From contig NZ_JANKMS010000006.1 of assembly GCF_024649945.1 (NCBI RefSeq), positions 62,001 through 126,000 on the forward strand: a stretch of 64,000 bases of DNA. The letters run 5' to 3'. Positions 1-64,000 of the stretch are shown here, one piece after another; positions within the stretch are counted from its first letter, which is position 1, and each line of letters opens with the position of its first letter. Made by a program: the position numbers and the translations under genes. Below the pieces are notes generated by a model. The model was not told where the DNA came from and made no database searches. It saw only the letters and a program-made list of their open reading frames with translations. This DNA is from Flavobacterium panacis. Its GTDB lineage: Bacteria; Bacteroidota; Bacteroidia; Flavobacteriales; Flavobacteriaceae.

Positions 1-537
1 ACCAAAAATTATCACGATTTTACCGATTTTCATTTGAAAGAATTAGTGCGACTTCGTTTTTTAAAAGACGATTGGCCAAATGTGTTCAAAGATTTTATAC
101 TGAATGTTTCTGCAAAAGATTTATTGGTTTTGGCGAATATTCAATCAAATAGTAATTTTGATTATGATTTTATTCTAAACAATAAAGAACATTTTCAAAA
201 AGAATGGAAAGATGCGGAATTAAAATCTCAACAAATTCTAACTCAAAATAAACTTAAAGAGACAGATTTTAACTGGACAGGAAATGATCTTTTAATTGAT
301 TTTTATCGTTTTAGAAGTGCAGATGAATTGGCTTTTACAGATGTTTCAGAGAAAAGAGCGATATCTTATAAAGTGTTGTCAAAACTATTTTTGGACGCTA
401 AAGAGGAGAATATTAAGCCTTTGCAGAAGCAAATGAAATTATTCTTTATAATCTTCAATAAATTTATGCACGAAGTTCCTGCAGATCATTTTACTGTTGA
501 TTTGAAAACGGGAGAGATTAACCGCAAAGAGCGCTAA
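1..537 (+). CDS. Hypothetical protein, C-terminal part (cut by window edge)
   Basis: The reading frame is open to base 1, so this is the last 178 residues of a longer gene. The TTG at 34 that could serve as a start reads as an internal leucine. The visible part is hydrophilic, rich in Lys, Asp and Phe, and probably helical, with no signal peptide or membrane span. I do not recognise the family. The stop codon lies inside the first arm of a large palindromic repeat region (527-745), so the gene end and repeat overlap slightly. No downstream partner shares its transcript in an obvious way, because 431 bases separate it from the next gene. Confidence 0.7.
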   Translation, partial: TKNYHDFTDFHLKELVRLRFLKDDWPNVFKDFILNVSAKDLLVLANIQSNSNFDYDFILNNKEHFQKEWKDAELKSQQILTQNKLKETDFNWTGNDLLIDFYRFRSADELAFTDVSEKRAISYKVLSKLFLDAKEENIKPLQKQMKLFFIIFNKFMHEVPADHFTVDLKTGEINRKER

Positions 538-745
538 GAATTTACGCCAAGCACACAAATTTTTTTAATCTCGCAAAGGCGCAGAGTCGCAAAGAATATA
601 AAAAACTTTGCGACTCTGCGTCTTTGCGAGCAATTTAAAAGCAATTTCTCAAAGCCAAATGATAAAGCTTTGCGAACTTTTTTATTTATAAATCTCACGA
701 AAAATCTTAGCGTACTTGGCGTAAAATCTCTGCGTGCTTTGCGTT
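527..745. repeat. Composite palindromic repeat region, CGCAAAG family
   Basis: The centre is an inverted repeat with 25-base arms at 570-594 and 606-630 that match except for one position, which would be a G-U pair in RNA. The outer parts repeat words such as CTTAGCG, CTTGGCG and GCGTGCTTTGCG in opposite orientations (about 527-551 against 705-745). The same vocabulary (CTCGCAAAG, GCGACTTTGCGAG) returns at 33330-33390, 53133-53197, 55268-55297 and 61982-62060. It is followed at about 800-840 by CTTAGAACCTTAGCATCTC, another word shared with 33420-33465. Confidence 0.8.
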
Positions 746-968
746 AAAAAAACATTAGGCACACAGATTTAATGGATCATTTTTACACATCTGTATAAAA
801 ACCTTAGAACCTTAGCATCTCAAAACCTCAGAACCTTTAAAAAATATAATTTCAGAATAGTTAAATATAATTTAATTTCATTGATTATTATTAAATTTGA
901 GTTAGTGTTTTAGTTTTTAAAATACTTGAATTCAGAACTTTATAAAACAACTCAAATAAAATACAATC
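538..968. other. 431-base intergenic region
   Basis: The first half is the palindromic repeat region. The second half is very AT-rich and ends with a TAAATTTG box at 892-899, a match to the flavobacterial -7 element TAnnTTTG, 69 bases before the next start codon. I see no -33 TTG at the expected distance, so the promoter is only a suggestion. No open reading frame of interest is present. Confidence 0.5.
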
Positions 969-1337
969 ATGATACATCAAATTGACACTACCGATAATAT
1001 TGTAGCTTTTAGAGCTTTAGCAGAAGTAACAAAAGATGATTTTTTGACAGCAGTAATTCCTGCAGTTGAACATTTGGTTAAACAAACAAACGAAATCAAT
1101 TTTTTGTTGGTCTTGGATACAGATATTGAGAATTTTACAACAGGAGCCTGGATTCAGGATGCTCTCTTAGGATTAAAACATCTCGGAAAGTGGAACAGGG
1201 CAGCAATTGTTACAGATACAGATGAAATAATATCGTTTACCAACGGATTTAGTGTTATAGTTCCAGGTGAATTTCGAGGCTATAAAAAGGTAGAGTTTAA
1301 TAAAGCTTTAAATTGGGTAGAAGGAAACATTTCTTAA
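969..1337 (+). CDS. SpoIIAA-like / STAS-fold protein
   Basis: A 122-residue cytosolic protein that looks like the SpoIIAA-like family (STAS fold, alternating strands and helices). Typical parts are the N-terminal segment ending in VTKDDF near residue 23, a central hydrophobic strand INFLLVLD (residues 43-50), a middle region with LGLKHLGKWNRAAIVTD, and a C-terminal segment ending with a short helix NKALNWVEG. Proteins of this family are mostly uncharacterised; the fold suggests protein or lipid binding rather than catalysis. The gene stands alone, with a bidirectional terminator 24 bases downstream. A possible -7 box lies at 892-899. Confidence 0.8.
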   Translation: MIHQIDTTDNIVAFRALAEVTKDDFLTAVIPAVEHLVKQTNEINFLLVLDTDIENFTTGAWIQDALLGLKHLGKWNRAAIVTDTDEIISFTNGFSVIVPGEFRGYKKVEFNKALNWVEGNIS

Positions 1338-1361
1338 AATATTTCAAGGAGATAACAAAAA

Positions 1362-1392
1362 AGAGCATTCAAAACTGAATGCTCTTTTTTTA
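1362..1392. terminator. Bidirectional intrinsic terminator
   Basis: A perfect 10-bp stem (1362-1371 with 1376-1385, AGAGCATTCA / TGAATGCTCT) with a 4-base loop, followed by a T run on the plus strand and preceded by an A run that gives a T run on the minus strand. It lies between two convergent genes and probably ends both transcripts. Confidence 0.9.
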
Positions 1393-1409
1393 TGAATTTA
1401 TATTGATTA

Positions 1410-1685
1410 TTAATGATTGTATTCGATACCGCTGCTTGATTTAGCATCGATTTTTTCTTTAGCTACTTCGCTGTATTTTTTATAACAAGCAGATGCTAAA
1501 ATGGGTAAAGCGATACTTCCGACAACTGCACTGGCTTTTGGATGTCCTGTTTTTTTTAGCACTGCCGAAGCAACAAGAGCTCCAACACCCGCAAAAACCA
1601 TTTGTTTTACAGAAAGATTAAGTGATTTCTTTGACTCAGGAGTGATTCCGTGTAATAATGGGTCTATGAAATTTAAATTGTCCAT
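1410..1685 (-). CDS. Small hypothetical membrane protein
   Basis: A 91-residue protein with two hydrophobic stretches, about residues 27-44 (QMVFAGVGALVASAVL) and 53-68 (AVVGSIALPILASACY), separated by a short basic turn KKTGHPKAS. This is a helical hairpin in the membrane. The N-terminus (MDNLNFIDPLLHGITPESK) has no signal peptide. I do not know the function. It is the last gene of a minus-strand set (acidic protein, membrane protein, this protein) with a 36-base gap from the gene before it, and the shared terminator lies just after its stop. Confidence 0.7.
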   Translation of the reverse strand: MDNLNFIDPLLHGITPESKKSLNLSVKQMVFAGVGALVASAVLKKTGHPKASAVVGSIALPILASACYKKYSEVAKEKIDAKSSSGIEYNH

Positions 1686-1721
1686 AATGTTAATTTATTT
1701 AGTTGTTAATTATTTTAATTC

Positions 1722-2114
1722 TTATTGTTTTTCTATTTCAGTTTCACTCTCGATTTTTTCGATTTCAACCTTTTCTTTTTTAATAGCCTGACGCAATAAT
1801 GCAAAAAGACTCATATATACATTTGCTACAAAAACCAGAGAAAACCCTGCCAAAATATAGCCTCTCCAATCATTTAACAAAAGTTTATAATCACAAAGGA
1901 TCAAAAAGCCGATTGTAACGTAGTGACTAAAGCAATATTCGCAAGTAAGCAGATAGAAAAATTTTCGTGACAATAAAAACCTGTCATTTTTGGAATGTCT
2001 GACACACCATTCGTGAGGCTCTCTAAAAATTTCTTCGTGCGTAACAGTCCAGCTAATGCAGGCAATAGGCACAGCTAAAACAAAAAGCCAAATAATTTGT
2101 GTTACAATTTCCAT
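1722..2114 (-). CDS. Hypothetical membrane protein with CxxC motif
   Basis: A 130-residue protein with an N-terminal membrane span (residues 4-24), a central hydrophobic part with the motif TCEYCFSHY (about residues 57-65), two further spans (about 66-75 and 85-107) and a charged Glu/Lys-rich C-terminal tail. The CxxC next to a membrane segment recalls DUF1360-type proteins, but I would not assign it firmly. It lies 14 bases downstream of the acidic protein gene and 36 bases before the small membrane protein gene, so all three are probably co-transcribed. The paired cysteines could bind a metal or be redox active; this is inference. Confidence 0.7.
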   Translation of the reverse strand: MEIVTQIIWLFVLAVPIACISWTVTHEEIFREPHEWCVRHSKNDRFLLSRKFFYLLTCEYCFSHYVTIGFLILCDYKLLLNDWRGYILAGFSLVFVANVYMSLFALLRQAIKKEKVEIEKIESETEIEKQ

Positions 2115-2128
2115 GTTCTAATTTCAGA

Positions 2129-2605
2129 TTATTCTCTCGGATGATTTTCAGGATAATGTTCAGCATCAAAATCATCAAGTTCTTCGTCTTCATCTAAATC
2201 GCGGTCTTGATCATCATCTAAATCGGGATCATAATCTTCGTTGAGATCACTTTCGGTATCGTCGTTTGTAATGGCATCATCTTCATTTATCACTCTTTCC
2301 TGATTTGGAATATTCTCTGCTCTTACAGTTGAATTTTTTTCGAAATCTTGTTTCGGATGCGCTAAATCTTCAACAAATTCTTCCTGATATTGATAAGGAT
2401 CTTCATCTCTTGCATAATTGTCGTTATCAATAAGAGTTTTTTGTTCATAATAGTCAGGGTCGCTTTCGCCAAATTCCTTGTGCTTTTTTAGTTCTTGTTT
2501 ATATTCATCTTCAACAGAATATGTACCATCAACAAGAGTATTTTGATCTATATGATCCGGATCAAATTGTCCGTAATCATGTTCGTGACGCTTTTCCATA
2601 ATCAT
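2129..2605 (-). CDS. Highly acidic low-complexity protein
   Basis: A soluble protein dominated by Asp, Glu, Asn and Gln, with two imperfect internal units around the words FDPDHIDQNTLVDG and SDPDYYEQKTLIDND, and a C-terminal run of acidic residues (DLDDDQDRDLDEDEELDDFD). It is likely unstructured. The frame is open upstream to an ATG at 2674, but I chose 2605 (MIMEKRHEHDYG) because a TAAATTTG box, a match to the flavobacterial -7 element, lies within the extra N-terminal stretch about 30 bases before this ATG. The ATG at 2599 is equally possible. It is probably the first gene of the three-gene minus-strand set. Function unknown. Confidence 0.65.
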   Translation of the reverse strand: MIMEKRHEHDYGQFDPDHIDQNTLVDGTYSVEDEYKQELKKHKEFGESDPDYYEQKTLIDNDNYARDEDPYQYQEEFVEDLAHPKQDFEKNSTVRAENIPNQERVINEDDAITNDDTESDLNEDYDPDLDDDQDRDLDEDEELDDFDAEHYPENHPRE

Positions 2606-2782
2606 GCTTTTTAAAGTTTGTATTTTTACAAATTTACCAAGCGATAACCTGTTTTTTCTTATAACAAAACTCATTATAGTTGCATAATTAACAGTTACTT
2701 AAATTGTAAGCGTTGTCAGAAATTATGTAAATGAATGACCGTTAAACATTCTAAATTTGATTACATAAAGTTAAGAAATTAA

Positions 2783-3271
2783 ATGAAAATGAATATGACA
2801 TCAGATAAAGTTACCGAATGTTGTCAAGCTTTAATAGAGCAAAATTTAACGATATCTTTTGCTGAAAGTGCTTCTGCAGGAAAAATGTGTTATGAATTTT
2901 CGACTGTTATGAATTCGGGGAAAATTTTAATGGGTGGAATTATTTGCTACCATTCTTCCATGAAAGAAGATTTATTGCAGATTCCGTGGGGAACAATTGA
3001 AAAATACAGTGCAGAATCTGCCGAAGTGACGCAACTTATGGCGCAGCATTTTTCACGATATATTCAGTCTGACATTTGCGTTGGTTTAACTGGTCTGACC
3101 ACACCTGGCGGAAGTGAAAGTGAAGAAAAACCAGTAGGAACTATTTTTATTCATATCATTTTTCCAGATAAAGAAGTAGCCAAACGTTTTGAGTTTGAAG
3201 GAAATGCAGAAAGTATAATCGATCAGGCTATTAATGCTGTTGCTGAAATGATTTTACATAAAATTAAGTAG
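2783..3271 (+). CDS. CinA C-terminal-domain family protein (nicotinamide-nucleotide amidase-like)
   Basis: A 162-residue stand-alone CinA C-terminal domain. The family includes PncC, which removes the amide of NMN in pyridine nucleotide salvage. The first motif is AESASAGKM (residues 27-35), where typical members have AESCTGG. The second is GLTGLTTPGGSESEEKPVG, where typical members have G-TG-AGPGG-EKPVGTV. The catalytic-region serine after AE is kept (S29), but the Cys-Thr-Gly-Gly that follows is changed, so activity should not be assumed. A TAAATTTG box at 2752-2759 could be its -7 element. A start at the second Met (2789) is also possible. Confidence 0.8.
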   Translation: MKMNMTSDKVTECCQALIEQNLTISFAESASAGKMCYEFSTVMNSGKILMGGIICYHSSMKEDLLQIPWGTIEKYSAESAEVTQLMAQHFSRYIQSDICVGLTGLTTPGGSESEEKPVGTIFIHIIFPDKEVAKRFEFEGNAESIIDQAINAVAEMILHKIK

Positions 3272-3321
3272 AAAAAATGTAAATTTATAGTTTTGTGTAA
3301 TTAGACTTTAAGAGGTTATTT

Positions 3322-4005
3322 ATGAAGAATTTATATCGTATTGGAGAATTAAAACCATTATCTAAAATTGAAATTGACGATTGCGAAAAACTTGGGTCTT
3401 TACCTGTTGATTATACAACGTTTTTATCAATTTACGGTACAGGTTCCATCAACGAGTTACTAATGGTTCAAAAACCTGATGAAGATTACATTAGATCTAA
3501 TTTCGGTGATGATATGGATTTTTGGAATTTAACCGAAAAGGAAGAACAATTACTCCTCAATTCGCTTACCATTGCCACAACAATTGATGGCGATATCATT
3601 ACTGCAATTGATGATATCGAAGATCCAATTGTGATTTTACCGCGACACTCAGATGAAATTGTTTATTTGGCGAATTTTGAGAAAGTAATCGACTATTATG
3701 ATACTAAATATGATTTAAAAAATGATCTGTATTTTGATCCCAATCATAATTTTGAACAGGAATATATAAGTTTTGTGAAAGATGGTTTCTTAAATAAAGT
3801 TTTGTTTGATAGCATTCAATCCACTTTTTTAAATACAATTTCTTTTGATAAATTGTATAATGCAGAACTTCAGCCTAAGTATATAATTCAAAAAATAGGA
3901 GGATGGGTGTATTTTGACAATATTGGAAAAAGTGCTGTTAGAGTCAAATATCAAAAACAGTTTAAAGAAGAAGCAGATAAAATTATAAAGTTATTTCAAT
4001 TCTAA
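3322..4005 (+). CDS. SMI1/KNR4-like (SUKH superfamily) protein
   Basis: A 227-residue soluble acidic protein with the SUKH pattern: GSLPVDYTTFLSIYGTGSIN at residues 25-44 matches the family LPxxYxxFLxxYG segment, followed by a tryptophan-containing loop and a strand-rich middle part (AIDDIEDPIVILPRH). Bacterial SUKH proteins are mostly immunity proteins against polymorphic or contact-dependent toxins (family knowledge). This is the first member of the long array of such genes. A TAGTTTTG box lies at 3288-3295. An imperfect hairpin follows the gene at 4050-4080. Confidence 0.75.
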   Translation: MKNLYRIGELKPLSKIEIDDCEKLGSLPVDYTTFLSIYGTGSINELLMVQKPDEDYIRSNFGDDMDFWNLTEKEEQLLLNSLTIATTIDGDIITAIDDIEDPIVILPRHSDEIVYLANFEKVIDYYDTKYDLKNDLYFDPNHNFEQEYISFVKDGFLNKVLFDSIQSTFLNTISFDKLYNAELQPKYIIQKIGGWVYFDNIGKSAVRVKYQKQFKEEADKIIKLFQF

Positions 4006-4049
4006 TTATGAATGACTCATTGATAAATGCAATTATTTATAAAATAAAA

Positions 4050-4086
4050 AAAGCCGTAAAGTTTAATTCTTTGCAGCTTTTAATTT
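4050..4086 (+). terminator. Probable intrinsic terminator
   Basis: Two arms AAAGCCGTAAAG (4050-4061) and CTTTGCAGCTTT (4069-4080) pair with one mismatch and one G-U pair, and are followed by TTAATTTT. It would end the upstream SUKH gene. The distal arm overlaps the -33 element of the next promoter. Confidence 0.5.
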
Positions 4087-4098
4087 TAGTTAAATTTG
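4070..4098 (+). promoter_or_regulatory. Flavobacterial promoter before the NUDIX gene
   Basis: TTTG at 4070-4073, 17 bases, then TAAATTTG at 4091-4098. This agrees with the Bacteroidota sigma factor consensus TTTG-N17-23-TAnnTTTG. The start codon is 26 bases downstream of the -7 element. Confidence 0.65.
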
Positions 4099-4124
4099 CA
4101 TCTCAGGAATTGAAATGATTTTTT

Positions 4125-4544
4125 ATGAAACCCCTCAATAATTTTAGTGTTAGAACGTACGCAATCTGCGAACAAAACGATAAAATCTTAGCACTTTACG
4201 AATATCACAAAGGAAAAATTTACTGCAAACTTCCAGGTGGCGGTGTCGAATTTGGAGAAGGAATATTAGACTGTCTTTACAGAGAATTTTTAGAAGAACT
4301 GAATGTCAAAATCGAAATTGTTGAACATTTATATACACAAGAACATTTCGTCGAATCAATTGTGGATGACGGAAGACAATTGCTTTTGATTTATTATATA
4401 GTCAAAATTAACAACATCGAAGAAATGGCCATCAGTACTCCTGATATTGAAAGATTTGAATGGATTGATGTAAACGAAAATCCTTTTGTACTTCCAATTG
4501 ATAAAATAGCTTTGGCCAAATATAGAGAAAGAATCAAAGTTTAA
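4125..4544 (+). CDS. NUDIX hydrolase
   Basis: A 139-residue protein with a NUDIX box at residues 39-61 (G39, E45, R53-E54, E57-E58), the signature of enzymes that hydrolyse nucleoside diphosphates linked to another group. The usual glycine near the end of the box is Asn60; the metal-binding glutamates are intact. The strand KLPGGG precedes the box as usual. The substrate cannot be told from sequence; the family covers oxidised nucleotides, ADP-ribose, dinucleotide polyphosphates and others. It has its own promoter and sits alone between the first immunity-like gene and a convergent lipoprotein gene. Confidence 0.9.
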   Translation: MKPLNNFSVRTYAICEQNDKILALYEYHKGKIYCKLPGGGVEFGEGILDCLYREFLEELNVKIEIVEHLYTQEHFVESIVDDGRQLLLIYYIVKINNIEEMAISTPDIERFEWIDVNENPFVLPIDKIALAKYRERIKV

Positions 4545-4619
4545 AGTAAATATTCATTTTCTTTAGGAACAATTCGTCCGTAAAATCAGAATCAGGCAGT
4601 TTTTTTACGTTCCGCAGGA

Positions 4620-4656
4620 ACGTTTGATTAAAGACATAGAAATTTTAATCAAACGT
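4620..4656. repeat. Palindrome between convergent genes
   Basis: A perfect 13-bp inverted repeat (ACGTTTGATTAAA at 4620-4632, its complement at 4644-4656), extended imperfectly by AGGA / TCCTT. It lies between the NUDIX gene and the convergent DsbA-like gene and may act as a transcription end for both. Confidence 0.7.
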
Positions 4657-4677
4657 CCTTAAAGAACTATTTTGTAA

Positions 4678-5667
4678 TTAGGACTTTTTAATATAAATCG
4701 AACCATTCTTAATGGTCTTTTTATCCAGTTTTCCTTCTTTATGTAATTTTTCCAGAATATCTTTTGCCTGTGTATTCGAAATGTCTAAAATCACTGCATA
4801 TTCTTTAGGAGCCAACGTTGGAAAAACATCAAATAAAGCCAACGCATTTGTATTTGGAATACTTGTCTTTTTAGCATCTGGGAAAATGGCTAACAATGCA
4901 TTTTCATAAGAAGCATAAGGTTTTGAACCGTAAACAGTCAATTGATTGTTGTTTCCATCGGAGAAAAACAAAGTTGGAAATCCTCTCACTCCAAGTGATT
5001 TTCCAAGTTTTAAATCTTCCTCGAAAAGTTTTTTAGCATCACCATCATAATCGATTTTTAGTTTCTTAACATCTAAATCTGCCAGTTTTGCTGCTTCGGC
5101 TATATTTTCCCATTTCGCAATATTCTTTTTATCTAAATACAAACCTTCTCTCAGGATTCGCATAAATTTTACTGCTTTTTCTTTACTCTGAATCTGTGCG
5201 GCTTTCATAGCAATACAAGAAGGATAAGACGAATCCAATGGATCTTCAATCCAAACATTACCATCAATTGGCATTTCGTAATAGAGACTTGCTTCATCCC
5301 AATGATGTGCTACATCAGATGGTTTGCTGATGCCGCCACTATTATAACTCCAATTAGGTAATAAACCGCCCATTCGATAATCGATTTCAAAATAATCGCC
5401 GTATTCCAGTTTTAATTTTCTAAGTTGAGGTTCAATTCCCCAGCACGAAGAACAGATTGGATCTGTGTAATAAATGATTTTAACCACTTTATTTTCTGTT
5501 GGAATAGAGACCTTTTCATTTGATTTTTCGCCAACTGGCATTTCGCACATTCCCGTTTCAGGATCGCATAATAACGGATTTGTTGTATTCTCGCTCATTT
5601 TTGAATTAGTTTGTGACTGACAGCTCGCGCTGCAAATCAGGATTAATAACAACGACAGTATTTTCAT
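4678..5667 (-). CDS. DsbA-family lipoprotein, SpxH/YjbH-like
   Basis: A 329-residue thioredoxin-fold protein. Residues 1-15 are a lipoprotein signal with the acceptor at Cys16 (CSASCQSQ). Residues 60-260 form a DsbA/FrnE-like domain with the active-site motif ICSSCW (Cys72, Cys75) and the signature YRMGGLLPNW, typical of the SpxH/YjbH group; the cis-proline region is RGFPTLFF. Residues 270-327 look like a small winged-helix domain. SpxH in Firmicutes is a cytosolic adaptor for ClpXP, so a lipoprotein version must work in the envelope, probably as a thiol oxidoreductase. It is the only minus-strand gene within the immunity-like region, divergent from the gene at 5886. Confidence 0.85.
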   Translation of the reverse strand: MKILSLLLILICSASCQSQTNSKMSENTTNPLLCDPETGMCEMPVGEKSNEKVSIPTENKVVKIIYYTDPICSSCWGIEPQLRKLKLEYGDYFEIDYRMGGLLPNWSYNSGGISKPSDVAHHWDEASLYYEMPIDGNVWIEDPLDSSYPSCIAMKAAQIQSKEKAVKFMRILREGLYLDKKNIAKWENIAEAAKLADLDVKKLKIDYDGDAKKLFEEDLKLGKSLGVRGFPTLFFSDGNNNQLTVYGSKPYASYENALLAIFPDAKKTSIPNTNALALFDVFPTLAPKEYAVILDISNTQAKDILEKLHKEGKLDKKTIKNGSIYIKKS

Positions 5668-5885
5668 GAAAATGTTTTTTAAAATTTACTCTCGGATTTT
5701 TATTTTACAAAGGTCATTCGAATTTCTACGTGAGTCAATTAGTCAAAAAAACATGACTAGATATAATTCTAATTTTAAGGAATCATCATTTTATTCAAAA
5801 ATCAGACGGATGAATCATAAAGTAATTGCAATCTTACAAAGATTTCCGTATTTTCACATTTTTGTAAAATATATATGCCGAAGTT

Positions 5886-6482
5886 ATGATTGATATTGAG
5901 AAGAAAGAAGATATTCTGATTCCGTTTAACCAAATCGGAGACGAGAATTGGGAGACAAATACTCGAAAAATTATTGAAGCCATTGCTGATAATTTTGGAG
6001 ACGATTTAAAAAAGCCTGTTTCAAAAGAAGAGATTCTGGCTCTTGAAACAAAATTAGGAACTACCTTACCAGAAAATCTAAAATTATTTTACGAAACATT
6101 CGGAATTGCTGACATCGGCGAACAACTTCAAGAGTTTGCAGAAGTAGACTGGATTAAAGACATCTGGGCAGATGCGCCGCAATATGGTCCTGATTTTTCA
6201 GATGAGGACAAAGTAGTTTTGCCGTATTTGATTTCTTTCAGCGATTATTTGGGTAATGGCAATATGTTTTGTTTTCACAGCGAGACAAAAGAAATCTATT
6301 ATTACGATCACGATGAAACGCCTTATCTGACCCAAATGTTTAATTCTGTTGATGATTATCTGAAAGGCTGTTTAATTTTTGCGCAAGCCGATTTGGCTCC
6401 AGATAACAAAGCAGACCATTGGACAGAAGAAATCGTGATGGAACTTCTAGGAGAAAAAACAGTTAAAAAATGGAGATATTAA
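5886..6482 (+). CDS. SMI1/KNR4-like (SUKH) immunity-type protein
   Basis: A 198-residue soluble protein. The SUKH signature is clear: VSKEEILALETKLGTTLPEN followed by LKLFYETFG (residues about 44-72) is the helix-loop-helix opening of the fold. FSDYLGNGNMFCFHSETKEI and YYYDHDE (about 118-143) form the central strands with the acidic turn. Bacterial members usually neutralise toxin nuclease or deaminase domains; the toxin is not identifiable here. It starts the main gapless plus-strand array, with a 29-base gap to the next gene. Confidence 0.85.
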   Translation: MIDIEKKEDILIPFNQIGDENWETNTRKIIEAIADNFGDDLKKPVSKEEILALETKLGTTLPENLKLFYETFGIADIGEQLQEFAEVDWIKDIWADAPQYGPDFSDEDKVVLPYLISFSDYLGNGNMFCFHSETKEIYYYDHDETPYLTQMFNSVDDYLKGCLIFAQADLAPDNKADHWTEEIVMELLGEKTVKKWRY

Positions 6483-6511
6483 TTTTCTAAAATAGAGAAA
6501 AAAGAATTTTA

Positions 6512-7216
6512 ATGAATTATATAAACAAGATAAAACGTCTTTACAAACTGTCTGAAACAGAGAATTACGGATTTTCTAAAGAAGATATGATTGCTCTTGA
6601 AAAACAATTAGAGGTAAAATTACCTTTGAAATTTAAGGAGTATTATGAGGAATTAGGGAAAGAAGAAAACGTAAATTATGTTTATAACCGCCTTTTAAAA
6701 CCTTATGATGAAATTGAATTTTCAGACGATGATTTTTTAGTTTTTTATGAAGAAAACCAAAATGTAGTGATTTGGGGAATCAAAAAGGAAGATTTAGCGA
6801 AAGATAATCCTCCCGTTTATGGCAATTATGATACGATTGAAAAGTCAGATTGGGAATTGGAAACCCAGACAACAGAAGACTTCTTTTTAATGATGGCTAT
6901 TTATAATGGAACTTTTGGAGGACTACAATACAACGGAAATTTTATTGGAAAAATAAATACCGAAATGGTAGAACAAGTTCAAGAAAAATGGACTTTAATT
7001 CCTGAAATCAGTAGAGACAATCAAAAAATATATACTGACGATTTTTATGATGTAATTAGTTTATCATTCGATAAAAATAACAATTGTACGGCTGCTTTTA
7101 TTGGAAGCAGCGATCAAGAACGTTTTGATGCAATTTTGGATGTAATAGACATTGATTGGTCTTATCTTTCATACGATGATGAAGAATATGATGAAGACGA
7201 GGAAGATGAAGATTAA
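6512..7216 (+). CDS. SMI1/KNR4-like (SUKH) immunity-type protein
   Basis: A 234-residue soluble protein with the SUKH opening motif FSKEDMIALEKQLEVKLPLK then FKEYYEELGKEENV (about residues 20-55), and later strands AIYNGTFGGLQYNGNFIGKI. The C-terminus ends in an acidic run (SYDDEEYDEDEEDED), unusual for the family and possibly a nucleic acid mimic; that is inference. It lies 21 bases before the next gene and is probably co-transcribed with it. Confidence 0.8.
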   Translation: MNYINKIKRLYKLSETENYGFSKEDMIALEKQLEVKLPLKFKEYYEELGKEENVNYVYNRLLKPYDEIEFSDDDFLVFYEENQNVVIWGIKKEDLAKDNPPVYGNYDTIEKSDWELETQTTEDFFLMMAIYNGTFGGLQYNGNFIGKINTEMVEQVQEKWTLIPEISRDNQKIYTDDFYDVISLSFDKNNNCTAAFIGSSDQERFDAILDVIDIDWSYLSYDDEEYDEDEEDED

Positions 7217-7237
7217 TTCAATTAAAAACAAATAATT

Positions 7238-7744
7238 ATGTGGTTTGATAAATTTGAGTTTTTCGACAAACAGCCAGGATTAACAGAACCGATTCCAGAA
7301 GATTTATTTACAAAACCGTATTCAGAAACAGAATTAGAGACATTAAACAATATCAGAAAATTATATCCTGAGGGAACGGCTCCGGATATTGTGGAGATTC
7401 CAAAACAGATTATAATTCCCGAAGAATATGTCGAACTTTTAAAATATTCAAATGGAGGCGGGATTATAAATGGTGAACGTGAATTTGGATATTTTTCGAT
7501 GACAGACATTCGTGAAATGTATATCGCTTATGGTTTTCCGTTTTGGGCGCCAGATTTTCTTCCTGTTGCTTTAAACGGCGGAGGAAAGTTTTATGTGTAC
7601 GATTTTAGAAAAGAAAAAACACTTCAAATTCTTGTCGTTTCTTCAGGAAATATAGGTTACGAAGATGACTGCTGGGGATTTCTCGGAAATACATTAAAAG
7701 AGGTTTTAAATAATACAAACAATATTGAAGATGTGCTGGATTAA
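7238..7744 (+). CDS. SMI1/KNR4-like (SUKH) immunity-type protein
   Basis: A 168-residue soluble protein of the compact SUKH type. IIIPEEYVELLKYSNGGGII (about residues 55-74) is the conserved P-YV-FL--SNGG segment, followed by FGYFSMTDIREMYIAYGF, the asparagine/glycine turn VALNGGGKFYVYDFR (about 112-126) and SSGNIGYED. The NGGG and DF-R motifs are typical of members that sit in toxin immunity loci. Gap of 26 bases to the next gene. Confidence 0.85.
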   Translation: MWFDKFEFFDKQPGLTEPIPEDLFTKPYSETELETLNNIRKLYPEGTAPDIVEIPKQIIIPEEYVELLKYSNGGGIINGEREFGYFSMTDIREMYIAYGFPFWAPDFLPVALNGGGKFYVYDFRKEKTLQILVVSSGNIGYEDDCWGFLGNTLKEVLNNTNNIEDVLD

Positions 7745-7770
7745 CTAGTTCAGCCGTAAAAGAATAAAAA

Positions 7771-9123
7771 ATGAGAGAATTAAACTATTTAGTAAAAATA
7801 GAAGGGAATGAAGCGCTTTTAGAGAAATTCATTGAAGCGATTAATAATGACACCATTAAAATAGGCGAAGATTATCCAAATCCGTATGTATTGGATTCGG
7901 GTGAACGATTCTTAGGCAGTTCTGTAATAAAATACTTTTTTCAGACACGACAATTTTCAAAAGTACTGTATGTTGATTTTTTTGAAAAATTAAGAAAACT
8001 GAGCAGTTTTAAAGAAATCAGTTATACCATTGGAGAATGGATCAAGGAGCATGTCACGAACAAGTTTTTTGATGTAAAAAAAGAACATTGGGAAGAAATT
8101 ATAACCAAAAAAACAAACTCAGAAACCTCGATATCTGAAGAAGAAAAAGAGATTTTATCGTTTGTTTGTTATGTAGCAGTTTGTCATATAAAATACGGAG
8201 CAAGTTACGAATCTGTTACCGCAAACCGATATTTTGACATGGTAACCGAATTAGGTTCTAATGAAGTAGCAGAATTAAAGAAAAACGGAACAGGAGAACT
8301 TCCAAAAGAATTTACCGAATACAAAGACAGTGATTTAACCGCCAAAGCCAATGATGTTTTTGCTACGATCGAGATAAAATTGGCAAATGATAACGAAGAA
8401 AGTTATGGAAAAGCTTTAACTTTTATCAATAAAGTATTGCAGACGGATTTTCCGAAAAGTTTCGAAATTAATTTTTCTTCCGAAGGAAAAGAACTGTTGC
8501 CAATAAAAGGACTTCCAGAATGCGGACAGAATTACCTTTTTGCTGGAGCAGTAAAATATCCAAATCTTCATAAAAGCATTTTAGAATATATTCATCTTGC
8601 TAAAAAAGAATACCAATGGTACAAAAATCTTGAAGATGAAAATTGTGCTATGCCTTCGACTTTTGCTGTTTTCGCTTTAGGATTACAAGATGAAAAATAT
8701 TTTGAGACTTTGATTGATTATTATCAAACAGTAGATGAAGAACATCAATCTGTTCAAGAGAAATTTACACCTGTGTTTTTGGAAAAATTTGGTATCAACG
8801 AAAAATCGATTAAAGTTTATATACATGCAATTTCATCGATGCAGGAACATCTGCATGATAAAGTATTTGTTTCTTATTTCTCCAATGAAAAAAGTTTGAA
8901 ATTACTGTTAGAAAGCAAGGAAAATTTTGCAAAGTACTATTTTACCAAAGAAGATTTAAAAGAGTTTTCAGATGGAGATACCGACGTTCAGGAAATGGTA
9001 GATTGTTATTGGGCAAGTGTCATGTACACAACGTTTGGGCAAAATAAAGGTTTTGCTAAAATTAGGGAAACGCTTAGTGATGAAGAAAGAACAATTTTTG
9101 AAAAATTACAACAGAAAGAATAA
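7771..9123 (+). CDS. Hypothetical protein, DUF6138-like
   Basis: A 450-residue soluble, helix-rich protein without signal peptide. It resembles proteins labelled DUF6138 that are often seen among SUKH genes, but the assignment is from memory of style and is tentative. Visible features: a central segment with LPECGQNYLFAGAVKYPN, a proline-containing turn NCAMPSTFAVFALGLQD, and a C-terminal helical half in which KYFETLIDYYQTVDEEHQ is followed by similar helices, giving the look of a repeat-like helical scaffold. Function unknown. It sits in the middle of the array with 27-base gaps on both sides. Confidence 0.7.
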   Translation: MRELNYLVKIEGNEALLEKFIEAINNDTIKIGEDYPNPYVLDSGERFLGSSVIKYFFQTRQFSKVLYVDFFEKLRKLSSFKEISYTIGEWIKEHVTNKFFDVKKEHWEEIITKKTNSETSISEEEKEILSFVCYVAVCHIKYGASYESVTANRYFDMVTELGSNEVAELKKNGTGELPKEFTEYKDSDLTAKANDVFATIEIKLANDNEESYGKALTFINKVLQTDFPKSFEINFSSEGKELLPIKGLPECGQNYLFAGAVKYPNLHKSILEYIHLAKKEYQWYKNLEDENCAMPSTFAVFALGLQDEKYFETLIDYYQTVDEEHQSVQEKFTPVFLEKFGINEKSIKVYIHAISSMQEHLHDKVFVSYFSNEKSLKLLLESKENFAKYYFTKEDLKEFSDGDTDVQEMVDCYWASVMYTTFGQNKGFAKIRETLSDEERTIFEKLQQKE

Positions 9124-9150
9124 AACTAGTGTAACCAAAACTGGAAGAAA

Positions 9151-9957
9151 ATGAATAAAGATACTGAATGGAAAAAGGTTAGAATTGTACAGCTTCCAAA
9201 GTTTGGAAACCCTGGAAACAGAGAAGATGACGAACGTTACTATTCTCTCGATGGGAAAAATGTTTTCTGTGATGATTATGTGATTAAAGGGGCCGATTTT
9301 GAAAGTTTTGTTTATTGTCTTGGTTTTGCAAAAGACAAAAATAGTTGTTACCGAAGATCTCAAAAATATAAAGAAGCCGATCCAGAAACATTTGAAGTTC
9401 TCAATTTTCATTTTGCAAAAGACAAAAATCATATTTATTCTTTGGATGGAATAGCCAAAAAAGTCGATCACGAAACTTTTGAAACATTAGATTCAGGCTA
9501 TAAAATGGACCATTTCGGTAAGAAATCTGCAACAGTATCATTCAGTAGTGATAAATCGGGAATTTGGTGGATGGATTATTATTCACTAAAACCCGTTTTA
9601 ATAAAAGGAACTAATAAAAATACCTTTCAGCGAATAGACGATTCTTTTTCGAAAGATGATAAATACGTGTATTATATTGGCGCTCGTTTACCAAAAGCAA
9701 ATCCGCTTACATGGAAAAGACTGCACGAAGAAACTTATTTTTCACAGGATCAAAACAGAATCTATTTTACGCAGAATCTCTTAGAAAATACTGATCCTGA
9801 AACTTTCGAAATTATATCAATTCCTGAATTAGGAACAAAGCCTTATGCAAAAGACAAAAATTCAGGATACATCTGTCACAATACCGTTTCGCATAAAGAG
9901 CTCAAAGAAACAATTGATGAAGAATTGAAATATATTACTGATATTAAAAAAGGATAA
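9151..9957 (+). CDS. DKNYY family protein
   Basis: A 268-residue soluble protein built from repeats of about 30-40 residues, each with a core like FAKDKNHIYSLDG or DDKYVYYIGARL followed by ADPETFEVL. At least five units are visible, at AKDKNSCYR, AKDKNHIYS, SKDDKYVYY, SQDQNRIYF and AKDKNSGYI. This is the DKNYY pattern, a strand-repeat family found mostly in Bacteroidota and Fusobacteria with no established function. A second member of the family lies at 12237. Only two bases separate it from the next gene, so the two are certainly co-transcribed. Confidence 0.85.
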   Translation: MNKDTEWKKVRIVQLPKFGNPGNREDDERYYSLDGKNVFCDDYVIKGADFESFVYCLGFAKDKNSCYRRSQKYKEADPETFEVLNFHFAKDKNHIYSLDGIAKKVDHETFETLDSGYKMDHFGKKSATVSFSSDKSGIWWMDYYSLKPVLIKGTNKNTFQRIDDSFSKDDKYVYYIGARLPKANPLTWKRLHEETYFSQDQNRIYFTQNLLENTDPETFEIISIPELGTKPYAKDKNSGYICHNTVSHKELKETIDEELKYITDIKKG

Positions 9958-9959
9958 AC

Positions 9960-10490
9960 ATGCTGATTTTAAAAACTGTAAACGATATAAAAAATAATCT
10001 TTTATCAAATAAACAATCAATTAGGAATTTTCCAAAATCGGTTTCTTTTCCGTTTGATGAATTGTATCGAGAAATTGCTACTCAAATAAAAACGGTTGAG
10101 ATTTCATCAGAATGCGTTTTGTTCGATAGTGTTGAAGCGTATAATGAAACAAAAGAATTTTCAAATTCCGATTATTGGTTAGAAAATTCGAAAGAGATAA
10201 TTGGAGACTTCTGGTTTTTTGCTCAAAATGGACAAGGTGATCTTTGGTTATTTGACAATGAAAACAAAGTCTATTTCTACGATCATAATCAGGAAGAAAT
10301 GGGACGAGAAAATTTTACAGATTTAGGATTGAATTTTGAAAAATGGCTTCAATTCGCTTATCTCAATAAACAACTCGACGAAATCTATGAAACCGAAAAT
10401 GAAATAGCAGAGAAGATAAAAACAGAATACAAAGAAAGATTACAGGAAATAAGTAGTCTTTTATTGAGCAATCATCCTTTTGAGATTTAA
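9960..10490 (+). CDS. SUKH-type immunity-like protein
   Basis: A 176-residue soluble protein. The central strands IIGDFWFFAQNGQGDLWLFD (about residues 77-96) followed by KVYFYDHNQEEM match the part of SMI1/KNR4 proteins that holds the GQGD and YDHN motifs; the usual N-terminal LP-Y-FL helix is shortened or diverged. The C-terminal part is a charged helix. I assign it to the SUKH group on this core alone. It follows the DKNYY gene with a 2-base gap. Confidence 0.7.
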   Translation: MLILKTVNDIKNNLLSNKQSIRNFPKSVSFPFDELYREIATQIKTVEISSECVLFDSVEAYNETKEFSNSDYWLENSKEIIGDFWFFAQNGQGDLWLFDNENKVYFYDHNQEEMGRENFTDLGLNFEKWLQFAYLNKQLDEIYETENEIAEKIKTEYKERLQEISSLLLSNHPFEI

Positions 10491-10551
10491 GATTTATTGA
10501 AATATTTCATAGGTATCAAATCATATTCATTTAAATAAAAAATAAAACCAA

Positions 10552-11274
10552 ATGAAACAGGAAACATTTGACATTATTGAATTACGTCCCGGAACAAAAC
10601 ACTATTATGGTGATAGTATAGAAATGCCGGATATATTATTGGAGGACGGATTATTGGTAAAAGCTAGCACAATCGATATTCCGCTTGGACATTCTCGTTA
10701 TGGCGGACCCATTGCCGATTTGCCAAAAGATTTTTCCTATCCAGATGATTTGCGTTTTGCTGGTCAGTTGGATTTAAAACAAATTGCACCGCATGACAAA
10801 TCGGAACTTTTGCCAAAAACAGGACATCTTTTCTTTTTTGCTGATATTATAGAGGATAGAGGTTTGGTCGTTTATGCAGATATTGAGAACAGTGAATTGG
10901 TAAGAGTAGTAAAAGACCACGATGATAATTTTTTTGAAGGTGTATTAATAAAAGAAGTTTTTGCAAATACTGAAAAAATTTCAAGCCGTTACCGTGATCC
11001 AGAAGATGAATATGAGGAAGATGATGCCAACGAAGATGGACTTTTATGGGATTTCTTTGCAGGAAGCGAGACTTCCAAAATCTTCGGAATTTTTACACAT
11101 TGCCAGTGGCAGGAAGCTGAGATTTTAGAAATTGCAAATTCCAACAAATTGGTGCTTTTACAGATTGGAGAAAACGGATTTAATGATGAAGGCGTTTTTA
11201 GTGTTTTAATTGACAAAGACGATTTGAAAGCATTGGATTTTACTAACTGTGAATTTCATTGGGGACAATCATAA
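10552..11274 (+). CDS. DUF1963 (YwqG-like) protein
   Basis: A 240-residue soluble protein with the DUF1963 pattern: an opening strand with HSRYGGPIADLPKDFSYP, then LRFAGQLDLKQIAPHD, then LLPKTGHLFFFADI (about residues 85-98), and a C-terminal part ending LVLLQIGENGF and VLIDKDDLKALDF. DUF1963 members occur beside SUKH proteins in polyimmunity loci and are not enzymatically characterised. A low-complexity acidic stretch (DPEDEYEEDDANEDG) interrupts the domain at about residues 148-162. The next gene is co-directional. Confidence 0.85.
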   Translation: MKQETFDIIELRPGTKHYYGDSIEMPDILLEDGLLVKASTIDIPLGHSRYGGPIADLPKDFSYPDDLRFAGQLDLKQIAPHDKSELLPKTGHLFFFADIIEDRGLVVYADIENSELVRVVKDHDDNFFEGVLIKEVFANTEKISSRYRDPEDEYEEDDANEDGLLWDFFAGSETSKIFGIFTHCQWQEAEILEIANSNKLVLLQIGENGFNDEGVFSVLIDKDDLKALDFTNCEFHWGQS

Positions 11275-11311
11275 TAATCCATTAAATGAAAATTTTAGTA
11301 TTATAAAAACA

Positions 11312-12226
11312 ATGAAAAAAGGCTATTTAATTGTCGTAATCTTATTGTGTTTTGCAAGTATGCCGATAACTGCTCAGACGAAAAAAGGAATGTTGTATAC
11401 ATTAAAATATGAAAATCAGGATTGTTCGTACGAGATATTGCTAAATGACGTACCTGTAGCGACTAACTTTGGTTTAAGCAGTGGATTTTCTTTGAAAAAA
11501 GAATTGAATCAATACATTCTAAAATCAGGAAAACAAGAAATTACTATTAGAATTTATCCACAAAAGAAAACTGAAACTTCTTTTGAGGCAACTGTGAGTA
11601 AGACGGCAAAAGTAAAAATTAGCATCAAAAAGAATACAGAACCTTTATCACTACTGGATATTGCAAATGCAAGAGATAAAGGCATTCAAACCGAGTGGGA
11701 TGTTGTATCGTTTGAGACGCCAAAAATAGAATCTGATGGCTCGTTTTATGAATTTAAAACCTCTTTTAATGTCAATGATAAAGACATTACCTGGAAAATA
11801 AAAGGTTGGATTGAAAGCAAAGATTTAAGAAACGAAACTGATTTAAGAAAACAAGTAGATGCTTTTTATGAAAATTTCAAAAACATTTTAGCATCAAAAA
11901 AACAGGAAGAATATCTTAAATTATTAAAAACGAGTTTACATGAAGAAGCATTGTCGAAACCGTGGTTTGGAGTAAATTTTGAAAAAGATTTGTCTAATGA
12001 AATATTAAAATATGCAAACGACGAACGAAACTTTATTTATCCTTGCGAAAATGCTGAATTGAAATTTTATGCAAATGGAAAAATTGTAACCTTGATTTGT
12101 AAGGACATAACAATTTTTGGTTATTCTCCATTAATTTCAAAGACTGCAAAAAATGCAATGCCAAAAGTGCACACTATTTATTTGCATAAGCCTAAAAACT
12201 CTGATGAATTGGAGATAATAAGATAA
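11312..12226 (+). CDS. Secreted hypothetical protein
   Basis: About 304 residues. The frame is open from an ATG at 11249, which would overlap the previous gene by 26 bases. The ATG at 11312 gives a clean Sec signal peptide (MKKGYLIVVILLCFASMPIT, cut after AQ) and removes the overlap, so I chose it. The mature part begins with strands (YTLKYENQDCSYEILLNDVP) of a small beta-sandwich type, and the second half (residues about 160-300) is mixed helix/strand. I do not recognise a family. An exported protein inside an otherwise cytosolic immunity-like array suggests protection in the periplasm, but this is only inference. Confidence 0.7.
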   Translation: MKKGYLIVVILLCFASMPITAQTKKGMLYTLKYENQDCSYEILLNDVPVATNFGLSSGFSLKKELNQYILKSGKQEITIRIYPQKKTETSFEATVSKTAKVKISIKKNTEPLSLLDIANARDKGIQTEWDVVSFETPKIESDGSFYEFKTSFNVNDKDITWKIKGWIESKDLRNETDLRKQVDAFYENFKNILASKKQEEYLKLLKTSLHEEALSKPWFGVNFEKDLSNEILKYANDERNFIYPCENAELKFYANGKIVTLICKDITIFGYSPLISKTAKNAMPKVHTIYLHKPKNSDELEIIR

Positions 12227-12236
12227 AATATGTAAT

Positions 12237-12989
12237 ATGATAAAAGATTTAGGACACGGTTACAAAATCATTGATAACAAATTTATTTTGTGTTACGATA
12301 GCGAAGTGTTTAAAAAGTTTTATAAAACAATAGATTTTGAAACTTTTAAAATCGCTGCAACAAACGAAGAGCACGACAGAGATGGTTTTGCTTCAACAAT
12401 TTATTTTACAGATAAAAACCATGTTTATATTCAAAGTGCTTTTACCAGTTTTACGATTATTGAAGAGGCAAAACCAGACGATTTTAAAGTAGTAGATAGT
12501 AAAAAAGGATATGCTTTTTCTAACGGAAATTATTTCCGCCACGATGATAAAATGCCTTTTGATTTGAGTAAAGGAAAACGTCTTAATGAGTATCATATTC
12601 AAGTAGAAGACCAATTATACTTTGGAGATGTTAGGCTGATCGAAAATGTCGATTTGGAATCTTTTGTGATTCCGTATCCAGAATTAATTGAGAATTTGGC
12701 TCAGGATAAAGACCACGTTTTCTTTAAAGGGAAAATAGTTCCAGAAGCAAATCCAAAGACGTTTAAAGTTTTGGAAGGATGTTTAGATGGAACTTATTAT
12801 CTGGAATGCGATAATGCTTTTTATGCAAAAGATGATCGATACGCATATTTTATCAGAACAATCAACGATGAGGTAAAAGTGATTAAAACTAAAAGTTTAA
12901 ACGATTTTCATTTTAAAGTTATTGATGAAAGAGGTTATGCTTTCGACAAAGAATACAGTTATTATATGGGCAAACGAACCAAACTATAA
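12237..12989 (+). CDS. DKNYY family protein
   Basis: A 250-residue soluble protein with the repeat cores FTDKNHVYIQ, AQDKDHVFFKG, AKDDRYAYFIR and FDKEYSYYMG, each paired with PDDFKVVD, NPKTFKVLEG or LNDFHFKVID. It is the second DKNYY family member in the window (the first is at 9151), but the two share only the repeat pattern, not close identity. The start codon follows the stop of the secreted protein by 10 bases, and the stop precedes the next gene by 5 bases. Function unknown. Confidence 0.85.
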   Translation: MIKDLGHGYKIIDNKFILCYDSEVFKKFYKTIDFETFKIAATNEEHDRDGFASTIYFTDKNHVYIQSAFTSFTIIEEAKPDDFKVVDSKKGYAFSNGNYFRHDDKMPFDLSKGKRLNEYHIQVEDQLYFGDVRLIENVDLESFVIPYPELIENLAQDKDHVFFKGKIVPEANPKTFKVLEGCLDGTYYLECDNAFYAKDDRYAYFIRTINDEVKVIKTKSLNDFHFKVIDERGYAFDKEYSYYMGKRTKL

Positions 12990-12994
12990 AGATT

Positions 12995-13582
12995 ATGGCA
13001 ATACATAAATTTAATGAAGTTTTAAACGATCTAATGGATTATTTTATTCTAGGAGATGTCGATTGTTTAATGCAATATAAAATAGAAAATGATTTGCCTG
13101 ATGATCTTCTGACGGAATTCACAACAGAAGAAACAGGGGATCAGGTGGTAGAAGAGGGCGTAATTGTGCCCATGATCGGAATAGTAAATTATCCGTATAC
13201 TGTTTATTTTAATCTTTCAGATGATGTTCCCGAATTATTAAAACCAGGTAATGAACTCCAGCACAAACGCGATGGGTATTGCCTGACGGTTGTAAACGGT
13301 AGGATTTATTTATACACGATTCCGTATTTAAAAGATTTTACAAAAGAGAAAATCGATTTGCTGAAAAAATACAAACACGCAACGATAGAGCTTCCAAATG
13401 GTTTTTACAGCGTTTCTATCTTAGCTGGTTTAACCAAACAAACGTTGGAAATCAAAACAGAATCTGGAGAAATAGAAGAGGTAGAAGACATGGAACCTAC
13501 TTTTGAATTTCTTATAAAACCATCAGCAGAAAAACCAGATTTCACCGCTGATTTTACATATCCGTTTAGAATAGAATTTTAA
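12995..13582 (+). CDS. Hypothetical protein of the immunity-like array
   Basis: A 195-residue acidic soluble protein with no signal peptide. Strand-rich parts YPYTVYFNLSDDVPEL and GYCLTVVNGRIYLYTIPYL, then a short helix and a strand SVSILAGLTKQTLEIKTES, suggest a beta-barrel or sandwich. I do not recognise a named family. It lies 5 bases after the DKNYY gene and 3 bases before the next gene, so it is firmly part of the same transcript and likely shares its role as an accessory or immunity protein. Confidence 0.65.
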   Translation: MAIHKFNEVLNDLMDYFILGDVDCLMQYKIENDLPDDLLTEFTTEETGDQVVEEGVIVPMIGIVNYPYTVYFNLSDDVPELLKPGNELQHKRDGYCLTVVNGRIYLYTIPYLKDFTKEKIDLLKKYKHATIELPNGFYSVSILAGLTKQTLEIKTESGEIEEVEDMEPTFEFLIKPSAEKPDFTADFTYPFRIEF

Positions 13583-13585
13583 GGT

Positions 13586-14119
13586 ATGAAATTGCGAAGT
13601 GAAATAGAGCCTCAATTTGATGTAGCAGAAAAACGGTATTCCGAAGTTCTAAAACTAATTTTGGATTATACCGATTTTTGTGATGAAAATGGGGATGAAG
13701 AGAATTTGGAATATCAAAAGCTAGAAGATAAACTGCATCGGATTTCAGGAAAAGAAATGTCCCGGTTTAATCTCTGGGAATGGTGGGAAGCTGATGGCGC
13801 TGAAAATTTAGCATTTGACATCGTTTTACCAGATCCTATAGTGGTGGAGAATATTACAAAAAATGAATTATATGAAGTAGTCAGAAGATTGAAAACCTTT
13901 GAAGAACCCGATGAAAACGCTTCTGATTTTGTTGCGATGTTTTATATGAGAACAGTTTACAGCAATAGTTATTTCGAGAAATGGCTAAAAATCAATTTCA
14001 AGACGTTTAAGCATAATTTATTCCAAAGAAATAAAGATAAAAACGGAGGTTATTTTGAGTATTCAATAGAAGAAACTGTAGTAACTCTTTGGAATAATGG
14101 TAATTATAAAATAAAATGA
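13586..14119 (+). CDS. Hypothetical protein of the immunity-like array
   Basis: A 177-residue soluble, mainly helical protein. A tryptophan-rich segment FNLWEWWEADGAENLAFDI (about residues 61-79) is its most striking feature, followed by a helix ELYEVVRRLKTFEEPDENAS and an aromatic segment MFYMRTVYSNSYFEKWLKI. No named family recognised. It overlaps the next gene by 4 bases (ATGA), a sign of translational coupling. Confidence 0.65.
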   Translation: MKLRSEIEPQFDVAEKRYSEVLKLILDYTDFCDENGDEENLEYQKLEDKLHRISGKEMSRFNLWEWWEADGAENLAFDIVLPDPIVVENITKNELYEVVRRLKTFEEPDENASDFVAMFYMRTVYSNSYFEKWLKINFKTFKHNLFQRNKDKNGGYFEYSIEETVVTLWNNGNYKIK

Positions 14120-14766
14120 ATAAAGAAATACAAATAGAAGAACTCAATAATAACACTTTTTTCTGGAAATATTATTTCTGCTGGTCAAGAGGTTACGATG
14201 AAAAAGAAGAAATAAATATTGATGAGGTTTTAGAAGTTGTAGAGACAAATGAAGAAGAAGCTTACACTTGGGAAAGAACATTTTTTAACGAGGAAGATAT
14301 CGAAGAAAACCCAAGATACGTAACAGGAAAAATTAATGATCATTTAAATTTTGCAGTTGAGTTTGCCGAATATGAAATCAACTTTTTCTTAAATGATATT
14401 TATATTGGCAATTTAGGAGGTCATTTTGAAGCTTGGTTTTTTACTTTAGATGAATTATTGGCTTTAGAAAAATATCCAAACCTATTTCTTCTTTTTTTAC
14501 CAATGACAGGAATTACAGAAGATCAAAGAGATATTTTGAAGCCAATTATAGCAAAACACTTCAACTCGATTCCGTTGTTCGAAATGCATTCAGAATATAT
14601 TGCAAATTGCATTTTAAATGGTTTAATGATGGAATCTCCATTTCAGAAAACAGTCGAAATTGGTTTAACCAACAATCAAAATCATAGCATCAGAAATATA
14701 ACAGATTATGCACGTTATAAAGAAGATGTAATAACACTAAATAAAATTCTTACTACGCTGGAATAA
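14116..14766 (+). CDS. Hypothetical immunity-type protein
   Basis: A 216-residue acidic soluble protein. The segment INFFLNDIYIGNLGGHFEAW (about residues 89-108) with the GNLGGHFE turn resembles small immunity families such as Imm19, but I cannot confirm which. The C-terminal half is helical. The start codon overlaps the stop of the previous gene (ATGA). The following gene starts 42 bases later. Confidence 0.6.
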   Translation: MNKEIQIEELNNNTFFWKYYFCWSRGYDEKEEINIDEVLEVVETNEEEAYTWERTFFNEEDIEENPRYVTGKINDHLNFAVEFAEYEINFFLNDIYIGNLGGHFEAWFFTLDELLALEKYPNLFLLFLPMTGITEDQRDILKPIIAKHFNSIPLFEMHSEYIANCILNGLMMESPFQKTVEIGLTNNQNHSIRNITDYARYKEDVITLNKILTTLE

Positions 14767-14808
14767 CTGATTTTTAAAATTATTAATATAAGCCAAAATA
14801 TTTTTTTT

Positions 14809-17292
14809 ATGGAAAATCAAAAATTTGAAGCCGAAACATTTTCTCTTTTAATCCCTTCTGTTTACACCAATATGCAGGTGGTTTGGGAAAGCATTCGAGC
14901 GGCTCACGAACTGCCCAAGAGTGATTTTTTGTCGTATGCAACGACAACGCTTATTCCTGTAGCATTTTTTAATGAATTTACTGGAGATACTCTTGTTTTA
15001 CGCTACTGGGAATCTTGTAAACACGAAGACCAAGAAACGAAGCTGTTAGAGGAAAAGGAAATTCAATTAGCAGGGCATACATCAAATATTCAGATGTTGA
15101 AATCAAACGATGGTCTCTTCTATTATTATGCAATTGTCCAAATAAGCGATGAATTTTGCTATATTTTTAAAGGCGATTGTAAAATAAAAAATAGAAGTTT
15201 TTATGAACCTCTTTTTGAAGAAATATGGAAAAGTCTTGAATATTTTGGAAATCCTAAAGAAGCAATAAATAAACTTCCTCAATTTTTACTTGATCTTTAT
15301 TATCATACAGAATCAGATAAAAATTTAGATTTTGATGATGAAGAAGAAAACGACATTCCCCCAATTATAGAAGAATTTTCTATTCCAGAAGACGGCAAAG
15401 AATATTGGAAAATAGATGATATTGAATTACAGTTTTTACCAGAATGCAGTGCTTCTGTAAATGGAACTTTGTATGTTAATCTAGAAGGGATTATTCCTGA
15501 ATTTGATGAAGAAAAACACAGTTATATAATTGATTCCTATAATGGAGCTGTAGGATTAAATTTTTCTCTTAGTCAAATATACAATCAAGGAATGCCTACT
15601 GGAATAATTCCTTTTGAAAAGGGCAGGGACGAAAGTTACAATCATTATTTATGGGATAGAGGCTTTAATTATTCGGTAGCTTTTACTGGCCATGTTACTT
15701 TAAAAGAAGGATGGGTAGGATTAACAGGTTATCTGGAAGATAAATGGGATCCTAAAAGATATAAAATAAGTGTAGCTAAAAAAATAAATGTAGAAGAATT
15801 AGAATGGGAGAAGTATGATTTTACGTTGCTTAAAGAATTAGAAAAGACATCACCTAAAATCGTACGCCAACTGAAATTGAAAGATCCAGATCCAATTGAA
15901 TTAAGAGAAGAACTTCATTCATTAGTTCATTTAGAATCACTTTCTATTCAGTTTTCAAATGATAGCAAAGAAGCCGAAGCTTTTACTGAAATTCCAACAC
16001 CAATAAAATATATTAAGAATTTAAAAAGTCTACATCTTTGGGGAATTTCAGCAGTTACGAAGTTCCCAGAATGGATTGGAGATCTTCGTGAATTGGAGCA
16101 TTTATTATTAACAGGAAGTAAAGTTGAAGGAATTCATCCCTATACCTTACAATATCTTTCAAAGCTTAAATATTGTTATCTTGAAAACAACAGTTTAGAA
16201 TCTGCGCCTAAGTCAATACCAGATAATTTGGAGGTTTTGCATTTAGAGGGCAATCAGCTTACAGATATTCCAAGTTCTTATATTCAATTAGAAAATCTCA
16301 GAAAACTGCATATTAGAAATAATCCTCTTAAATCACTTCCTGCGGGACTTGAAAATATTCCAGAACTCGATTTGGAATTAGAGAAGAAAATGATTTTACT
16401 GGATTATACTTATAAAGGAGCTGACAATAGTGGCGTCATACCTTATAACGACGAATTGTTTTATGCTCGAAATGATTCGGACTTAAATTCAAATCTTCAA
16501 AAAGCTATTAAAAAAACAGATTTTCAGGAATATGAAAATGGACTTTCTAAAATAGCACGTCATGCAGTAAATTTTGTTACTACAACTCCAGATTCTTATA
16601 ATGAATTGGGGAATACCCGATTTGGAGGTCTTCCAGATTTACCTGTAAATGTAGAGTATCCGACGGTAACAATCGATGAAGAAAAGAAAGGCTATCAATT
16701 TATTGCTCAGATGAATTGCGCATCTATAGCGAGTTTACAAGATTATTTGCCTCGAACCGGAGTGCTTTATTTCTTTATTAATGATCAAGAGGATTTTACT
16801 CCGAAAGTTCTTTATTATGATGGAGAAAAGGATCATCTAAAATCAGCAAAAGAATTAAATTTCGATGAAGAGTTTATCTATGATGAAGGTGGTATTTATA
16901 AACCATTTAAAACTGATTCGGCAAAATGTGTAAGTCTTCCATCATTCTATAATGATGAGCATTATTATGAAAACATTGCACCCGAATTAAAAGAATTAGA
17001 AGAACAATACGATGAAACCGAGGCTTTGCAGAAGGTACTTTTGCCTTTTAAAACAAACTCTTCTCACGGAATTAATAGTTATGTTTTCAAGCAACATGAT
17101 TCGCCTGAAATAGAAGCAGTAAATACACTGAAAGGAAAACCAGAAGAATGGATGGTATTATTACGAGTAAGCAGTGATAATAACACAGGATTCTCATTTT
17201 GGGATGCAGGCGAAATTTATTTTGTCATTCATAAAAGTGATCTTGCTAAGAAAGATTTTTCAAATGTGTATTGCGGATTAGAAACGAGTTAA
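14809..17292 (+). CDS. Three-part protein: unknown N-terminal domain, leucine-rich repeats, DUF1963
   Basis: An 827-residue soluble protein made of recognisable parts. Residues 1-155 form a mixed domain resembling small lipoprotein/chaperone-type folds, not firmly assigned. Residues 185-325 are strand-rich and aromatic. Residues 370-525 hold leucine-rich repeats (LKSLHLWGISAVTKFPEW, LEVLHLEGNQLTDIPSSY, LRKLHIRNNPLKSLPAGL). Residues about 580-825 form a DUF1963 domain (TRFGGLPDLP, FIAQMNCASI, LPRTGVLYFFIND). The LRR part is likely a protein-binding surface. It is the largest gene of the array, about three times the length of a simple DUF1963 protein such as the one at 10552. Confidence 0.85.
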   Translation: MENQKFEAETFSLLIPSVYTNMQVVWESIRAAHELPKSDFLSYATTTLIPVAFFNEFTGDTLVLRYWESCKHEDQETKLLEEKEIQLAGHTSNIQMLKSNDGLFYYYAIVQISDEFCYIFKGDCKIKNRSFYEPLFEEIWKSLEYFGNPKEAINKLPQFLLDLYYHTESDKNLDFDDEEENDIPPIIEEFSIPEDGKEYWKIDDIELQFLPECSASVNGTLYVNLEGIIPEFDEEKHSYIIDSYNGAVGLNFSLSQIYNQGMPTGIIPFEKGRDESYNHYLWDRGFNYSVAFTGHVTLKEGWVGLTGYLEDKWDPKRYKISVAKKINVEELEWEKYDFTLLKELEKTSPKIVRQLKLKDPDPIELREELHSLVHLESLSIQFSNDSKEAEAFTEIPTPIKYIKNLKSLHLWGISAVTKFPEWIGDLRELEHLLLTGSKVEGIHPYTLQYLSKLKYCYLENNSLESAPKSIPDNLEVLHLEGNQLTDIPSSYIQLENLRKLHIRNNPLKSLPAGLENIPELDLELEKKMILLDYTYKGADNSGVIPYNDELFYARNDSDLNSNLQKAIKKTDFQEYENGLSKIARHAVNFVTTTPDSYNELGNTRFGGLPDLPVNVEYPTVTIDEEKKGYQFIAQMNCASIASLQDYLPRTGVLYFFINDQEDFTPKVLYYDGEKDHLKSAKELNFDEEFIYDEGGIYKPFKTDSAKCVSLPSFYNDEHYYENIAPELKELEEQYDETEALQKVLLPFKTNSSHGINSYVFKQHDSPEIEAVNTLKGKPEEWMVLLRVSSDNNTGFSFWDAGEIYFVIHKSDLAKKDFSNVYCGLETS

Positions 17293-17306
17293 TTTATTGG
17301 TGAAAT

Positions 17307-18431
17307 ATGGGTGAAGTTTTTGGCCTTAGTCTTTTTCGAGGTGATTTTTTAAACAAAGAAAATCAAAGATCAGCTTTTACAATAGCAGATCTTTTCAGAG
17401 AATTGGAAAATGATTTGACTGGCGATTGGTTAGGAATAAATCTAATAGAAGGCAAGGAATTAGTCCTAACAATTAAATCAGAGGATTCTTCTTTTTTTTT
17501 AGAAAAAGGCAGCGAACAATTAAAATTTAAGTATGATGCTTTGACAGACCAAACCAAGATACAGGCTGTTTTTATGACTTCTAGATTATATTATCTCTTG
17601 ATAATATTAACTTATCTCGGAAAAGAATTGACTTTGATTTGTGAAGGCGAGACACCATTTTGTACACCACAAAATATGGAAAGATGGAATGGGAAAGGAA
17701 ATTATTGTTATGTCAATGTGCTTGAAATTAGTCATATTTCTGCTTATATAACGCAACTGGTAAATCAATTTAAAAATTGGAAAGAATATTGGGAAATTAA
17801 ACTGTTTATAGAAAACTACGCTATAATAACTTTTAATAATCATACACAGTCTGATGGTTTTTATAATTTGGAGCAAGAATATTTTTCAGCAGAAAGTGAA
17901 GACAATTTTTATTATGATATAACATTAGATGTTTGTATACAGAAGCTTGATGAAGTTGCTGTTTCTTTGAATAGAGAGGGATTCACACATCTATTGACAG
18001 CGTTTCAACCCATGCATAAGTCATTTTATAAGTTTGAAGTGGTTTTGAATGGTTGTCATAATCTAACTGAAATGGTGAGTGAGTTTTTATCATCAGATTT
18101 TAATAGTAACAAACGGATGGAGTGTATTGATGTGGTTGTTGAAAAAGATAGTTCAATAACGATTAATAGTTACTTTAAAATAGTTAATGAAGATGAAAAG
18201 ATATTTATAACAGATGAAGATTTAGAAAAGGGCAGCATTTACTTTGACAAAATCTATAATGAAAAACTATTCAAGTATTTAGCTTCATTGATTGCAAAAA
18301 ACTTTTGTCCTTGCACAATAGGAGGATATCATTATCAGGAGATTTTTTATCAAAAAGAAGAAGATAAATTGGCTTTGGAGCAATTGTACAGAGATGATTC
18401 TATAGAGTTGACGTTTGTAAAAATTACATAG
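17307..18431 (+). CDS. Hypothetical protein of the immunity-like array
   Basis: A 374-residue soluble protein with no signal peptide and no motif I recognise. It contains a hydrophobic segment TSRLYYLLIILTYLGKELTL (about residues 91-110), probably a buried helix rather than a membrane span since charged residues flank and interrupt it. The protein looks like two structurally similar halves: each has a strand-helix-strand run ending in polar loops (around EYWEIKLFIENYAIITF and around MECIDVVVEKDSSITI). The start lies 14 bases after the LRR-DUF1963 gene. Base use is the same as in neighbours. Confidence 0.65.
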   Translation: MGEVFGLSLFRGDFLNKENQRSAFTIADLFRELENDLTGDWLGINLIEGKELVLTIKSEDSSFFLEKGSEQLKFKYDALTDQTKIQAVFMTSRLYYLLIILTYLGKELTLICEGETPFCTPQNMERWNGKGNYCYVNVLEISHISAYITQLVNQFKNWKEYWEIKLFIENYAIITFNNHTQSDGFYNLEQEYFSAESEDNFYYDITLDVCIQKLDEVAVSLNREGFTHLLTAFQPMHKSFYKFEVVLNGCHNLTEMVSEFLSSDFNSNKRMECIDVVVEKDSSITINSYFKIVNEDEKIFITDEDLEKGSIYFDKIYNEKLFKYLASLIAKNFCPCTIGGYHYQEIFYQKEEDKLALEQLYRDDSIELTFVKIT

Positions 18432-18478
18432 ATAACTATTGACTGTAAATCGATTTTGCCTTAAAGAATATTTTAAAT

Positions 18479-19132
18479 ATGAAAAATAAATTAGAAGAGT
18501 TAGAAAAAAGTCTACAGCCTTTTGCAGTAGATTCTAATATGACTGGAAATAACCTTTTAGTTTTTCCTAAAGAGTTTCAAGAAGTTCATTCTTATAAAAT
18601 TTTTGGAAGTAATTTGTTAGCGATTCCTGCAAGTTTAATAATGGAAGGAGATGATGAAGAATTTGAAAAACCATTTCGTTTTCTTTCGGGGCAAGATGAA
18701 CTTGATACTTTTGAAAGTGAATTTAGGGAAGATGTTCCAGATGAATTTATTCAGATTGGAAATCTGTATGAAGTAACAGAAATAGTTCTTCTCAATAAAA
18801 TTCGTAATACGATCCATATTTTTCATGTACAGGATGTTTTTGATTCGGAGTGGATGAAATATAAACTGGAAAAAGAGATTTGTACGCTTGATGAATTTAT
18901 TAATGCACTGAGACCTCAAACCGTTTCTTGTTTTATGAATCCATCCAACTATTCAGAATATGACATTTTTGAAATCAGAAATGAGACAGAAGTGTTTTGC
19001 AAAACAACTTCTACAAAATATTCAGATCAAGAGAATACATGGGCAGCTTATTTTAAACTTGTAGATGAAGCAGTTGCAAAGGGATATGAAATTCATTATG
19101 CACCTCAAATCGTTATTGAAAAGTTAAACTAG
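18479..19132 (+). CDS. SUKH-like immunity-type protein (diverged)
   Basis: A 217-residue acidic soluble protein. The segment FIQIGNLYEVTEIVLLNKIR, then HIFHVQDV and a final helix TLDEFINAL (about residues 90-140) follows the order of the later part of SMI1/KNR4 proteins (strand with IG, strand with LN, then a helix of the type LDEFI). The N-terminal helix motif is not evident. It ends 4 bases before the next SUKH gene, which supports the assignment by context. Confidence 0.6.
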   Translation: MKNKLEELEKSLQPFAVDSNMTGNNLLVFPKEFQEVHSYKIFGSNLLAIPASLIMEGDDEEFEKPFRFLSGQDELDTFESEFREDVPDEFIQIGNLYEVTEIVLLNKIRNTIHIFHVQDVFDSEWMKYKLEKEICTLDEFINALRPQTVSCFMNPSNYSEYDIFEIRNETEVFCKTTSTKYSDQENTWAAYFKLVDEAVAKGYEIHYAPQIVIEKLN

Positions 19133-19136
19133 AATT

Positions 19137-19691
19137 ATGGAAAACACACTTCAAAAATTAGATCAAAATTTGTCTTCTCTAAGATCAGAATTTTATAAAA
19201 CCTTACAGGAACCAGTAAACGATACAGATATAGATTCTCTAGAAAAGAAATACAATATCGTTTTACCAGAAGATCTAAAAGCACTTTATAAATGGAAAAA
19301 CGGACAGGAAAATAGTAATTTTGAATCGTTTGTAAATAATTCCATGTTTATTGCTCTGGATGAAGCTCTTGATATCGCATCTGAAAATACCTCAATGATT
19401 GGTTTTGATTTTGAAATTGAAAATTGGTGGAACGCAAAATGGATTCCTTTGTTTCATAATGGAGGAGGAGATTACATCTGTTATGACTGTGGTGGTACTT
19501 TCACAGGAAACGCTGGACAAATTATTGAATTTTGGCATGCAGATAATGACAGGAATATCATAGCTCCAAATCTTGAAGCCTTTCTTTCTCAATTAAATTC
19601 TTATTTTGAAAAGAATGAAACTGCAGCTTTTGATGAATATTTTGAAGTTGAAAATATAGAAGGATATCCAAAGAAGTTTATTGTTAGTTAA
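19137..19691 (+). CDS. SMI1/KNR4-like (SUKH) immunity-type protein
   Basis: A 184-residue classic SMI1/KNR4 protein. The opening motif is DIDSLEKKYNIVLPEDLKAL then YKWKNGQ (residues about 31-57); the middle has WWNAKWIPLFHNGGGDYIC and DCGGTF (about 98-121), where WIPL--NGGGD is the family signature; then IIEFWHADNDRN and a final helix LEAFLSQL. It is the last gene of the array and the clearest family member. About 100 bases separate it from the following thioredoxin-like gene. Confidence 0.92.
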   Translation: MENTLQKLDQNLSSLRSEFYKTLQEPVNDTDIDSLEKKYNIVLPEDLKALYKWKNGQENSNFESFVNNSMFIALDEALDIASENTSMIGFDFEIENWWNAKWIPLFHNGGGDYICYDCGGTFTGNAGQIIEFWHADNDRNIIAPNLEAFLSQLNSYFEKNETAAFDEYFEVENIEGYPKKFIVS

Positions 19692-19792
19692 TTTAAATGC
19701 ATCTTACTACATTAAACTTTTATTAACAAAATGTGATTGGTCATTGGTTTATATTTGTAGGAAACAAATTAATTTTAAGAGTCTTAGAACCT

Positions 19793-20272
19793 ATGAAAAT
19801 CAAACTTTTAAAAATCTCTTTTTTACTTATTCTACTTTTTTCTATAAAAGGATACAATCAAAACGTGAAGCTTTTGAATATCGATCAGCTTAACGAAAGA
19901 ATTAAAAACGGAAAAGACAGTACTTATGTGGTCAATTTTTGGGCAACGTGGTGCGCGCCTTGTATAAAAGAATTGCCTCATTTCGAGAAATTAGCAGCAG
20001 AACACAAATCGGAGAAATTGGCTGTTTTATTGGTAAGCTTGGATTTTAAATCTAAATTGGCTTCGAATGTAGTTCCGTTTGTAAAAAAGAAAGGTCTTAA
20101 GAATGAAGTTTTTCTTTTAAACGAAAGCGATCCACAGCAGTTTATTGACCGAATTGATCCGTCATGGTCAGGAAGTATTCCTGCAACGCTTTTTATTAAA
20201 AATGATAAACGAAAATTTGTTGAAAGTGAATTTACCTACGAACAATTATTAACTGAATATAAAAAACTGTAA
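19793..20272 (+). CDS. TlpA-like thioredoxin-fold protein
   Basis: About 159 residues. An N-terminal hydrophobic signal segment (residues 5-18, cut near YNQ) directs it to the periplasm. The thioredoxin domain has the active site WCAPC (Cys54, Cys57) inside FWATWCAPCIKELPHF, and the cis-proline region GSIPATLF. Such proteins reduce periplasmic disulfides or handle peroxides. The frame is open from 19733, but that start would put a charged stretch before the signal segment and covers a TATATTTG box at 19750-19757, so I chose 19793. It precedes a second thioredoxin-fold gene by 3 bases. Confidence 0.85.
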   Translation: MKIKLLKISFLLILLFSIKGYNQNVKLLNIDQLNERIKNGKDSTYVVNFWATWCAPCIKELPHFEKLAAEHKSEKLAVLLVSLDFKSKLASNVVPFVKKKGLKNEVFLLNESDPQQFIDRIDPSWSGSIPATLFIKNDKRKFVESEFTYEQLLTEYKKL

Positions 20273-20275
20273 ATC

Positions 20276-20890
20276 ATGAAAAAAATAATCTTATTACTGA
20301 CTCTGGCATTTTCTGCTTTTTGGGCTCAGGCGCAAACAGCTACAACCCTAAAAGCAGGTGACAAAGCACCAGATTTCAAACTAAAAAATGTAGATAATAA
20401 AGAAGTTTCTTTTGGAACTTTTAAAGATGCAAAAGGGTATATCGTAGTTTTTACTTGTAATACTTGTCCATACGCAATTGGTTACGAACAGAGAATTATC
20501 GATTTAGATAAAAAATTCAGACCACAAGGATATCCTGTAATCGCAATTAATCCAAATGATCCTGAAGCTTCTACAGCCGATACATTTTCTAAAATGCAGG
20601 ATTTAGCAAAAGAAAAAAAATACCCTTTCCCATATTTGTTTGATCCGGGACAAAAAATCACTGATGAATACGGAGCAAAACGTACACCACATGTTTTCAT
20701 TATCTCTAAAACTTCAAAAGGAAATGTGGTAGAATATGTAGGCGCAATCGACAACGATCCGGAAGGCAATAAAGCAGATAAAGTAAAATATGCTGAGGAT
20801 GTTATTGCAGCTTTAAAAAGTGGTCAAAAACCAACTGTAACGCAAACAAAAGAAATTGGATGTACAGTGAAAAGAAAAGCAAAAGCTTAA
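20276..20890 (+). CDS. Thioredoxin family redoxin, secreted
   Basis: A 204-residue protein with a Sec signal peptide (residues 1-19, cut after AQAQ) and an AhpC/TSA-type thioredoxin fold. The active site is CNTCP (within FTCNTCPYAIGYE, about residues 60-72), the cis-proline segment is KRTPHVFII, and the tail TVTQTKEIGCTVK is typical of this redoxin subgroup, with a third cysteine at the end. Probably a periplasmic thiol peroxidase or disulfide reductase working with the TlpA-like protein encoded 3 bases upstream. A strong terminator follows at 20982. Confidence 0.88.
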   Translation: MKKIILLLTLAFSAFWAQAQTATTLKAGDKAPDFKLKNVDNKEVSFGTFKDAKGYIVVFTCNTCPYAIGYEQRIIDLDKKFRPQGYPVIAINPNDPEASTADTFSKMQDLAKEKKYPFPYLFDPGQKITDEYGAKRTPHVFIISKTSKGNVVEYVGAIDNDPEGNKADKVKYAEDVIAALKSGQKPTVTQTKEIGCTVKRKAKA

Positions 20891-20905
20891 TTTTTTTAGT
20901 TTCAA

Positions 20906-20954
20906 GTTTCAGGTTTCAAGTTTTATTTCGTTATGTTAACTTGAAACCTGAAAC
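20906..20954. repeat. Palindrome of TTTCAGG/TTTCAAG words
   Basis: A perfect 17-bp inverted repeat (20906-20922 with 20938-20954) with a 15-base loop, flanked by one further copy of the word GTTTCAAG/CCTGAAAC on each side. It lies after the redoxin gene and before the real terminator. Confidence 0.8.
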
Positions 20955-20981
20955 CTGAAACAAAAAATAATATAAAATACG

Positions 20982-21009
20982 AAACGCCCCAATTGCTTGG
21001 GGCGTTTTT
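20982..21009. terminator. Intrinsic terminator between convergent genes
   Basis: Nine-bp stem AAACGCCCC (20982-20990) with GGGGCGTTT (20999-21007) and an 8-base loop, followed by a T run. It ends the redoxin transcript and may serve the convergent sugar dehydrogenase gene too. Confidence 0.9.
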
Positions 21010-21035
21010 GGCTAATATAATGAACAAGTTACTTT

Positions 21036-22262
21036 CTATTTTTTATCAATTTTGTAAAGTCTTCCTTGATCGGTAACGGCGTATAATGCTTCATCTTTTC
21101 CTTGTGTAATATCTCTAAATCTTTGTCCTTCTCCGGCCAATAATCGTTCTTCTCCAGATACTTTATTGTCTTTAAAAGCTAAACGGACAATATGCATGCC
21201 ACTTAAAGCGCCAATGAATAAATTATTTTGCCATTCTGGAACTCGGTTTCCTGCGTAAAAAGTCATTCCACTTGGAGAAACTACTGGATCCCAATAATAA
21301 ACAGGCTGTTCCATTCCTTCTTTTTGTGTAATTCCTTCACCAATTTTTGCTCCGCCATATTCAATTCCGTACGTAATTGTTGGCCAGCCATAATTAGCTC
21401 CAGCTTTAATTCGGTTAATTTCATCACCACCTCTTGGACCGTGTTCACTTTGCCACAATTCTCCAGATGTTGGGTGAATTGCTATTCCCTGTGGATTTCT
21501 ATGTCCAATAGTATAAAGTTCTGATAAAGCCCCAGTCTGCGTAAATGTAGGATTTCCTGGTGCTGCTTGTCCACTTGTTGTAATGCGGACAATTTTACCT
21601 AAACTGCTCGTAACGGCTTGTGCTAAAGGACGAGTTTCTAATACAGATCTTTCACCAATGCTTACAAATAAATTCCCAGTTTTATCAAACAACACGCGGC
21701 CTCCATAATGAAGTGTACTTGCATTAGGTGTGTTAGAACGATAAATAACGGTTACATTTTCAAGAGCAGTTTCATTGTCTGATATTCTGGCTTTCGCTAC
21801 AGCGGTAATATTACCACCAGCAACTGCTTCAGAAAATGCCCAATAAATCATTCGGTTTGTAGCAAAAGAGGGATCAAGACAAATTCCGAGTAATCCACCT
21901 TGATCAGCAGGATTTACTGCAGGAACGCCTGTTAAAGCATTTCCAATAACTCCAGCTTGAGTTACAATTTTTATCTTACCTGCTTTTTCAGTTACCAAAA
22001 GACGCCCGTCCGGAAGATAAGCAACTCCCCAAGGAGCACTTAAACCGCTGGTGATTACTTTAGATTCAATTTCTGTAGTTGTTTGAATGCTTCCGGCACG
22101 TGTCTGTCCAGCAAAAGCTGGTTGATATGTTGTATTGGCAGTACCTGTTTCTACAGGTGGTCCTGTTGGTCCTGTGTTGACATTGTCGTCGTTATCGTTG
22201 TTGGAACAACTGCTTAAAGCTAAAACGCCAACAAGAAGAAAAATACTTTTTTGAAATATCAT
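21036..22262 (-). CDS. PQQ-dependent sugar dehydrogenase (glucose/sorbosone type) lipoprotein
   Basis: A 408-residue protein with a lipoprotein signal (acceptor Cys19, LALSSC) and a linker of about 45 polar residues. The rest is the six-bladed beta-propeller of soluble aldose dehydrogenases: GLSAPWGVAYLPDGRLLVTE, DQGGLLGICLDPSF, HYGGRVLFDKTGNLFVSIGE, GHRNPQGIAIHP, SEHGPRGGDEIN, GANYGWP and VSPSGMTFY, in that order. The catalytic histidine region and the HGPRGGDE calcium/PQQ motif are intact. It should oxidise aldoses at the cell surface or in the periplasm, with PQQ as cofactor. It stands alone. Confidence 0.9.
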   Translation of the reverse strand: MIFQKSIFLLVGVLALSSCSNNDNDDNVNTGPTGPPVETGTANTTYQPAFAGQTRAGSIQTTTEIESKVITSGLSAPWGVAYLPDGRLLVTEKAGKIKIVTQAGVIGNALTGVPAVNPADQGGLLGICLDPSFATNRMIYWAFSEAVAGGNITAVAKARISDNETALENVTVIYRSNTPNASTLHYGGRVLFDKTGNLFVSIGERSVLETRPLAQAVTSSLGKIVRITTSGQAAPGNPTFTQTGALSELYTIGHRNPQGIAIHPTSGELWQSEHGPRGGDEINRIKAGANYGWPTITYGIEYGGAKIGEGITQKEGMEQPVYYWDPVVSPSGMTFYAGNRVPEWQNNLFIGALSGMHIVRLAFKDNKVSGEERLLAGEGQRFRDITQGKDEALYAVTDQGRLYKIDKK

Positions 22263-22604
22263 AATGCTTTCATTTTAATGGTTAAAAAATAGATTTTGCC
22301 TTCCCGAATGTCTCGAAAATGAAAATTATTTTTTAGAAATTCATTAAAAATGAAATGGTCAGTTTCAAATGAAATTCTAGATTCTATTTTCAGTTAAGAT
22401 TGCCTAAAGGTTTTCACAAGTAAAAGAATTTCAAAATAGAAATTAAACTTCTTTTTGGAAAGCATTTAGTGGGACATGCTTAATTTTAACGGAAAATTGT
22501 TACAAAATATTGCCGAAAAAAATCAGATAATGTCCTTTTTAAGGAAACTTACTATTGAAAATGAAAATAAAAAATAGGCGTAGGTCTTAATTTTAAAGGG
22601 ATTT
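22263..22604. other. 342-base intergenic region
   Basis: AT-rich sequence between two minus-strand genes. It must contain the promoter of the sugar dehydrogenase gene, but I see no convincing TTTG / TAnnTTTG pair on the minus strand. No repeat, hairpin or coding sequence stands out. Confidence 0.4.
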
Positions 22605-22898
22605 TTAGAGACTTTTTAGCTTCTTCATAAAAACAGGAAAAACTTCATTTAATTCGTCAAAAAGTGGATTTTTGCGATTTTTAATTTTGATTTCACTGAA
22701 TAATTTTAATCCTAAAGCAAATTGAACAGCCTCAGATTCATCTGCAAAAATGTTCTTTTCTTTGATTCTTTCTATGATTCCGAAAATCTCATCGTGATTG
22801 TCAAATTCGATTCCTAATTCTCTTGCAGGTTCGGTTTCTCCGTTTGCGTATTGTTTAAGACTTAAGGTTAAGTAATATTTGTTTGATCTTTTTTCCAT
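22605..22898 (-). CDS. DUF3861 domain-containing protein
   Basis: A 97-residue soluble protein that follows the DUF3861 pattern along its whole length: YYLTLSLKQYANGE at the N-terminus, LGIEFDNHDEIFGIIERIK (the HDEIF motif, about residues 28-46), FADESEAVQFALGLKLFSEI (the ALGLKLF--I motif) and the end NPLFDELNEVFPVFMKKLK. Family length is normal. Function is unknown; the family is widespread in Proteobacteria and Bacteroidota. It lies 19 bases upstream of the response regulator gene on the same strand and may be transcribed with it. Confidence 0.85.
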   Translation of the reverse strand: MEKRSNKYYLTLSLKQYANGETEPARELGIEFDNHDEIFGIIERIKEKNIFADESEAVQFALGLKLFSEIKIKNRKNPLFDELNEVFPVFMKKLKSL

Positions 22899-22917
22899 AA
22901 TTTTTGTATGTTAAATT

Positions 22918-23652
22918 TTATTTAAGCCATTTGTCAACCATGACTTTAAAGGCTTCTTTGTATTGTTCGCCAACTGTAATCTCTATTTTATCGATGAAAA
23001 TCGAATTTTTACTAATGGCACTTATTTTATCTAATGCAACTATAAAGGAGCGATGTACACGCATAAATTTTGATGAAGGAAGTTTTTCTTCTAATGCTTT
23101 CAGAGAAATCAATGATAACAAAGCTTTTTGTGAATCTTCCAAATGTACTTTTACATAATCCTTCAAACTTTCGATGTAACAAATGTCTTTTAAAGAAATT
23201 CGAACCCATTGATATTCGACTTTTAAAAAGATAAATTCATCATCTCCTACAATGTTCTGGATTTGATTGTTATTGGCTTCTTCATGCAGTTGTAAAACTT
23301 TACTTGAAGCACGAAGAAACTCTTCATAACTGAAAGGTTTTAAAAGATAATCTACTGCATTTACTCTATAACCTTCAATAGCGTAATGATTGTAAGCCGT
23401 TGTAAAAACGATTTTTGGAAGAGGACCAGGCTGGTCTTGTAAAAGTCTCGCAAGTTCCATTCCCGTTAAATTAGGCATATTAATGTCTAAAAAAACGACA
23501 TCGGGTTTGGTATCGCGAATGATTCCCATTGCTTCAACAGCATTGTCACAAGTGGTTATTAATTCTAAAAAAGGAGTTTGTTCTATAAACGTTTCTACCA
23601 ATTTTAAAGCTAATGGTTCATCATCTACTGCTATACATTTTAATACCGTCAT
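22918..23652 (-). CDS. LytTR-type response regulator
   Basis: A 244-residue response regulator. Residues 1-120 form a receiver domain with the acidic pair Asp10-Asp11, the phosphoacceptor Asp56 (FLDINMP), the conserved Thr at TTAYN and Lys in LLKPF. Residues about 140-244 form a LytTR DNA-binding domain (EYQWVRISLKDICYIESLKD, then FMRVHRSFIVALDKI). The start codon overlaps the stop of the kinase gene by 4 bases, so the two are translationally coupled. It probably controls nearby genes, the divergent RND efflux operon being the obvious candidate; this is inference. Confidence 0.95.
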   Translation of the reverse strand: MTVLKCIAVDDEPLALKLVETFIEQTPFLELITTCDNAVEAMGIIRDTKPDVVFLDINMPNLTGMELARLLQDQPGPLPKIVFTTAYNHYAIEGYRVNAVDYLLKPFSYEEFLRASSKVLQLHEEANNNQIQNIVGDDEFIFLKVEYQWVRISLKDICYIESLKDYVKVHLEDSQKALLSLISLKALEEKLPSSKFMRVHRSFIVALDKISAISKNSIFIDKIEITVGEQYKEAFKVMVDKWLK

Positions 23653-24695
23653 TGCTCTAGATTTATTTTTAATTTAACTTTATATGTTCCGTGATTGGTA
23701 ACTCCAAATGTGATATAATGCTGATCTGGATAAATCAGTTGTAATCTTCGTTTGGTATTAGTTAAACCAATTCCGCCTACATCAGAAACAGCTGTTTTTT
23801 CGAAGAAAGTGTTTTCTACTTCAAATTCCAGATTGCTTTCATTTTGTGTAAGCTTAATATGAATTTCGCTTTTATCCGTAGCATGAACGCCATGTTTAAA
23901 AGCATTTTCTACTAAAGGTAATAATAACATTGGAACAATTGGATAATCGTGTATGTTTTCAGGAATGTCTGTAATAATGGTGAGTTTACTATTGGCACGA
24001 AGTTTCATTAGCGCAATAAAATCACGCATAAATTCGGCTTCTTTCAGTAATGTTGTTTTTTCTTCTGTACTGTACAGTAAATAGCGCATCATTCGGCTTA
24101 AAGTATGAAGCGCATTTCGCGAATCTTCAATATCAGTATAAGTCAGCGAATAAATACTGTTTAAGGAATTAAAGAAAAAATGCGGATTGATTTGTGCTTT
24201 TAACATCGCCAATTCGGCCATGGTTTTGTCTTGTTCTAATTTCTGTTTGTGTTGCGCTGCTTTTTGCCAATGTTGTAGCATGGCCCAGCTTGTACTGATT
24301 CCTAAAACCAATAAAGTCAGTGTAAAAACGTAATTGTCGAAATAAGGATTTTTGTATTTTCTAAAACCAATAGCTTTACTAATTTGGTTATGAAGATCTG
24401 TTTGAGAAGTATAAAAGTAAGCGATTAACTGCAGTGTAAAAATGGCAAGAAAAGCCCAAAGTAAGTATAAAGAAGTATTGTCGTTAATAATGGTTTTTGG
24501 GACAACAATTTTTGCTGTAGAATAAAAAGTAATGATTAACAAGACCAATATGATGCTTTGCCAAATCCAAAATGTTTGAGGAAGTGCAACATTCCAGGTT
24601 AAAGGAATGTAAAACAACATTAAATATCCTAGAAGCAACCATCCAAGAATGTGGATTCCGGTGAATAAGTAAGGTCTGAAAAAGGTGGGTGTCAT
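23649..24695 (-). CDS. LytS-like sensor histidine kinase
   Basis: A 348-residue membrane kinase. Four hydrophobic segments (about residues 12-30, 42-60, 76-95 and 122-140) form the sensor part, followed by a coiled coil (residues 145-165). The His_kinase domain has LKAQINPHFFFNSLNS with the phosphoacceptor His172, and the ATP-binding part has LVENAFKHGV (N box) and GGIGLTNTKRRL (G box). There is no recognisable extracytoplasmic domain, so the signal is probably sensed in the membrane. It is the first gene of the kinase-regulator pair, divergent from the efflux operon across 265 bases. Confidence 0.95.
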   Translation of the reverse strand: MTPTFFRPYLFTGIHILGWLLLGYLMLFYIPLTWNVALPQTFWIWQSIILVLLIITFYSTAKIVVPKTIINDNTSLYLLWAFLAIFTLQLIAYFYTSQTDLHNQISKAIGFRKYKNPYFDNYVFTLTLLVLGISTSWAMLQHWQKAAQHKQKLEQDKTMAELAMLKAQINPHFFFNSLNSIYSLTYTDIEDSRNALHTLSRMMRYLLYSTEEKTTLLKEAEFMRDFIALMKLRANSKLTIITDIPENIHDYPIVPMLLLPLVENAFKHGVHATDKSEIHIKLTQNESNLEFEVENTFFEKTAVSDVGGIGLTNTKRRLQLIYPDQHYITFGVTNHGTYKVKLKINLEQ

Positions 24696-24960
24696 TATAA
24701 TTTATAATTTTAAAGGCAATATTACATTTTATTTACGTTCGAATTTTAAGCAATCGTCCAACTCCGATTTAGAATCTCTAAAAAGCATTTTAGAGCCGAT
24801 AAGATAAAAATTAAACACTTGTTTAATATTTTAAAAAACTCCATCGGTTCTAAGGTTACCTTTATCGATTCTCTTAGGGTTTTCGTCTATTTGAAAATTT
24901 TCGTTTGTAATATTTTAGTTCTTTTGTTGTCATATAATAGATAATCACACATTTTTCACA

Positions 24961-26115
24961 ATGAATAAGCAATCATTTTTAAGTATTCTGGCAGCATCAA
25001 TTGTTATCGCTTCTTGCGGTAAAAATGACAAGTCGGCTCAGGCTGGCGGCGCGCCACAAGTAAAAGAGTATAAGACTGTGACATTACAGCCGGAATCTGC
25101 TACACTAAACAGCGATTTTCCTGCTAGTATTCAGGGACAGCAAAATATAGAGATCCGCCCAAGAGTTGAGGGTTATATTGATAAAATTTTTGTAGATGAA
25201 GGAGCAGTTGTAAAAGCTGGACAGCCTTTATTTAAAATTAGTGCTCCAGAATATGAGCAGCAAGTTAGAACCGCAACAGCGAGTATTAAAAGTGCTCAGG
25301 CAGATTTAAGTGCGGCAAAATTGGCTGTAAATAAAGTAAAGCCACTAGTTGAAAAAGGAATTATCAGTAAGTACGATTTAGAGTCTGCACAATATACGTA
25401 TGAGTCAGCTTTGGCAGCTTTGGCTCAAGCAAACGCAGCTTTAGTAAATGCAAAAGTAAATTTAGGATATACTACAGTAACAAGTCCTGTAAATGGTGTT
25501 GTTGGTTCAATTCCATTTCGTTTAGGAAGTTTAGTAAGTTCTAATACAACTGAACCTTTAACAACGGTTTCTAGTATTGGTAACGTGTATGCTTATTTTG
25601 CAATGAATGAAAAAACTTTATTGAATTTTACTAAAGATTCAGGAGCTTCATTAAATCAAAAATTAAAAAGCATGCCAGCTGTTTCATTATTACTTTCAGA
25701 CGGTTCTGCTTATGATCTAAAAGGAAATATTGAAACCGTAAACGGACTGATTAATACTGAAACAGGTACAGTAAATGTAAGAGCTCGTTTTCCAAATCCA
25801 AAAGGAATTATCAGAAGCGGAAGTAGTACTACAGTTCGTATTCCAAAAGATGTAAAAGACGGTATTATTATTCCTCAGAGCGCAACATTTGAACTTCAGG
25901 ATAAAATGTTTGCAGTAGTTTTAGGAAAAGATGGAAAAACAAGAAATGCTAATATCACAGTACTTGAAAATACAGCTGGAAATTATTATGTAGTAACGAG
26001 TGGTTTACAAGCGGGAGACCAAATCGTATTAGAAGGAGTAGCTTCTTTAAAAGAAGGAACTGAGATTAAAGCCCAAAATCAAAGCCCAGAAACAGTTTAC
26101 GCCGATTTAAAATAA
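24961..26115 (+). CDS. RND efflux periplasmic adaptor (AcrA/MexA type) lipoprotein
   Basis: A 384-residue membrane fusion protein. Lipoprotein signal with acceptor Cys19 (IASCGKND). The lipoyl half-motifs are at NIEIRPRVEGYIDKIFVDEG and VTSPVNGVVGSIPFRLGSLV, on both sides of a coiled-coil hairpin (about residues 95-165). Beta-barrel and membrane-proximal parts follow (VRARFPNPKGIIRSGSST, IIIPQSATFELQDK). It connects the inner-membrane pump to the outer-membrane channel. First gene of the three-gene operon, with 5 bases to the pump gene. Confidence 0.95.
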   Translation: MNKQSFLSILAASIVIASCGKNDKSAQAGGAPQVKEYKTVTLQPESATLNSDFPASIQGQQNIEIRPRVEGYIDKIFVDEGAVVKAGQPLFKISAPEYEQQVRTATASIKSAQADLSAAKLAVNKVKPLVEKGIISKYDLESAQYTYESALAALAQANAALVNAKVNLGYTTVTSPVNGVVGSIPFRLGSLVSSNTTEPLTTVSSIGNVYAYFAMNEKTLLNFTKDSGASLNQKLKSMPAVSLLLSDGSAYDLKGNIETVNGLINTETGTVNVRARFPNPKGIIRSGSSTTVRIPKDVKDGIIIPQSATFELQDKMFAVVLGKDGKTRNANITVLENTAGNYYVVTSGLQAGDQIVLEGVASLKEGTEIKAQNQSPETVYADLK

Positions 26116-26120
26116 AAAAA

Positions 26121-29100
26121 ATGTTTAAAAAATTTATACAAAGACCCGTACTCTCAACGGTAATATCTGTTATTATCGTTATTTTAGGTGTTTTAGGCCT
26201 AATTGAGTTACCGATTTCTCAATATCCGGATATTGCCCCTCCAACGGTAAACGTGGCAGCAAGTTATACCGGAGCCAATGCGGATGTGGTACTGAAAAGT
26301 ATCGTAATTCCGTTAGAGGAGCAAATTAATGGTGTAGAAAACATGACGTACATGACTTCTACAGCGACCAATGATGGAAATGCCTCTATTAAAATTTTCT
26401 TTAAAGTAGGTACCAATCCTGACTTAGCAGCGGTAAACGTTCAAAACAGGGTTTCAAGAGCTACAAGTTTACTTCCTGTTGAGGTAACTCAGGCAGGGGT
26501 TACAGTAACGAAAAGCCAGAGTAGTAACTTATTGATTTTCTCTTTATATAGTGATGATAAAGCATACGATCAAACGTTTCTTCAAAACTATGCAAAAATC
26601 AACCTTGTACCACAAATTCAGCGTGTAGTTGGGGTGGGAGATGTAACCGTTTTTGGTGCAAAAGATTACTCGATGAGAATCTGGTTAAAACCAGATGTAA
26701 TGCAGCAATACAAATTGATTCCGAGTGATATTTCGGCTGCTTTAGCAGAACAGAATATCGAAGCTGCACCAGGTAAATTTGGTGAAAACGGAAATCAAGC
26801 GTTTCAATATGTAATTAAATACAAAGGACGTTTAACAAGTGCTCAAGAATTTGAAAATATCATTATAAAATCTGTTGGAAATGGACAGATGTTGAGACTT
26901 AAAGATGTTGCTAAAGTAGAATTAGGATCTTTAAGTTATTCTTCAACCATTAAAACAAATGGTGTAGAATCGGCTGCGATGGCAATCAGCCAGACTCCTG
27001 GATCTAATGCACGTGACGTAATCATCAATTCTAAAAAGCTGATTGAAGAAGCAGCGAAAAGTTTCCCTAAAGGGATGAAGTACACTATTATGGTGGACGT
27101 TAACGAAAACCTAGATGCTTCTATTGAGAAAGTAATTCACACTTTGGTTGAAGCCTTTATATTAGTTTTCATCGTAGTATTTATTTTCCTTCAAGATTTT
27201 AGATCGACATTAATTCCAGCAATTGCAGTTCCAGTTGCGATTGTAGGTACGTTCTTCTTCCTGAATTTATTCGGATTTACGATTAACCTTTTGACGCTTT
27301 TTGCGATGGTTCTCGCCATTGGTATTGTCGTCGATGATGCGATTGTAGTCGTGGAGGCGGTACACGCCAAACTCGACGACGGATATAAATCGGCTAAGAA
27401 AGCGACAATTCACGCGATGGACGAAATTTCTGGAGCGATTATTTCGATTACTTTGGTAATGGCTGCCGTATTTATTCCGGTAACCTTTATTACAGGATCT
27501 ACGGGAGTTTTCTACAAGCAGTTTGGTATTACACTGGCTGTTGCGATTATCCTTTCGGCGGTGAACGCCTTGACTTTGAGTCCTGCTTTGTGCGCGCTTT
27601 TACTAAAACCACACGCAGACGATCATAAACATAAAAGTTTTTTACAGCGTTTTTATACTTCTTTCAACGTTGCGTTTGATAACGTTACACAAAGATACAA
27701 GCGTTCGGTAAGTTTCCTTTCTGTGAAAAAATGGATTGCATTGGCTTCTATTATAATTGCTGGTGTAGCATTAGTTTATATGATGAAGACTACTCCTTCG
27801 GCTTTCGTTCCTTCGGAAGATCAGGGGACTGTTTTCGCCAACATTAGTTTGCCACCGTCAGCTTCTATGGAACGTTCGGATATTATGGCTAAAAAAGTTG
27901 ATAGTATTGCGAAAACCATTCCGGGAGTTAAAAATACCCTTCGTATCGTTGGACAAAACTTTACCGCTGGAGCAGGTAGTGCGTACAGTATGGTTATCGT
28001 GAAATTATATCCTTGGGATCAGCGTGATCTTAGTGTTGATGATGTAATCCGACAACTTTTCGCTAAAACAAGCGGTATTCGCGAGGCAAGTATCTTCTTT
28101 ATTTCACCTCCAACCATTCAAGGTTTTGGTCAAAGTGGTGGATTCGAATTCCAATTGCAAGATAAAGGAGGACATACAACTGCTGAGTTTTATAAAGTAA
28201 ATAATGAATTCCTTGCAAAATTAGCAGAACGTCCAGAAATACAATATGCGACAACTCCATTTAACCCTGGATTCCCGCAGTATATGATGGATATTAATTT
28301 AGCGAAAGCGAAAGATGCTGGAGTTTCTGTAAATACGATTCTTTCGACAATGCAAGGATATTATGGTGGATTGTATGCTTCTAACTTCAATAAATTCGGA
28401 AAACAATACCGTGTAATGGTTCAGGCTTCTCCAGAATTTAGAGCAAATACACAGGGATTAAATAAAATCTTTGTTCGTAATAGTGCTGGAAATATGGCAC
28501 CAATTACAGAGTTCGTAAAAATGACAAGAGTGTTTGGTCCAGAATCGATTTCTAGATTTAACTTATTTACGTCAATTTCGATTACAGGAGCGCCAAAACC
28601 AGGATACAGTTCTGGAGATGCAATTAAAGCAATTCAAGAAGTGGCAGCAGAAAATCTTCCTGCAGGTTATGGTTATGAGTTCTCAGGTTTAACACGTGAG
28701 GAGTTAGCTTCTGGAGGTGAAACGATATTCATTTTCGTATTGTGTTTGGTTTTCGTTTACTTCTTATTAAGTGCACAGTACGAAAGTTATATTTTACCAT
28801 TTGCTGTATTATTATCGATTCCGTTTGGATTGGCAGGAGCTTATTTATTCTCGATTGTTTTCAAATTGAATAGTAATATCTACTTACAGATTTCTTTAAT
28901 CATGTTGATTGGACTTCTGGCCAAGAATGGTATTTTGATTGTCGAATTTGCTTTGGATAGAAGACGTAAAGGTCTTCCGGTTGTACAAGCAGCAATCGAA
29001 GGAGCAGTAGCACGTTTACGTCCTATTTTGATGACTTCTTTCGCCTTTATTCTCGGACTTGTTCCGTTGATGTTTGCTTCTGGTGCAGGTGCTGTTGGTA

Positions 29101-29291
29101 ACAAATCGATTGGTACTGGAGCTGTTGGAGGTATGTTAATCGGAACTATTTTAGGAGTATTCGTGATTCCGGTTCTGTTTATCATTTTCCAGAATTTACA
29201 GGAAAAAATCAGCGGACCAGCAAAAGAAGGTTATGATGATGAAGATGACGATGAAGACGAAATTCATTTAATAGAAGCTCACAAAGAGTAA
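26121..29291 (+). CDS. RND efflux inner-membrane pump (AcrB/HAE1 family)
   Basis: A 1056-residue proton-driven pump of the hydrophobe/amphiphile efflux type. The family start MFKKFIQRPVLSTVISVIIV is present, with 12 membrane spans in the pattern 1+5 and 1+5. The essential membrane aspartate pair is seen in VVDDAIVVVEAV (about residues 405-416). The two large periplasmic loops are full length. The last 20 residues are unusually acidic (DDEDDDEDEIH). Substrates are likely drugs, bile salts or other amphiphilic compounds. It lies between the adaptor and channel genes. Confidence 0.96.
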   Translation: MFKKFIQRPVLSTVISVIIVILGVLGLIELPISQYPDIAPPTVNVAASYTGANADVVLKSIVIPLEEQINGVENMTYMTSTATNDGNASIKIFFKVGTNPDLAAVNVQNRVSRATSLLPVEVTQAGVTVTKSQSSNLLIFSLYSDDKAYDQTFLQNYAKINLVPQIQRVVGVGDVTVFGAKDYSMRIWLKPDVMQQYKLIPSDISAALAEQNIEAAPGKFGENGNQAFQYVIKYKGRLTSAQEFENIIIKSVGNGQMLRLKDVAKVELGSLSYSSTIKTNGVESAAMAISQTPGSNARDVIINSKKLIEEAAKSFPKGMKYTIMVDVNENLDASIEKVIHTLVEAFILVFIVVFIFLQDFRSTLIPAIAVPVAIVGTFFFLNLFGFTINLLTLFAMVLAIGIVVDDAIVVVEAVHAKLDDGYKSAKKATIHAMDEISGAIISITLVMAAVFIPVTFITGSTGVFYKQFGITLAVAIILSAVNALTLSPALCALLLKPHADDHKHKSFLQRFYTSFNVAFDNVTQRYKRSVSFLSVKKWIALASIIIAGVALVYMMKTTPSAFVPSEDQGTVFANISLPPSASMERSDIMAKKVDSIAKTIPGVKNTLRIVGQNFTAGAGSAYSMVIVKLYPWDQRDLSVDDVIRQLFAKTSGIREASIFFISPPTIQGFGQSGGFEFQLQDKGGHTTAEFYKVNNEFLAKLAERPEIQYATTPFNPGFPQYMMDINLAKAKDAGVSVNTILSTMQGYYGGLYASNFNKFGKQYRVMVQASPEFRANTQGLNKIFVRNSAGNMAPITEFVKMTRVFGPESISRFNLFTSISITGAPKPGYSSGDAIKAIQEVAAENLPAGYGYEFSGLTREELASGGETIFIFVLCLVFVYFLLSAQYESYILPFAVLLSIPFGLAGAYLFSIVFKLNSNIYLQISLIMLIGLLAKNGILIVEFALDRRRKGLPVVQAAIEGAVARLRPILMTSFAFILGLVPLMFASGAGAVGNKSIGTGAVGGMLIGTILGVFVIPVLFIIFQNLQEKISGPAKEGYDDEDDDEDEIHLIEAHKE

Positions 29292-29309
29292 AATTTAATT
29301 ACAACAAAG

Positions 29310-30716
29310 ATGACGAATAGTTCAAATAAATATATTTTATTGGTGATAACAGCCGCACTAATTAGTGCGTGCTCTGTTACCAAGAAATACGAACGTCCCA
29401 CAACATTAAAAACAGATCAGTTGTATCGTGATCAGTCTTCTACAGATTCGACTACAATTGCAGATATGCCTTGGCAGAGTGTTTTTAAAGATGAAAAATT
29501 GAATGCATTAATTCAAAAAGGTTTAGAGCAAAATCTTAATTTGAAAAATGCGATTGAGAATATTGTACAGGCAAGAGCTTCTTTGCGTCAAAGTAAACTA
29601 GCATATTATCCAACTTTACAATTGGATGCAAGTGCAACGCATAACAAACAATCTCAAGCAGGTTTAAACTTTCCAGCAGGAATTAATATCAATACTTTGA
29701 CGACTACTTATAAATTAGGAGTTAGTACGTCTTGGGAATTGGATATCTGGGGAAAATTGAGCAGTTCTAAAAGAGCAGCTTTAGCGACTTATTTAGCAAC
29801 TGATGCTGCAAAACAAGCCGTTCAGACCCAATTGATTTCTGATATTGCTAATAATTACTTCATGCTTCTGGCTTACGATAAATCGTTAAAAATCACGCAG
29901 GAAACATTAGAAAGCCGAATCAAAAATGTAGAAACAATTAAAGCTTTAAAAGAAGGTGCAATTGTGACAGGAGCAGCGGTTGTTCAAAGTGAAGCCAATC
30001 AACATGCAGCCGAAGTTTTAATTCCGGATTTAAAACAAAATATCCGTGAAACTGAAAATGCTTTGAATATCTTATTAGGACAAGCGCCAGGACCGATTGA
30101 TAGAGGTGAATTAGGGGCACAGATTATTCCTGAAAATATTGCTGTTGGTATGCCAGCTCAATTGTTACAAAATCGTCCTGATGTTCGTCAGGCAGAATTT
30201 AATTTCAGAGTTGCTTTTGAATCTACAAATTTGGCTAAGACTTATTTTTATCCAAGTTTGACGCTTACAGCAAGTACAGGATTTTCAAATTTAGAATTAA
30301 ATGACTTTTTTAGTCACTCTATTTTTTATTCAATTATTGGAGGTTTAACGCAGCCAATTTTTAATCAAGGGTTGAATAAAATGAGATTGACAACAGCTCA
30401 ATCACAACAATTACAAGCTTATAATAATTTCCAGCAAAGCCTTTTAGTAGCAGGACAGGAAGTATCAAATGCTTTGTATTCTTACGAAATGGCTGTTGAA
30501 AAAGAAGATTCTAGACAAAAACAAATTGAAGCTTTAGAAAAGGCGGTTGATTTTACACAACAGCTTTTAGAATACAGTTCAGCTACTAATTATACTGATG
30601 TATTGACTTCTGAGCAAAATCTTTTGGCAGCACAATTGAGCGGAATTAACGACAATCTTCAAAAATTGCAAGCAGTGGTTAATTTATACAGAGCTTTAGG
30701 TGGAGGATGGAAATAA
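29310..30716 (+). CDS. Outer-membrane efflux channel (TolC/OprM, NodT type)
   Basis: A 468-residue lipoprotein (acceptor Cys21, LISACSVTKKYERP). The sequence has the two-fold repeat of the TolC fold: the helical coiled-coil halves begin around LNALIQKGLEQNLNLKNAIEN and around RPDVRQAEFNFRVAF (the RPDVR motif), each followed by beta-barrel strands (YPTLQLDASATHN and YPSLTLTASTGF). It ends with a normal YRALGGGW tail. It forms the exit duct for the pump encoded 18 bases upstream. The transcript has a terminator-like hairpin only 185 bases further on. Confidence 0.95.
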   Translation: MTNSSNKYILLVITAALISACSVTKKYERPTTLKTDQLYRDQSSTDSTTIADMPWQSVFKDEKLNALIQKGLEQNLNLKNAIENIVQARASLRQSKLAYYPTLQLDASATHNKQSQAGLNFPAGININTLTTTYKLGVSTSWELDIWGKLSSSKRAALATYLATDAAKQAVQTQLISDIANNYFMLLAYDKSLKITQETLESRIKNVETIKALKEGAIVTGAAVVQSEANQHAAEVLIPDLKQNIRETENALNILLGQAPGPIDRGELGAQIIPENIAVGMPAQLLQNRPDVRQAEFNFRVAFESTNLAKTYFYPSLTLTASTGFSNLELNDFFSHSIFYSIIGGLTQPIFNQGLNKMRLTTAQSQQLQAYNNFQQSLLVAGQEVSNALYSYEMAVEKEDSRQKQIEALEKAVDFTQQLLEYSSATNYTDVLTSEQNLLAAQLSGINDNLQKLQAVVNLYRALGGGWK

Positions 30717-31063
30717 AAAACTAGAATTTAGAAAAAATAGTCGTTTGTCGGAAAAATTATACCTTTCGTCTAATAAATTAAAAAGTAATAGGGAATTGGA
30801 TATACCTTTGAAACGGTTAAAAATAATTAAAGTCTATTAAGTTCCACTATGATCATAATTGTTTTGATCGATCGCTTAATTTAAATAAAAACATGACTAA
30901 GAAACGCCTCAGAAATGGGGCGTTTTTTTTTGAAATGTATGTCGGTTGAAAAGTACTATTCGTCGATTAGTTTTAAGGTTCTGTATAATGAATGCGACTG
31001 CGTTAAATATTGGCATTACTTTAGATTCATATCTACTAAAATTAATATTTAAATCTAAAAGAC
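30717..31063. other. 347-base intergenic region with possible small RNA
   Basis: It contains a TACCTTTG box at 30803-30810 (matches TAnnTTTG but without a clear -33 element), a small hairpin word pair GATCA/TTGATC at about 30850-30872, and a G+C-rich terminator at 30902-30930. The stretch between could be a 3' untranslated region of the efflux operon or an independent small RNA. After the terminator come about 130 bases that should hold the promoter of the next gene. Confidence 0.4.
30902..30930 (+). terminator. Intrinsic terminator
   Basis: AAACGCCTC pairs with GGGGCGTTT with one mismatch or wobble near the loop, and is followed by nine T. The core is the same as the terminator at 20982. 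It ends transcription from the efflux operon or from a small RNA. Confidence 0.8.
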
Positions 31064-31558
31064 ATGAAAAAGTTAGTATTCGCCTCAGTGCTTTTTATGA
31101 GTGTATTTTTTGCTCATGCGCAAGTTTCGATTAATGTAAATATTGGAACTCCTCCAAATTGGGGACCACAAGGTTACGATGACAGCAGATATTATTACTT
31201 GCCAGATATCGATGTATATTATGATGTAAATCAAAGCGTATTTATCTACGATAACGGAGGAAAATGGATTCGTGAAAAAAGACTTCCTTCAAGATACAGA
31301 AACTATGATTTGTATTCAGGTTACAAAGTGGTTTTGACCGATTATAGAGGAGATTCTCCTTATAGTTATCATACAAATCACAGAAAAGCTTATCCGCAAG
31401 GTTATGTTGGAAAACCTCAAAAAAACAGAGGAGAAAAACCGGTAAAAAGCAATAACGGAAAAGGAAAACAAAAATCGGATAGTAGAAACAACAACAAAAA
31501 TTACAACTCCAAACAACAGTCAAACAAAGACCACGATCATAACGGCAAATACCGTTAA
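31064..31558 (+). CDS. Secreted basic hypothetical protein
   Basis: A 164-residue protein with a Sec signal peptide (residues 1-19, cut after AHAQ). Residues 20-100 are tyrosine-rich (DDSRYYYLPDIDVYYDVNQS, VFIYDNGGKWIREKRLPSRY), a pattern common in Flavobacterium exported proteins of unknown role. Residues 115-164 are a Lys/Asn/Gln-rich, unstructured basic tail. It might bind polyanions such as nucleic acid or polysaccharide in the envelope; this is inference. It has its own terminator just after the stop. Confidence 0.8.
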   Translation: MKKLVFASVLFMSVFFAHAQVSINVNIGTPPNWGPQGYDDSRYYYLPDIDVYYDVNQSVFIYDNGGKWIREKRLPSRYRNYDLYSGYKVVLTDYRGDSPYSYHTNHRKAYPQGYVGKPQKNRGEKPVKSNNGKGKQKSDSRNNNKNYNSKQQSNKDHDHNGKYR

Positions 31559-31580
31559 TTCTTGAACATTGACTAAACGA

Positions 31581-31607
31581 AAATGCCTCCAATTTGGAGG
31601 CATTTTT
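31581..31607. terminator. Intrinsic terminator
   Basis: Ten-bp stem AAATGCCTCC (31581-31590) with GGAGGCATTT (31596-31605) and a 5-base loop, followed by a T run. It ends the basic secreted protein transcript. The stem word GCCTCC is shared with the repeat element downstream. Confidence 0.85.
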
Positions 31608-31723
31608 TATGAGTACGACGCGAGCGATAAAGAACAGGTGAAGCAATTACACTGATTTTTTACAAAATAGATTTTTTATAATTAGTAGAAATTAGTGTAA
31701 TTCATGTCTAAAAGTATAAAAGG

Positions 31724-31856
31724 AATTGCCTCCAACTTTAGCTGAAGGTTGATAGATTATGGATTTAAGGGCTTTAGCCGAACTAAGCGTAAAGTTTGGC
31801 TAAAGCCTTTTTGCTTCCTATAAATAAAAAACCTCCAGCTAAAGCTGGAGGCAATT
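31724..31856. repeat. Triple-palindrome element, copy A (133 bp)
   Basis: The element starts AATTGCCTCC and ends GGAGGCAATT. The outer 27-base arms are inverted copies of each other with two mismatches, and each arm is itself a palindrome around AGCTTTAGCT. A third palindrome of GGCTTTAGCC words lies in the middle (31770-31807). Copies B and C are at 53382-53510 and 55119-55247. No coding capacity; it has the size and structure of a MITE- or REP-like element. Confidence 0.85.
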
Positions 31857-31952
31857 GATATTTAAATATTTTAAATCAAAATTAATTTGTGCCAATTAGT
31901 GCAATTTGTGGCAAAAAAATCTTTTTAATCCAAATAATCTGTGGCTGAAAAA

Positions 31953-33257
31953 CTATTCAGTGACTGTTTTTACTTTGTGACCAAAAGCTCCGAAAGAAAG
32001 AATTATAAGGAAACAAACCAAAGGAATAATATATCCTGATTGAATGTCATCATGATTCATATCAATCAAAGTTCCCATTCCGTAAGGAATAATCGCTCCA
32101 CCAACAATTGACATTACTAGCCAAGAAGAACCTGTTTCTGTATTCGATTTTAGGCCTTTAATTCCTAAAGAGAAAATAGTTGGGAACATAATTGACATAA
32201 AGAACCCGATTCCTCCAAGTGCGTAAATAACCACGATTCCTGAACCGTAAATAGCAACTAAACAAAGTACAGCACTCATGATGCAATAAATTGATAATAA
32301 AACGTAATCTTTTACAAAACGTAAAAAGAAAGTCCCAATAAAACGTCCGGCCATAAAAAGGAAACCATAGATTCCTAAGTAATATCCAGCTGTTTTTTCA
32401 TCTAATCCTGCACCTTGCTGTGCAATTCTAATAAAGAAACTCGTAATACAAACCTGTGCACCAACATAGAAAAATTGTGCTACAACTCCCCAGCTTAAGT
32501 GTCTAAATCTTAAAACAGAGAAAAATCCTGGTTTAATTTCAGCTTCAGCATGAGTGGCTTTCATTGAAGGCAATTGTACAAAATAAAATATAATAGCTAC
32601 TAAAACCAAAATACTTCCTAACACGATATAAGGCATTTTAACAGAAGCTGCTTCGCCTAAAAGATAAGCCGCTTTTTCAGCCTCAGGCATTGCTGCCATT
32701 TGTTCTGGCGTATGGTTTGTTCCTGAAAGAATAAACAACGATCCTACAATTGGAGCAACCATCGCTGCTAATCCATTAAAAGAAGCCGCTAAATTTAATC
32801 TCTTTGAAGAAGATTCTGCAGGTCCTAAAATTGCAGCATATGGATTTGCACTGGTTTCTAATATGGTCAAACCACATCCGATTACGAATAAGGCAAATAA
32901 AAATAATTCGTAAGTTCTTGTATTTGCTGCTGGTACAAACAAAAATGCTCCTGCTGCAAAAACTAATAATCCAGTAATAATACTATTCTTGTATCCAAAT
33001 CTTTTGATAAGCATCCCTGCAGGAATTGCCATAATAAAATAAGCAAAGAATACAGAAGTATCGATTAGTGTAGATTGACGATTGTTTAATTCACACGCTT
33101 TTTTCAAGTGTGGAATCAAAACAGAATCAAGATTATGGGCCATTCCCCAAAGGAAAAATAGGCAGGTAACAAGAATAAAAGGCAAAAGATATTGTTTTTG
33201 ATTTCCGCCTTCTGTCGGCACGTTGTGTTGATCGCCAGCTTGGTTTGTAATTTGCAT
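31953..33257 (-). CDS. Sugar MFS transporter, FucP family (L-fucose:proton symporter-like)
   Basis: A 434-residue inner-membrane permease with 12 predicted spans. Family signatures are FFLWGMAHNLDSVLIPHLKK (about residues 35-54), a cytoplasmic loop with MLIKRFGYK, LETSANPYAAILGP (the ETxANPY motif) and RLNLAASFNGL. E. coli FucP imports L-fucose with protons; relatives also take other hexoses, so substrate is not certain. Here it is the last gene of the minus-strand CoA-transferase operon, after 201 bases of repeats, which fits uptake of the deoxy sugar handled by the adjacent pathway genes. Confidence 0.92.
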   Translation of the reverse strand: MQITNQAGDQHNVPTEGGNQKQYLLPFILVTCLFFLWGMAHNLDSVLIPHLKKACELNNRQSTLIDTSVFFAYFIMAIPAGMLIKRFGYKNSIITGLLVFAAGAFLFVPAANTRTYELFLFALFVIGCGLTILETSANPYAAILGPAESSSKRLNLAASFNGLAAMVAPIVGSLFILSGTNHTPEQMAAMPEAEKAAYLLGEAASVKMPYIVLGSILVLVAIIFYFVQLPSMKATHAEAEIKPGFFSVLRFRHLSWGVVAQFFYVGAQVCITSFFIRIAQQGAGLDEKTAGYYLGIYGFLFMAGRFIGTFFLRFVKDYVLLSIYCIMSAVLCLVAIYGSGIVVIYALGGIGFFMSIMFPTIFSLGIKGLKSNTETGSSWLVMSIVGGAIIPYGMGTLIDMNHDDIQSGYIIPLVCFLIILSFGAFGHKVKTVTE

Positions 33258-33290
33258 TAGTTGATAGTTTTTTTAGGTTATTTTTTGAAG

Positions 33291-33465
33291 TGACTAAGGT
33301 ACTAAGTTGCTAAGGTTCTAAGTTTTTTCTTAGCGACTTTGTGTCTTTGCGAGAAATCAAAAAGCAAACTTAGAATGATTTCGCAAAGTGACTTAAGGGC
33401 ACAGCTTTTTGTTTTGCTACAAAGTAGATAAAACTTAGTGCCTTAGAATCTTAGCATCTTAGGAC
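33291..33465. repeat. Repeat region of CTAAG and CGCAAAG words
   Basis: The words ACTAAGG, CTAAGTT and TTCTAAG are repeated on the left, and their complements (CTTAGTGCC, CTTAGAATC, CTTAGCATC, CTTAGGACC) on the right, around an inner pair GACTTTGTGTCTTTGCGAG / TTTCGCAAAGTGACTT. It fills the gap between the MaoC-like and FucP-like genes. The same vocabulary appears at 527-840. Confidence 0.7.
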
Positions 33466-33902
33466 CTTTTCTTGACAAATAAAAGGTGATCACAAACAAG
33501 AACTACCTCTCCACGTTGGTTAATGATTTCTACATGTTCTGTGACAGCGCCCAATTCGGGATTTTTTGCTTCGCCTTTTTCAGAAATAGTGATTTCAGAA
33601 TGAATGGTATCGCCAATGTGAACAGGTTTTACAAAACGCATTCTGTCATAACCTCTTGAAAAAGCTTCTGGATTTATTTCTGATGCAGTCAAACCAATTC
33701 CAATACTGAAAACCATGGTTCCGTGTGCAATTCTTTGTCCGAAAGGTTGTGTTTTACACCATTCTTCGTCCATATGGTGAGGAAAGAAATCTCCCGTATG
33801 TCCGGCGTGAACTACAAAATCAGTTTCTGTTATTGTCCTGCCTACGGTTACTCGTTTATCGTCGATGGTATAATCTTCGAAAAAAGTCGATTTAAAATAC
33901 AT
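33459..33902 (-). CDS. MaoC-like hydratase/dehydratase (hot-dog fold)
   Basis: A 147-residue hot-dog fold protein. The MaoC motif is [15 protein letters not shown] (residues 35-49), with Asp38 and His43 in the places of the catalytic dyad; the usual Asn two after Asp is Phe40. [16 protein letters not shown] (about 57-72) is the second signature, and [16 protein letters not shown] the strand common to the family. Members hydrate or dehydrate enoyl-CoA type thioesters. Together with two CoA-transferases in the same operon, this suggests a CoA-linked acid as the pathway intermediate. Confidence 0.9.
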
Positions 33903-34012
33903 AATTTAGATACTTTTTATTCGTCAGCTCTTTCAAATAAATATCAAAATGATCTTTATTTTGAAGAGGACTAAAATTTGTTTTTTTTTGGTTTTGAAAT
34001 ATAGTGTTTTAA

Positions 34013-35086
34013 TTACACTTCATCAAAATAAATTCCGCCATTTTTACTGCTCGCATAACAAGCTTCTACAACTTTCATTGTTCCTAAAACATCTTGAACA
34101 CTAGCAGATAATATGGCGTCAGAACCTTCTTTATAACGCATTAGATTGGACATTGCGCCAATAAAAGCTTCTGGAAACCATGAACCTTCTAGTTTAACTT
34201 CTGTCCATTCGTATTCCTTTTCATTATCTTTTTTTGGCAGAGCATACTCAAAAACGTCCGGAAGACCGTCAGGATAATTCATCAATAAGCCCATTTTTGC
34301 TTTAACGGCACCTTTTGTTCCTTCCCATTTAATGTAACTTTCCTCGTGTTTTGGCCCAAAATGATGATCGTGATTCGTATTGATCACAACATGTTTATCT
34401 TCGCCATAATCTAAAATAATCGTAGATCTGCTCGACGATAATTTTTTAAGCGGATGTTTAGCCGTTTTAGCCATAACGCTTTTCGGATTTCCTAAGAAAG
34501 AACGAATACAATCAATGTAATGAACGCTATGAAAAAGAATTTCCAATCTTGGATGTTCTTTAATTAAAGGAAATAATTCCCAAGGCGTATTTACAGTTAC
34601 TTTAAATTCTAAATCGTATAATTCGCCAATAATACCTTGATCAATCAAATATCTAGCTGCGCTTACAAACGAAGCAAAACGAAGTTGGAAGTTTATAGCA
34701 GCAACCAGATTTTTTCTTTCGCATACTTCTACAATTTCGCGAGCTTGCGCTAAGTCATTTCCCATTGGTTTCTGAATCAAAACCGCAGCGCCGTCTGGCA
34801 ATTGCTCCAAAATTTCGATGTATTGATCAGGTAAAACCGTAATATCGTAAACGGCGTTTGAAGGCGCATTTTTAACCGCATCGGCAACACTTTCAAAAAC
34901 ATGATCGATTTTGAATTCTTTTTGTAAATCGTATGCTTTTGAAATTGTTCTATTGGTAATACCAAAAACTTTAAAACCAGCCATTTCATAAGCAGGAAGA
35001 TGCGCGTCTTTTACGATGCCACTTGCGCCGATAATGATGATTGGCTGTTCTGTTTCGGGTAATAAAGGTTTGTATGGAATATTCAT
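34013..35086 (-). CDS. Gfo/Idh/MocA family oxidoreductase
   Basis: A 357-residue NAD(P)-dependent oxidoreductase. The Rossmann part begins PIIIIGASGIVKDAHLPAYE (residues 15-34). The usual EKP catalytic motif is QKP (residues 105-107), keeping the lysine. The substrate domain contains YDLEFKVTVNTPWELFPL and HSVHYIDCIRSFLGNPKSV, with the histidines typical of the family. Members oxidise or reduce sugars and related polyols. It follows the binding-protein-like gene by 2 bases and precedes the MaoC-like gene by 110 bases, within one operon. Confidence 0.9.
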   Translation of the reverse strand: MNIPYKPLLPETEQPIIIIGASGIVKDAHLPAYEMAGFKVFGITNRTISKAYDLQKEFKIDHVFESVADAVKNAPSNAVYDITVLPDQYIEILEQLPDGAAVLIQKPMGNDLAQAREIVEVCERKNLVAAINFQLRFASFVSAARYLIDQGIIGELYDLEFKVTVNTPWELFPLIKEHPRLEILFHSVHYIDCIRSFLGNPKSVMAKTAKHPLKKLSSSRSTIILDYGEDKHVVINTNHDHHFGPKHEESYIKWEGTKGAVKAKMGLLMNYPDGLPDVFEYALPKKDNEKEYEWTEVKLEGSWFPEAFIGAMSNLMRYKEGSDAILSASVQDVLGTMKVVEACYASSKNGGIYFDEV

Positions 35087-35088
35087 AT

Positions 35089-36312
35089 TTATTCTATTTT
35101 TTGAATATTAATCTGTGTTTCTTCTAATAATTGTGCCGAAGGAATATCGCTATTAATGGCTTTTAAAACCATGTGATCAATAAATTCGCAAACCTTTGGC
35201 CAAATTGGGGTTTGTGGCAAAGTCAAAGCATTTTCGTGCAGCATTTCCAATTTATGATAAAACGGAATCAAGTTATTGATTTCTTCATCTTTCCAAGTTG
35301 ATTTTCTACAGCCAATTCCACCTTCTTTTGTCAACAATTTGTCGCTTTCGGCAGTTGTGGCAAAACGCAGAAAATCGTAAGCCAATTTTTTATGTTTACT
35401 TCCAGAACCAATTGTATACAACCAATACACATTCAAAGAAGCCGTTTTATGATTTGGATCGGATGGAAGGGAAGTAATATCAATTTTGCCTTTTATTTTC
35501 GATTCTTCAATTACTTGCGCCATCGAAGCAAATCCGAACCAATTGATTGCCATTGCAGCTTGTCCATCGGCGAAAGCCAAACCGGCTTCAACCGAACCAA
35601 AGTCTTTCGATTTTGGATGAACAGCATCTTTATTAGTTACTATTTTTCTATAGAAATCCAAAGCTTGAATTCCAGCTTCACTATAAATTGAAATTTGATT
35701 TTTATTATTAATCAGAGAACCTCCGCGTGTCCATAATTGCAAACAAAAGTCAAAAACCATATTATGTCCGTCTGGATAATTCGCAAAAATAGTTCCGTAT
35801 AGATTTTCTTCCGGTCTATTGAAAAAAGTGGCTATTTCAGTGAATTCTTTCCAAGTTTTTGGTGTAGAAAGTTCGTAACCAAATTGCTTTTTGAAGTTCT
35901 CTTTTTCGGTTTCGTTTTCGAATAAATCTTTTCTGTAAATCAGACATTCTGGACCGTCATGAAAAGGAAGTCCGTATGTTCCATTATCCAGTTTTTGTAA
36001 ATGAAGAAGCGATTTATGCCAACCATAAGGATAATTTTCTGGAGGATTTTCTGCAATAAAAGGATATAAATCTTGAACCGCTTTTTCGTGTACAGCATCA
36101 AAAATCCAATCGGTGTTGATGTGTGCAATATCCCATTTTCCTTCTTTTAAACCTTTTTTAGAAATCGTGGTTTCATACAATTCATGAAGTTCCATCGGAA
36201 TCATTTCGGCTTCAATTTGAATATTGTTTTGAAGACAAAAAGCATCCCACAACTTTTGCAATGTACTTTCGAAGGGATCGAATTTTCGAACGGCGATTCT
36301 AATTTTATCCAT
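35089..36312 (-). CDS. Substrate-binding-protein-like protein without signal peptide
   Basis: A 407-residue protein of the extracellular solute-binding protein family 1 (sugar ABC transporter type): KIRIAVRKFDPFESTLQKLW opens the first lobe, WDIAHINTDWI and YGLPFHDGPECLIYRKDLFE are typical hinge and lobe segments, and FADGQAAMAINWFGFASMAQ is the signature of lobe two. Yet it starts directly at the first strand of the fold. There is no signal peptide, and the single base between this start and the previous stop leaves no room for one. No ABC permease or ATPase is nearby. It pairs with a CaiB-type gene and has a counterpart at 38799. Its role is probably cytosolic. Confidence 0.85.
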   Translation of the reverse strand: MDKIRIAVRKFDPFESTLQKLWDAFCLQNNIQIEAEMIPMELHELYETTISKKGLKEGKWDIAHINTDWIFDAVHEKAVQDLYPFIAENPPENYPYGWHKSLLHLQKLDNGTYGLPFHDGPECLIYRKDLFENETEKENFKKQFGYELSTPKTWKEFTEIATFFNRPEENLYGTIFANYPDGHNMVFDFCLQLWTRGGSLINNKNQISIYSEAGIQALDFYRKIVTNKDAVHPKSKDFGSVEAGLAFADGQAAMAINWFGFASMAQVIEESKIKGKIDITSLPSDPNHKTASLNVYWLYTIGSGSKHKKLAYDFLRFATTAESDKLLTKEGGIGCRKSTWKDEEINNLIPFYHKLEMLHENALTLPQTPIWPKVCEFIDHMVLKAINSDIPSAQLLEETQINIQKIE

Positions 36313-36313
36313 T

Positions 36314-37453
36314 TTAGCAGTCTATAAATTCTTTAATAATGCGTTCGTTATCTTGACCTAATTTTGGAGAACCTTTTTCAGAGGTCAAATATTCGCCGTC
36401 AATTTTTATTGGACAACGCGTTGTTTTATACGTATAACCATCCAGCATTTCTACTTGTTGCATGAAATTCAAAATTTTAAAACCATCTTCTTCAAAAAGC
36501 TGTTGATAGTTTAAAACTCCAGCACACCAAATGTCAGCAGGTTCTAAAATATCCAACCAAAATTGTGTTTCCTGTGTTTGCAAATGCTCAGCCAAGATGT
36601 TTTTGATGTCGTCTCTAAGCGTAAATTTATTTTCAGGAAATTGCAATAAAGCATCGCATTTCAGCAAAGAAGCCAAAACAGGAATGGAACCCATTGCTAA
36701 GGCTAAATAACCGTTTTTGGTTTTGTAAATTCCGTATGGTGCACCCAAATAAGCGTGTGCATTATTGGTTTTGGTTCTAACAGGTAATTCGCCACCATCA
36801 TTGAAATAGGTCGTAATAGTTTCAAATTGAAAATCAAATGCCGATTCCAACATGCTGACTTGAATTTGCGCTCCAATATTATGCGTTGCTTTTCGATATA
36901 AAGCAGCTAAAATTCCTTGTGCCAAATGCGCTCCTGCAAGCATGTCTACAATCGACAATCCCATCGGAACAGGACCATCCTCTTGATTACCGCTGAGCCA
37001 AGTTAAAGCCGTTAAAGATTGTAAAAGCAAATCCTGACCCGGTAAATCTTTCAAATCTGGATGTTCTCCAAAACCTGAAATGGATCCATAAATTACATTT
37101 GGATTAATGTTTTTCACGTCCTCATAACTCAAACCAATGCGTTCCATAACTCCAGGTCTGAAATTATGCATGACAACATCGGCTTTGGCCAATAATTTTT
37201 TTAATTTTTGAAGTTCTTCAGGTTGTTTAAAATCAATCGCAAAAGATTCTTTGTTTCTGTTGATGGTATGAAAAACAGACGATTCGCCGTTCATAATCAA
37301 ATCAGAAGTATATAAGGTTCTGCAGATATCTCCCGTTCCCGGTTTTTCAATTTTTATCACACGCGCACCTAAATCGGCCAATCGTAAACTGGCTGAAGGC
37401 CCCGAAAGAAACTGACTGAAATCTACAATTAAATAATCTTCTAATGGTTTCAT
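36314..37453 (-). CDS. CaiB/BaiF family CoA-transferase (class III), paralogue 1
   Basis: A 379-residue CoA-transferase. It begins LEDYLIVDFSQFLSGPSASL, with RLADLGARVIKIEKPGTGD (about residues 24-42), HNFRPGVMERIGL (96-108) and MGLSIVDMLAGAHLAQGILA; Asp170 is at the place of the catalytic aspartate that forms the acyl anhydride. The family moves CoA between carboxylic acids. It is colinear with the paralogue at 37660, including Asp170 at the same number, so the pair arose by duplication and may form a heteromer. It follows that gene after 206 bases of repeats. Confidence 0.93.
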   Translation of the reverse strand: MKPLEDYLIVDFSQFLSGPSASLRLADLGARVIKIEKPGTGDICRTLYTSDLIMNGESSVFHTINRNKESFAIDFKQPEELQKLKKLLAKADVVMHNFRPGVMERIGLSYEDVKNINPNVIYGSISGFGEHPDLKDLPGQDLLLQSLTALTWLSGNQEDGPVPMGLSIVDMLAGAHLAQGILAALYRKATHNIGAQIQVSMLESAFDFQFETITTYFNDGGELPVRTKTNNAHAYLGAPYGIYKTKNGYLALAMGSIPVLASLLKCDALLQFPENKFTLRDDIKNILAEHLQTQETQFWLDILEPADIWCAGVLNYQQLFEEDGFKILNFMQQVEMLDGYTYKTTRCPIKIDGEYLTSEKGSPKLGQDNERIIKEFIDC

Positions 37454-37659
37454 ATTATGTTTAACCGTTTAACAGGTTATATGTTTAATCGTTTTATTCA
37501 ATAATTAAAAATCTAATTTGATCTGCTCAAATCTTTTTAATCCCGATAGCTATCGGGAGCGTGAAATCCTTTTTTTGAGCATAGATTTTTTACGCAGATT
37601 TACACAGATTAAAGCAGATTAAAGCAGATTTATACAGATTTATACAGATTTAATTCAAA
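37454..37659. repeat. Repeat-filled gap with six tandem decamers
   Basis: The key part is 37591-37650: six consecutive 10-base units that all end CAGATT (first four letters tacg, taca, aaag, aaag, tata, tata). Upstream on the plus strand lies the perfect palindrome CCCGATAGCTATCGGG at 37542-37557, which recurs at 62077-62092. The block splits the operon between the two CoA-transferase genes. Confidence 0.85.
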
Positions 37660-38802
37660 TTATTGAATGAACTCTTCTTGTATTCTTAAATTATCCTGAC
37701 CAACTTTTGGCGCTGCTTTTTCGCTAAGCAGAATCTCACCATCCAATTGAATCGGACTTCTTGTTGTAACCAACGTTTCTCCTTCTGTATTTTTTACAGT
37801 TTGTTTTAACTGTAATTCATTCACAAAAGGCTGATTGTCCAGTTCTTCATAATTGAAAACTTTTCCGCACCAAATGCCTTCTTTCTGTAAAATTTCAATC
37901 CAATAATCAGAAGTTTGAGTTTGAATTCTTTCGCTCAAAATCGTTCTGATTTCATCTCGTTTTTCAAACCACAAATGCTTATCCGCGAAAGCGTTTAAAT
38001 CCAATCCTAATGTTTTTCCGATAAAAATCAAATCGCCCATCGCAAGAGACAAATAACCGTCTTGCGTTTGGTAAATTCCGTAAGGCGCACTTAAAAAAGC
38101 ATGCGCACTTCCTTTTATATCACCACGTTCAGGCAATTGACCGCCATCATTTAAGAAAGAAGTAATCGCTTCAAATTGTACATCTAAAATCGATTCTAAT
38201 AAACTCACTTCAACCAAAACTCCTTTTTTGGTTTTGGCTCTTTTTAAAAGTGCTGCTAAAATTCCTTGTACAAAATGATTCCCGCACATTAAGTCGGCAA
38301 CTGCCAATCCAAACGGAACTGGCCCTTGACTTTTGCGTCCGCTTAACCAGCTTAAACCAGAAAGCGATTGCAACAATAAATCCTGCCCCGGTTTTTTAGC
38401 CCACGGACCTTCATTTCCGTAACCTGTAATCGTTCCGTAAATAATTTGCGGATTTATAGAAAGCGTATTTTCAAAATCCAAACCGATTTTTTCCATCACA
38501 CCAGGTCTGAAATTATGCGTCATAATATCAGCCTTTTCGATTAGTTTTTTAATCAAAACCAAATCGTCTGGATTTTTTAAATCGGCTGCAAAAGATTCTT
38601 TATTTCTGTTTATTGTATGAAAAAGCAAACTGCTGTCGTCTACAAATAAATCTTTGATACTTAATTGTCTGCAAGCTTCACCTTTTATGGGACGCTCGAT
38701 TTTGATGACGCGCGCGCCCAAATCGGCTAGTTTTAAACCAGCGGATGGTCCAGCCAAAAACTGACAGAATTCCAGAACAATTAGTCCTTCTAAAGGTCTC
38801 AT
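37660..38802 (-). CDS. CaiB/BaiF family CoA-transferase (class III), paralogue 2
   Basis: A 380-residue CoA-transferase with the same layout as its neighbour: LEGLIVLEFCQFLAGPSAGL, LKLADLGARVIKIERPIKGE, FHTINRNKESFAADLKNPDD, HNFRPGVMEKIGL, GQDLLLQSLSGLSWLSG and FGLAVADLMCGNHFVQG, with the catalytic-position Asp170. It overlaps the binding-protein-like gene upstream by 4 bases (ATGA), so the two are translationally coupled. No acyl-CoA ligase or thiolase is present in the window; the acid substrate is unknown. Confidence 0.93.
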   Translation of the reverse strand: MRPLEGLIVLEFCQFLAGPSAGLKLADLGARVIKIERPIKGEACRQLSIKDLFVDDSSLLFHTINRNKESFAADLKNPDDLVLIKKLIEKADIMTHNFRPGVMEKIGLDFENTLSINPQIIYGTITGYGNEGPWAKKPGQDLLLQSLSGLSWLSGRKSQGPVPFGLAVADLMCGNHFVQGILAALLKRAKTKKGVLVEVSLLESILDVQFEAITSFLNDGGQLPERGDIKGSAHAFLSAPYGIYQTQDGYLSLAMGDLIFIGKTLGLDLNAFADKHLWFEKRDEIRTILSERIQTQTSDYWIEILQKEGIWCGKVFNYEELDNQPFVNELQLKQTVKNTEGETLVTTRSPIQLDGEILLSEKAAPKVGQDNLRIQEEFIQ

Positions 38803-39947
38803 ACAGTCTGGATTTTTAAAGATTCTGCGTAAAGTCCATTCATTTCTTCTAATACTTTCAATTCGTCTCCGCCATTCATCAAATAATTACGAACCACATC
38901 ACCTGCGTGATCTTGGAAATACATATGTCCGTAATATCTCGGACGAAGGAAAGCGCGTTCTAAAGCTGGTAACGTATTTTTGAAATAATCGTGCGTTACA
39001 CCATTAATTCTCTCGCTTTTCCAAGCTTGTAAATGTCCTGGCTGACCGCCGTTATCCGTATAAATATTTTGCTGTACTTGTGATGAACATGTAAATTCAG
39101 CATATTTTATTGCCGTTTCAGTATGTTCGCTGAATGAAGAAACAGCTAATCCTGTTCCGCCCAAAGAAGAAATCATTGGATTATCATTCAAACTTACTAA
39201 ATCATAAAAATGTAAAAGTTTATTGCTGTAACCACTTCTAGAATAGTTAGAATAACCGTAAGCGAAAGGGCAGTAGGCAATTTCATCAGAATTTACCATT
39301 GCCTCATAAACCTGAATTGGATTTCGGTTAAAGTTAGCCGGATCAATCAATTGCGCCAGTTCTCTAAACATTTGAAGCGCTTTTTTTCCTGTAGTTTCAG
39401 AAATCACTTTTTCTTCAGAAAGAAAAGGAGCTTCTCCCAAACTACAGCAAAACATGTAAAAACTCATTAAAACATCTACCGGAATTCCTGCGAAAGCGAC
39501 TAAACCTTTTTTCGCTAAAGCCAATAAATCATCATATGTTTTAGGAACTTCTAAGTTGTTTTTTTCTAAAAGATCCAAGCGGGCAGAAGCAACTGGAGTT
39601 GCCGCATCAATAGGAAGTGCCCATAATTTATCGTGAAAAACGTAACTTCCGTATGATTTTCCAACGGTATTAATTTCTTGATCTTTAATATATTCGTTTG
39701 ATAAATAATCAGATAAAGGAAGAATTGCTTTGGTTTGCGCTCCAAAACCTGTCCAAGGATGATCGATTACCAATAAATCAAATCTTTTGGCTAAGTCTTC
39801 GATTGAAGCATCGGCAAATTCTTGTAAACTTCTCTTTTCCCAAGAAATTTCAACTTCAGGATGTAGTTCTGTAAAACGTTGAGATGTGGCAACCATTGGA
39901 AGCAAACCTCTTGTGTGATTCCAAGTTATACCTTTTAATTTTATCAT
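38799..39947 (-). CDS. Substrate-binding-protein-like protein without signal peptide
   Basis: A 382-residue protein of the solute-binding protein family 1. It begins at the first strand (IKLKGITWNHTRGLLPMVAT), followed by FTELHPEVEISWEKRSLQEF and the segment FDLLVIDHPWTGFGA. The second lobe contains YEAMVNSDEIAYCPFAYGYS and SSLGGTGLAVSSFSE. There is no signal peptide or lipobox, and no transporter genes nearby. It is the first gene of the minus-strand operon, translationally coupled to the CoA-transferase at 37660. A palindromic operator lies 24 bases upstream of its start codon. Confidence 0.85.
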   Translation of the reverse strand: MIKLKGITWNHTRGLLPMVATSQRFTELHPEVEISWEKRSLQEFADASIEDLAKRFDLLVIDHPWTGFGAQTKAILPLSDYLSNEYIKDQEINTVGKSYGSYVFHDKLWALPIDAATPVASARLDLLEKNNLEVPKTYDDLLALAKKGLVAFAGIPVDVLMSFYMFCCSLGEAPFLSEEKVISETTGKKALQMFRELAQLIDPANFNRNPIQVYEAMVNSDEIAYCPFAYGYSNYSRSGYSNKLLHFYDLVSLNDNPMISSLGGTGLAVSSFSEHTETAIKYAEFTCSSQVQQNIYTDNGGQPGHLQAWKSERINGVTHDYFKNTLPALERAFLRPRYYGHMYFQDHAGDVVRNYLMNGGDELKVLEEMNGLYAESLKIQTV

Positions 39948-39970
39948 TTTTATATAGGAATTTTTGGTAA

Positions 39971-39984
39971 TGTAATCGATTGTA
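39971..39984. promoter_or_regulatory. LacI/GalR-type operator-like palindrome
   Basis: TGTAATCGATTGTA, a 14-base near-palindrome with core AATCGATT, 24 bases from the start codon of the minus-strand operon. A perfect version, TGTAATCGATTACA, lies upstream of the GH28/PL10 operon at 47463-47476. Size, symmetry and central CG step resemble LacI/GalR family operators; the regulator itself is not in the window. Confidence 0.65.
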
Positions 39985-40243
39985 TTAATAAATGTAGAAA
40001 ATACAATTACAAAAGTAGGAATAAGATTGATATGAACAAGAAATCGTTTTCTTTTTAAGAAATCTTTTTTACATAAATCGATAATTAGTGATATTATTTT
40101 TACAAACTGTCTAAAAAATGTTATAAAATTTTAAAGTTTGGTCACTTTTATAAGAGTTAAATGAAATATATCTCGAATATTAATTTTTTAAAAGTATTTT
40201 TGTAATTGTGATTTTTACATTTATTAATTTTGATGCAGCTTTT

Positions 40244-40274
40244 TTTGGCAAATTTTGAAATTGATATATGTTTG
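40244..40274 (+). promoter_or_regulatory. Flavobacterial promoter before the FAH gene
   Basis: TTTG at 40244-40247, 19 bases, TATGTTTG at 40267-40274. This fits the Bacteroidota consensus at both elements and in spacing. The start codon is 40 bases downstream of the -7 box, leaving a leader of about 35 bases. Confidence 0.75.
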
Positions 40275-40314
40275 AAAATCTTAAAAATAAACTAACAATT
40301 AAAAATATACGATT

Positions 40315-41169
40315 ATGAAATTAATACGTTTTGGAGAAATCGGAAAAGAAAAACCAGGAGTTTTAATTGGAGAAAAAAGATACGATGTTTCTTCGATTGT
40401 AACCGATTTTAACGAAAGTTTCTTTGAAGAAAATGGATTGGAGAAATTACAAAAAGCCTTAGAAAGCAATCCGACTTTGCCAGAAGTTGATGCTTCGGTA
40501 CGTTTGGGTTCGCCTGTGGCAAGACCTTCAAAAATTATTTGTATTGGATTGAATTACATCGATCACTGTAAAGAAACCAATGCTCCGATTCCAATAGAAC
40601 CTATTATTTTCTTTAAATCAACGACTTCTTTGTGTGGTCCAGATGATGATTTGATTATTCCAAAAAACAGTGAAAAAACAGATTGGGAAGTTGAATTGGC
40701 TTTCATCGTTGGAAAAAAAGCGAGTTATGTGGAAGAAGCTGAAGCATTAGATTATGTTGCTGGTTATGCTTTGTTGAATGATTATAGCGAAAGAGCTTTT
40801 CAATTAGAGCGTGGCGGACAATGGGCAAAAGGAAAAGGAAGCGACACTTTTGCGCCTCTTGGACCGTTTTTGGCAACGAAAGACGAAATTGCAGATGTTG
40901 ATAATTTAAAAATGTGGCTGACAGTAAACGGTAAAAAATACCAAGACAGCAACACGTTGAATTTAGTTTTCAAAATTCCTTATTTGGTGCATTATTTAAG
41001 TCAATTTATGACATTGCTTCCTGGCGATATTATTAGTACAGGAACGCCTCCGGGAGTTGGTTTAGGTATCAAACCAGATCCGATTTACATTAAAGCGGGA
41101 GATGTTGTAGAATTAGGAATTGAAGGTTTAGGAACGAGCAAACAGAAAGCTGTAGCGTATCAAAAATAA
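40315..41169 (+). CDS. Fumarylacetoacetate hydrolase (FAH) family protein
   Basis: A 284-residue hydrolase/lyase. Residues 70-280 form the FAH domain: KIICIGLNYIDHCKETNAPI, IIFFKSTTSLCGPDD, and the metal site DWEVELAFIVGK (Glu125, Glu127) with Asp156 in NDYSER. GQWAKGKGSDTFAPLGPFL and STGTPPGVGLG are typical of the subgroup that cleaves 2,4-diketo-3-deoxy sugar acids. In the non-phosphorylating L-fucose or L-rhamnose pathway such an enzyme releases pyruvate and lactate. It leads the plus-strand operon, 18 bases before the alcohol dehydrogenase gene. Confidence 0.9.
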   Translation: MKLIRFGEIGKEKPGVLIGEKRYDVSSIVTDFNESFFEENGLEKLQKALESNPTLPEVDASVRLGSPVARPSKIICIGLNYIDHCKETNAPIPIEPIIFFKSTTSLCGPDDDLIIPKNSEKTDWEVELAFIVGKKASYVEEAEALDYVAGYALLNDYSERAFQLERGGQWAKGKGSDTFAPLGPFLATKDEIADVDNLKMWLTVNGKKYQDSNTLNLVFKIPYLVHYLSQFMTLLPGDIISTGTPPGVGLGIKPDPIYIKAGDVVELGIEGLGTSKQKAVAYQK

Positions 41170-41187
41170 AAATTAAGAAAGTATAAA

Positions 41188-42201
41188 ATGAAATATATTG
41201 TTTGCGAAAAACCGCAGGAATTTCTATTAAAAGAAACGAATATTCCAGAACCAAAAGAAGGTGAAGTTTTATTGAAAATTAAAAGAATCGGAATCTGCGG
41301 AACTGATATTCACGCTTTTGGCGGAACGCAGCCTTATTTTGAATATCCTAGAATTTTAGGTCACGAATTGGCTGCAGAATATGTAAAAGGAAATGCTGAA
41401 GGTTTTAAACCAGGAGATAAAGTAACTTTTATTCCGTATTTTAACTGTGGAAAATGTGTTGCGTGCAGAAATGGATTGACAAATTGCTGTGTCAATATTA
41501 AAGTTTTTGGAGTGCATATTGATGGCGGAATGGCTGAATATGTTTCTATTCCAGAGCAATATTTATTGCACGGTCAAGGTTTGGATTATGATGAATTGGC
41601 TTTGGTTGAACCTTTGGCAATTGCAGCGCACGGCGTTAGAAGAGCGGCTGTAAAAGCTACAGATACCGTTTTGGTAATGGGAGCAGGACCAATCGGAATT
41701 GGTTTGATTCAGTTTGCTAAAATCGCTGGTGCAAAAGTGATCGTAATGGATATCAACGATTACAGATTGAATTTCTGTAAAGAGCAATTGCAAGCAGATG
41801 AAACAATCAATCCTTTGAATGATGACGTTGCGGCAAAATTGGCTGAATTGACTAACGGAGATATGGCAAACGTAGTAATTGATGCGACTGGAAATCAGAA
41901 AGTGATGAACAGTGCTTTCAATTATATTTCGCATGGCGGAAGATTTGTTTTGGTTGGACTTCAAAAAAACGAATTAAGTTTTAGTCATCCTGATTTCCAC
42001 AAAAGAGAATCGACTTTGATGAGCAGTAGAAATGCAACCATTGAAGATTTCGAATATGTAATGAAATGTTTGAAAGAAGGAAAAATCGATCCGAAAAAAT
42101 ATATCACTCATAGAACAAGTTTTTCTGAAATGATTAATGATTTCAGGAATCTAATTGATCCTAAAAATAATGTGATCAAAGCGTTGATTGAAATTGAGTA
42201 G
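41188..42201 (+). CDS. Zinc-dependent alcohol dehydrogenase, sugar (acid) type
   Basis: A 337-residue medium-chain dehydrogenase. The catalytic zinc ligands are Cys37 (GICGTD) and His59-Glu60 (LGHE). The structural zinc cysteines are Cys87, Cys90, Cys93 and Cys101. The nucleotide-binding motif is VMGAGPIGIGLIQFAK, followed by an Asp at the end of the second strand (MDIND), which suggests NAD. The sequence is of the L-galactonate/L-threonine dehydrogenase-like type. In this operon it could oxidise the sugar or the 2-keto-3-deoxy acid. A palindrome that may end transcription follows at 42211. Confidence 0.92.
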   Translation: MKYIVCEKPQEFLLKETNIPEPKEGEVLLKIKRIGICGTDIHAFGGTQPYFEYPRILGHELAAEYVKGNAEGFKPGDKVTFIPYFNCGKCVACRNGLTNCCVNIKVFGVHIDGGMAEYVSIPEQYLLHGQGLDYDELALVEPLAIAAHGVRRAAVKATDTVLVMGAGPIGIGLIQFAKIAGAKVIVMDINDYRLNFCKEQLQADETINPLNDDVAAKLAELTNGDMANVVIDATGNQKVMNSAFNYISHGGRFVLVGLQKNELSFSHPDFHKRESTLMSSRNATIEDFEYVMKCLKEGKIDPKKYITHRTSFSEMINDFRNLIDPKNNVIKALIEIE

Positions 42202-42419
42202 ATCTTATAGAAACCTAACAGGTTTTCAAAACCTGTTAGGTTTTATTAAACGTTACGATTTTTTTTTAAACACATAGAAACATAGATTTTTTGTTTTGCG
42301 AAAGAGAATTGAAAGAAACTAGTTTCTAACACATAGTTAAAGCTTACGAAACCTGACAGGTTTTTAAAACCTGTCAGGTTTAACTATATAAGATTAGATA
42401 ACTTTAAATAACCACAAAA
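42202..42419. repeat. Gap with two AAACCTGACAGG palindromes
   Basis: Two 33-base palindromes lie at 42211-42243 and 42349-42381 in the gap between the alcohol dehydrogenase and SDR genes. The second is identical, base for base, to one at 63296-63328; the first differs at a few paired positions (AAACCTAACAGG). Each arm is 12 bases or more around an AT-rich centre. The first is followed by TTTTATT and could act as a terminator or attenuator within the operon. Confidence 0.85.
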
Positions 42420-43217
42420 ATGGATTTAAACTTAAAAAATAAAATTGTTGTCGTTTCTGGTTCGGCTGGAAAAGAAGGCAGTATCGGAGAAACAATCGTT
42501 AACAGATTGGCGGATGAAGGCGCGATTCCGGTTTTGGTTGACCGAAATGCAAGAGGTTTTGAATATGTAGAAAGACTTCAAAAAAGAGGCGTTAATTCTT
42601 TATTCGTACAAACAGATGTAACAGATCCTGTTGCAATAGAAAACGCAGTAAAAGTAATCGGAGCGAAATACGGTAGAATCGATGCCATAATCAATAATGT
42701 CGGAGTAAATGACGGAGCAGGATTAGATTCTAGCTATGAAGATTTCATGAATTCTTTGAAATTGAATGTGGTAAGTTATTTTCTTTTAGCGAAATATTCG
42801 TTGCCGTTTTTGAAAGAATCAAAAGGGAATATTTTAAATATTGGTTCAAAAGTCGCTTTAACAGGACAAGGTGGAACTTCAGGTTACGCTGCTGCAAAAG
42901 GTGGAGTTTTAGGCTTGACAAGAGAATGGGCGGTAGATTTGATCCAGTTTGGAATTCGTTCGAATGCGATTATTATTGCTGAAAGCTATACGCCAGCTTA
43001 CGAAGATTGGATTAAAACATTGCCAGACGGTCAAACGGTTTTGAATAAAATCAATAAAAGCATTCCGCTAGAAAGCAGAATGACTAAAACAGAAGAAATT
43101 GCAGATACAGCACTTTTCATCATTTCAGAAAAATCATCGCATACTACAGGACAATTTGTTTTTGTGGATGGAGGTTACGTACATTTAGACCGCGCATTAA
43201 TCAGCGATGTTAACTAA
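42420..43217 (+). CDS. SDR family oxidoreductase
   Basis: A 265-residue classical short-chain dehydrogenase. The nucleotide motif is stretched: GSAGKEGSIG at residues 14-23. Asp41 (VLVDRN) favours NAD. NNVG (92-95), Ser143 (IGSK), Tyr156 and Lys160 (YAAAK) complete the active site. The C-terminal motif HTTGQFVFVDGGYVHLD is typical of the family. Related enzymes oxidise L-fucose, or 2-keto-3-deoxy-L-fuconate to the diketo acid that a FAH hydrolase then splits. It lies 6 bases before the lactonase-like gene, so both are one transcript. Confidence 0.93.
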   Translation: MDLNLKNKIVVVSGSAGKEGSIGETIVNRLADEGAIPVLVDRNARGFEYVERLQKRGVNSLFVQTDVTDPVAIENAVKVIGAKYGRIDAIINNVGVNDGAGLDSSYEDFMNSLKLNVVSYFLLAKYSLPFLKESKGNILNIGSKVALTGQGGTSGYAAAKGGVLGLTREWAVDLIQFGIRSNAIIIAESYTPAYEDWIKTLPDGQTVLNKINKSIPLESRMTKTEEIADTALFIISEKSSHTTGQFVFVDGGYVHLDRALISDVN

Positions 43218-43223
43218 GAAATT

Positions 43224-44060
43224 ATGAGTAAAAGAATTGATTCCCATCAGCATTTTTGGAAGTTTGATCCCGTTAGAGACAGCTGGATTGATGAAACGAT
43301 GCAAAATATTCAGAGAGATTTTCTTCCTGAAGATTTACATCCAATTTTAAAAGAAAATCAATTTGAAGGTTGTGTGGCTGTTCAAGCAAGTCAGTCTGAA
43401 GAAGAAACAAGTTTTTTATTGGATTTAGCATCAAAAAATGATTTTATAAAAGGTGTTGTCGGCTGGATAGATTTAAGAAATGAAAATATCGAAGAGCGTT
43501 TACAATTCTTTTCCAATCAAAAAAAACTAAAAGGTTTTAGACACGTTGTTCAAGGTGAACCAAACGATTTTATGTTTGGAGAAGCTTTTAGAAACGGAAT
43601 ACAAGCTTTAAAATCATTTGATTATACGTACGATATTTTGATTTTCGAACGTCAATTACCAGCTGCAATTAGTTTGGTAAAAGATTTTCCAAATCAGCGA
43701 TTTGTGATTGATCATATTGCAAAACCAGATATCAAATCAGGAAGTATTGATTCTTGGAAAAAAGGCATCGAAGAAATCGCAAAATATGACAACGTTTACT
43801 GCAAAATCTCAGGAATGGTCACAGAAGCAGACTGGAAAAACTGGAAACCAGAAGATTTAAAACCATACTTGGATGTAATCTTTGAAAACTTCTCAACAGA
43901 TAAATTAATGTACGGATCAGATTGGCCGGTTTTAAACGTAGCTTCTAATTATAATGAAGTGGTGAAAACTTTAGAAGATTATATTGCTAAATTTTCGATT
44001 GAGGATCAGAATAAGATTTGGTTTGAGAATGCAATTTCATTTTACAATCTGAATGATTAG
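43224..44060 (+). CDS. Amidohydrolase-family sugar lactonase (L-fuconolactonase/L-rhamnonolactonase-like)
   Basis: A 278-residue TIM-barrel hydrolase of the COG3618 type. The metal-binding motif is DSHQHFW (His8, His10) followed by WIDE. Further signatures are GCVAVQASQSEEET, GVVGWIDLR, KGFRHVVQGEP, FVIDHIAKPDI, YCKISGMVTEADW and MYGSDWPV (the active-site aspartate). Members open the lactone of L-fuconate, L-rhamnonate or L-galactonate. With the SDR, zinc dehydrogenase and FAH genes it makes up most of a non-phosphorylating deoxy-sugar pathway; the sugar acid dehydratase is not in the window. Confidence 0.92.
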   Translation: MSKRIDSHQHFWKFDPVRDSWIDETMQNIQRDFLPEDLHPILKENQFEGCVAVQASQSEEETSFLLDLASKNDFIKGVVGWIDLRNENIEERLQFFSNQKKLKGFRHVVQGEPNDFMFGEAFRNGIQALKSFDYTYDILIFERQLPAAISLVKDFPNQRFVIDHIAKPDIKSGSIDSWKKGIEEIAKYDNVYCKISGMVTEADWKNWKPEDLKPYLDVIFENFSTDKLMYGSDWPVLNVASNYNEVVKTLEDYIAKFSIEDQNKIWFENAISFYNLND

Positions 44061-44124
44061 TATTTAATTTTGTAAGCTTCAGAGAAGCGAAATATTTATA
44101 GCAAGAAATACCCGTTTACAATAT

Positions 44125-44181
44125 AAAGCTCCAGCGGAGCGACATATTTTTTATAATTATATGTCGCTCCGCTGGAGCTTT
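44125..44181. repeat. CTCCAGCGGAGC palindrome
   Basis: A perfect 23-bp inverted repeat (44125-44147 with 44159-44181) with an 11-base loop. Each arm contains the smaller palindrome GCTCCAGCGGAGC. On the plus strand it ends with a T run and could act as terminator for the lactonase operon. A third GCTCCGCTGGAGC stands alone at 44218-44230. Confidence 0.9.
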
Positions 44182-44307
44182 TTTTATTATTTGTTGCTAA
44201 TATTCTATAAATATTTTGCTCCGCTGGAGCACTAAAAAAGTTTGAATTTTGAGTTTTTAGAATTTATTTGTTTTTTTTTAGTCAAAATGACAAATGACAC
44301 GATCAGA

Positions 44308-44384
44308 CATAGTCCATGGTTTCAACCATGGGGAGACAAAGATTGGAAAACGTTGCGTTCCCATGGTTGAAACCATGGGCTATG
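44308..44384. repeat. GGTTTCAACC long palindrome, copy 1
   Basis: A 77-base element framed by CATAG and CTATG. The arms contain CCATGGTTTCAACCATGGG and its complement. A related element of similar size is at 53236-53315, with CTTGG in place of CATGG. Only the frame and the GGTTTCAACC core are kept, while the flanking stem bases differ in compensating ways. Confidence 0.8.
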
Positions 44385-44405
44385 TTTTCAAAATGACAAA
44401 AAAAA

Positions 44406-44469
44406 TAGCCACAGATTAAAGGATTTCATGAATTTTTTTAAATCCTTTTAATCCTGTAATCTGTGGCTA
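44406..44469. repeat. AGCCACAGATTA palindrome
   Basis: Perfect 13-bp arms TAGCCACAGATTA (44406-44418) and the complement (44457-44469), with inner words AAGGATT / AATCC that also pair. A half copy of the arm lies near 31930. Confidence 0.8.
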
Positions 44470-44489
44470 AAAATTTTAGAGCTAATATT

Positions 44490-45674
44490 TTACTTCTTCA
44501 AAACATCCGCATTAGGCGCCCATTTTTTCTGCCATTCTGGATATTTCTTCAAAGCTTTTTCAGGTTTATCCGTATACCAAGCGTAACCCGTTCTTCGTTC
44601 ACGACTTACTTCTGCGAGTGAATACAAAAACTCGCTGTCGCGATCACTGAATAAAGGCCTGTGAGTTTTTAATTCATAATAACGCGTCCAAATCGGAGGT
44701 GCTGATGGATCATTTACAACTCTCACATCATTTTTGATTTTCTTGTATTTAGAATCCATTTCTGGAGCTTCAAAACTTTCAACTCTTGTGTTGTAAATTT
44801 TAGAATCTTGAAACCATTTTACAGCACTTTGCACCGCATTAATAACTTTTTGATTCGGATTATTAATGTCCATTAAAAACAAAACAATATCAACGCTTTC
44901 TGCATTACAGATGCTTGGCGGTTCAAACTTACGCGCCCAAGCAGGTTGAAGCGTTATTTCGTCATGCTGTTGGCACCATGCTGTCAGTTGTCCATTGTCT
45001 TTAATCTGCATTTCTAAAATACATTCCAAACCCTTTTCGTAAGACTTCGCTACTTTTTTTCTGGTTTTGACATCAATAAAAGCATAATCTGGATCATTGT
45101 TTACAATCTTTTTAAAGAGATTCATGATTCCCATATAAGCTCCATCATTAAAAGTAATATGACGGCTGTAGCCTTTTTCTAAAGGAAAATATTGTGGCCA
45201 GCCACCATTTGAATATTGCGCTTTTAAAGTAAAATTAATTCCGCGTAGACAGCCATCTTTATATTTAGAATCTTTTGTAAGCGTGTAAACTTGCGCTAAA
45301 TAATGAATGTGTGTGTAAGTTGTTTCATTATCAAAAGTCGTATGTTCAATGTATTTTGTTTTAACGACACTATCAATCTGTTGTGGCGTCAAGATGGCTT
45401 TCATATCATAATTCTTCGGCCATCCACCATTATCACGTTGGAAATACAGAATATTATCGGCGATTTTAGCATAATCCGTTTCAGCATATTTCGGCTGATT
45501 TGGGATTGGATTTATGATATTGGTTTTGTCTTTAATAAAATACCAATGATTGGTGCCGTCTGTAAAAGGTTTTGTACTGATTTCATTTGATTGTGCATTC
45601 GAACATACAAATGAAAGTGTACAAAAAGCTGATAAAAGCAATTTTGAACTCATCGCGGAATTTACTTTGAACAT
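44490..45674 (-). CDS. Pectate lyase, polysaccharide lyase family 10
   Basis: A 394-residue secreted enzyme (signal peptide about residues 1-27, cut near SNAQS). The PL10 domain fills the rest: NILYFQRDNGGWPKNYDM (about 72-89), TFDNETTYTHIHYLAQVYTL, YSNGGWPQYFPL, ITFNDGAYMGIMNLFKKI, LTAWCQQHDEITLQPAWAR and WTRYYELKTHRPLFSDRD. PL10 enzymes cut polygalacturonate by beta-elimination with calcium. It lies 13 bases downstream of the GH28 gene and is clearly co-transcribed with it. Confidence 0.93.
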   Translation of the reverse strand: MFKVNSAMSSKLLLSAFCTLSFVCSNAQSNEISTKPFTDGTNHWYFIKDKTNIINPIPNQPKYAETDYAKIADNILYFQRDNGGWPKNYDMKAILTPQQIDSVVKTKYIEHTTFDNETTYTHIHYLAQVYTLTKDSKYKDGCLRGINFTLKAQYSNGGWPQYFPLEKGYSRHITFNDGAYMGIMNLFKKIVNNDPDYAFIDVKTRKKVAKSYEKGLECILEMQIKDNGQLTAWCQQHDEITLQPAWARKFEPPSICNAESVDIVLFLMDINNPNQKVINAVQSAVKWFQDSKIYNTRVESFEAPEMDSKYKKIKNDVRVVNDPSAPPIWTRYYELKTHRPLFSDRDSEFLYSLAEVSRERRTGYAWYTDKPEKALKKYPEWQKKWAPNADVLKK

Positions 45675-45687
45675 ATCAATTCAGATT

Positions 45688-47349
45688 TTAGAATTTTACC
45701 GCTTTCTTAGGAACATCTTTTCCAACCGTAGTCGTTTTAGATAAACCACTTAAATCGACATTTTTAGTTACTCCACCGTTAATTGTAATGGTATTTGCAG
45801 AAGTAGGTTTAAATTCTACATTCTTTAGAGAAAGGTTTTGAGCATTGTAAATCTCAAATGCATTTTTAGCTTGTACATCTAGTTTTACATTTTCAATTTT
45901 GATTTTATTAGCATCAATAATAGAAAAGCCTTTTTCTGCTGTAGCCGTTAGGTTTGAAATTTCTATATTTTCTAAATTCATTTCAGGAAGACCTTGTAAA
46001 AAGACAGCTTGCTGAGCACCTTTAATGGTAATGTTTTTAATTGAAATATTTTTAAATTGAGGGGTTTCAACTGTAACAGGCATTGCTTTGTTAACGATTT
46101 TATCTCCACCTTCTTCTAAAGTTTCAGCAATAGATTTTCCTCCATAATACAAATTGAAAGAAATAGCTTGAGAAGGAATATCAGTCATAAAAACATCAGA
46201 AATAAAGATATTTTCTACAACACCACCTCTTCCTCGGGCACTTTTAAAACGTAAACCAACATCAGTTCCCATAAAAGTACAGTTTGAAACGTGAAGGTTT
46301 TTTACACCACCAGACATTTCGCTGCCAACTGTTACACCACCGTGACCGTGGTATACGATATTGTTTCTCACAATAATATTTTCGCATGGAACACCTCTTT
46401 CGCGTCCATCTTTGTCTTTTCCAGATTTGATACAGATGGCATCATCTCCCACATCAAAACTTGAGTTTTCAACCAATACATTTTTGCAACATTCCACATC
46501 AAGACCATCTCCATTTTGAGAATACCAAGGGTTACGTACTGTTGTATTTCTCACAATTAAATCTTCGACCATAAAAGGGTGTATGTTCCAAGCAGGTGAA
46601 TTTTGAAAAACAGGACCGTCAAATAAAACTCTTTTACTGTTTTGAATACTCACCATTACAGGGCGAAGAAAATCATGAATCGTTTCAAATTCTTCTTTTG
46701 TTTTCAAATCAGGACGAACATTTTGATCGGCACCTTTAGAAGCATTCATAAAAGTCTCAGATGGATACCAGCTCGTTTTCTCTTTATTTAAAACACCGCC
46801 TTGAGATATTACTTTTTTCCACTGGCTTTCTGTCAATTTACCTTTTTTAACCTGTCTCCAAACTTCTCCAGAGCCATCCCAAACACCATTTCCGGTAAAA
46901 GCAATGTTTTCAAGGTTTTTACCATAAATAGGAGAGATACATCTCCATGTATTTAATCCTTCAAAGTTGGTTTCTATAAGCGGATAAAGTGATTTATCAG
47001 TAGAGAATTTAATCAAAGCGCCTCTTTCAGCATGCAATTCGATATTGCTTTTTAGAATGATTGGGCCCGTAAGCCAGATTCCTGGAGGAATTATCACTTT
47101 TCCGCCACCTTTTTTTGAAACAGCATCAATGGCATCTGCAAATGCTTTTGTATTTAATACATATCCGCCATTTACTGCTCCAAAATCTTTAATGTTTACA
47201 GTGTTATTAGGAATAACAGGTTCATTAATTTTAGACATAGTAAACTCGACATTGTAGTCATTTGCTTTTTGGGCGGTAATTGGATTACAGAAACTCAATG
47301 CCAAAACGCTTAGGGCTGTGCAAAAAAAGTTAGTTAAGTTAGTTTTCAT
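45688..47349 (-). CDS. Glycoside hydrolase family 28 (polygalacturonase-like)
   Basis: A 553-residue secreted right-handed beta-helix enzyme (signal peptide to about residue 27, ITAQ). The four GH28 motifs are intact: NGDGLD (Asp281, in place of NTD), GDDAICIKS (Asp302, Asp303), HGHGG (His336) and RFKS (Arg367, Lys369). The N-terminal part has the pectate-lyase-superfamily opening VNIKDFGAVNGGYVLNTKAF. The enzyme hydrolyses galacturonic acid linkages in pectin or rhamnogalacturonan. It is the first gene of the operon with PL10; an operator-like palindrome directly follows its -7 box at 47477-47484. Confidence 0.94.
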   Translation of the reverse strand: MKTNLTNFFCTALSVLALSFCNPITAQKANDYNVEFTMSKINEPVIPNNTVNIKDFGAVNGGYVLNTKAFADAIDAVSKKGGGKVIIPPGIWLTGPIILKSNIELHAERGALIKFSTDKSLYPLIETNFEGLNTWRCISPIYGKNLENIAFTGNGVWDGSGEVWRQVKKGKLTESQWKKVISQGGVLNKEKTSWYPSETFMNASKGADQNVRPDLKTKEEFETIHDFLRPVMVSIQNSKRVLFDGPVFQNSPAWNIHPFMVEDLIVRNTTVRNPWYSQNGDGLDVECCKNVLVENSSFDVGDDAICIKSGKDKDGRERGVPCENIIVRNNIVYHGHGGVTVGSEMSGGVKNLHVSNCTFMGTDVGLRFKSARGRGGVVENIFISDVFMTDIPSQAISFNLYYGGKSIAETLEEGGDKIVNKAMPVTVETPQFKNISIKNITIKGAQQAVFLQGLPEMNLENIEISNLTATAEKGFSIIDANKIKIENVKLDVQAKNAFEIYNAQNLSLKNVEFKPTSANTITINGGVTKNVDLSGLSKTTTVGKDVPKKAVKF

Positions 47350-47462
47350 TCTAATTCTATTTTGGTTATTTTTTTAATGATAGTTGATGTAAAGTCAATT
47401 TTTAATTTGAAGTTTTTTTATTTGATGAATAATTTTTTCAATAAATAACAATAAATTAATAA

Positions 47463-47476
47463 TGTAATCGATTACA
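47463..47476. promoter_or_regulatory. Perfect operator palindrome TGTAATCGATTACA
   Basis: A perfect 14-base palindrome. On the minus strand it is immediately preceded by TAGATTTG (47484 down to 47477), a match to the -7 element TAnnTTTG, so the operator would cover the start point of transcription of the GH28/PL10 operon. This is the place of a repressor site. A near-identical site is at 39971-39984. Confidence 0.75.
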
Positions 47477-47638
47477 CAAATCTATTAAAAAAATATTACG
47501 AAACTATAATTTTGATTAAATTATAACAGATTTTTTATGAAATTGATTTTTTTACCAATTAGTTGGAATCAAAAAGATAAATTAATTTTTGCTAAAGAAG
47601 TTTTTAATATCATCAAAAAACGTTCTATGTCTAAAGAA

Positions 47639-47684
47639 TACAGGAGGGTACAGGATGGTCGTAATTTTATGTTCCTTTATATTA
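47639..47684 (+). promoter_or_regulatory. CAGGA direct repeat and promoter-like box
   Basis: TACAGGA at 47639-47645 and again at 47649-47655, a 10-base period, followed after about 20 bases by TATATTAG (47678-47685). The same arrangement stands upstream of the GH78 gene (57728-57773). A direct repeat of one helical turn next to the -33 position suggests an AraC-type or hybrid two-component activator. Confidence 0.55.
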
Positions 47685-47794
47685 GACGAATTATTTGGTA
47701 AAAGTGTTAAAAATACATTTATTTGTAAAATAAATACTCTTTTAATTAAATGCCTCGTAATTTTATTCCAAGAAAAAAATCAAAAATCTAAATA

Positions 47795-50314
47795 ATGCGT
47801 TTAAATTCAGTTACTAAAATATTCGTTGTCTTTTTGTTAATCCTCACTTCATTTTCGATGAGTGCCGCTGAAATCTGGGTTTCTCCAAAAGGAAATGACA
47901 AAAATTCGGGAACAAAAGAAAGTCCACTGGCAACAGTTCATATGGCAATGAGAAAAGCCAGAGAACTTCGTCGTTTAAAAGATGCATCAGTAAAAGACGG
48001 AATTAGAATTATAGTAATGAACGGAACGTATTACTTAAACGAACCTTTGTTTGTAAGACCTGAAGATTCTGGAACAGCAGAAAGCCCGACTACAATTGAA
48101 GCCGATGCAAATGCAAAACCAATAATCAGCGGCGGAATTGAAATCAAAAACTGGACAAAATCAACTACTGTTATCAACGGACTTAAAAAAGGTGCTGTTT
48201 GGGTAGCTGATGCTCCAAAAAAAGCAGGAAGCATTATCGATTACAGACAATTATGGGTTAATGGTAAAAAAGCTGTAAGAGCCAAAAATACTGCTGGAAC
48301 CACAATGGAACGTATTTTATCATGGAATCACGAAGAGCAAACGTGTTGGATTCCGTTTAAAGATAAATCTGTTAAGTATGAACCGGGAATGGAAATGTTT
48401 ATTGTACAATGGTGGTCGAATGCCAACTTGCGTATCAAAAATATTGAAGTAAAAAAAGACAGTGCAAAACTTTCGTTTGAAGAACCAGAAAGCCGTATTC
48501 AAAGCGAACATCCTTGGCCTGCACCGTGGATTTCTAAAAACAATGGAAACTCTGCTTACTTCTTAAACAATGCTTTTTCACTTTTAAACGAACCTGGAGA
48601 ATGGTATTTAGACAAGAAAAATGCTAAAATCTATTATATTCCAAGAGCTGGTGAAGAGATTAATTCAGTAACAATTACTGCTCCAGTTTTAGAAAATTTG
48701 GTTGAAGTAAAAGGAACAATCGATTCTCCTGTGCATCATTTCAGATTTAAAGGAATTTCGTTTCAATACAGCAACTGGCTTCGTCCTTCGCAGCAAGGTC
48801 ACGTGCCGTTGCAATCAGGTTTGTATTTGTTAGACGCTTATAAATTGAAACAGCCGGGAACTCCAAATCAGGCGAATCTAGAAAATCAAGCTTGGGTTGG
48901 AAGACCTCGTGCAGCAGTTGAAGTCAATTATTCGAATAATATTCAGTTTGAATCCTGCCGTTTTGAGCATTTGGCTTCGACTGGTTTGGATTTAAATAAA
49001 GGAACAAATCACAATACAATAAAAGGAAATTTATTTAAAGATATTGGCGGAAGCGCTATTAATGTTGGGATTTTTTCGGAAGAAGCTTTTGAAGCGCATT
49101 TGCCTTTAATCATAAAAGATGAAAGAGAAATGTGTTCTGATGAAATAATTGCTGATAACTTAATAACAAACGTAACCAATGAAGATTGGGGAACTTTAGG
49201 AATCAGCGCTGGTTTTGTTCGAAATATTACGATTGAACACAACGAAATTTCAGATGTATCGTATTCTGGAATGGCAATGGGATGGGGTTGGACACACACG
49301 CCAAACGTGATGCAGAACAACAAAATTTTAGGAAATAAAATTCATCATTACGCAAAACATTTACACGATGTAGCTGGAATCTACACGCTTTCTGCACAGC
49401 CAGGAAGCCGAATTGAAGAAAATTATATTGACAAGGTTTACAACAGTCCGTATGCACACGACCCGTTTTTATGGTTGTATTTGTATACCGATGAAGGTTC
49501 TGAAGGTTTTACGATTAAAAATAACTGGATTGCTGAAAAGAAAATCTTAAAAAATCATAACGGTCCAAAAGGAAATATCTGGGAACACAACGATCCGTAT
49601 GTAAGCACAAAAATTAAAGATGATGCCGGAATTAGAGCGCCTTACAAAGATTTAGAAAAAGAAGTTGTAATCGACGAAAAATGGGGATTGCAGGAAATGC
49701 CAAAACCATACGCAATCGAATTGATAGGTTCTGATTTTGACATCGAAAAAATCAAATCGACTTTGACAGGATTCAGAATTGTGGGGCAGGAATTGTACCA
49801 ATGGAAAAATCATTTGGTGATTTACGGAAAAATGAATCAGCCGGAAAGAACAAAACGAAAACTGGCAGGAGCTTTTCCTTCTTTAGAAATTAAAATCTAT
49901 GAAGATTTAGTTTACGATTTCCAAAACTTCGAAAGATGTAAAGATTCTAAACCAGCATCAGATTGGGAAAATATTGTTTTAACTGCGAATCTTCCTGCCG
50001 ATGAAAAACTGCAGAAAGAATATGTAGAATATCACAAAACGCAATTTGAGAAATGGCCAGAAGTTGCAAAAGGTTTCTGTAACGCCGATTTTCAGCAATT
50101 GCAAGTTTTCAAAAAAGACAGACAACTAATCTTGGTAATCAGTATTCCGAAAGGTGAAAATCTGGATAAACTAAATCCGAAAACAACACAAAATAATCCT
50201 CGCGTAGACGACTGGAATGCTTTAATGAAAAAATACCAAAGCGGAATCGATGGCACAAAACCAGATGAAACTTGGATTTTCTTAAACAAAGTAGAAGTAG
50301 AAGCAAAAAAATAA
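47795..50314 (+). CDS. Secreted beta-helix glycosidase (GH141-like) fused to L-rhamnose mutarotase-like domain
   Basis: An 839-residue protein with a signal peptide (about residues 1-25, cut after SAA). Residues 26-115 have the opening IWVSPKGNDKNSGTKESPLA and IIVMNGTYYLNEPLFVRPED, then QLWVNGKKAVRAKN (about 150-163), an order I associate with GH141-type beta-helix enzymes, whose members include a rhamnogalacturonan-II alpha-L-fucosidase. Residues 370-600 are the beta-helix. Residues 726-835 look like an L-rhamnose mutarotase: LQKEYVEYHKTQFEKWPEVA, then WNALMKKYQ. Mutarotases are normally small cytosolic proteins, so a secreted fused copy is unusual. It lies 153 bases before the next gene, with a long palindrome between. 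Confidence 0.8.
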   Translation: MRLNSVTKIFVVFLLILTSFSMSAAEIWVSPKGNDKNSGTKESPLATVHMAMRKARELRRLKDASVKDGIRIIVMNGTYYLNEPLFVRPEDSGTAESPTTIEADANAKPIISGGIEIKNWTKSTTVINGLKKGAVWVADAPKKAGSIIDYRQLWVNGKKAVRAKNTAGTTMERILSWNHEEQTCWIPFKDKSVKYEPGMEMFIVQWWSNANLRIKNIEVKKDSAKLSFEEPESRIQSEHPWPAPWISKNNGNSAYFLNNAFSLLNEPGEWYLDKKNAKIYYIPRAGEEINSVTITAPVLENLVEVKGTIDSPVHHFRFKGISFQYSNWLRPSQQGHVPLQSGLYLLDAYKLKQPGTPNQANLENQAWVGRPRAAVEVNYSNNIQFESCRFEHLASTGLDLNKGTNHNTIKGNLFKDIGGSAINVGIFSEEAFEAHLPLIIKDEREMCSDEIIADNLITNVTNEDWGTLGISAGFVRNITIEHNEISDVSYSGMAMGWGWTHTPNVMQNNKILGNKIHHYAKHLHDVAGIYTLSAQPGSRIEENYIDKVYNSPYAHDPFLWLYLYTDEGSEGFTIKNNWIAEKKILKNHNGPKGNIWEHNDPYVSTKIKDDAGIRAPYKDLEKEVVIDEKWGLQEMPKPYAIELIGSDFDIEKIKSTLTGFRIVGQELYQWKNHLVIYGKMNQPERTKRKLAGAFPSLEIKIYEDLVYDFQNFERCKDSKPASDWENIVLTANLPADEKLQKEYVEYHKTQFEKWPEVAKGFCNADFQQLQVFKKDRQLILVISIPKGENLDKLNPKTTQNNPRVDDWNALMKKYQSGIDGTKPDETWIFLNKVEVEAKK

Positions 50315-50320
50315 AAGATA

Positions 50321-50433
50321 GCCACGAATTCACGAATTTTCTTTTTTAAAATCTTTGCGATTTTTTTTTCGAATTAATTCGAATGAATAATATTAGATAA
50401 AGTATATAAAAAGAAAATTCGTGAATTCGTGGC
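50321..50433. repeat. Long inverted repeat around AATTCACGAATT
   Basis: Perfect 26-base arms at 50321-50346 and 50408-50433, starting GCCACGAATTCACGAATT, with a 61-base spacer. It lies between two genes on the same strand and could terminate or process the transcript. Confidence 0.85.
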
Positions 50434-50467
50434 GAAAAAAAACTAACAATCTAAAATAACTAACCCC

Positions 50468-51532
50468 ATGTTAAAAATAGCCATTCTGGGACTTGGAGAA
50501 GGACGAAGCACAATGTCGGCGGCTTTAGAAAGTTCAAAATTAGAACTTGTAAAAGTGTGTGACAGAAACGAAGAAATCTGCAAGCAGAGAGCAAAAGAAT
50601 TCGATTTTCATTCGTACACCACCAATTACGATGATTTACTAAACGATGAATCAATTGATATTATCGCGATTTATACGCCAGATCATTTGCACGCTCAACA
50701 CGTAAAACAAGCGTTATTAAGTGGAAAACATGTCGTTTGTACAAAACCGTTCATCGATGATTTATCTGATGCGAAAGAGCTTTTAGAATTAAGTAAATCA
50801 ACAGGAAAAAAGGTTTTCATAGGACAAAGTTCGCGTTTTTTCGAACCAGCCAAAAGACAAAGAGCCGATTACGAAGCGGGATTAATTGGAGATTTAATTA
50901 CAATTGAAGCACAATATCACGCCGATCACAGATGGTTTTTAAAGAAAGAATGGTCTTTATTGCAATCTTTTAAATGGTTGTACGGAGGTTTGAGCCATCC
51001 TGTAGATTTTATCAGATGGTATTTGCCAAATATTCAGGAAGTAATGGGTTACGGAATGATAAGTGCTAACGGACAATCGGCTGGATTGAAAAATGAGGAT
51101 ACGATGCACTTTATTTTCAAAGCAACTGACGGAAGAATTGCACGTGTAAGTGGCGTTTATACATCACCAACGCAGCCTGCCCAACGCGACAGCGGAATGA
51201 GTACCATTTTAAGAGCAACAGAAGGAGCAAGTCAGGCCGATTATCATGAATTGCGTTATGCGGTTACAGATAAAACAGGTGAAGAAAAAGTGGTTACTTG
51301 GGGTGATAGCACTTTAAAATATTATTTCCGTTTTGAAGGACAAAGTCATCATGGTGGAGAATATCAAAATTATTTAGAATATTTTGTAGACAGTATCGAA
51401 CAAGGTTTCGAAGCGTATCCAAATATGGAAGAAGGAATTGGAACTGTAGCTTTATTACAAGCAATGGACAAATCGCTGCAAACTGGAATGCCGGTTAAAA
51501 TTGTCGATATTCTTAACGAATACGGACTATGA
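50468..51532 (+). CDS. Gfo/Idh/MocA family oxidoreductase
   Basis: A 354-residue NAD(P)-dependent oxidoreductase. The Rossmann motif is IAILGLGEGRS (residues 4-14), an altered GxGxxG. The catalytic lysine motif is TKP (92-94) in place of EKP. The substrate domain includes YHADHRWFLKKEWSLLQSFK and the typical GGLSHPVDFIRWYLP, with the family histidine. The protein has no signal peptide. It overlaps the symporter gene by 4 bases, so oxidation of the imported compound by this enzyme is likely. Confidence 0.92.
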   Translation: MLKIAILGLGEGRSTMSAALESSKLELVKVCDRNEEICKQRAKEFDFHSYTTNYDDLLNDESIDIIAIYTPDHLHAQHVKQALLSGKHVVCTKPFIDDLSDAKELLELSKSTGKKVFIGQSSRFFEPAKRQRADYEAGLIGDLITIEAQYHADHRWFLKKEWSLLQSFKWLYGGLSHPVDFIRWYLPNIQEVMGYGMISANGQSAGLKNEDTMHFIFKATDGRIARVSGVYTSPTQPAQRDSGMSTILRATEGASQADYHELRYAVTDKTGEEKVVTWGDSTLKYYFRFEGQSHHGGEYQNYLEYFVDSIEQGFEAYPNMEEGIGTVALLQAMDKSLQTGMPVKIVDILNEYGL

Positions 51533-53109
51533 ACAGTATCTACGATAAATTAACAACACTTGATTTTGTAATTGTGGCTGGTTATTTAGTCGCATTATTA
51601 ATCATTGGTTATGTGGTAAGTGTCAAGCAGAGAAAGAAAGACGAAACGCTTTTCTTGGCTGGAAATTCATTAAACTGGTACAGCATCGGGTTTAATATGT
51701 GGGGAACCAATGTTGGTCCGTCGTCTTTATTAGCCTTTGCGAGTATTGGTTATGCAACGGGAATTGTAGCAGGAAATTTTGAATGGTATGCCTTTGTCTT
51801 TTTACTGCTTTTGGCGATGGTTTTTGCACCGCGTTATATTGCGAGTAAAGTAAGCACCATGCCCGAATATATGGGAAAACGTTACGGCGACAGTACACAA
51901 AACATTTTAGCTTGGTACGCTTTGGTAAAAATCTTGGTAAGCTGGTTGTCTTTAGGATTATTCAGCGGAGGCGTTTTAGTGCGTCAGATTCTAGGAATTC
52001 CAATGTGGCAGAGCGTTACCGTTTTAGTGATTTTCTCTGGAATTTTCACTTTTGCAGGAGGATTAAAAGCGATTGCTAAAGTAAACGTTTTTCAGATGAT
52101 TCTGTTGATTGTCGTTTCATTAACACTTTCGTATTTAGGATTGCAAAAGGTTGGCGGAATCGAAGCTTTAGCAGTAAAAACACCATCTAATTTTTGGAAT
52201 TTAGTTCGCCCTTCAGATGATGCAAGTTATCCGTGGCCGGCTATTTTATTAGGATATCCAGTTGCTGCAGTTGCTTTTTTCTGTACCGATCAATCGATGG
52301 TGCAGAGTGTTTTAGGAGCTAAAAATCTAGAACAAGGACAACTTGGAGTAAACTTTATTGGATGGCTGAAAGTAATGGCACTTCCGTTATTTATTTTACC
52401 TGGAATTTTGTGCTACGCTTTATATCCGGAATTAGGAAGCAACTCCGATTTGGCTTATATGACAATGGTTACAAACCTTTTCCCAAGCGGAATGAACGGT
52501 TTGGTAATCTGTGTAATGATTGCCGTTTTGGTAGGAACAATTGGTTCTTCGCTTAACGCTTTGAGCACCGTTTTTACGAATGATATTTATGTGAAGAAAA
52601 TCAATCCGACAGCGACTATTAAAGATCAAATTAGAATTGGTCGTTTAACTATTGCTGCAGGTTGTGTATTTGCGATCTTGATTGCGGTTGCAATTGACAA
52701 TATCAAAGGACAGAATTTATTCAACATTTTTCAGGCGGTTTTAGGTTTCTTGGCGCCTTCGTTATCTGTTGTGTTCCTTTTGAGTGTTTTCTGGAAACGC
52801 ACCACTAAAAAAGCCGTAAATGCAACTCTTTCTTGGGGTTCTGCTTTTAGTTTATTTGTTGGAGTTTTATATTTATGGATTTTCCCAGCCGATAAATACC
52901 CAGTTTGGCCTCACTTTTTGTTGATTTCGTTTTACATTTTTGCGGTGCTTTTAATTGCTGCGGTAATTATTTCTTTAGTGGATAAAAATCCTGAGGTTAA
53001 TGTTTCAGATGAAACTGATATTCCTAAAACTAGTAAGAAAGTGAAGTTGTTGTTTGGATTACTGGGATTGACAATCTTTGTTTTATATCTAATTTTCAAT
53101 TTCAATTAA
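51529..53109 (+). CDS. Sodium:solute symporter family transporter
   Basis: A 526-residue inner-membrane protein with about 13 to 14 spans and the SSS pattern: LDFVIVAGYLVALLIIGYVV, then DETLFLAGNSLNWYSIGFNM, TNVGPSSLLAFASIGYATG (sodium-site region), GGLKAIAKVNVFQMILL and GTIGSSLNALSTVFTNDIY. Relatives import sugars, sugar acids or myo-inositol with sodium. It is coupled by a 4-base overlap to the oxidoreductase gene. Its position in the pectin region suggests import of an oligogalacturonide breakdown product; the exact substrate is unknown. Confidence 0.94.
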   Translation: MNSIYDKLTTLDFVIVAGYLVALLIIGYVVSVKQRKKDETLFLAGNSLNWYSIGFNMWGTNVGPSSLLAFASIGYATGIVAGNFEWYAFVFLLLLAMVFAPRYIASKVSTMPEYMGKRYGDSTQNILAWYALVKILVSWLSLGLFSGGVLVRQILGIPMWQSVTVLVIFSGIFTFAGGLKAIAKVNVFQMILLIVVSLTLSYLGLQKVGGIEALAVKTPSNFWNLVRPSDDASYPWPAILLGYPVAAVAFFCTDQSMVQSVLGAKNLEQGQLGVNFIGWLKVMALPLFILPGILCYALYPELGSNSDLAYMTMVTNLFPSGMNGLVICVMIAVLVGTIGSSLNALSTVFTNDIYVKKINPTATIKDQIRIGRLTIAAGCVFAILIAVAIDNIKGQNLFNIFQAVLGFLAPSLSVVFLLSVFWKRTTKKAVNATLSWGSAFSLFVGVLYLWIFPADKYPVWPHFLLISFYIFAVLLIAAVIISLVDKNPEVNVSDETDIPKTSKKVKLLFGLLGLTIFVLYLIFNFN

Positions 53110-53132
53110 TAATTCAAAGAAATTAAAAATTG

Positions 53133-53197
53133 CTCGCAAAGTCGCGAAGTCGCAAAGTTTTAATTCAAAAAACTCTGCGACTTCGCGACTTTGCGAG
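53133..53197. repeat. CGCAAAG palindrome
   Basis: Inverted repeat with 28-base arms at 53133-53160 and 53170-53197, one mismatch that would be a G-U pair, and a loop of 9 bases. The arms contain GCGAAGTCGC, itself nearly palindromic. Same family as 570-630. Confidence 0.88.
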
Positions 53198-53235
53198 ATT
53201 AAAAAAATAAGTTCTTTTTAGCAAAGAACCTAAAA

Positions 53236-53315
53236 CATAGCTGAAGGTTTCAACCTTGGGAACGCAATACAAATCCGCAATAATGCGTTTCCCAAGGTTG
53301 AAACCTTGAGCTATG
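53236..53315. repeat. GGTTTCAACC long palindrome, copy 2
   Basis: An 80-base element framed by CATAG and CTATG with arms AAGGTTTCAACCTTGGGAA and the complement. The related element is at 44308-44384. Confidence 0.8.
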
Positions 53316-53336
53316 TTCTGAAAAGGATTATAAATA

Positions 53337-53378
53337 AAAAACAGATAATTTTCAATCTAGAAAACTATCTGTTTTTTT
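53337..53378. terminator. Intrinsic terminator between convergent genes
   Basis: AAAACAGATAATTTTC (from 53337) pairs with GAAAACTATCTGTTTT (53360-53376), one G-U pair, followed by a T run; A runs on the other side make it work in both directions. It ends the symporter transcript. Confidence 0.8.
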
Positions 53379-53381
53379 ATG

Positions 53382-53510
53382 AATTGCCTCCAGTTTTAAC
53401 TGGAGGTATAAAGCAAGAATAGAAAAAGGCTTTAGCCAAAAAAAATCAGTTTGGCTAAGGCCTTTTGAGCTTTGCATCAATCTGTCATCCAGCTAAAGCT
53501 GGATGCAATT
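53382..53510. repeat. Triple-palindrome element, copy B (129 bp)
   Basis: Begins AATTGCCTCCAG and ends CTGGATGCAATT, with central GGCTTTAGCC / GGCTAAGGCC words. It has the same length as copy C and is nearly identical to it over the first 60 bases. The right arm (CATCCAGCTAAAGCTGGATG) shows a change on both sides of its stem relative to copy A, so pairing is preserved. Confidence 0.85.
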
Positions 53511-53579
53511 GAATTATACTACTTAAAATAGCTTTGTGTGTCCATAAAAATGAAACCATTTTATTGTCTAAGACTCTTT

Positions 53580-54950
53580 CTAAAACACTCTTGCTATTTG
53601 TGTGTTTACACGAATATTATTAGGAGCATCCAAACCTTGGTTTTCATAAGTAGTGAAATCTAAATTAACACCCGGTCTAAAAATCAGGCAATGTGTTGAA
53701 CCTCCAAAATGAAACATTCCCAGTTCGTCACCTTTCTTTACAATGTCGCCGGCTTTAACTGTTATTTGACAGCTTGAAACCTCTGCCATACCCACAGGTA
53801 TTACGCACATAAGTCCAATCGCTGGATTATCTGCCTCAATAAATATAAGCGCTTTGGTGGCAACTGCTGTTAAAAAAGGCTGTGAATTGTTAGGCGCACT
53901 CGAATCGGGTCCTTCTGGATTGTAGAAACCTTGATATAGATTTTCTAAATAATAAGTACCGTTTACAATTTCGGTTTTTACGATTCTACCGTTTACAGGA
54001 CTATGCCAGCGATGGTAGCTCAAAGCACTCAAAAAAGCCTGATAAACTGTTCCTCCACCAAACTGAGGTGCTAATTCATCAAAATTCATCATGTTTTCTA
54101 ACGAATACGGCTGTCCTTTTAACCAAAATTGATCTGACAAAGCCACATTTTTAGCCACTTGCAAAGGCGCCGATTCACAAGCGTTTACAATAATCGAATC
54201 GTCATTAGGTGCAGTTACAGGACGTACATTTGTACAAAACAATCTGGTAAAAAAATCATCCCAGCTTTTAAATCCGTAATACGGATCTGAAGGATTGGAC
54301 TGAAAAACATCAGAAAATGTAGCATTGGCAGGAATTGGATTTGGTTCTAAACCTAAAGCACCTTTAGCAACCTGCATCATTTCAGATTGTGCTAATTCGC
54401 TCAACCATGCAATTACGTTTTCTGAAGCATCATTGTCTATTAAAACATATCTAGAATCTTCTGAAGTCAAGAACTTAGACCAGTACTTTAATATTTTTTT
54501 TAATTGTTGATTAACCAATGCATTTGAAAAAACATCGTAACCAAAACTGGTTGCCATTGGCCACGCTAAAAGGGCATTAATTGGAAAACCAATCATACCT
54601 GCAGGAGTTTGATTTCCGGGAGCACCAGTTTGATAAGCTTCTGGAGCAGTTCTCATGATTCCGTTTAGTAAATAAAGAAAATCTTCAAAAGTCATAGGCT
54701 CAGGTTCCCAATCCAAAGGAGTTTGTTTTTTTAGAAAATGAGCTTCGGCAAACATTCCCTGCACATTCGCATACAAAACAGGGTCTGAATATACTAGATT
54801 TTGAAATTCGGCAATTTCAGGAATAAGGAATGTTGGATATTTTTTGGTAAACTTCCTAATTTTCTGTGTCCAATTTTCAATAATTTGCGGGTCTTGGGGT
54901 AACCAGCTTCCCAATAATTGCTTTGCTTTGATAAATGTAGTTGTTTCCAT
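53580..54950 (-). CDS. Phosphatidylserine decarboxylase-like protein with PSDC domain
   Basis: A 456-residue soluble protein. Residues 20-190 look like the phosphatidylserine-decarboxylase-associated domain (LNGIMRTAPEAYQTGAPGNQ, GFPINALLAWPMAT). Residues 200-456 are the catalytic domain: WDDFFTRLF, ALSYHRWHSPVNGRI (the YHR-H-P--G motif) and FHFGGSTHCLIF, where Ser418 of GGST is the residue that becomes the pyruvoyl group after self-cleavage. It lacks membrane segments. Proteins of this architecture include fungal aromatic amino acid decarboxylases such as PsiD, so the substrate may be an amino acid rather than a phospholipid. It stands alone. Confidence 0.88.
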   Translation of the reverse strand: METTTFIKAKQLLGSWLPQDPQIIENWTQKIRKFTKKYPTFLIPEIAEFQNLVYSDPVLYANVQGMFAEAHFLKKQTPLDWEPEPMTFEDFLYLLNGIMRTAPEAYQTGAPGNQTPAGMIGFPINALLAWPMATSFGYDVFSNALVNQQLKKILKYWSKFLTSEDSRYVLIDNDASENVIAWLSELAQSEMMQVAKGALGLEPNPIPANATFSDVFQSNPSDPYYGFKSWDDFFTRLFCTNVRPVTAPNDDSIIVNACESAPLQVAKNVALSDQFWLKGQPYSLENMMNFDELAPQFGGGTVYQAFLSALSYHRWHSPVNGRIVKTEIVNGTYYLENLYQGFYNPEGPDSSAPNNSQPFLTAVATKALIFIEADNPAIGLMCVIPVGMAEVSSCQITVKAGDIVKKGDELGMFHFGGSTHCLIFRPGVNLDFTTYENQGLDAPNNIRVNTQIARVF

Positions 54951-55299
54951 AATTTTTTAGGTTAAATTAATAACTAAGGTATTTCAGAAAATAATTTGAA
55001 AATTTTAATTAGTTACGAAAGCCTGTTTTTGTGTTATGAAAAGCCAGTATTATAGTTAGGAAACCAAAAACTTTCGGTATAGGAAAATTTTTATTTAAAT
55101 GAAATGTTTTTTTTTATGAATTGCCTCCAGTTTTAACTGGAGGTACAAAGCAAGAATAGAAAAAGGCTTTAGCCAAAAAACGTGTAGTTCGGCTAAAGCC
55201 TTTTAAGCTTTTTATTAATTTTCATCCAGCTAAAGTTGGATACAATTAATTTGAATTTTATTAAAAAACTTTGCGACTTTGTGTCTTTGCGAGATTAAA
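54951..55299. other. 349-base intergenic region
   Basis: Between two minus-strand genes. It contains copy C of the triple-palindrome element (55119-55247) and a half copy of the CGCAAAG family at 55268-55297, just beyond the stop of the MFS gene. The part next to the decarboxylase gene should hold its promoter, but I see no clear boxes. Confidence 0.7.
55119..55247. repeat. Triple-palindrome element, copy C (129 bp)
   Basis: Begins AATTGCCTCCAG and ends TTGGATACAATT, with central AGGCTTTAGCC / GGCTAAAGCC. Length equals copy B. It is 1.6 kb from copy B, on the other side of the decarboxylase gene and in the same orientation, so B and C flank that gene as direct repeats. Confidence 0.85.
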
Positions 55300-56514
55300 T
55301 TATTTCTCAGTCTTTTTTCTCCCTTCAATATTCGGTAAGAACCCAGTAATAACACCAATTAACGGCAAGAACGCACAAATTTTAAATACATATTCTATAC
55401 TCGTTGCATCGGCGATTTTTCCTAAAACAGCAGAACCTAATCCGCCCATTCCGAAAGCAAATCCGAAGAAAAGACCAGCTACTAATCCAACTTTTCCGGG
55501 CATTAATTCTGTTGCGTAAACCAAAATTGCAGAGAAAGCAGAAGAAAGAATCAATCCGATAATTACAGATAAAGTTCCAACCCAGAATAAAGAAACGTAA
55601 GGCAACATCAAAGTAAACGGCGCAACTCCAAGGATTGAAACCCAGATTACATATTTTCTTCCAAAACGGTCTCCAATTGGTCCACCGATTAAAGTTCCTG
55701 CGGCAACAGCGCCAGAGAACAAGAATAAGTATACTTGTGACTGCTGAATTGAAATATGGAATTTATCAATCAAAAAGAAAGTATAATAACTCGTAATACT
55801 GCTCATGTAGAAGTATTTAGAGAAAATCAAAATCAATAGAATCACTAATGAAACAATGACACGGTTTTTAGATAAATGGTGTGTTTCGATTTTCATCGCT
55901 GCTTTATTCGCATTTCTTTCAGATAAATGTTCTGTGTACCAAATCGCAATTCTGTACAAAGTAAAAACGCCAATTAAAGCAATAATACAAAACCAAGCTA
56001 CATAACTTTGTCCGTTTGGAATAATGATAAAAGCGGCTAATAAAGGTCCGATGGCGCTTCCTGCGTTTCCTCCTAATTGAAAGATAGATTGTGCCAATCC
56101 TTTTTTACCACCCGAAGCCAAATGCGCTACACGAGAAGATTCTGGATGGAAAATAGAAGATCCAATTCCGATTAAACTTACTGATAACAGCAAGAAAACA
56201 AAACTAGTAGCAATTGAAACTAGGAATAATCCAGTCATTGTAAAACACATTCCGATAATTAGCGAATAGGGTTTAGAATTTTTATCGGTATACATTCCAA
56301 CAAACGGCTGCAGGATAGAAGCTACGATTTGGTAAGTAAAAGTGATGATTCCGATTTGAGTAAAGCTCAGTCCGAAATTGTCTTTGATAAGTGGATAAAT
56401 TGACGGAACAACAGCTTGTAAAAGGTCATTAATTAAATGCGAAAAGCTGATTATAAAAAGTATCGAATACGTCGTTTTTTTTATTACTTCTGGTTGTACT
56501 TTAACGGTTTCCAT
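55300..56514 (-). CDS. MFS transporter, fosmidomycin-resistance (Fsr)-like
   Basis: A 404-residue inner-membrane transporter with 12 spans. FSHLINDLLQAVVPSIYPLI (about residues 20-39) is the family opening, with FTYQIVASILQPFVGMYTDK, GIGSSIFHPESSRVAHLASG (the FHPE--R motif) and LAQSIFQLGGNAGSAIGPLL as further signatures. Relatives export fosmidomycin and other small compounds. It is divergent from an AraC-type regulator gene, separated by 100 bases, which suggests that this regulator controls it. Confidence 0.92.
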   Translation of the reverse strand: METVKVQPEVIKKTTYSILFIISFSHLINDLLQAVVPSIYPLIKDNFGLSFTQIGIITFTYQIVASILQPFVGMYTDKNSKPYSLIIGMCFTMTGLFLVSIATSFVFLLLSVSLIGIGSSIFHPESSRVAHLASGGKKGLAQSIFQLGGNAGSAIGPLLAAFIIIPNGQSYVAWFCIIALIGVFTLYRIAIWYTEHLSERNANKAAMKIETHHLSKNRVIVSLVILLILIFSKYFYMSSITSYYTFFLIDKFHISIQQSQVYLFLFSGAVAAGTLIGGPIGDRFGRKYVIWVSILGVAPFTLMLPYVSLFWVGTLSVIIGLILSSAFSAILVYATELMPGKVGLVAGLFFGFAFGMGGLGSAVLGKIADATSIEYVFKICAFLPLIGVITGFLPNIEGRKKTEK

Positions 56515-56602
56515 GAGTTGTTTTTAGATTAATTTTAATTTTAGAAATTATAGTGGCACTAATTTTTTACAAAATTGAAATAAATAAGAATGTCAAAATT
56601 GC

Positions 56603-56610
56603 TATATTTG
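56603..56610 (+). promoter_or_regulatory. -7-like box directly before the AraC gene
   Basis: TATATTTG, a match to TAnnTTTG, ends 4 bases before the ATG at 56615. If it is used, the transcript would be leaderless or nearly so. A -33 TTG lies at 56575-56577, which is 25 bases away, longer than usual. Confidence 0.35.
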
Positions 56611-56614
56611 GACA

Positions 56615-57433
56615 ATGAATAGTCAATATCGGACATATAGGGTAGCAACAGATTTTGGATATAAGGTAGATTCCTCAATCCCAGTTATAGGTTATACGGA
56701 GACGGTAACCAATGAGATGTGTATTTCGCATTCACACCCAAGAGGGCAATTAATCTACGCGACACGTGGTGTAATGAACGTTGTGGTAGGAAATAATATT
56801 TGGGTTGTAAATCCGTTACAAGGCCTTTGGATTCCAAGCGGAGTAGAACATCAGGTTACTTTTCAGAAAGACGTAAATTATTACAGTGTTTTTATCGATC
56901 CTTCTGCAATTGCTGGATTACCAGAAAATAGTTTTTCGTTTGATATTCCGATGTTTTTAAAGCAATTGGTTTTCAAAATAATTTCTTTTGGAACAAGTGG
57001 AAACTTATCAGATTCGCAACGACGAATCATTTATGTTTTTTTGGATGAATTAGCTTTAATTACGCCAAGCGCCACTTTTTTGCCAACTACAAATGATGAA
57101 AGACTGCAGAAAGTAGTGGAACTTTTAATGAGCGATGTTTCGAGCAAACAAACGATTGATTATTATGCCGAACTTTCTTTTATGAGCAGTCGAACTTTAT
57201 CGCGCTTGTTCATAAAAGAATTAGGGATGAATTTCAGCGATTGGCGTACTCGAATGAAATTACTGGAAGCGATTAAAAGATTAGGCGAAAAACAATCTAT
57301 AAAAGAAATCGCTTTAGATTTAGGCTATGAAACGGCGAGTGCTTTTATTTTTATGTTTAAGAAGCATTTAGGAACAACGCCTTCTAACTATATTTTAGAA
57401 GACGAAAATGAATCTGAAAAGATGATTGCTTAG
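56615..57433 (+). CDS. AraC family transcriptional regulator
   Basis: A 272-residue regulator. Residues 25-110 form a cupin-like sensor domain (HSHPRGQLIYATRGVMNVVV, GLWIPSGVEHQV). Residues about 165-262 hold two helix-turn-helix motifs: YAELSFMSSRTLSRLFIKEL with FSDWRTRMKLLEAI, and IKEIALDLGYETASAFIFMF with FKKHLGTTPSNYI. It is divergent from the MFS exporter gene and probably regulates it in response to a small ligand, which would be the exported compound. Confidence 0.95.
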   Translation: MNSQYRTYRVATDFGYKVDSSIPVIGYTETVTNEMCISHSHPRGQLIYATRGVMNVVVGNNIWVVNPLQGLWIPSGVEHQVTFQKDVNYYSVFIDPSAIAGLPENSFSFDIPMFLKQLVFKIISFGTSGNLSDSQRRIIYVFLDELALITPSATFLPTTNDERLQKVVELLMSDVSSKQTIDYYAELSFMSSRTLSRLFIKELGMNFSDWRTRMKLLEAIKRLGEKQSIKEIALDLGYETASAFIFMFKKHLGTTPSNYILEDENESEKMIA

Positions 57434-57520
57434 ATCATTTGCTCGATTAGAACGCGGATGAAACGGATTTACTTCGTAAAGACGCGGATTTGTGCGGATT
57501 TTAATTATATCAACGTAGGA

Positions 57521-57553
57521 AGCTTTGTCAAAGTTTTTAGCTTTGACAAAGCT
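57521..57553. repeat. AGCTTTGTCAAAG hairpin
   Basis: Perfect 13-bp arms (57521-57533 and 57541-57553) with a 7-base loop TTTTTAG. Each arm is partly self-complementary through CTTTG / CAAAG. Confidence 0.85.
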
Positions 57554-57727
57554 ATTGATGATGAACAAAAAAAGAAATCCGTTTTCATCAGCGTCTTCGC
57601 AATAAGCGAATCAGTTTCATCTGCGTTCCATAAAAATCGCGACATCATTTTTTTTAATACTAAAAAAGTGATAACCCATAATTTTTCCCTTAAAAAATTA
57701 TCAAAAAGTAGTGTTTTTTATGAAATA

Positions 57728-57773
57728 GCAGGATAGTACAGGTTGTCAAATGTAAAGATAACACTTATCTTTA
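57728..57773 (+). promoter_or_regulatory. CAGGA direct repeat and promoter before GH78 gene
   Basis: GCAGGA at 57728-57733 and ACAGGT at 57738-57743, 10 bases apart, overlapping a TTG at 57743-57745; then 20 bases, then TATCTTTA at 57766-57773 (close to TAnnTTTG). The start codon is 19 bases further. The same layout is seen at 47639-47685. Confidence 0.6.
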
Positions 57774-57792
57774 GTCCCAAAATACACTTACT

Positions 57793-59979
57793 ATGCTAAA
57801 CCGCTTTTCCATTTTTAAACTTTTATTGGTTCTTATTATTTTCTGTCCTTCCGATTCTTTGTCAGCGCAAGAGAAATCAAAAGAAGCGACATGGATTTGG
57901 TACCCAGGCGATTTCGAAGTTTGGTTAAGCAACAAAATGCAAGTAAGACGCACAGAACGCGAAGCCGTTTTTCCGCCACTTTGGCAATATTATAGCCCTT
58001 ATGCTTTGGTAACTTTTCAAACCGAAGTAGATATTCCAAAACCAGATCAGGTCAAAATTTTCTCAGAGGGACCTTTTCAATTACTTTTAGATGGCGTTCA
58101 AATTTACGGACAGCCTAAATCGATTACAATTCCTGCTGGAAAACATAAAATTTCATTTAAAGTTTACAATCAGGAAGTTTTGCCAGCTATTTATATTTCT
58201 GGTCAATACGTGAAATCTAATGCTTCTTGGAAAGTAACCAACGAAGATAAACTTTGGATTGATGAAGCTGGAAAAGCACAACAATCGGGTACGCCTTGGG
58301 TTCCTGTTGGTTCTTGGAATTTTGATTCGGCAGAAAATAAACCTTCGGAATTTAAATTAACAACAAAACCTCTAAGTGCAAAAAAAACAGAAAAAATAGC
58401 AGGTGGTGAATTGGTAGATTTTGGAAAAGAAACTTTTGGTTACATCAAAATTCATGGTTTAAAAGGAAAAGGTAAAGTAGCGCTTTATTACGGAGAAGCT
58501 CGCGAAGAAGCTTTGGATTCTGCGAAATGTGAAACTTTAGATCATTTATCTTTTGATGGAAAACAGTCTGAAACTTATACACACGACGGATCAAAAGCAT
58601 TTCGTTATGTTCAGGTTCAAGCAGGTGCAGGTGTAAAATACGATTCTATTTCCATGCTCTACGAATATTTGCCATTAGATTATCGTGGTGCATTCAAATC
58701 TTCAGATCAATTATTGAATAAAATTTGGGATGTGTCAGCTTACACGATGCATTTAACATCTCGCGAATTTTTTATTGATGGAATTAAACGCGACCGTTGG
58801 GTTTGGTCTGGTGATGCGTATCAAAGTTACTTAATGAATTATTATTTATTCTTTGATTCGCCTTCTGTAGAACGAACAATGTCAGCGCTTCGTGGAAAAG
58901 ATCCTGTAACGGCTCATGTAAATATCATTATGGATTATTCGCTGTATTGGTTTGTGGGTGTTTATGATTACTACTTACATACAGGCGATACGAAATTCAT
59001 CAAAACCTATTATCCAAGAATGAAGTCGCTGATGGATTTCTGTTTAGAAAGAAGAAACAAAAACGGATTCTTAGAACCGTTAGAAGGTGACTGGGTTTTC
59101 ATTGATTGGGCAGACGGATTACCAAAAACAGGCGAAGTTAGTTTTGAGCAAATGCTTTTAGCAAGAAGTTTAGAAGCCATGGCTGTTAGTGCTGAAATCG
59201 CTGGTAAAAATGAAGATCAAAAACAATATCAAAAATTAGCCGCTGATTTAAAAACCAGTCTATTTGATGTGTTTTGGGATAAGAAAGAAAACGTGATGAA
59301 ACATCAGCGTATCGACGGAAAAATGCAGAATATTGTAACCAGATACGCTAATATGTTCGGTATTTTCTTCAATTATTTTACGGAAGAACAAAAACAAAGT
59401 GTAAAAAATAAAGTGTTGTTAAATAAAGATGTTCTTCAAATTACAACACCGTACATGCGTTTTTATGAGTTAGAAGCGTTGTGCGCCATGGACGAACAGA
59501 AATTTGTTTTAAATGAAATTCGTGACTATTGGGGCGGAATGTTAAATCTTGGCGCAACATCATTTTGGGAAAAATACGATCCAAAACAAAGCGGAAAAGA
59601 TCATTTAGAAATGTATGGTCGCCCTTACGGGAAAAGCCTTTGCCACGCTTGGGGAGCTAGTCCGATTTATTTATTAGGTAAATATTATTTAGGTGTGAAA
59701 CCAACCGCTCCAGGATATTCAGAATATGAAATCAAACCAAATTTAGGCGGTTTAAAATGGATGGAAGGAAAAGTCCCAACACCAAGCGGAGAAGTTGCTG
59801 TGTATTGCAGTACGAAAGAAATTAAAGTAAAAGCAGGCGAAGGAGAAGGAAAATTAATTTTCAAAAGTGCAAGCAAACCAAAATCAAACTCTGGAACAAT
59901 TACAGAATTAACAAAAAATAAATATCAGTTGGTTGTAAAACCGAATGTGGAGTATATCGTGAGTTATAAAGCGATTTAA
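57793..59979 (+). CDS. Alpha-L-rhamnosidase-like enzyme, glycoside hydrolase family 78
   Basis: A 728-residue secreted enzyme (signal peptide to about residue 25, LSAQ). Residues 90-300 are beta-sandwich domains (LLLDGVQIYGQPKSITIPAG, ELVDFGKETFGYIKIHGLKG, KAFRYVQVQAG). The (alpha/alpha)6 barrel starts near residue 310 with CEDG-like motif REFFIDGIKRDRWVWSGDAY, which is the GH78 signature, then GDWVFIDWADG and TSFWEKYDPKQSGKDH, with the C-terminal sandwich at 640-728. GH78 removes terminal L-rhamnose from pectin side chains. It follows its promoter closely and precedes the beta-propeller protein gene by 202 bases. Confidence 0.93.
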   Translation: MLNRFSIFKLLLVLIIFCPSDSLSAQEKSKEATWIWYPGDFEVWLSNKMQVRRTEREAVFPPLWQYYSPYALVTFQTEVDIPKPDQVKIFSEGPFQLLLDGVQIYGQPKSITIPAGKHKISFKVYNQEVLPAIYISGQYVKSNASWKVTNEDKLWIDEAGKAQQSGTPWVPVGSWNFDSAENKPSEFKLTTKPLSAKKTEKIAGGELVDFGKETFGYIKIHGLKGKGKVALYYGEAREEALDSAKCETLDHLSFDGKQSETYTHDGSKAFRYVQVQAGAGVKYDSISMLYEYLPLDYRGAFKSSDQLLNKIWDVSAYTMHLTSREFFIDGIKRDRWVWSGDAYQSYLMNYYLFFDSPSVERTMSALRGKDPVTAHVNIIMDYSLYWFVGVYDYYLHTGDTKFIKTYYPRMKSLMDFCLERRNKNGFLEPLEGDWVFIDWADGLPKTGEVSFEQMLLARSLEAMAVSAEIAGKNEDQKQYQKLAADLKTSLFDVFWDKKENVMKHQRIDGKMQNIVTRYANMFGIFFNYFTEEQKQSVKNKVLLNKDVLQITTPYMRFYELEALCAMDEQKFVLNEIRDYWGGMLNLGATSFWEKYDPKQSGKDHLEMYGRPYGKSLCHAWGASPIYLLGKYYLGVKPTAPGYSEYEIKPNLGGLKWMEGKVPTPSGEVAVYCSTKEIKVKAGEGEGKLIFKSASKPKSNSGTITELTKNKYQLVVKPNVEYIVSYKAI

Positions 59980-60038
59980 AGTTCTTAGTAATTAGCTCTT
60001 AGTAATTAGTGATTAGCGCATAGTTTATAACGTTCAAT

Positions 60039-60142
60039 TTGTCATTTCGAGGAACGAGAAATCTCCACAAGTAGCTCCGCACAGAATGTCACCAATCGTT
60101 GTAGAGTTTCTCGCGAAGATTTCTCCTATGTCGAAATGACAA
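60039..60142. repeat. TTGTCATTTCGA terminal-repeat element, copy 1 (104 bp)
   Basis: Starts TTGTCATTTCGA and ends with the exact complement, a perfect 12-bp terminal inverted repeat, continued imperfectly by GGAACGAGAAATCTC / GAAGATTTCTCC. Copy 2 lies at 63357-63456. Confidence 0.85.
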
Positions 60143-60181
60143 GATTGTGGAAATGCTGAAATCAATAAAAAATAAAAACCA

Positions 60182-61864
60182 ATGTTTTCAAAAAACACAA
60201 AAACCAATTTCAAATTAAAAACTGCTTTTTTAGCATTGTTTACGATCTGCTTACAATTTTCAGTAACAGCCCAAAACGCATGGAAACCAGCTTCATTTGA
60301 AATCGTAAAATCAAATTACAAAACGTTCAAAACAGCTCAATACGCTCATGTTTTTTCAGGAAGCAAACACAATATTGTTCGTTTAGCTCCAGAATTGCAA
60401 GGATTGACCGGAATTGAACTTCCTTTAGATAAATATAAAAACGGAAGTAATGCTCCGCTACAATTGAAGTTTAAAGAACCAGTTACGGTTTTAATAGGCG
60501 TTTTTCAAGATAAAAATGCAGATTATTGTCAACTAGAAAATTTCAAAGATGCTAAATTAGTTTTAGAAAATGGAGTTACCATTACAGGATTACCTCCAGT
60601 AAATGTTTATGCACTTTCATTTCCAAAAGGAACTCAAACTATAAATCCACAAGGAAAAGGTTTATTTGCGATTTTAGGAGTTGTAAAAGCTTCTGAAAAT
60701 CTAAAATCAAGAAATGCCGAACTACCAGACGGAAAATTATGGAATCCAACATTTATTGTAGAAGGATTTTCAGATGAAAAACCGCTTTTCGAAGTTATAG
60801 GCGGAGAAAACAAACCCGTTATTGATGAAGGAATGTCTGGAACTGATGGAATCCAAGGAGGTTTTGAAGGTGGACGTGTAGTAAAAGTGGGTAATACGTA
60901 TCATATGTTTCCAACGGAAAGAGCAGGTGAAAAAGGTGTTGATTATTACTACGATCGTGTAAAAACTAAAATTGGACATTGGACAAGTAAGGATGCTATT
61001 CATTGGAAAAGAGAATCTACCATCTATCAAGCAAGTGGAACTTATGCCGTAACTGAAGATGATAATCCGATGAACGATCGTCGTGCTGCAATTTGGTCAT
61101 ATATGCCTGTTTTCAATGAAAAAGCAAACAAATGGTATGGCTATTATTTAGCGTATACCGTTAGTAAAGAAATAGAACCAAATCACTCATTCGGAAGAAT
61201 TTGGCGTTGCGAATCGACTGTTGAAGGAATCAATGGAATCGGTGGTCCTTATAAAGATTTGGGTATCATTATGGAACCAGGATTGGATTCTCAACCTTGG
61301 GAAGGTCGTCAAGGTGTGGCTTCTTTTTTTCCATACCAAGTTGGCGACAAATATTTCGGATTTTACAGCGGTGCGTATCCATTTAATTCTTGGGCAGATT
61401 ATCCTAAGAAATCAGGAAAAGGCTGGTTTGTGGCTTTAGCCGAATCCAAAAGTTTAGAAGGTCCGTGGTTGAGAATGAATAAAGGTTTGGAACCGATTAA
61501 AACCATGCATCCACTTTTTGTTGAAAATCCAATTGTGAGTCAATTACCAAACGGTCTGTATATCGCAATTTTCGACGGAGGCCCAGACGGCTGGGGACAT
61601 CATTTACCAAATATGATTGCATATTCATTATCAGCAGATGGCGTTAATTGGGCAGAAGCACATTATTTGCCAATCGAAACCAAAGTAGACAAATGGTGGG
61701 ATATTATGAGAACACCACTTTGCTTAATCCCAGAAGGAAATGACGTTTATACGATAGTTTATAATGCAATCGATTTAAAAAGAAGATTTCATCCAACAGG
61801 AATGGTAAAAGTCAAATTGAACAAAGATGTAATGGAGTCGAAGTTAAAAGAATTGAAAAAATAA
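60182..61864 (+). CDS. Secreted beta-propeller glycosidase-like protein, family unclear
   Basis: A 560-residue protein with a signal peptide (to about residue 30, SVTAQ). Residues 35-170 form a beta-sandwich (IVRLAPELQGLTGIELPLDK, GVTITGLPPVNVYALSFPKG). Residues about 205-550 have the five-bladed propeller pattern of GH43/GH130-like enzymes: GFEGGRVVKVGNTYHMFPTE, GHWTSKDAIHWKRES, RAAIWSYMPVFNEKANKWYG, YLAYTVSKE and SLEGPWLR. A catalytic acidic triad cannot be assigned from sequence alone. Context suggests a glycosidase that acts on rhamnogalacturonan fragments. I cannot place it in a numbered family. Confidence 0.8.
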   Translation: MFSKNTKTNFKLKTAFLALFTICLQFSVTAQNAWKPASFEIVKSNYKTFKTAQYAHVFSGSKHNIVRLAPELQGLTGIELPLDKYKNGSNAPLQLKFKEPVTVLIGVFQDKNADYCQLENFKDAKLVLENGVTITGLPPVNVYALSFPKGTQTINPQGKGLFAILGVVKASENLKSRNAELPDGKLWNPTFIVEGFSDEKPLFEVIGGENKPVIDEGMSGTDGIQGGFEGGRVVKVGNTYHMFPTERAGEKGVDYYYDRVKTKIGHWTSKDAIHWKRESTIYQASGTYAVTEDDNPMNDRRAAIWSYMPVFNEKANKWYGYYLAYTVSKEIEPNHSFGRIWRCESTVEGINGIGGPYKDLGIIMEPGLDSQPWEGRQGVASFFPYQVGDKYFGFYSGAYPFNSWADYPKKSGKGWFVALAESKSLEGPWLRMNKGLEPIKTMHPLFVENPIVSQLPNGLYIAIFDGGPDGWGHHLPNMIAYSLSADGVNWAEAHYLPIETKVDKWWDIMRTPLCLIPEGNDVYTIVYNAIDLKRRFHPTGMVKVKLNKDVMESKLKELKK

Positions 61865-62092
61865 TTTCACGCAGATTTTATGAGATTTTAGCAGATCAAA
61901 ACAGATTATTTATATAAAAAAAATCCAAATTAAATCTGCATAAATCCTTTTAAATCTGCGTGAAACAAAAAATATAAAATACTTTGCGCCTTAGCGACTT
62001 TGCGAGAGCTAAAAAAACTAAACTTAAAAATTAATCTCGCAAAGACATAAAGTCACAAAGAAAAAATAAACTTAGTCCCGATAGCTATCGGG
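61865..62092. repeat. Block of palindromes between the two propeller genes
   Basis: Outer pair TTTCACGCAGATTT (61865-61878) with its complement at 61952-61965; then a CGCAAAG-family pair (61982-62006 with 62036-62060, imperfect); then CCCGATAGCTATCGGG (62077-62092), identical to 37542-37557. Three of the window's repeat families lie within 230 bases. Confidence 0.8.
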
Positions 62093-62134
62093 ATATCGCC
62101 TTCGTGGCAAAAGCAAACAAAACATAACCAAAAA

Positions 62135-63259
62135 ATGAAAATTAAGTATCTAATCCTAACCATTTCAGCGCTTGCCATAACAAGCTGTGCAACCAAATAC
62201 AAGAAAAGAGAAATTACCGACAACGTAATGCAGGAAATTTACGAAGAAGTAAAAACGCCTTATAAATACGGTTTGGTGATGGTGCCAACGGACAACTCTT
62301 ATAAAATGGATTGCCCGAGTGTTTTTAGAAAAGACGGAAAATGGTACATGACATATTTAATTTATGATGGAAGAGGTTATGAAACTTGGTTAGCAGAAAG
62401 TGATAATCTTTTAGACTGGAAATATCTAGGAAAAGTGATGTCGTTTTCAGAAAATGAAAAACACTGGGATGTCAACCAAAAAGCAGGATATATTTCGTTG
62501 CAAGACATGACTTGGGGCGGAAGCTACGAATGGGAAAAATACGATGATAAATACTGGATGAGTTATTTTGGTGGAGACAGCAAAGGGTACGAAGCAGGAG
62601 TTCTATCAATCGGAATGGCTTATACGAAAGAAGCGCCAACAAAACCACATGAATTTCAAAGATTAGAAAGTCCAGTTTTAACGCCAAAAGACAAAGACGC
62701 TAAATGGTGGGATAATAGCACAATGTATAAAAACAGTGTAATTCGTGATAAAGATAAATTGACAGGACACAATTTTATCATGTATTACAATGCCCGTGGA
62801 GATAGTATCAATCCAGCGAAAGGTGCTGAACGCATTGCTATGGCAGTATCAAACGATATGAAACATTGGGAGCGTTATGGTAATAAACCTTTAATCAATC
62901 ATCATAAAGGAATTTCTGGAGATGCTTATATTCAGCGTATTAATGATACTTGGGTAATGTTTTATTTCGGAGCTTTCTGGACAGGTTGGAATCAAGGTGC
63001 ATTTAATCGTTTCGCCGTTTCAAATGATTTAGTAAACTGGACCGATTGGAAAGGCGACGATTTAGTAAAATCATCTGAACCTTACGATGATATGTTTGCA
63101 CATAAATCATTTGTGGTGAAACATGATGGTGTTGTGTATCATTTCTATTGTGCTGTTAACAAAGCAGAGCAAAGAGGAATCGCGATAGCAACTTCGAAAG
63201 ATTTAGGAAAAAGCAAATTGAATTTTGTAGCTCCGCCGGAGAAGAAAAAGAAGAATTAA
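62135..63259 (+). CDS. Lipoprotein with five-bladed beta-propeller, GH43-like
   Basis: A 374-residue lipoprotein (acceptor Cys18, AITSCATK). The propeller starts at about residue 45 with YGLVMVPTDNSYKMDCPSVF and RKDGKWYMTYLIYDGRGYET, then SDNLLDWKYLGKVMSF, WMSYFGGDSKGYEAGVLSIG, WWDNSTMYKNSV, FIMYYNARGD and ISGDAYIQRINDTWVMFYFG. Repeats of the form W-MTYL and WVMFYFG are typical of clan GH-F/GH-J type propellers. Asp in the DCPSVF motif (about residue 60) would be the counterpart of the catalytic base. It probably works at the cell surface with the GH78 enzyme and the previous propeller protein. Lys-rich C-terminus. Confidence 0.8.
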   Translation: MKIKYLILTISALAITSCATKYKKREITDNVMQEIYEEVKTPYKYGLVMVPTDNSYKMDCPSVFRKDGKWYMTYLIYDGRGYETWLAESDNLLDWKYLGKVMSFSENEKHWDVNQKAGYISLQDMTWGGSYEWEKYDDKYWMSYFGGDSKGYEAGVLSIGMAYTKEAPTKPHEFQRLESPVLTPKDKDAKWWDNSTMYKNSVIRDKDKLTGHNFIMYYNARGDSINPAKGAERIAMAVSNDMKHWERYGNKPLINHHKGISGDAYIQRINDTWVMFYFGAFWTGWNQGAFNRFAVSNDLVNWTDWKGDDLVKSSEPYDDMFAHKSFVVKHDGVVYHFYCAVNKAEQRGIAIATSKDLGKSKLNFVAPPEKKKKN

Positions 63260-63295
63260 GTACAAAGTACAAAGAATTAAGATATAGTACGTTTT

Positions 63296-63328
63296 AAACC
63301 TGACAGGTTTTTAAAACCTGTCAGGTTT
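63296..63328. repeat. AAACCTGACAGG palindrome, third copy
   Basis: A 33-base palindrome identical to the one at 42349-42381. It follows the lipoprotein gene and is followed by TTAATT rather than a strong T run. Confidence 0.88.
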
Positions 63329-63356
63329 AATTACAAAGATAAATAAAGACACAGTT

Positions 63357-64000
<644 letters not shown>

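Follow-up and report, generated by a model that had tools for sequence, protein, structure and literature searches.

Solute-binding-protein homologues without recognisable export signals are linked to CaiB-type CoA-transferases in a putative sugar-acid operon of Flavobacterium panacis

Two homologues of ABC-transporter solute-binding proteins (SBPs), neither with a recognisable signal peptide, are encoded together with two family III (CaiB-type) CoA-transferases in Flavobacterium panacis, and this linkage is conserved across genomes. The window analyzed here comprises 64,000 nucleotides. Between positions 33459 and 39947, a same-strand run of genes on the minus strand encodes SBP_A, CaiB_1, CaiB_2, SBP_B, a Gfo/Idh/MocA oxidoreductase and a MaoC-type hydratase, followed by FucP (Table 1). 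The sequence-only reading had named these genes with the same order and coordinates, in agreement with Pfam assignments that score above the curated cut-offs for all six. SBP_A and CaiB_1 overlap by the four bases ATGA and SBP_B starts one base past the CaiB_2 stop; the run presumably forms a single operon. The set has the appearance of a hitherto undescribed pathway, shared by many soil and marine bacteria, for breaking down fucose, rhamnose or similar sugars. No paper on an SBP/CaiB pairing was found, judged by title, in the open-licence PMC literature.

Table 1. Features of the operon and of the adjoining divergent genes (positions in the window).
Feature	Position	Strand	Basis
SBP_A, predicted cytosolic solute-binding-protein homologue, 382 aa, without recognisable signal peptide	38799..39947	-	Pfam SBP_bac_8 47.6 bits, also SBP_bac_1; model pLDDT 93.7
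CaiB_1, family III CoA-transferase	37660..38802	-	CoA_transf_3 303 bits; 4-base overlap with SBP_A
CaiB_2, family III CoA-transferase	36314..37453	-	CoA_transf_3 298 bits; 52% identical to CaiB_1
SBP_B, second predicted cytosolic SBP homologue, 407 aa	35089..36312	-	SBP_bac_1 94.8 bits, also SBP_bac_8
Gfo/Idh/MocA oxidoreductase	34013..35086	-	Pfam; part of order conserved in 73/80 loci
MaoC-type hydratase/dehydratase, PaaZ-like	33459..33902	-	MaoC_dehydratas 76.6 bits (cut-off 27)
FucP-type MFS sugar symporter, final gene of conserved set	31953..33257	-	TIGR00885 fucP 364 bits, above cut-off
Promoter-like TTG-N19-TAnnTTTG, 5' of SBP_A	40010..40039	-	In 22/89 loci examined; not above chance in window alone
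FAH-family 2,4-diketo-3-deoxy-sugar-acid hydrolase candidate, divergent	40315..41169	+	Best NCBIfam NF053535 374 bits, under cut-off 500
Presumed zinc-type alcohol dehydrogenase, divergent sugar set	41188..42201	+	Translation
SDR, L-fucose dehydrogenase	42420..43217	+	NF052481 354 bits, above cut-off 300
Amidohydrolase, L-fucono-1,5-lactonase-like	43224..44060	+	NF052480 265 bits, under cut-off 400

Solute-binding proteins are normally regarded as extracytosolic receptors. The fold was modelled for SBP_A, where it is complete starting at residue 1 and matches the trehalose/maltose-binding protein 1eu8 with Z 39.0 (rmsd 2.6, 373 residues aligned), whereas SBP_B was assigned by Pfam and by a profile match to 1eu8 (E 1.5e-38). 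The best fold matches of SBP_A are ABC solute-binding proteins, mostly sugar ones, and SBP_A shares the full fold of the sugar-transporter proteins 1eu8, MalE3 and SmoF (Z about 37-39). Unlike these exported, permease-coupled proteins, the SBPs of the window have no recognisable signal or permease.

Export signals were judged by hydropathy and reading-frame inspection. Peak hydropathy within the first 45 residues is 0.57 for SBP_A and 0.61 for SBP_B, compared to 1.82-2.50 in ten annotated transporter binding proteins of related loci. For SBP_B no upstream signal-peptide extension exists, as a stop three codons 5' closes the frame, and the 61 open codons upstream of SBP_A contain no ATG, GTG or TTG. 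Inside this open stretch, ~70 bases 5' of the SBP_A start, lies a promoter-like sequence that fits the consensus TTG-N19-TAnnTTTG. Within the window by itself, this motif does not exceed the frequency expected by chance (3 seen, 2.3 expected). The count across loci omitted those with <55% identity or short upstream sequence; apart from the window, all motif-bearing loci come from Flavobacterium or Flavobacteriaceae. In 4 of 111 relatives the longest SBP_A frame begins hydrophobic (above 1.8), starting from an upstream ATG (L053, L054) or TTG (L065, L074), and all four carry the promoter-like motif in the extended stretch. A missed signal peptide of SBP_A or SBP_B was rejected on the basis of hydropathy, frame inspection and this motif. 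Thus, with low N-terminal hydropathy and no usable upstream start, both proteins are predicted to lack a signal peptide, as the sequence-only reading had proposed.

No ABC permease was seen near the operon. A genome-wide search for PF00528 permeases, a family distinct from the ribose-type PF02653, gave none for carbohydrates; its matches are MetI, ModB and one weak TauC-like protein. A dedicated PF00528 permease elsewhere in the genome, which would have spoken against a cytosolic role, was rejected on these grounds. By Pfam match, and for SBP_A also by modelled fold, the proteins belong to the ABC solute-binding-protein class, with neither a recognisable export signal nor a cognate carbohydrate permease (PF00528).

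Among the best 80 SBP_A loci in named genomes, out of at least 571 relatives, 73 keep the seven-gene order SBP_A-CaiB_1-CaiB_2-SBP_B-Gfo-MaoC-FucP. Across 149 Flavobacteriaceae, a CoA_transf_3 gene is present in 12 of 12 genomes with a strong SBP_A match and in 5 of the 137 others (Fisher p 3.9e-14), a test that left out one SBP_A match of E 9.6e-4 (genome G103) and assumes that both searches covered the identical 149 genomes. The gene order and the co-occurrence place the linkage of SBP_A and CaiB beyond chance and bear out the earlier expectation that the two families would be linked in other species.

A set of 111 loci, mostly from Bacteroidota and not independent, was compared (113 minus L022, which has no SBP_A, and L161, in which its frame is broken; a single protein enters the count twice, as L025 and L127). 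CaiB lies within ~10.5 kb of SBP_A in 108 loci, and within 400 nt on the same strand in 101. Two of the ten exceptions to this adjacency (L021, L156) are annotated 4-base overlaps, the ORF calling being over-extended, and the unannotated L158 is probably a third such case. No CaiB was found within 10 kb of the SBP_A-like protein in L036, L157 and L033; the genome of L033 has one CaiB 18 kb away. The 4-base CaiB/SBP_A overlap also occurs in reverse order, in two Sinorhizobium loci and in Shinella, Labrenzia, Thalassospira, Pararhizobium and Variovorax, and five of these loci have carbohydrate ABC genes with their own SBP nearby. No SBP-CaiB fusion protein was found, and a model of an SBP_A-CaiB_1 read-through chain reached a pTM of 0.49 with the CaiB part poorly folded.

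CaiB_1 and CaiB_2 are the only family III CoA-transferases in the genome, and CoA_transf_3 (cut-off 23.3) covers their full length (positions 1-366 of 366). In alignment, D170 of CaiB_1 falls on an Asp of 10uh, a transferase of known structure. D170 of CaiB_2 aligns with a residue of YfdE counted as Asp173, by subtracting 20 tag residues from the chain numbering as an inferred offset; in YfdE, a dimer in solution, Asp173 is described as the site of covalent catalysis (PMC3720670). The CoA-transferase fold and the aligned catalytic Asp are thus shared with YfdE/YfdW and SUGCT. Unlike these enzymes, the proteins of the window pass no cut-off of the characterised NCBIfam equivalogs compared (formyl-CoA, succinate-glutarate, carnitine, oxalate and mesaconate), CaiB_1 reaching at best 216 bits where 750 are required and CaiB_2 181 where 522 are, and they occur as two paralogues that are paired or fused. 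L-carnitine CoA-transferase (NF002914, cut-off 413) scores 68 and 81 bits. In 5 of the 9 Hymenobacter loci among the best 80, CaiB_1 and CaiB_2 are fused in frame into one protein of 792-818 aa, and for this reason the two probably form a heterodimer. Another family III transferase, benzylsuccinate CoA-transferase (9fn0, deposited as 'subunit'), is a heteromer (BbsEF); its substrate is aromatic and it is not known to work with an SBP.

The sequence-only reading had further suggested duplication of a two-gene SBP-CaiB module. This did not stand: compared to the identity of the two CaiB proteins (Table 1), SBP_A and SBP_B match at just 25% over 97 residues, and in quick, midpoint-rooted trees they form separate groups, each with proteobacterial members and SBP_B also with an archaeal one. 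Several alphaproteobacteria carry a single SBP_A with a single CaiB, although in Croceibacterium the two SBPs are accompanied by two CaiB genes. Duplication of the pair was rejected on the dissimilarity of the SBPs, their separate groups and the alphaproteobacterial loci with one gene of each. For the same reasons CaiB seems to have duplicated without the SBPs.

Solved relatives of the MaoC protein include 4ffu (E 6.6e-62) and PaaZ (6jql, E 7.5e-15). It is 65-70% identical to the gene product adjoining Gfo in four alphaproteobacterial loci; identity to the archaeal MaoC is only 37.5%. Near SBP_A, 88 of the 111 loci have MaoC only, 13 a crotonase only, one has both and nine have neither. Thus, a CoA-ester hydratase accompanies SBP_A in 102 loci, as MaoC or crotonase and almost never as both. 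This linkage of CoA-transferase and hydratase resembles E. coli CaiB/CaiD, for which a family III CoA-transferase, an enoyl-CoA hydratase acting at the level of CoA derivatives and CoA cycling are described together (PMC2131755). In contrast to the present operon, the carnitine system has another substrate class and no SBP, and the homology is at the family level only.

The classical oxidative L-fucose/L-rhamnose route is not known to use CoA. Genes resembling this pathway (the diketo-hydrolase route) adjoin the operon, and the sugar-acid setting suggested earlier is supported by the divergent L-fucose dehydrogenase, which scores above its cut-off; the lactonase-like and FAH-hydrolase-like best matches are under theirs. 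Of the 111 loci, 86 have FucP or RhaT nearby and 24 a gene resembling a diketo-acid hydrolase. Lactonase-like genes are near just 35, with no Pedobacter or Hymenobacter locus among them; an aldonate step therefore rests on a minority of loci and is weakened.

No enolase-family match in the genome resembles a sugar-acid dehydratase. The enolase-superfamily matches are two proteins at ~100 bits and one of enolase length; in a search of 12 genomes, the others gave 28 matches at 145-225 bits. Judged by length, the genome's 336- and 351-aa members are putatively dipeptide epimerase and MenC; only one of them has an NCBIfam match at 1e-40 (DgcA-like, under cut-off). Other dehydratases comprise two UxuA mannonate dehydratases, two of altronate/galactarate type and two IlvD genes. 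The genome is therefore not short of dehydratases, and the idea that the operon replaces a missing one is weakened. In Shinella, Labrenzia and Pararhizobium the annotation places sugar-acid dehydratases of the enolase family next to the module, and genes of this kind gave matches in 7 of the 111 loci, so that CoA-based dehydration is not needed there.

Gene content, the lack of recognisable export signals and conserved linkage support the earlier prediction that a protein with a receptor fold is coupled, in the cytosol, to enzymes of acyl-CoA metabolism. As a tentative model, we suggest that the operon encodes a module handling a sugar acid as a CoA thioester in the cytosol, in which a carnitine-like CaiB/hydratase cycle operates on a 6-deoxy-aldonate with the SBPs as sugar-acid-binding partners. 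L-fucose, L-rhamnose or a closely related 6-deoxy sugar would enter via FucP and be oxidised at C1, followed by opening of the lactone. The CaiB_1/CaiB_2 heterodimer would transfer CoA from an acyl-CoA to the aldonate, and MaoC, or crotonase in other lineages, would add or remove water on the thioester. The transferase would then hand CoA from the product to the next substrate, as CaiB does together with CaiD for carnitine. SBP_A and SBP_B, having lost export, may capture or present the acid in the cytosol as dedicated partners of the transferase. A broader version is possible but doubtful: an undescribed class of multi-subunit sugar-acid:CoA-transferases, in which SBPs, stripped of export, were permanently taken up by a CaiB heterodimer to bind its substrate in the cytosol, with dehydration of CoA-ester aldonates in parallel to enolase-family dehydratases. 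The members of such a class would come from Bacteroidota, Pseudomonadota and Actinomycetota, and at least one haloarchaeon would have an SBP_B variant.

Alternatively, the SBP homologues might themselves be enzymes of the sugar-acid pathway (e.g. for dehydration, epimerization or lactone opening), with CaiB catalyzing a neighbouring step outside any complex. Cyclohexadienyl dehydratase is described as an enzyme that evolved from an SBP (PMC7683729), a precedent for the reuse of the fold in metabolism that may apply here, although it arose from the arginine-SBP lineage. The SBP_A of S. meliloti is 40-41% identical to that of the window, and many of its residues are invariant, without enrichment in loops (p 0.27). 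Microvirga has an SBP_A-like gene, without CaiB, that overlaps the gene for a mannonate dehydratase and adjoins one for a lactonase. However, SBP_A mostly adjoins CaiB, some of the exceptions being over-extended ORFs, and its best fold matches are binding proteins, making an enzymatic role rather unlikely.

The substrate could also differ, the CoA module activating another acid from the same glycans, for example one from rhamnogalacturonan that is branched or methylated. The PaaZ domain opens a cyclic enol ether, and the PaaZ-like MaoC would do likewise instead of dehydrating a simple aldonate. Consistent with such a substrate are the window's genes of GH141 and rhamnosidase type, the GH78/GH106 genes of a Pedobacter locus, OiaX/OiaK-like 3-oxo-isoapionate genes (under cut-off) downstream in a Mucilaginibacter locus, and the scarcity of lactonase-like genes. 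Nevertheless, 102 of the 111 loci have a sugar-type oxidoreductase (SDR, ADH or Gfo) nearby and the window has the L-fucose dehydrogenase, both of which argue against this possibility; we consider it distinctly unlikely.

It is improbable that the SBPs act outside catalysis as cytosolic buffers or sensors of a pathway intermediate, signalling for example to a regulator. Of the 111 loci, 39 have an IclR-like gene nearby, but the tight coupling is with CaiB, which stays constant, whereas the type of regulator changes (IclR, LacI, none seen). SBP Pfam matches do include proteins that are cytosolic and have other functions (PMC9602780). Export without a classical signal, or chance capture of transporter receptors in a CoA operon, is very improbable: both SBPs belong by sequence to maltose/trehalose-binding families and four relatives are extendable to a hydrophobic start, but the genome lacks a carbohydrate permease in the family searched, PF00528, separate signal-bearing SBPs adjoin SBP_A in alphaproteobacterial loci, and the linkage is retained across phyla.

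Where relatives of the SBPs are annotated, their names read 'extracellular solute-binding protein' or else 'ABC transporter substrate-binding protein'. If these proteins serve a CoA-transferase in the cytosol, such transport-implying names would mislead. A sugar-acid pathway would then be mis-annotated in at least several hundred genomes, and an established SBP family would have a new job. Since the genes occur in tractable strains (Sinorhizobium meliloti 2011 and species of Pedobacter and Flavobacterium), a direct test is feasible. If the model is true, these bacteria would handle sugar acids in the form of CoA thioesters.

The window holds six consecutive minus-strand genes, running from 39947 to 33459 in a genome of 5.96 Mb: a solute-binding-protein (SBP) homologue (SBP_A), two family III CoA-transferases (CaiB_1 and CaiB_2), a second SBP homologue (SBP_B), a Gfo/Idh/MocA oxidoreductase (Gfo) and a MaoC-type hydratase (MaoC). 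Since intergenic gaps from SBP_A to the FucP symporter gene are at most 206 bases, this run was taken as one operon. SBP_A shares 4 bases with CaiB_1, and SBP_B starts one base past CaiB_2. The 206-base CaiB_1-CaiB_2 spacer contains an intergenic repeat and a palindrome. The palindrome, TCCCGATAGCTATCGGGA, is present at 37454-37659 and again at 62076-62093, and AATCTGTNTAAATCTG repeats also occur at 37454-37659. Among the listed relatives with an in-frame gap, the CaiB_1-CaiB_2 distance ranges from 0 to 249 bases. A divergent plus-strand set encodes an L-fucose dehydrogenase that passes its curated cut-off, two proteins that score under theirs (an amidohydrolase resembling fuconolactonase and a candidate diketo-acid hydrolase), and a putative alcohol dehydrogenase assigned from its translation.

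Genes of the predicted operon in the window
Feature	Position	Strand	Remark
SBP_A	38799-39947	minus	SBP homologue
CaiB_1	37660-38802	minus	family III CoA-transferase
CaiB_2	36314-37453	minus	family III CoA-transferase
SBP_B	35089-36312	minus	SBP homologue
Gfo	34013-35086	minus	Gfo/Idh/MocA oxidoreductase
MaoC	33459-33902	minus	MaoC-type hydratase
FucP	31953-33257	minus	FucP-type symporter, directly after the MaoC-type hydratase gene

Two other features of the window were noted. A single chain (47795-50314) joins a GH141-type beta-helix protein to a C-terminal L-rhamnose mutarotase (rhaM) domain. At 3322-19691, densely packed small genes with SMI1/KNR4 (SUKH), DKNYY, DUF6138 and DUF1963 domains resemble a poly-immunity locus; the domain scan took in 8 ORFs, and two SUKH matches were under cut-off.

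The gene set is conserved in Bacteroidota. A scan of the species-genome collection gave at least 571 SBP_A relatives. In the best 80 loci, all Bacteroidota by title and many closely related, hence not independent, the order SBP_A-CaiB_1-CaiB_2-SBP_B-Gfo-MaoC-FucP was intact in 73. The seven exceptions include a 6.3-kb contig (L083) and two loci without the end of the gene set (L119, L128). Loci L123, L124, L126 and L127 keep SBP_A-CaiB_1-CaiB_2 but, in place of the remaining set, encode a crotonase and an aldehyde dehydrogenase close by. Across 111 loci with SBP_A, CaiB lies within ~10.5 kb in 108. In one Flavobacteriaceae locus (L036), no CaiB was found within 10 kb of the SBP_A-like gene. 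Strong SBP_A matches occur in 12 of 149 Flavobacteriaceae genomes, and all 12 encode a family III CoA-transferase, compared with 5 of the 137 genomes without strong SBP_A (Fisher p 3.9e-14). The transferase gene is within ~1 kb of SBP_A in 11 of these 12 genomes and 18 kb away in the remaining one (G011). More broadly, SBP_A was present in 19/395 Bacteroidota genomes (9/170 genera). SBP_B is the rarer partner, as 6 of the 149 Flavobacteriaceae genomes have it at E <=1e-20.

The association extends to other phyla. Plasmid records with SBP_A number 148, Sinorhizobium accounting for 90. The reversed order, CaiB followed by SBP_A with a 4-base overlap, occurs in S. meliloti, S. medicae, Shinella, Labrenzia, Thalassospira, Pararhizobium and Variovorax. 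A 4-base overlap is also seen in Croceibacterium, where SBP_A precedes CaiB and where SBP_B and another CaiB gene are close by. Streptomyces and Jannaschia have looser versions, with CaiB in the same locus and not adjacent. In the archaeon Halostagnicola, SBP_B is near CaiB, MaoC, an AMP-binding protein, a rhamnose mutarotase and a fucosidase. The neighbours in Shinella, Labrenzia and Pararhizobium include genes for Gfo, MaoC, an SDR and a rhamnose mutarotase, together with a full carbohydrate ABC transporter whose dedicated SBP bears a signal. The exported and the cytosolic type of SBP can be contrasted within these loci. In Microvirga (L157), no annotated CaiB lies within 10 kb of the SBP_A-like gene. 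This gene shares 4 bases with one for a mannonate dehydratase (L157:8988-11173), possibly another enzyme partner. In Rhizobium sp. RCAM05350 (L161:8001-9137), the SBP_A frame after CaiB is split into short, unannotated ORFs, reflecting either a pseudogene or a sequencing error.

Hydropathy and frame inspection revealed no hydrophobic N-terminus in either SBP. Peak N-terminal hydropathy was 0.57 for SBP_A and 0.61 for SBP_B, versus 1.82-2.50 in ten annotated transporter binding proteins from related loci. SBP_B has a stop codon three codons upstream of its start, and the 61 open codons upstream of SBP_A include no ATG, GTG or TTG. The hydrophobic stretch encodable there partly covers a putative promoter-like sequence, kept in 22/89 loci; in the window alone the motif was not above chance. 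In four relatives (L053, L054, L065, L074) an upstream start codon would give SBP_A an added hydrophobic stretch. Among relatives at >=30% identity, an extension of more than 4 residues is impossible for 85/110 SBP_A and 70/87 SBP_B open frames. The PF00528 permeases of the genome comprise MetI, ModB and a weak match resembling TauC, and the sole further SBP_bac_1 match adjoins ModB.

The SBP_A model (pLDDT 93.7) has a complete sugar-binding-protein fold, matching the trehalose/maltose-binding protein 1eu8 with Z 39.0 and rmsd 2.6 over 373 aligned residues. Invariant SBP_A residues were not enriched in loops. In both transferases D170 lines up with the Asp of solved relatives, for which PMC3720670 describes a catalytic role; by our own count of tag residues it would correspond to Asp173 of the transferase YfdE. 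In 5/9 Hymenobacter loci (L106, L108, L109, L113, L120) CaiB_1 and CaiB_2 form a single open frame of 792-818 aa, and this fusion of the paralogues suggests that they work jointly as a heterodimer. No SBP-CaiB fusion was seen among the examined loci >5 kb. A combined SBP_A-CaiB_1 model from L121, with stop codons read as serine, gave pTM 0.49, its transferase part being of poor quality. CaiB_1 and CaiB_2 are 52% identical; in a quick tree with SH-aLRT as the only support measure, each falls into its own Bacteroidota group (support 97 for CaiB_1 and 80 for CaiB_2), with alphaproteobacterial groups alongside. SBP_A is a distant relative of SBP_B (25% over 97 residues; profile match at 98% probability), and the two form separate groups in the SBP tree. 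The simplest account is a duplication of the transferase and a separate recruitment of each SBP, an argument and not a proof because the trees are midpoint-rooted.

Of the 111 loci, 102 encode a CoA-ester hydratase no more than ~10.5 kb from SBP_A (only MaoC in 88, only crotonase in 13, both in 1) and 9 encode none; one protein (L025, L127) is counted twice. Because two unrelated folds substitute for each other beside the same transferase, these data point to a single reaction, hydration or dehydration of a CoA thioester. The window MaoC is 65-70% identical to that of four alphaproteobacterial loci, exceeding SBP_A (41% at best in the SBP_A alignment, A3), which suggests that these loci share its substrate; archaeal MaoC is 37.5% identical. 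Sugar-type oxidoreductases near 102/111 loci, FucP or RhaT transporters near 86/111 and three kinds of lactonase-like gene near 35/111 only (mostly Flavobacterium) suggest a sugar acid, with a 6-deoxy-aldonate as the best guess. Sugar-acid dehydratases are not scarce in the window's genome, and enolase-type dehydratase genes adjoin the module in several alphaproteobacterial loci. In Mucilaginibacter (L112:17589-20227), a RuBisCO-like protein and an acid-sugar kinase are encoded directly downstream of FucP, closest, under cut-off, to OiaX/OiaK of 3-oxo-isoapionate catabolism.

In the carnitine system, CaiB cycles CoA for the hydratase CaiD (PMC2131755). By analogy, the CoA-transferases of the window would cycle CoA for a hydratase acting on a sugar-acid CoA thioester, and the SBPs may hold or present the acid. 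A cytosolic SBP is by itself not new, as PMC9602780 records cytosolic members with other functions in SBP Pfam families. No description of the SBP/CoA-transferase gene set was found in the open-access literature searched, and the conserved pairing of an SBP with a CoA-transferase appears to be new.
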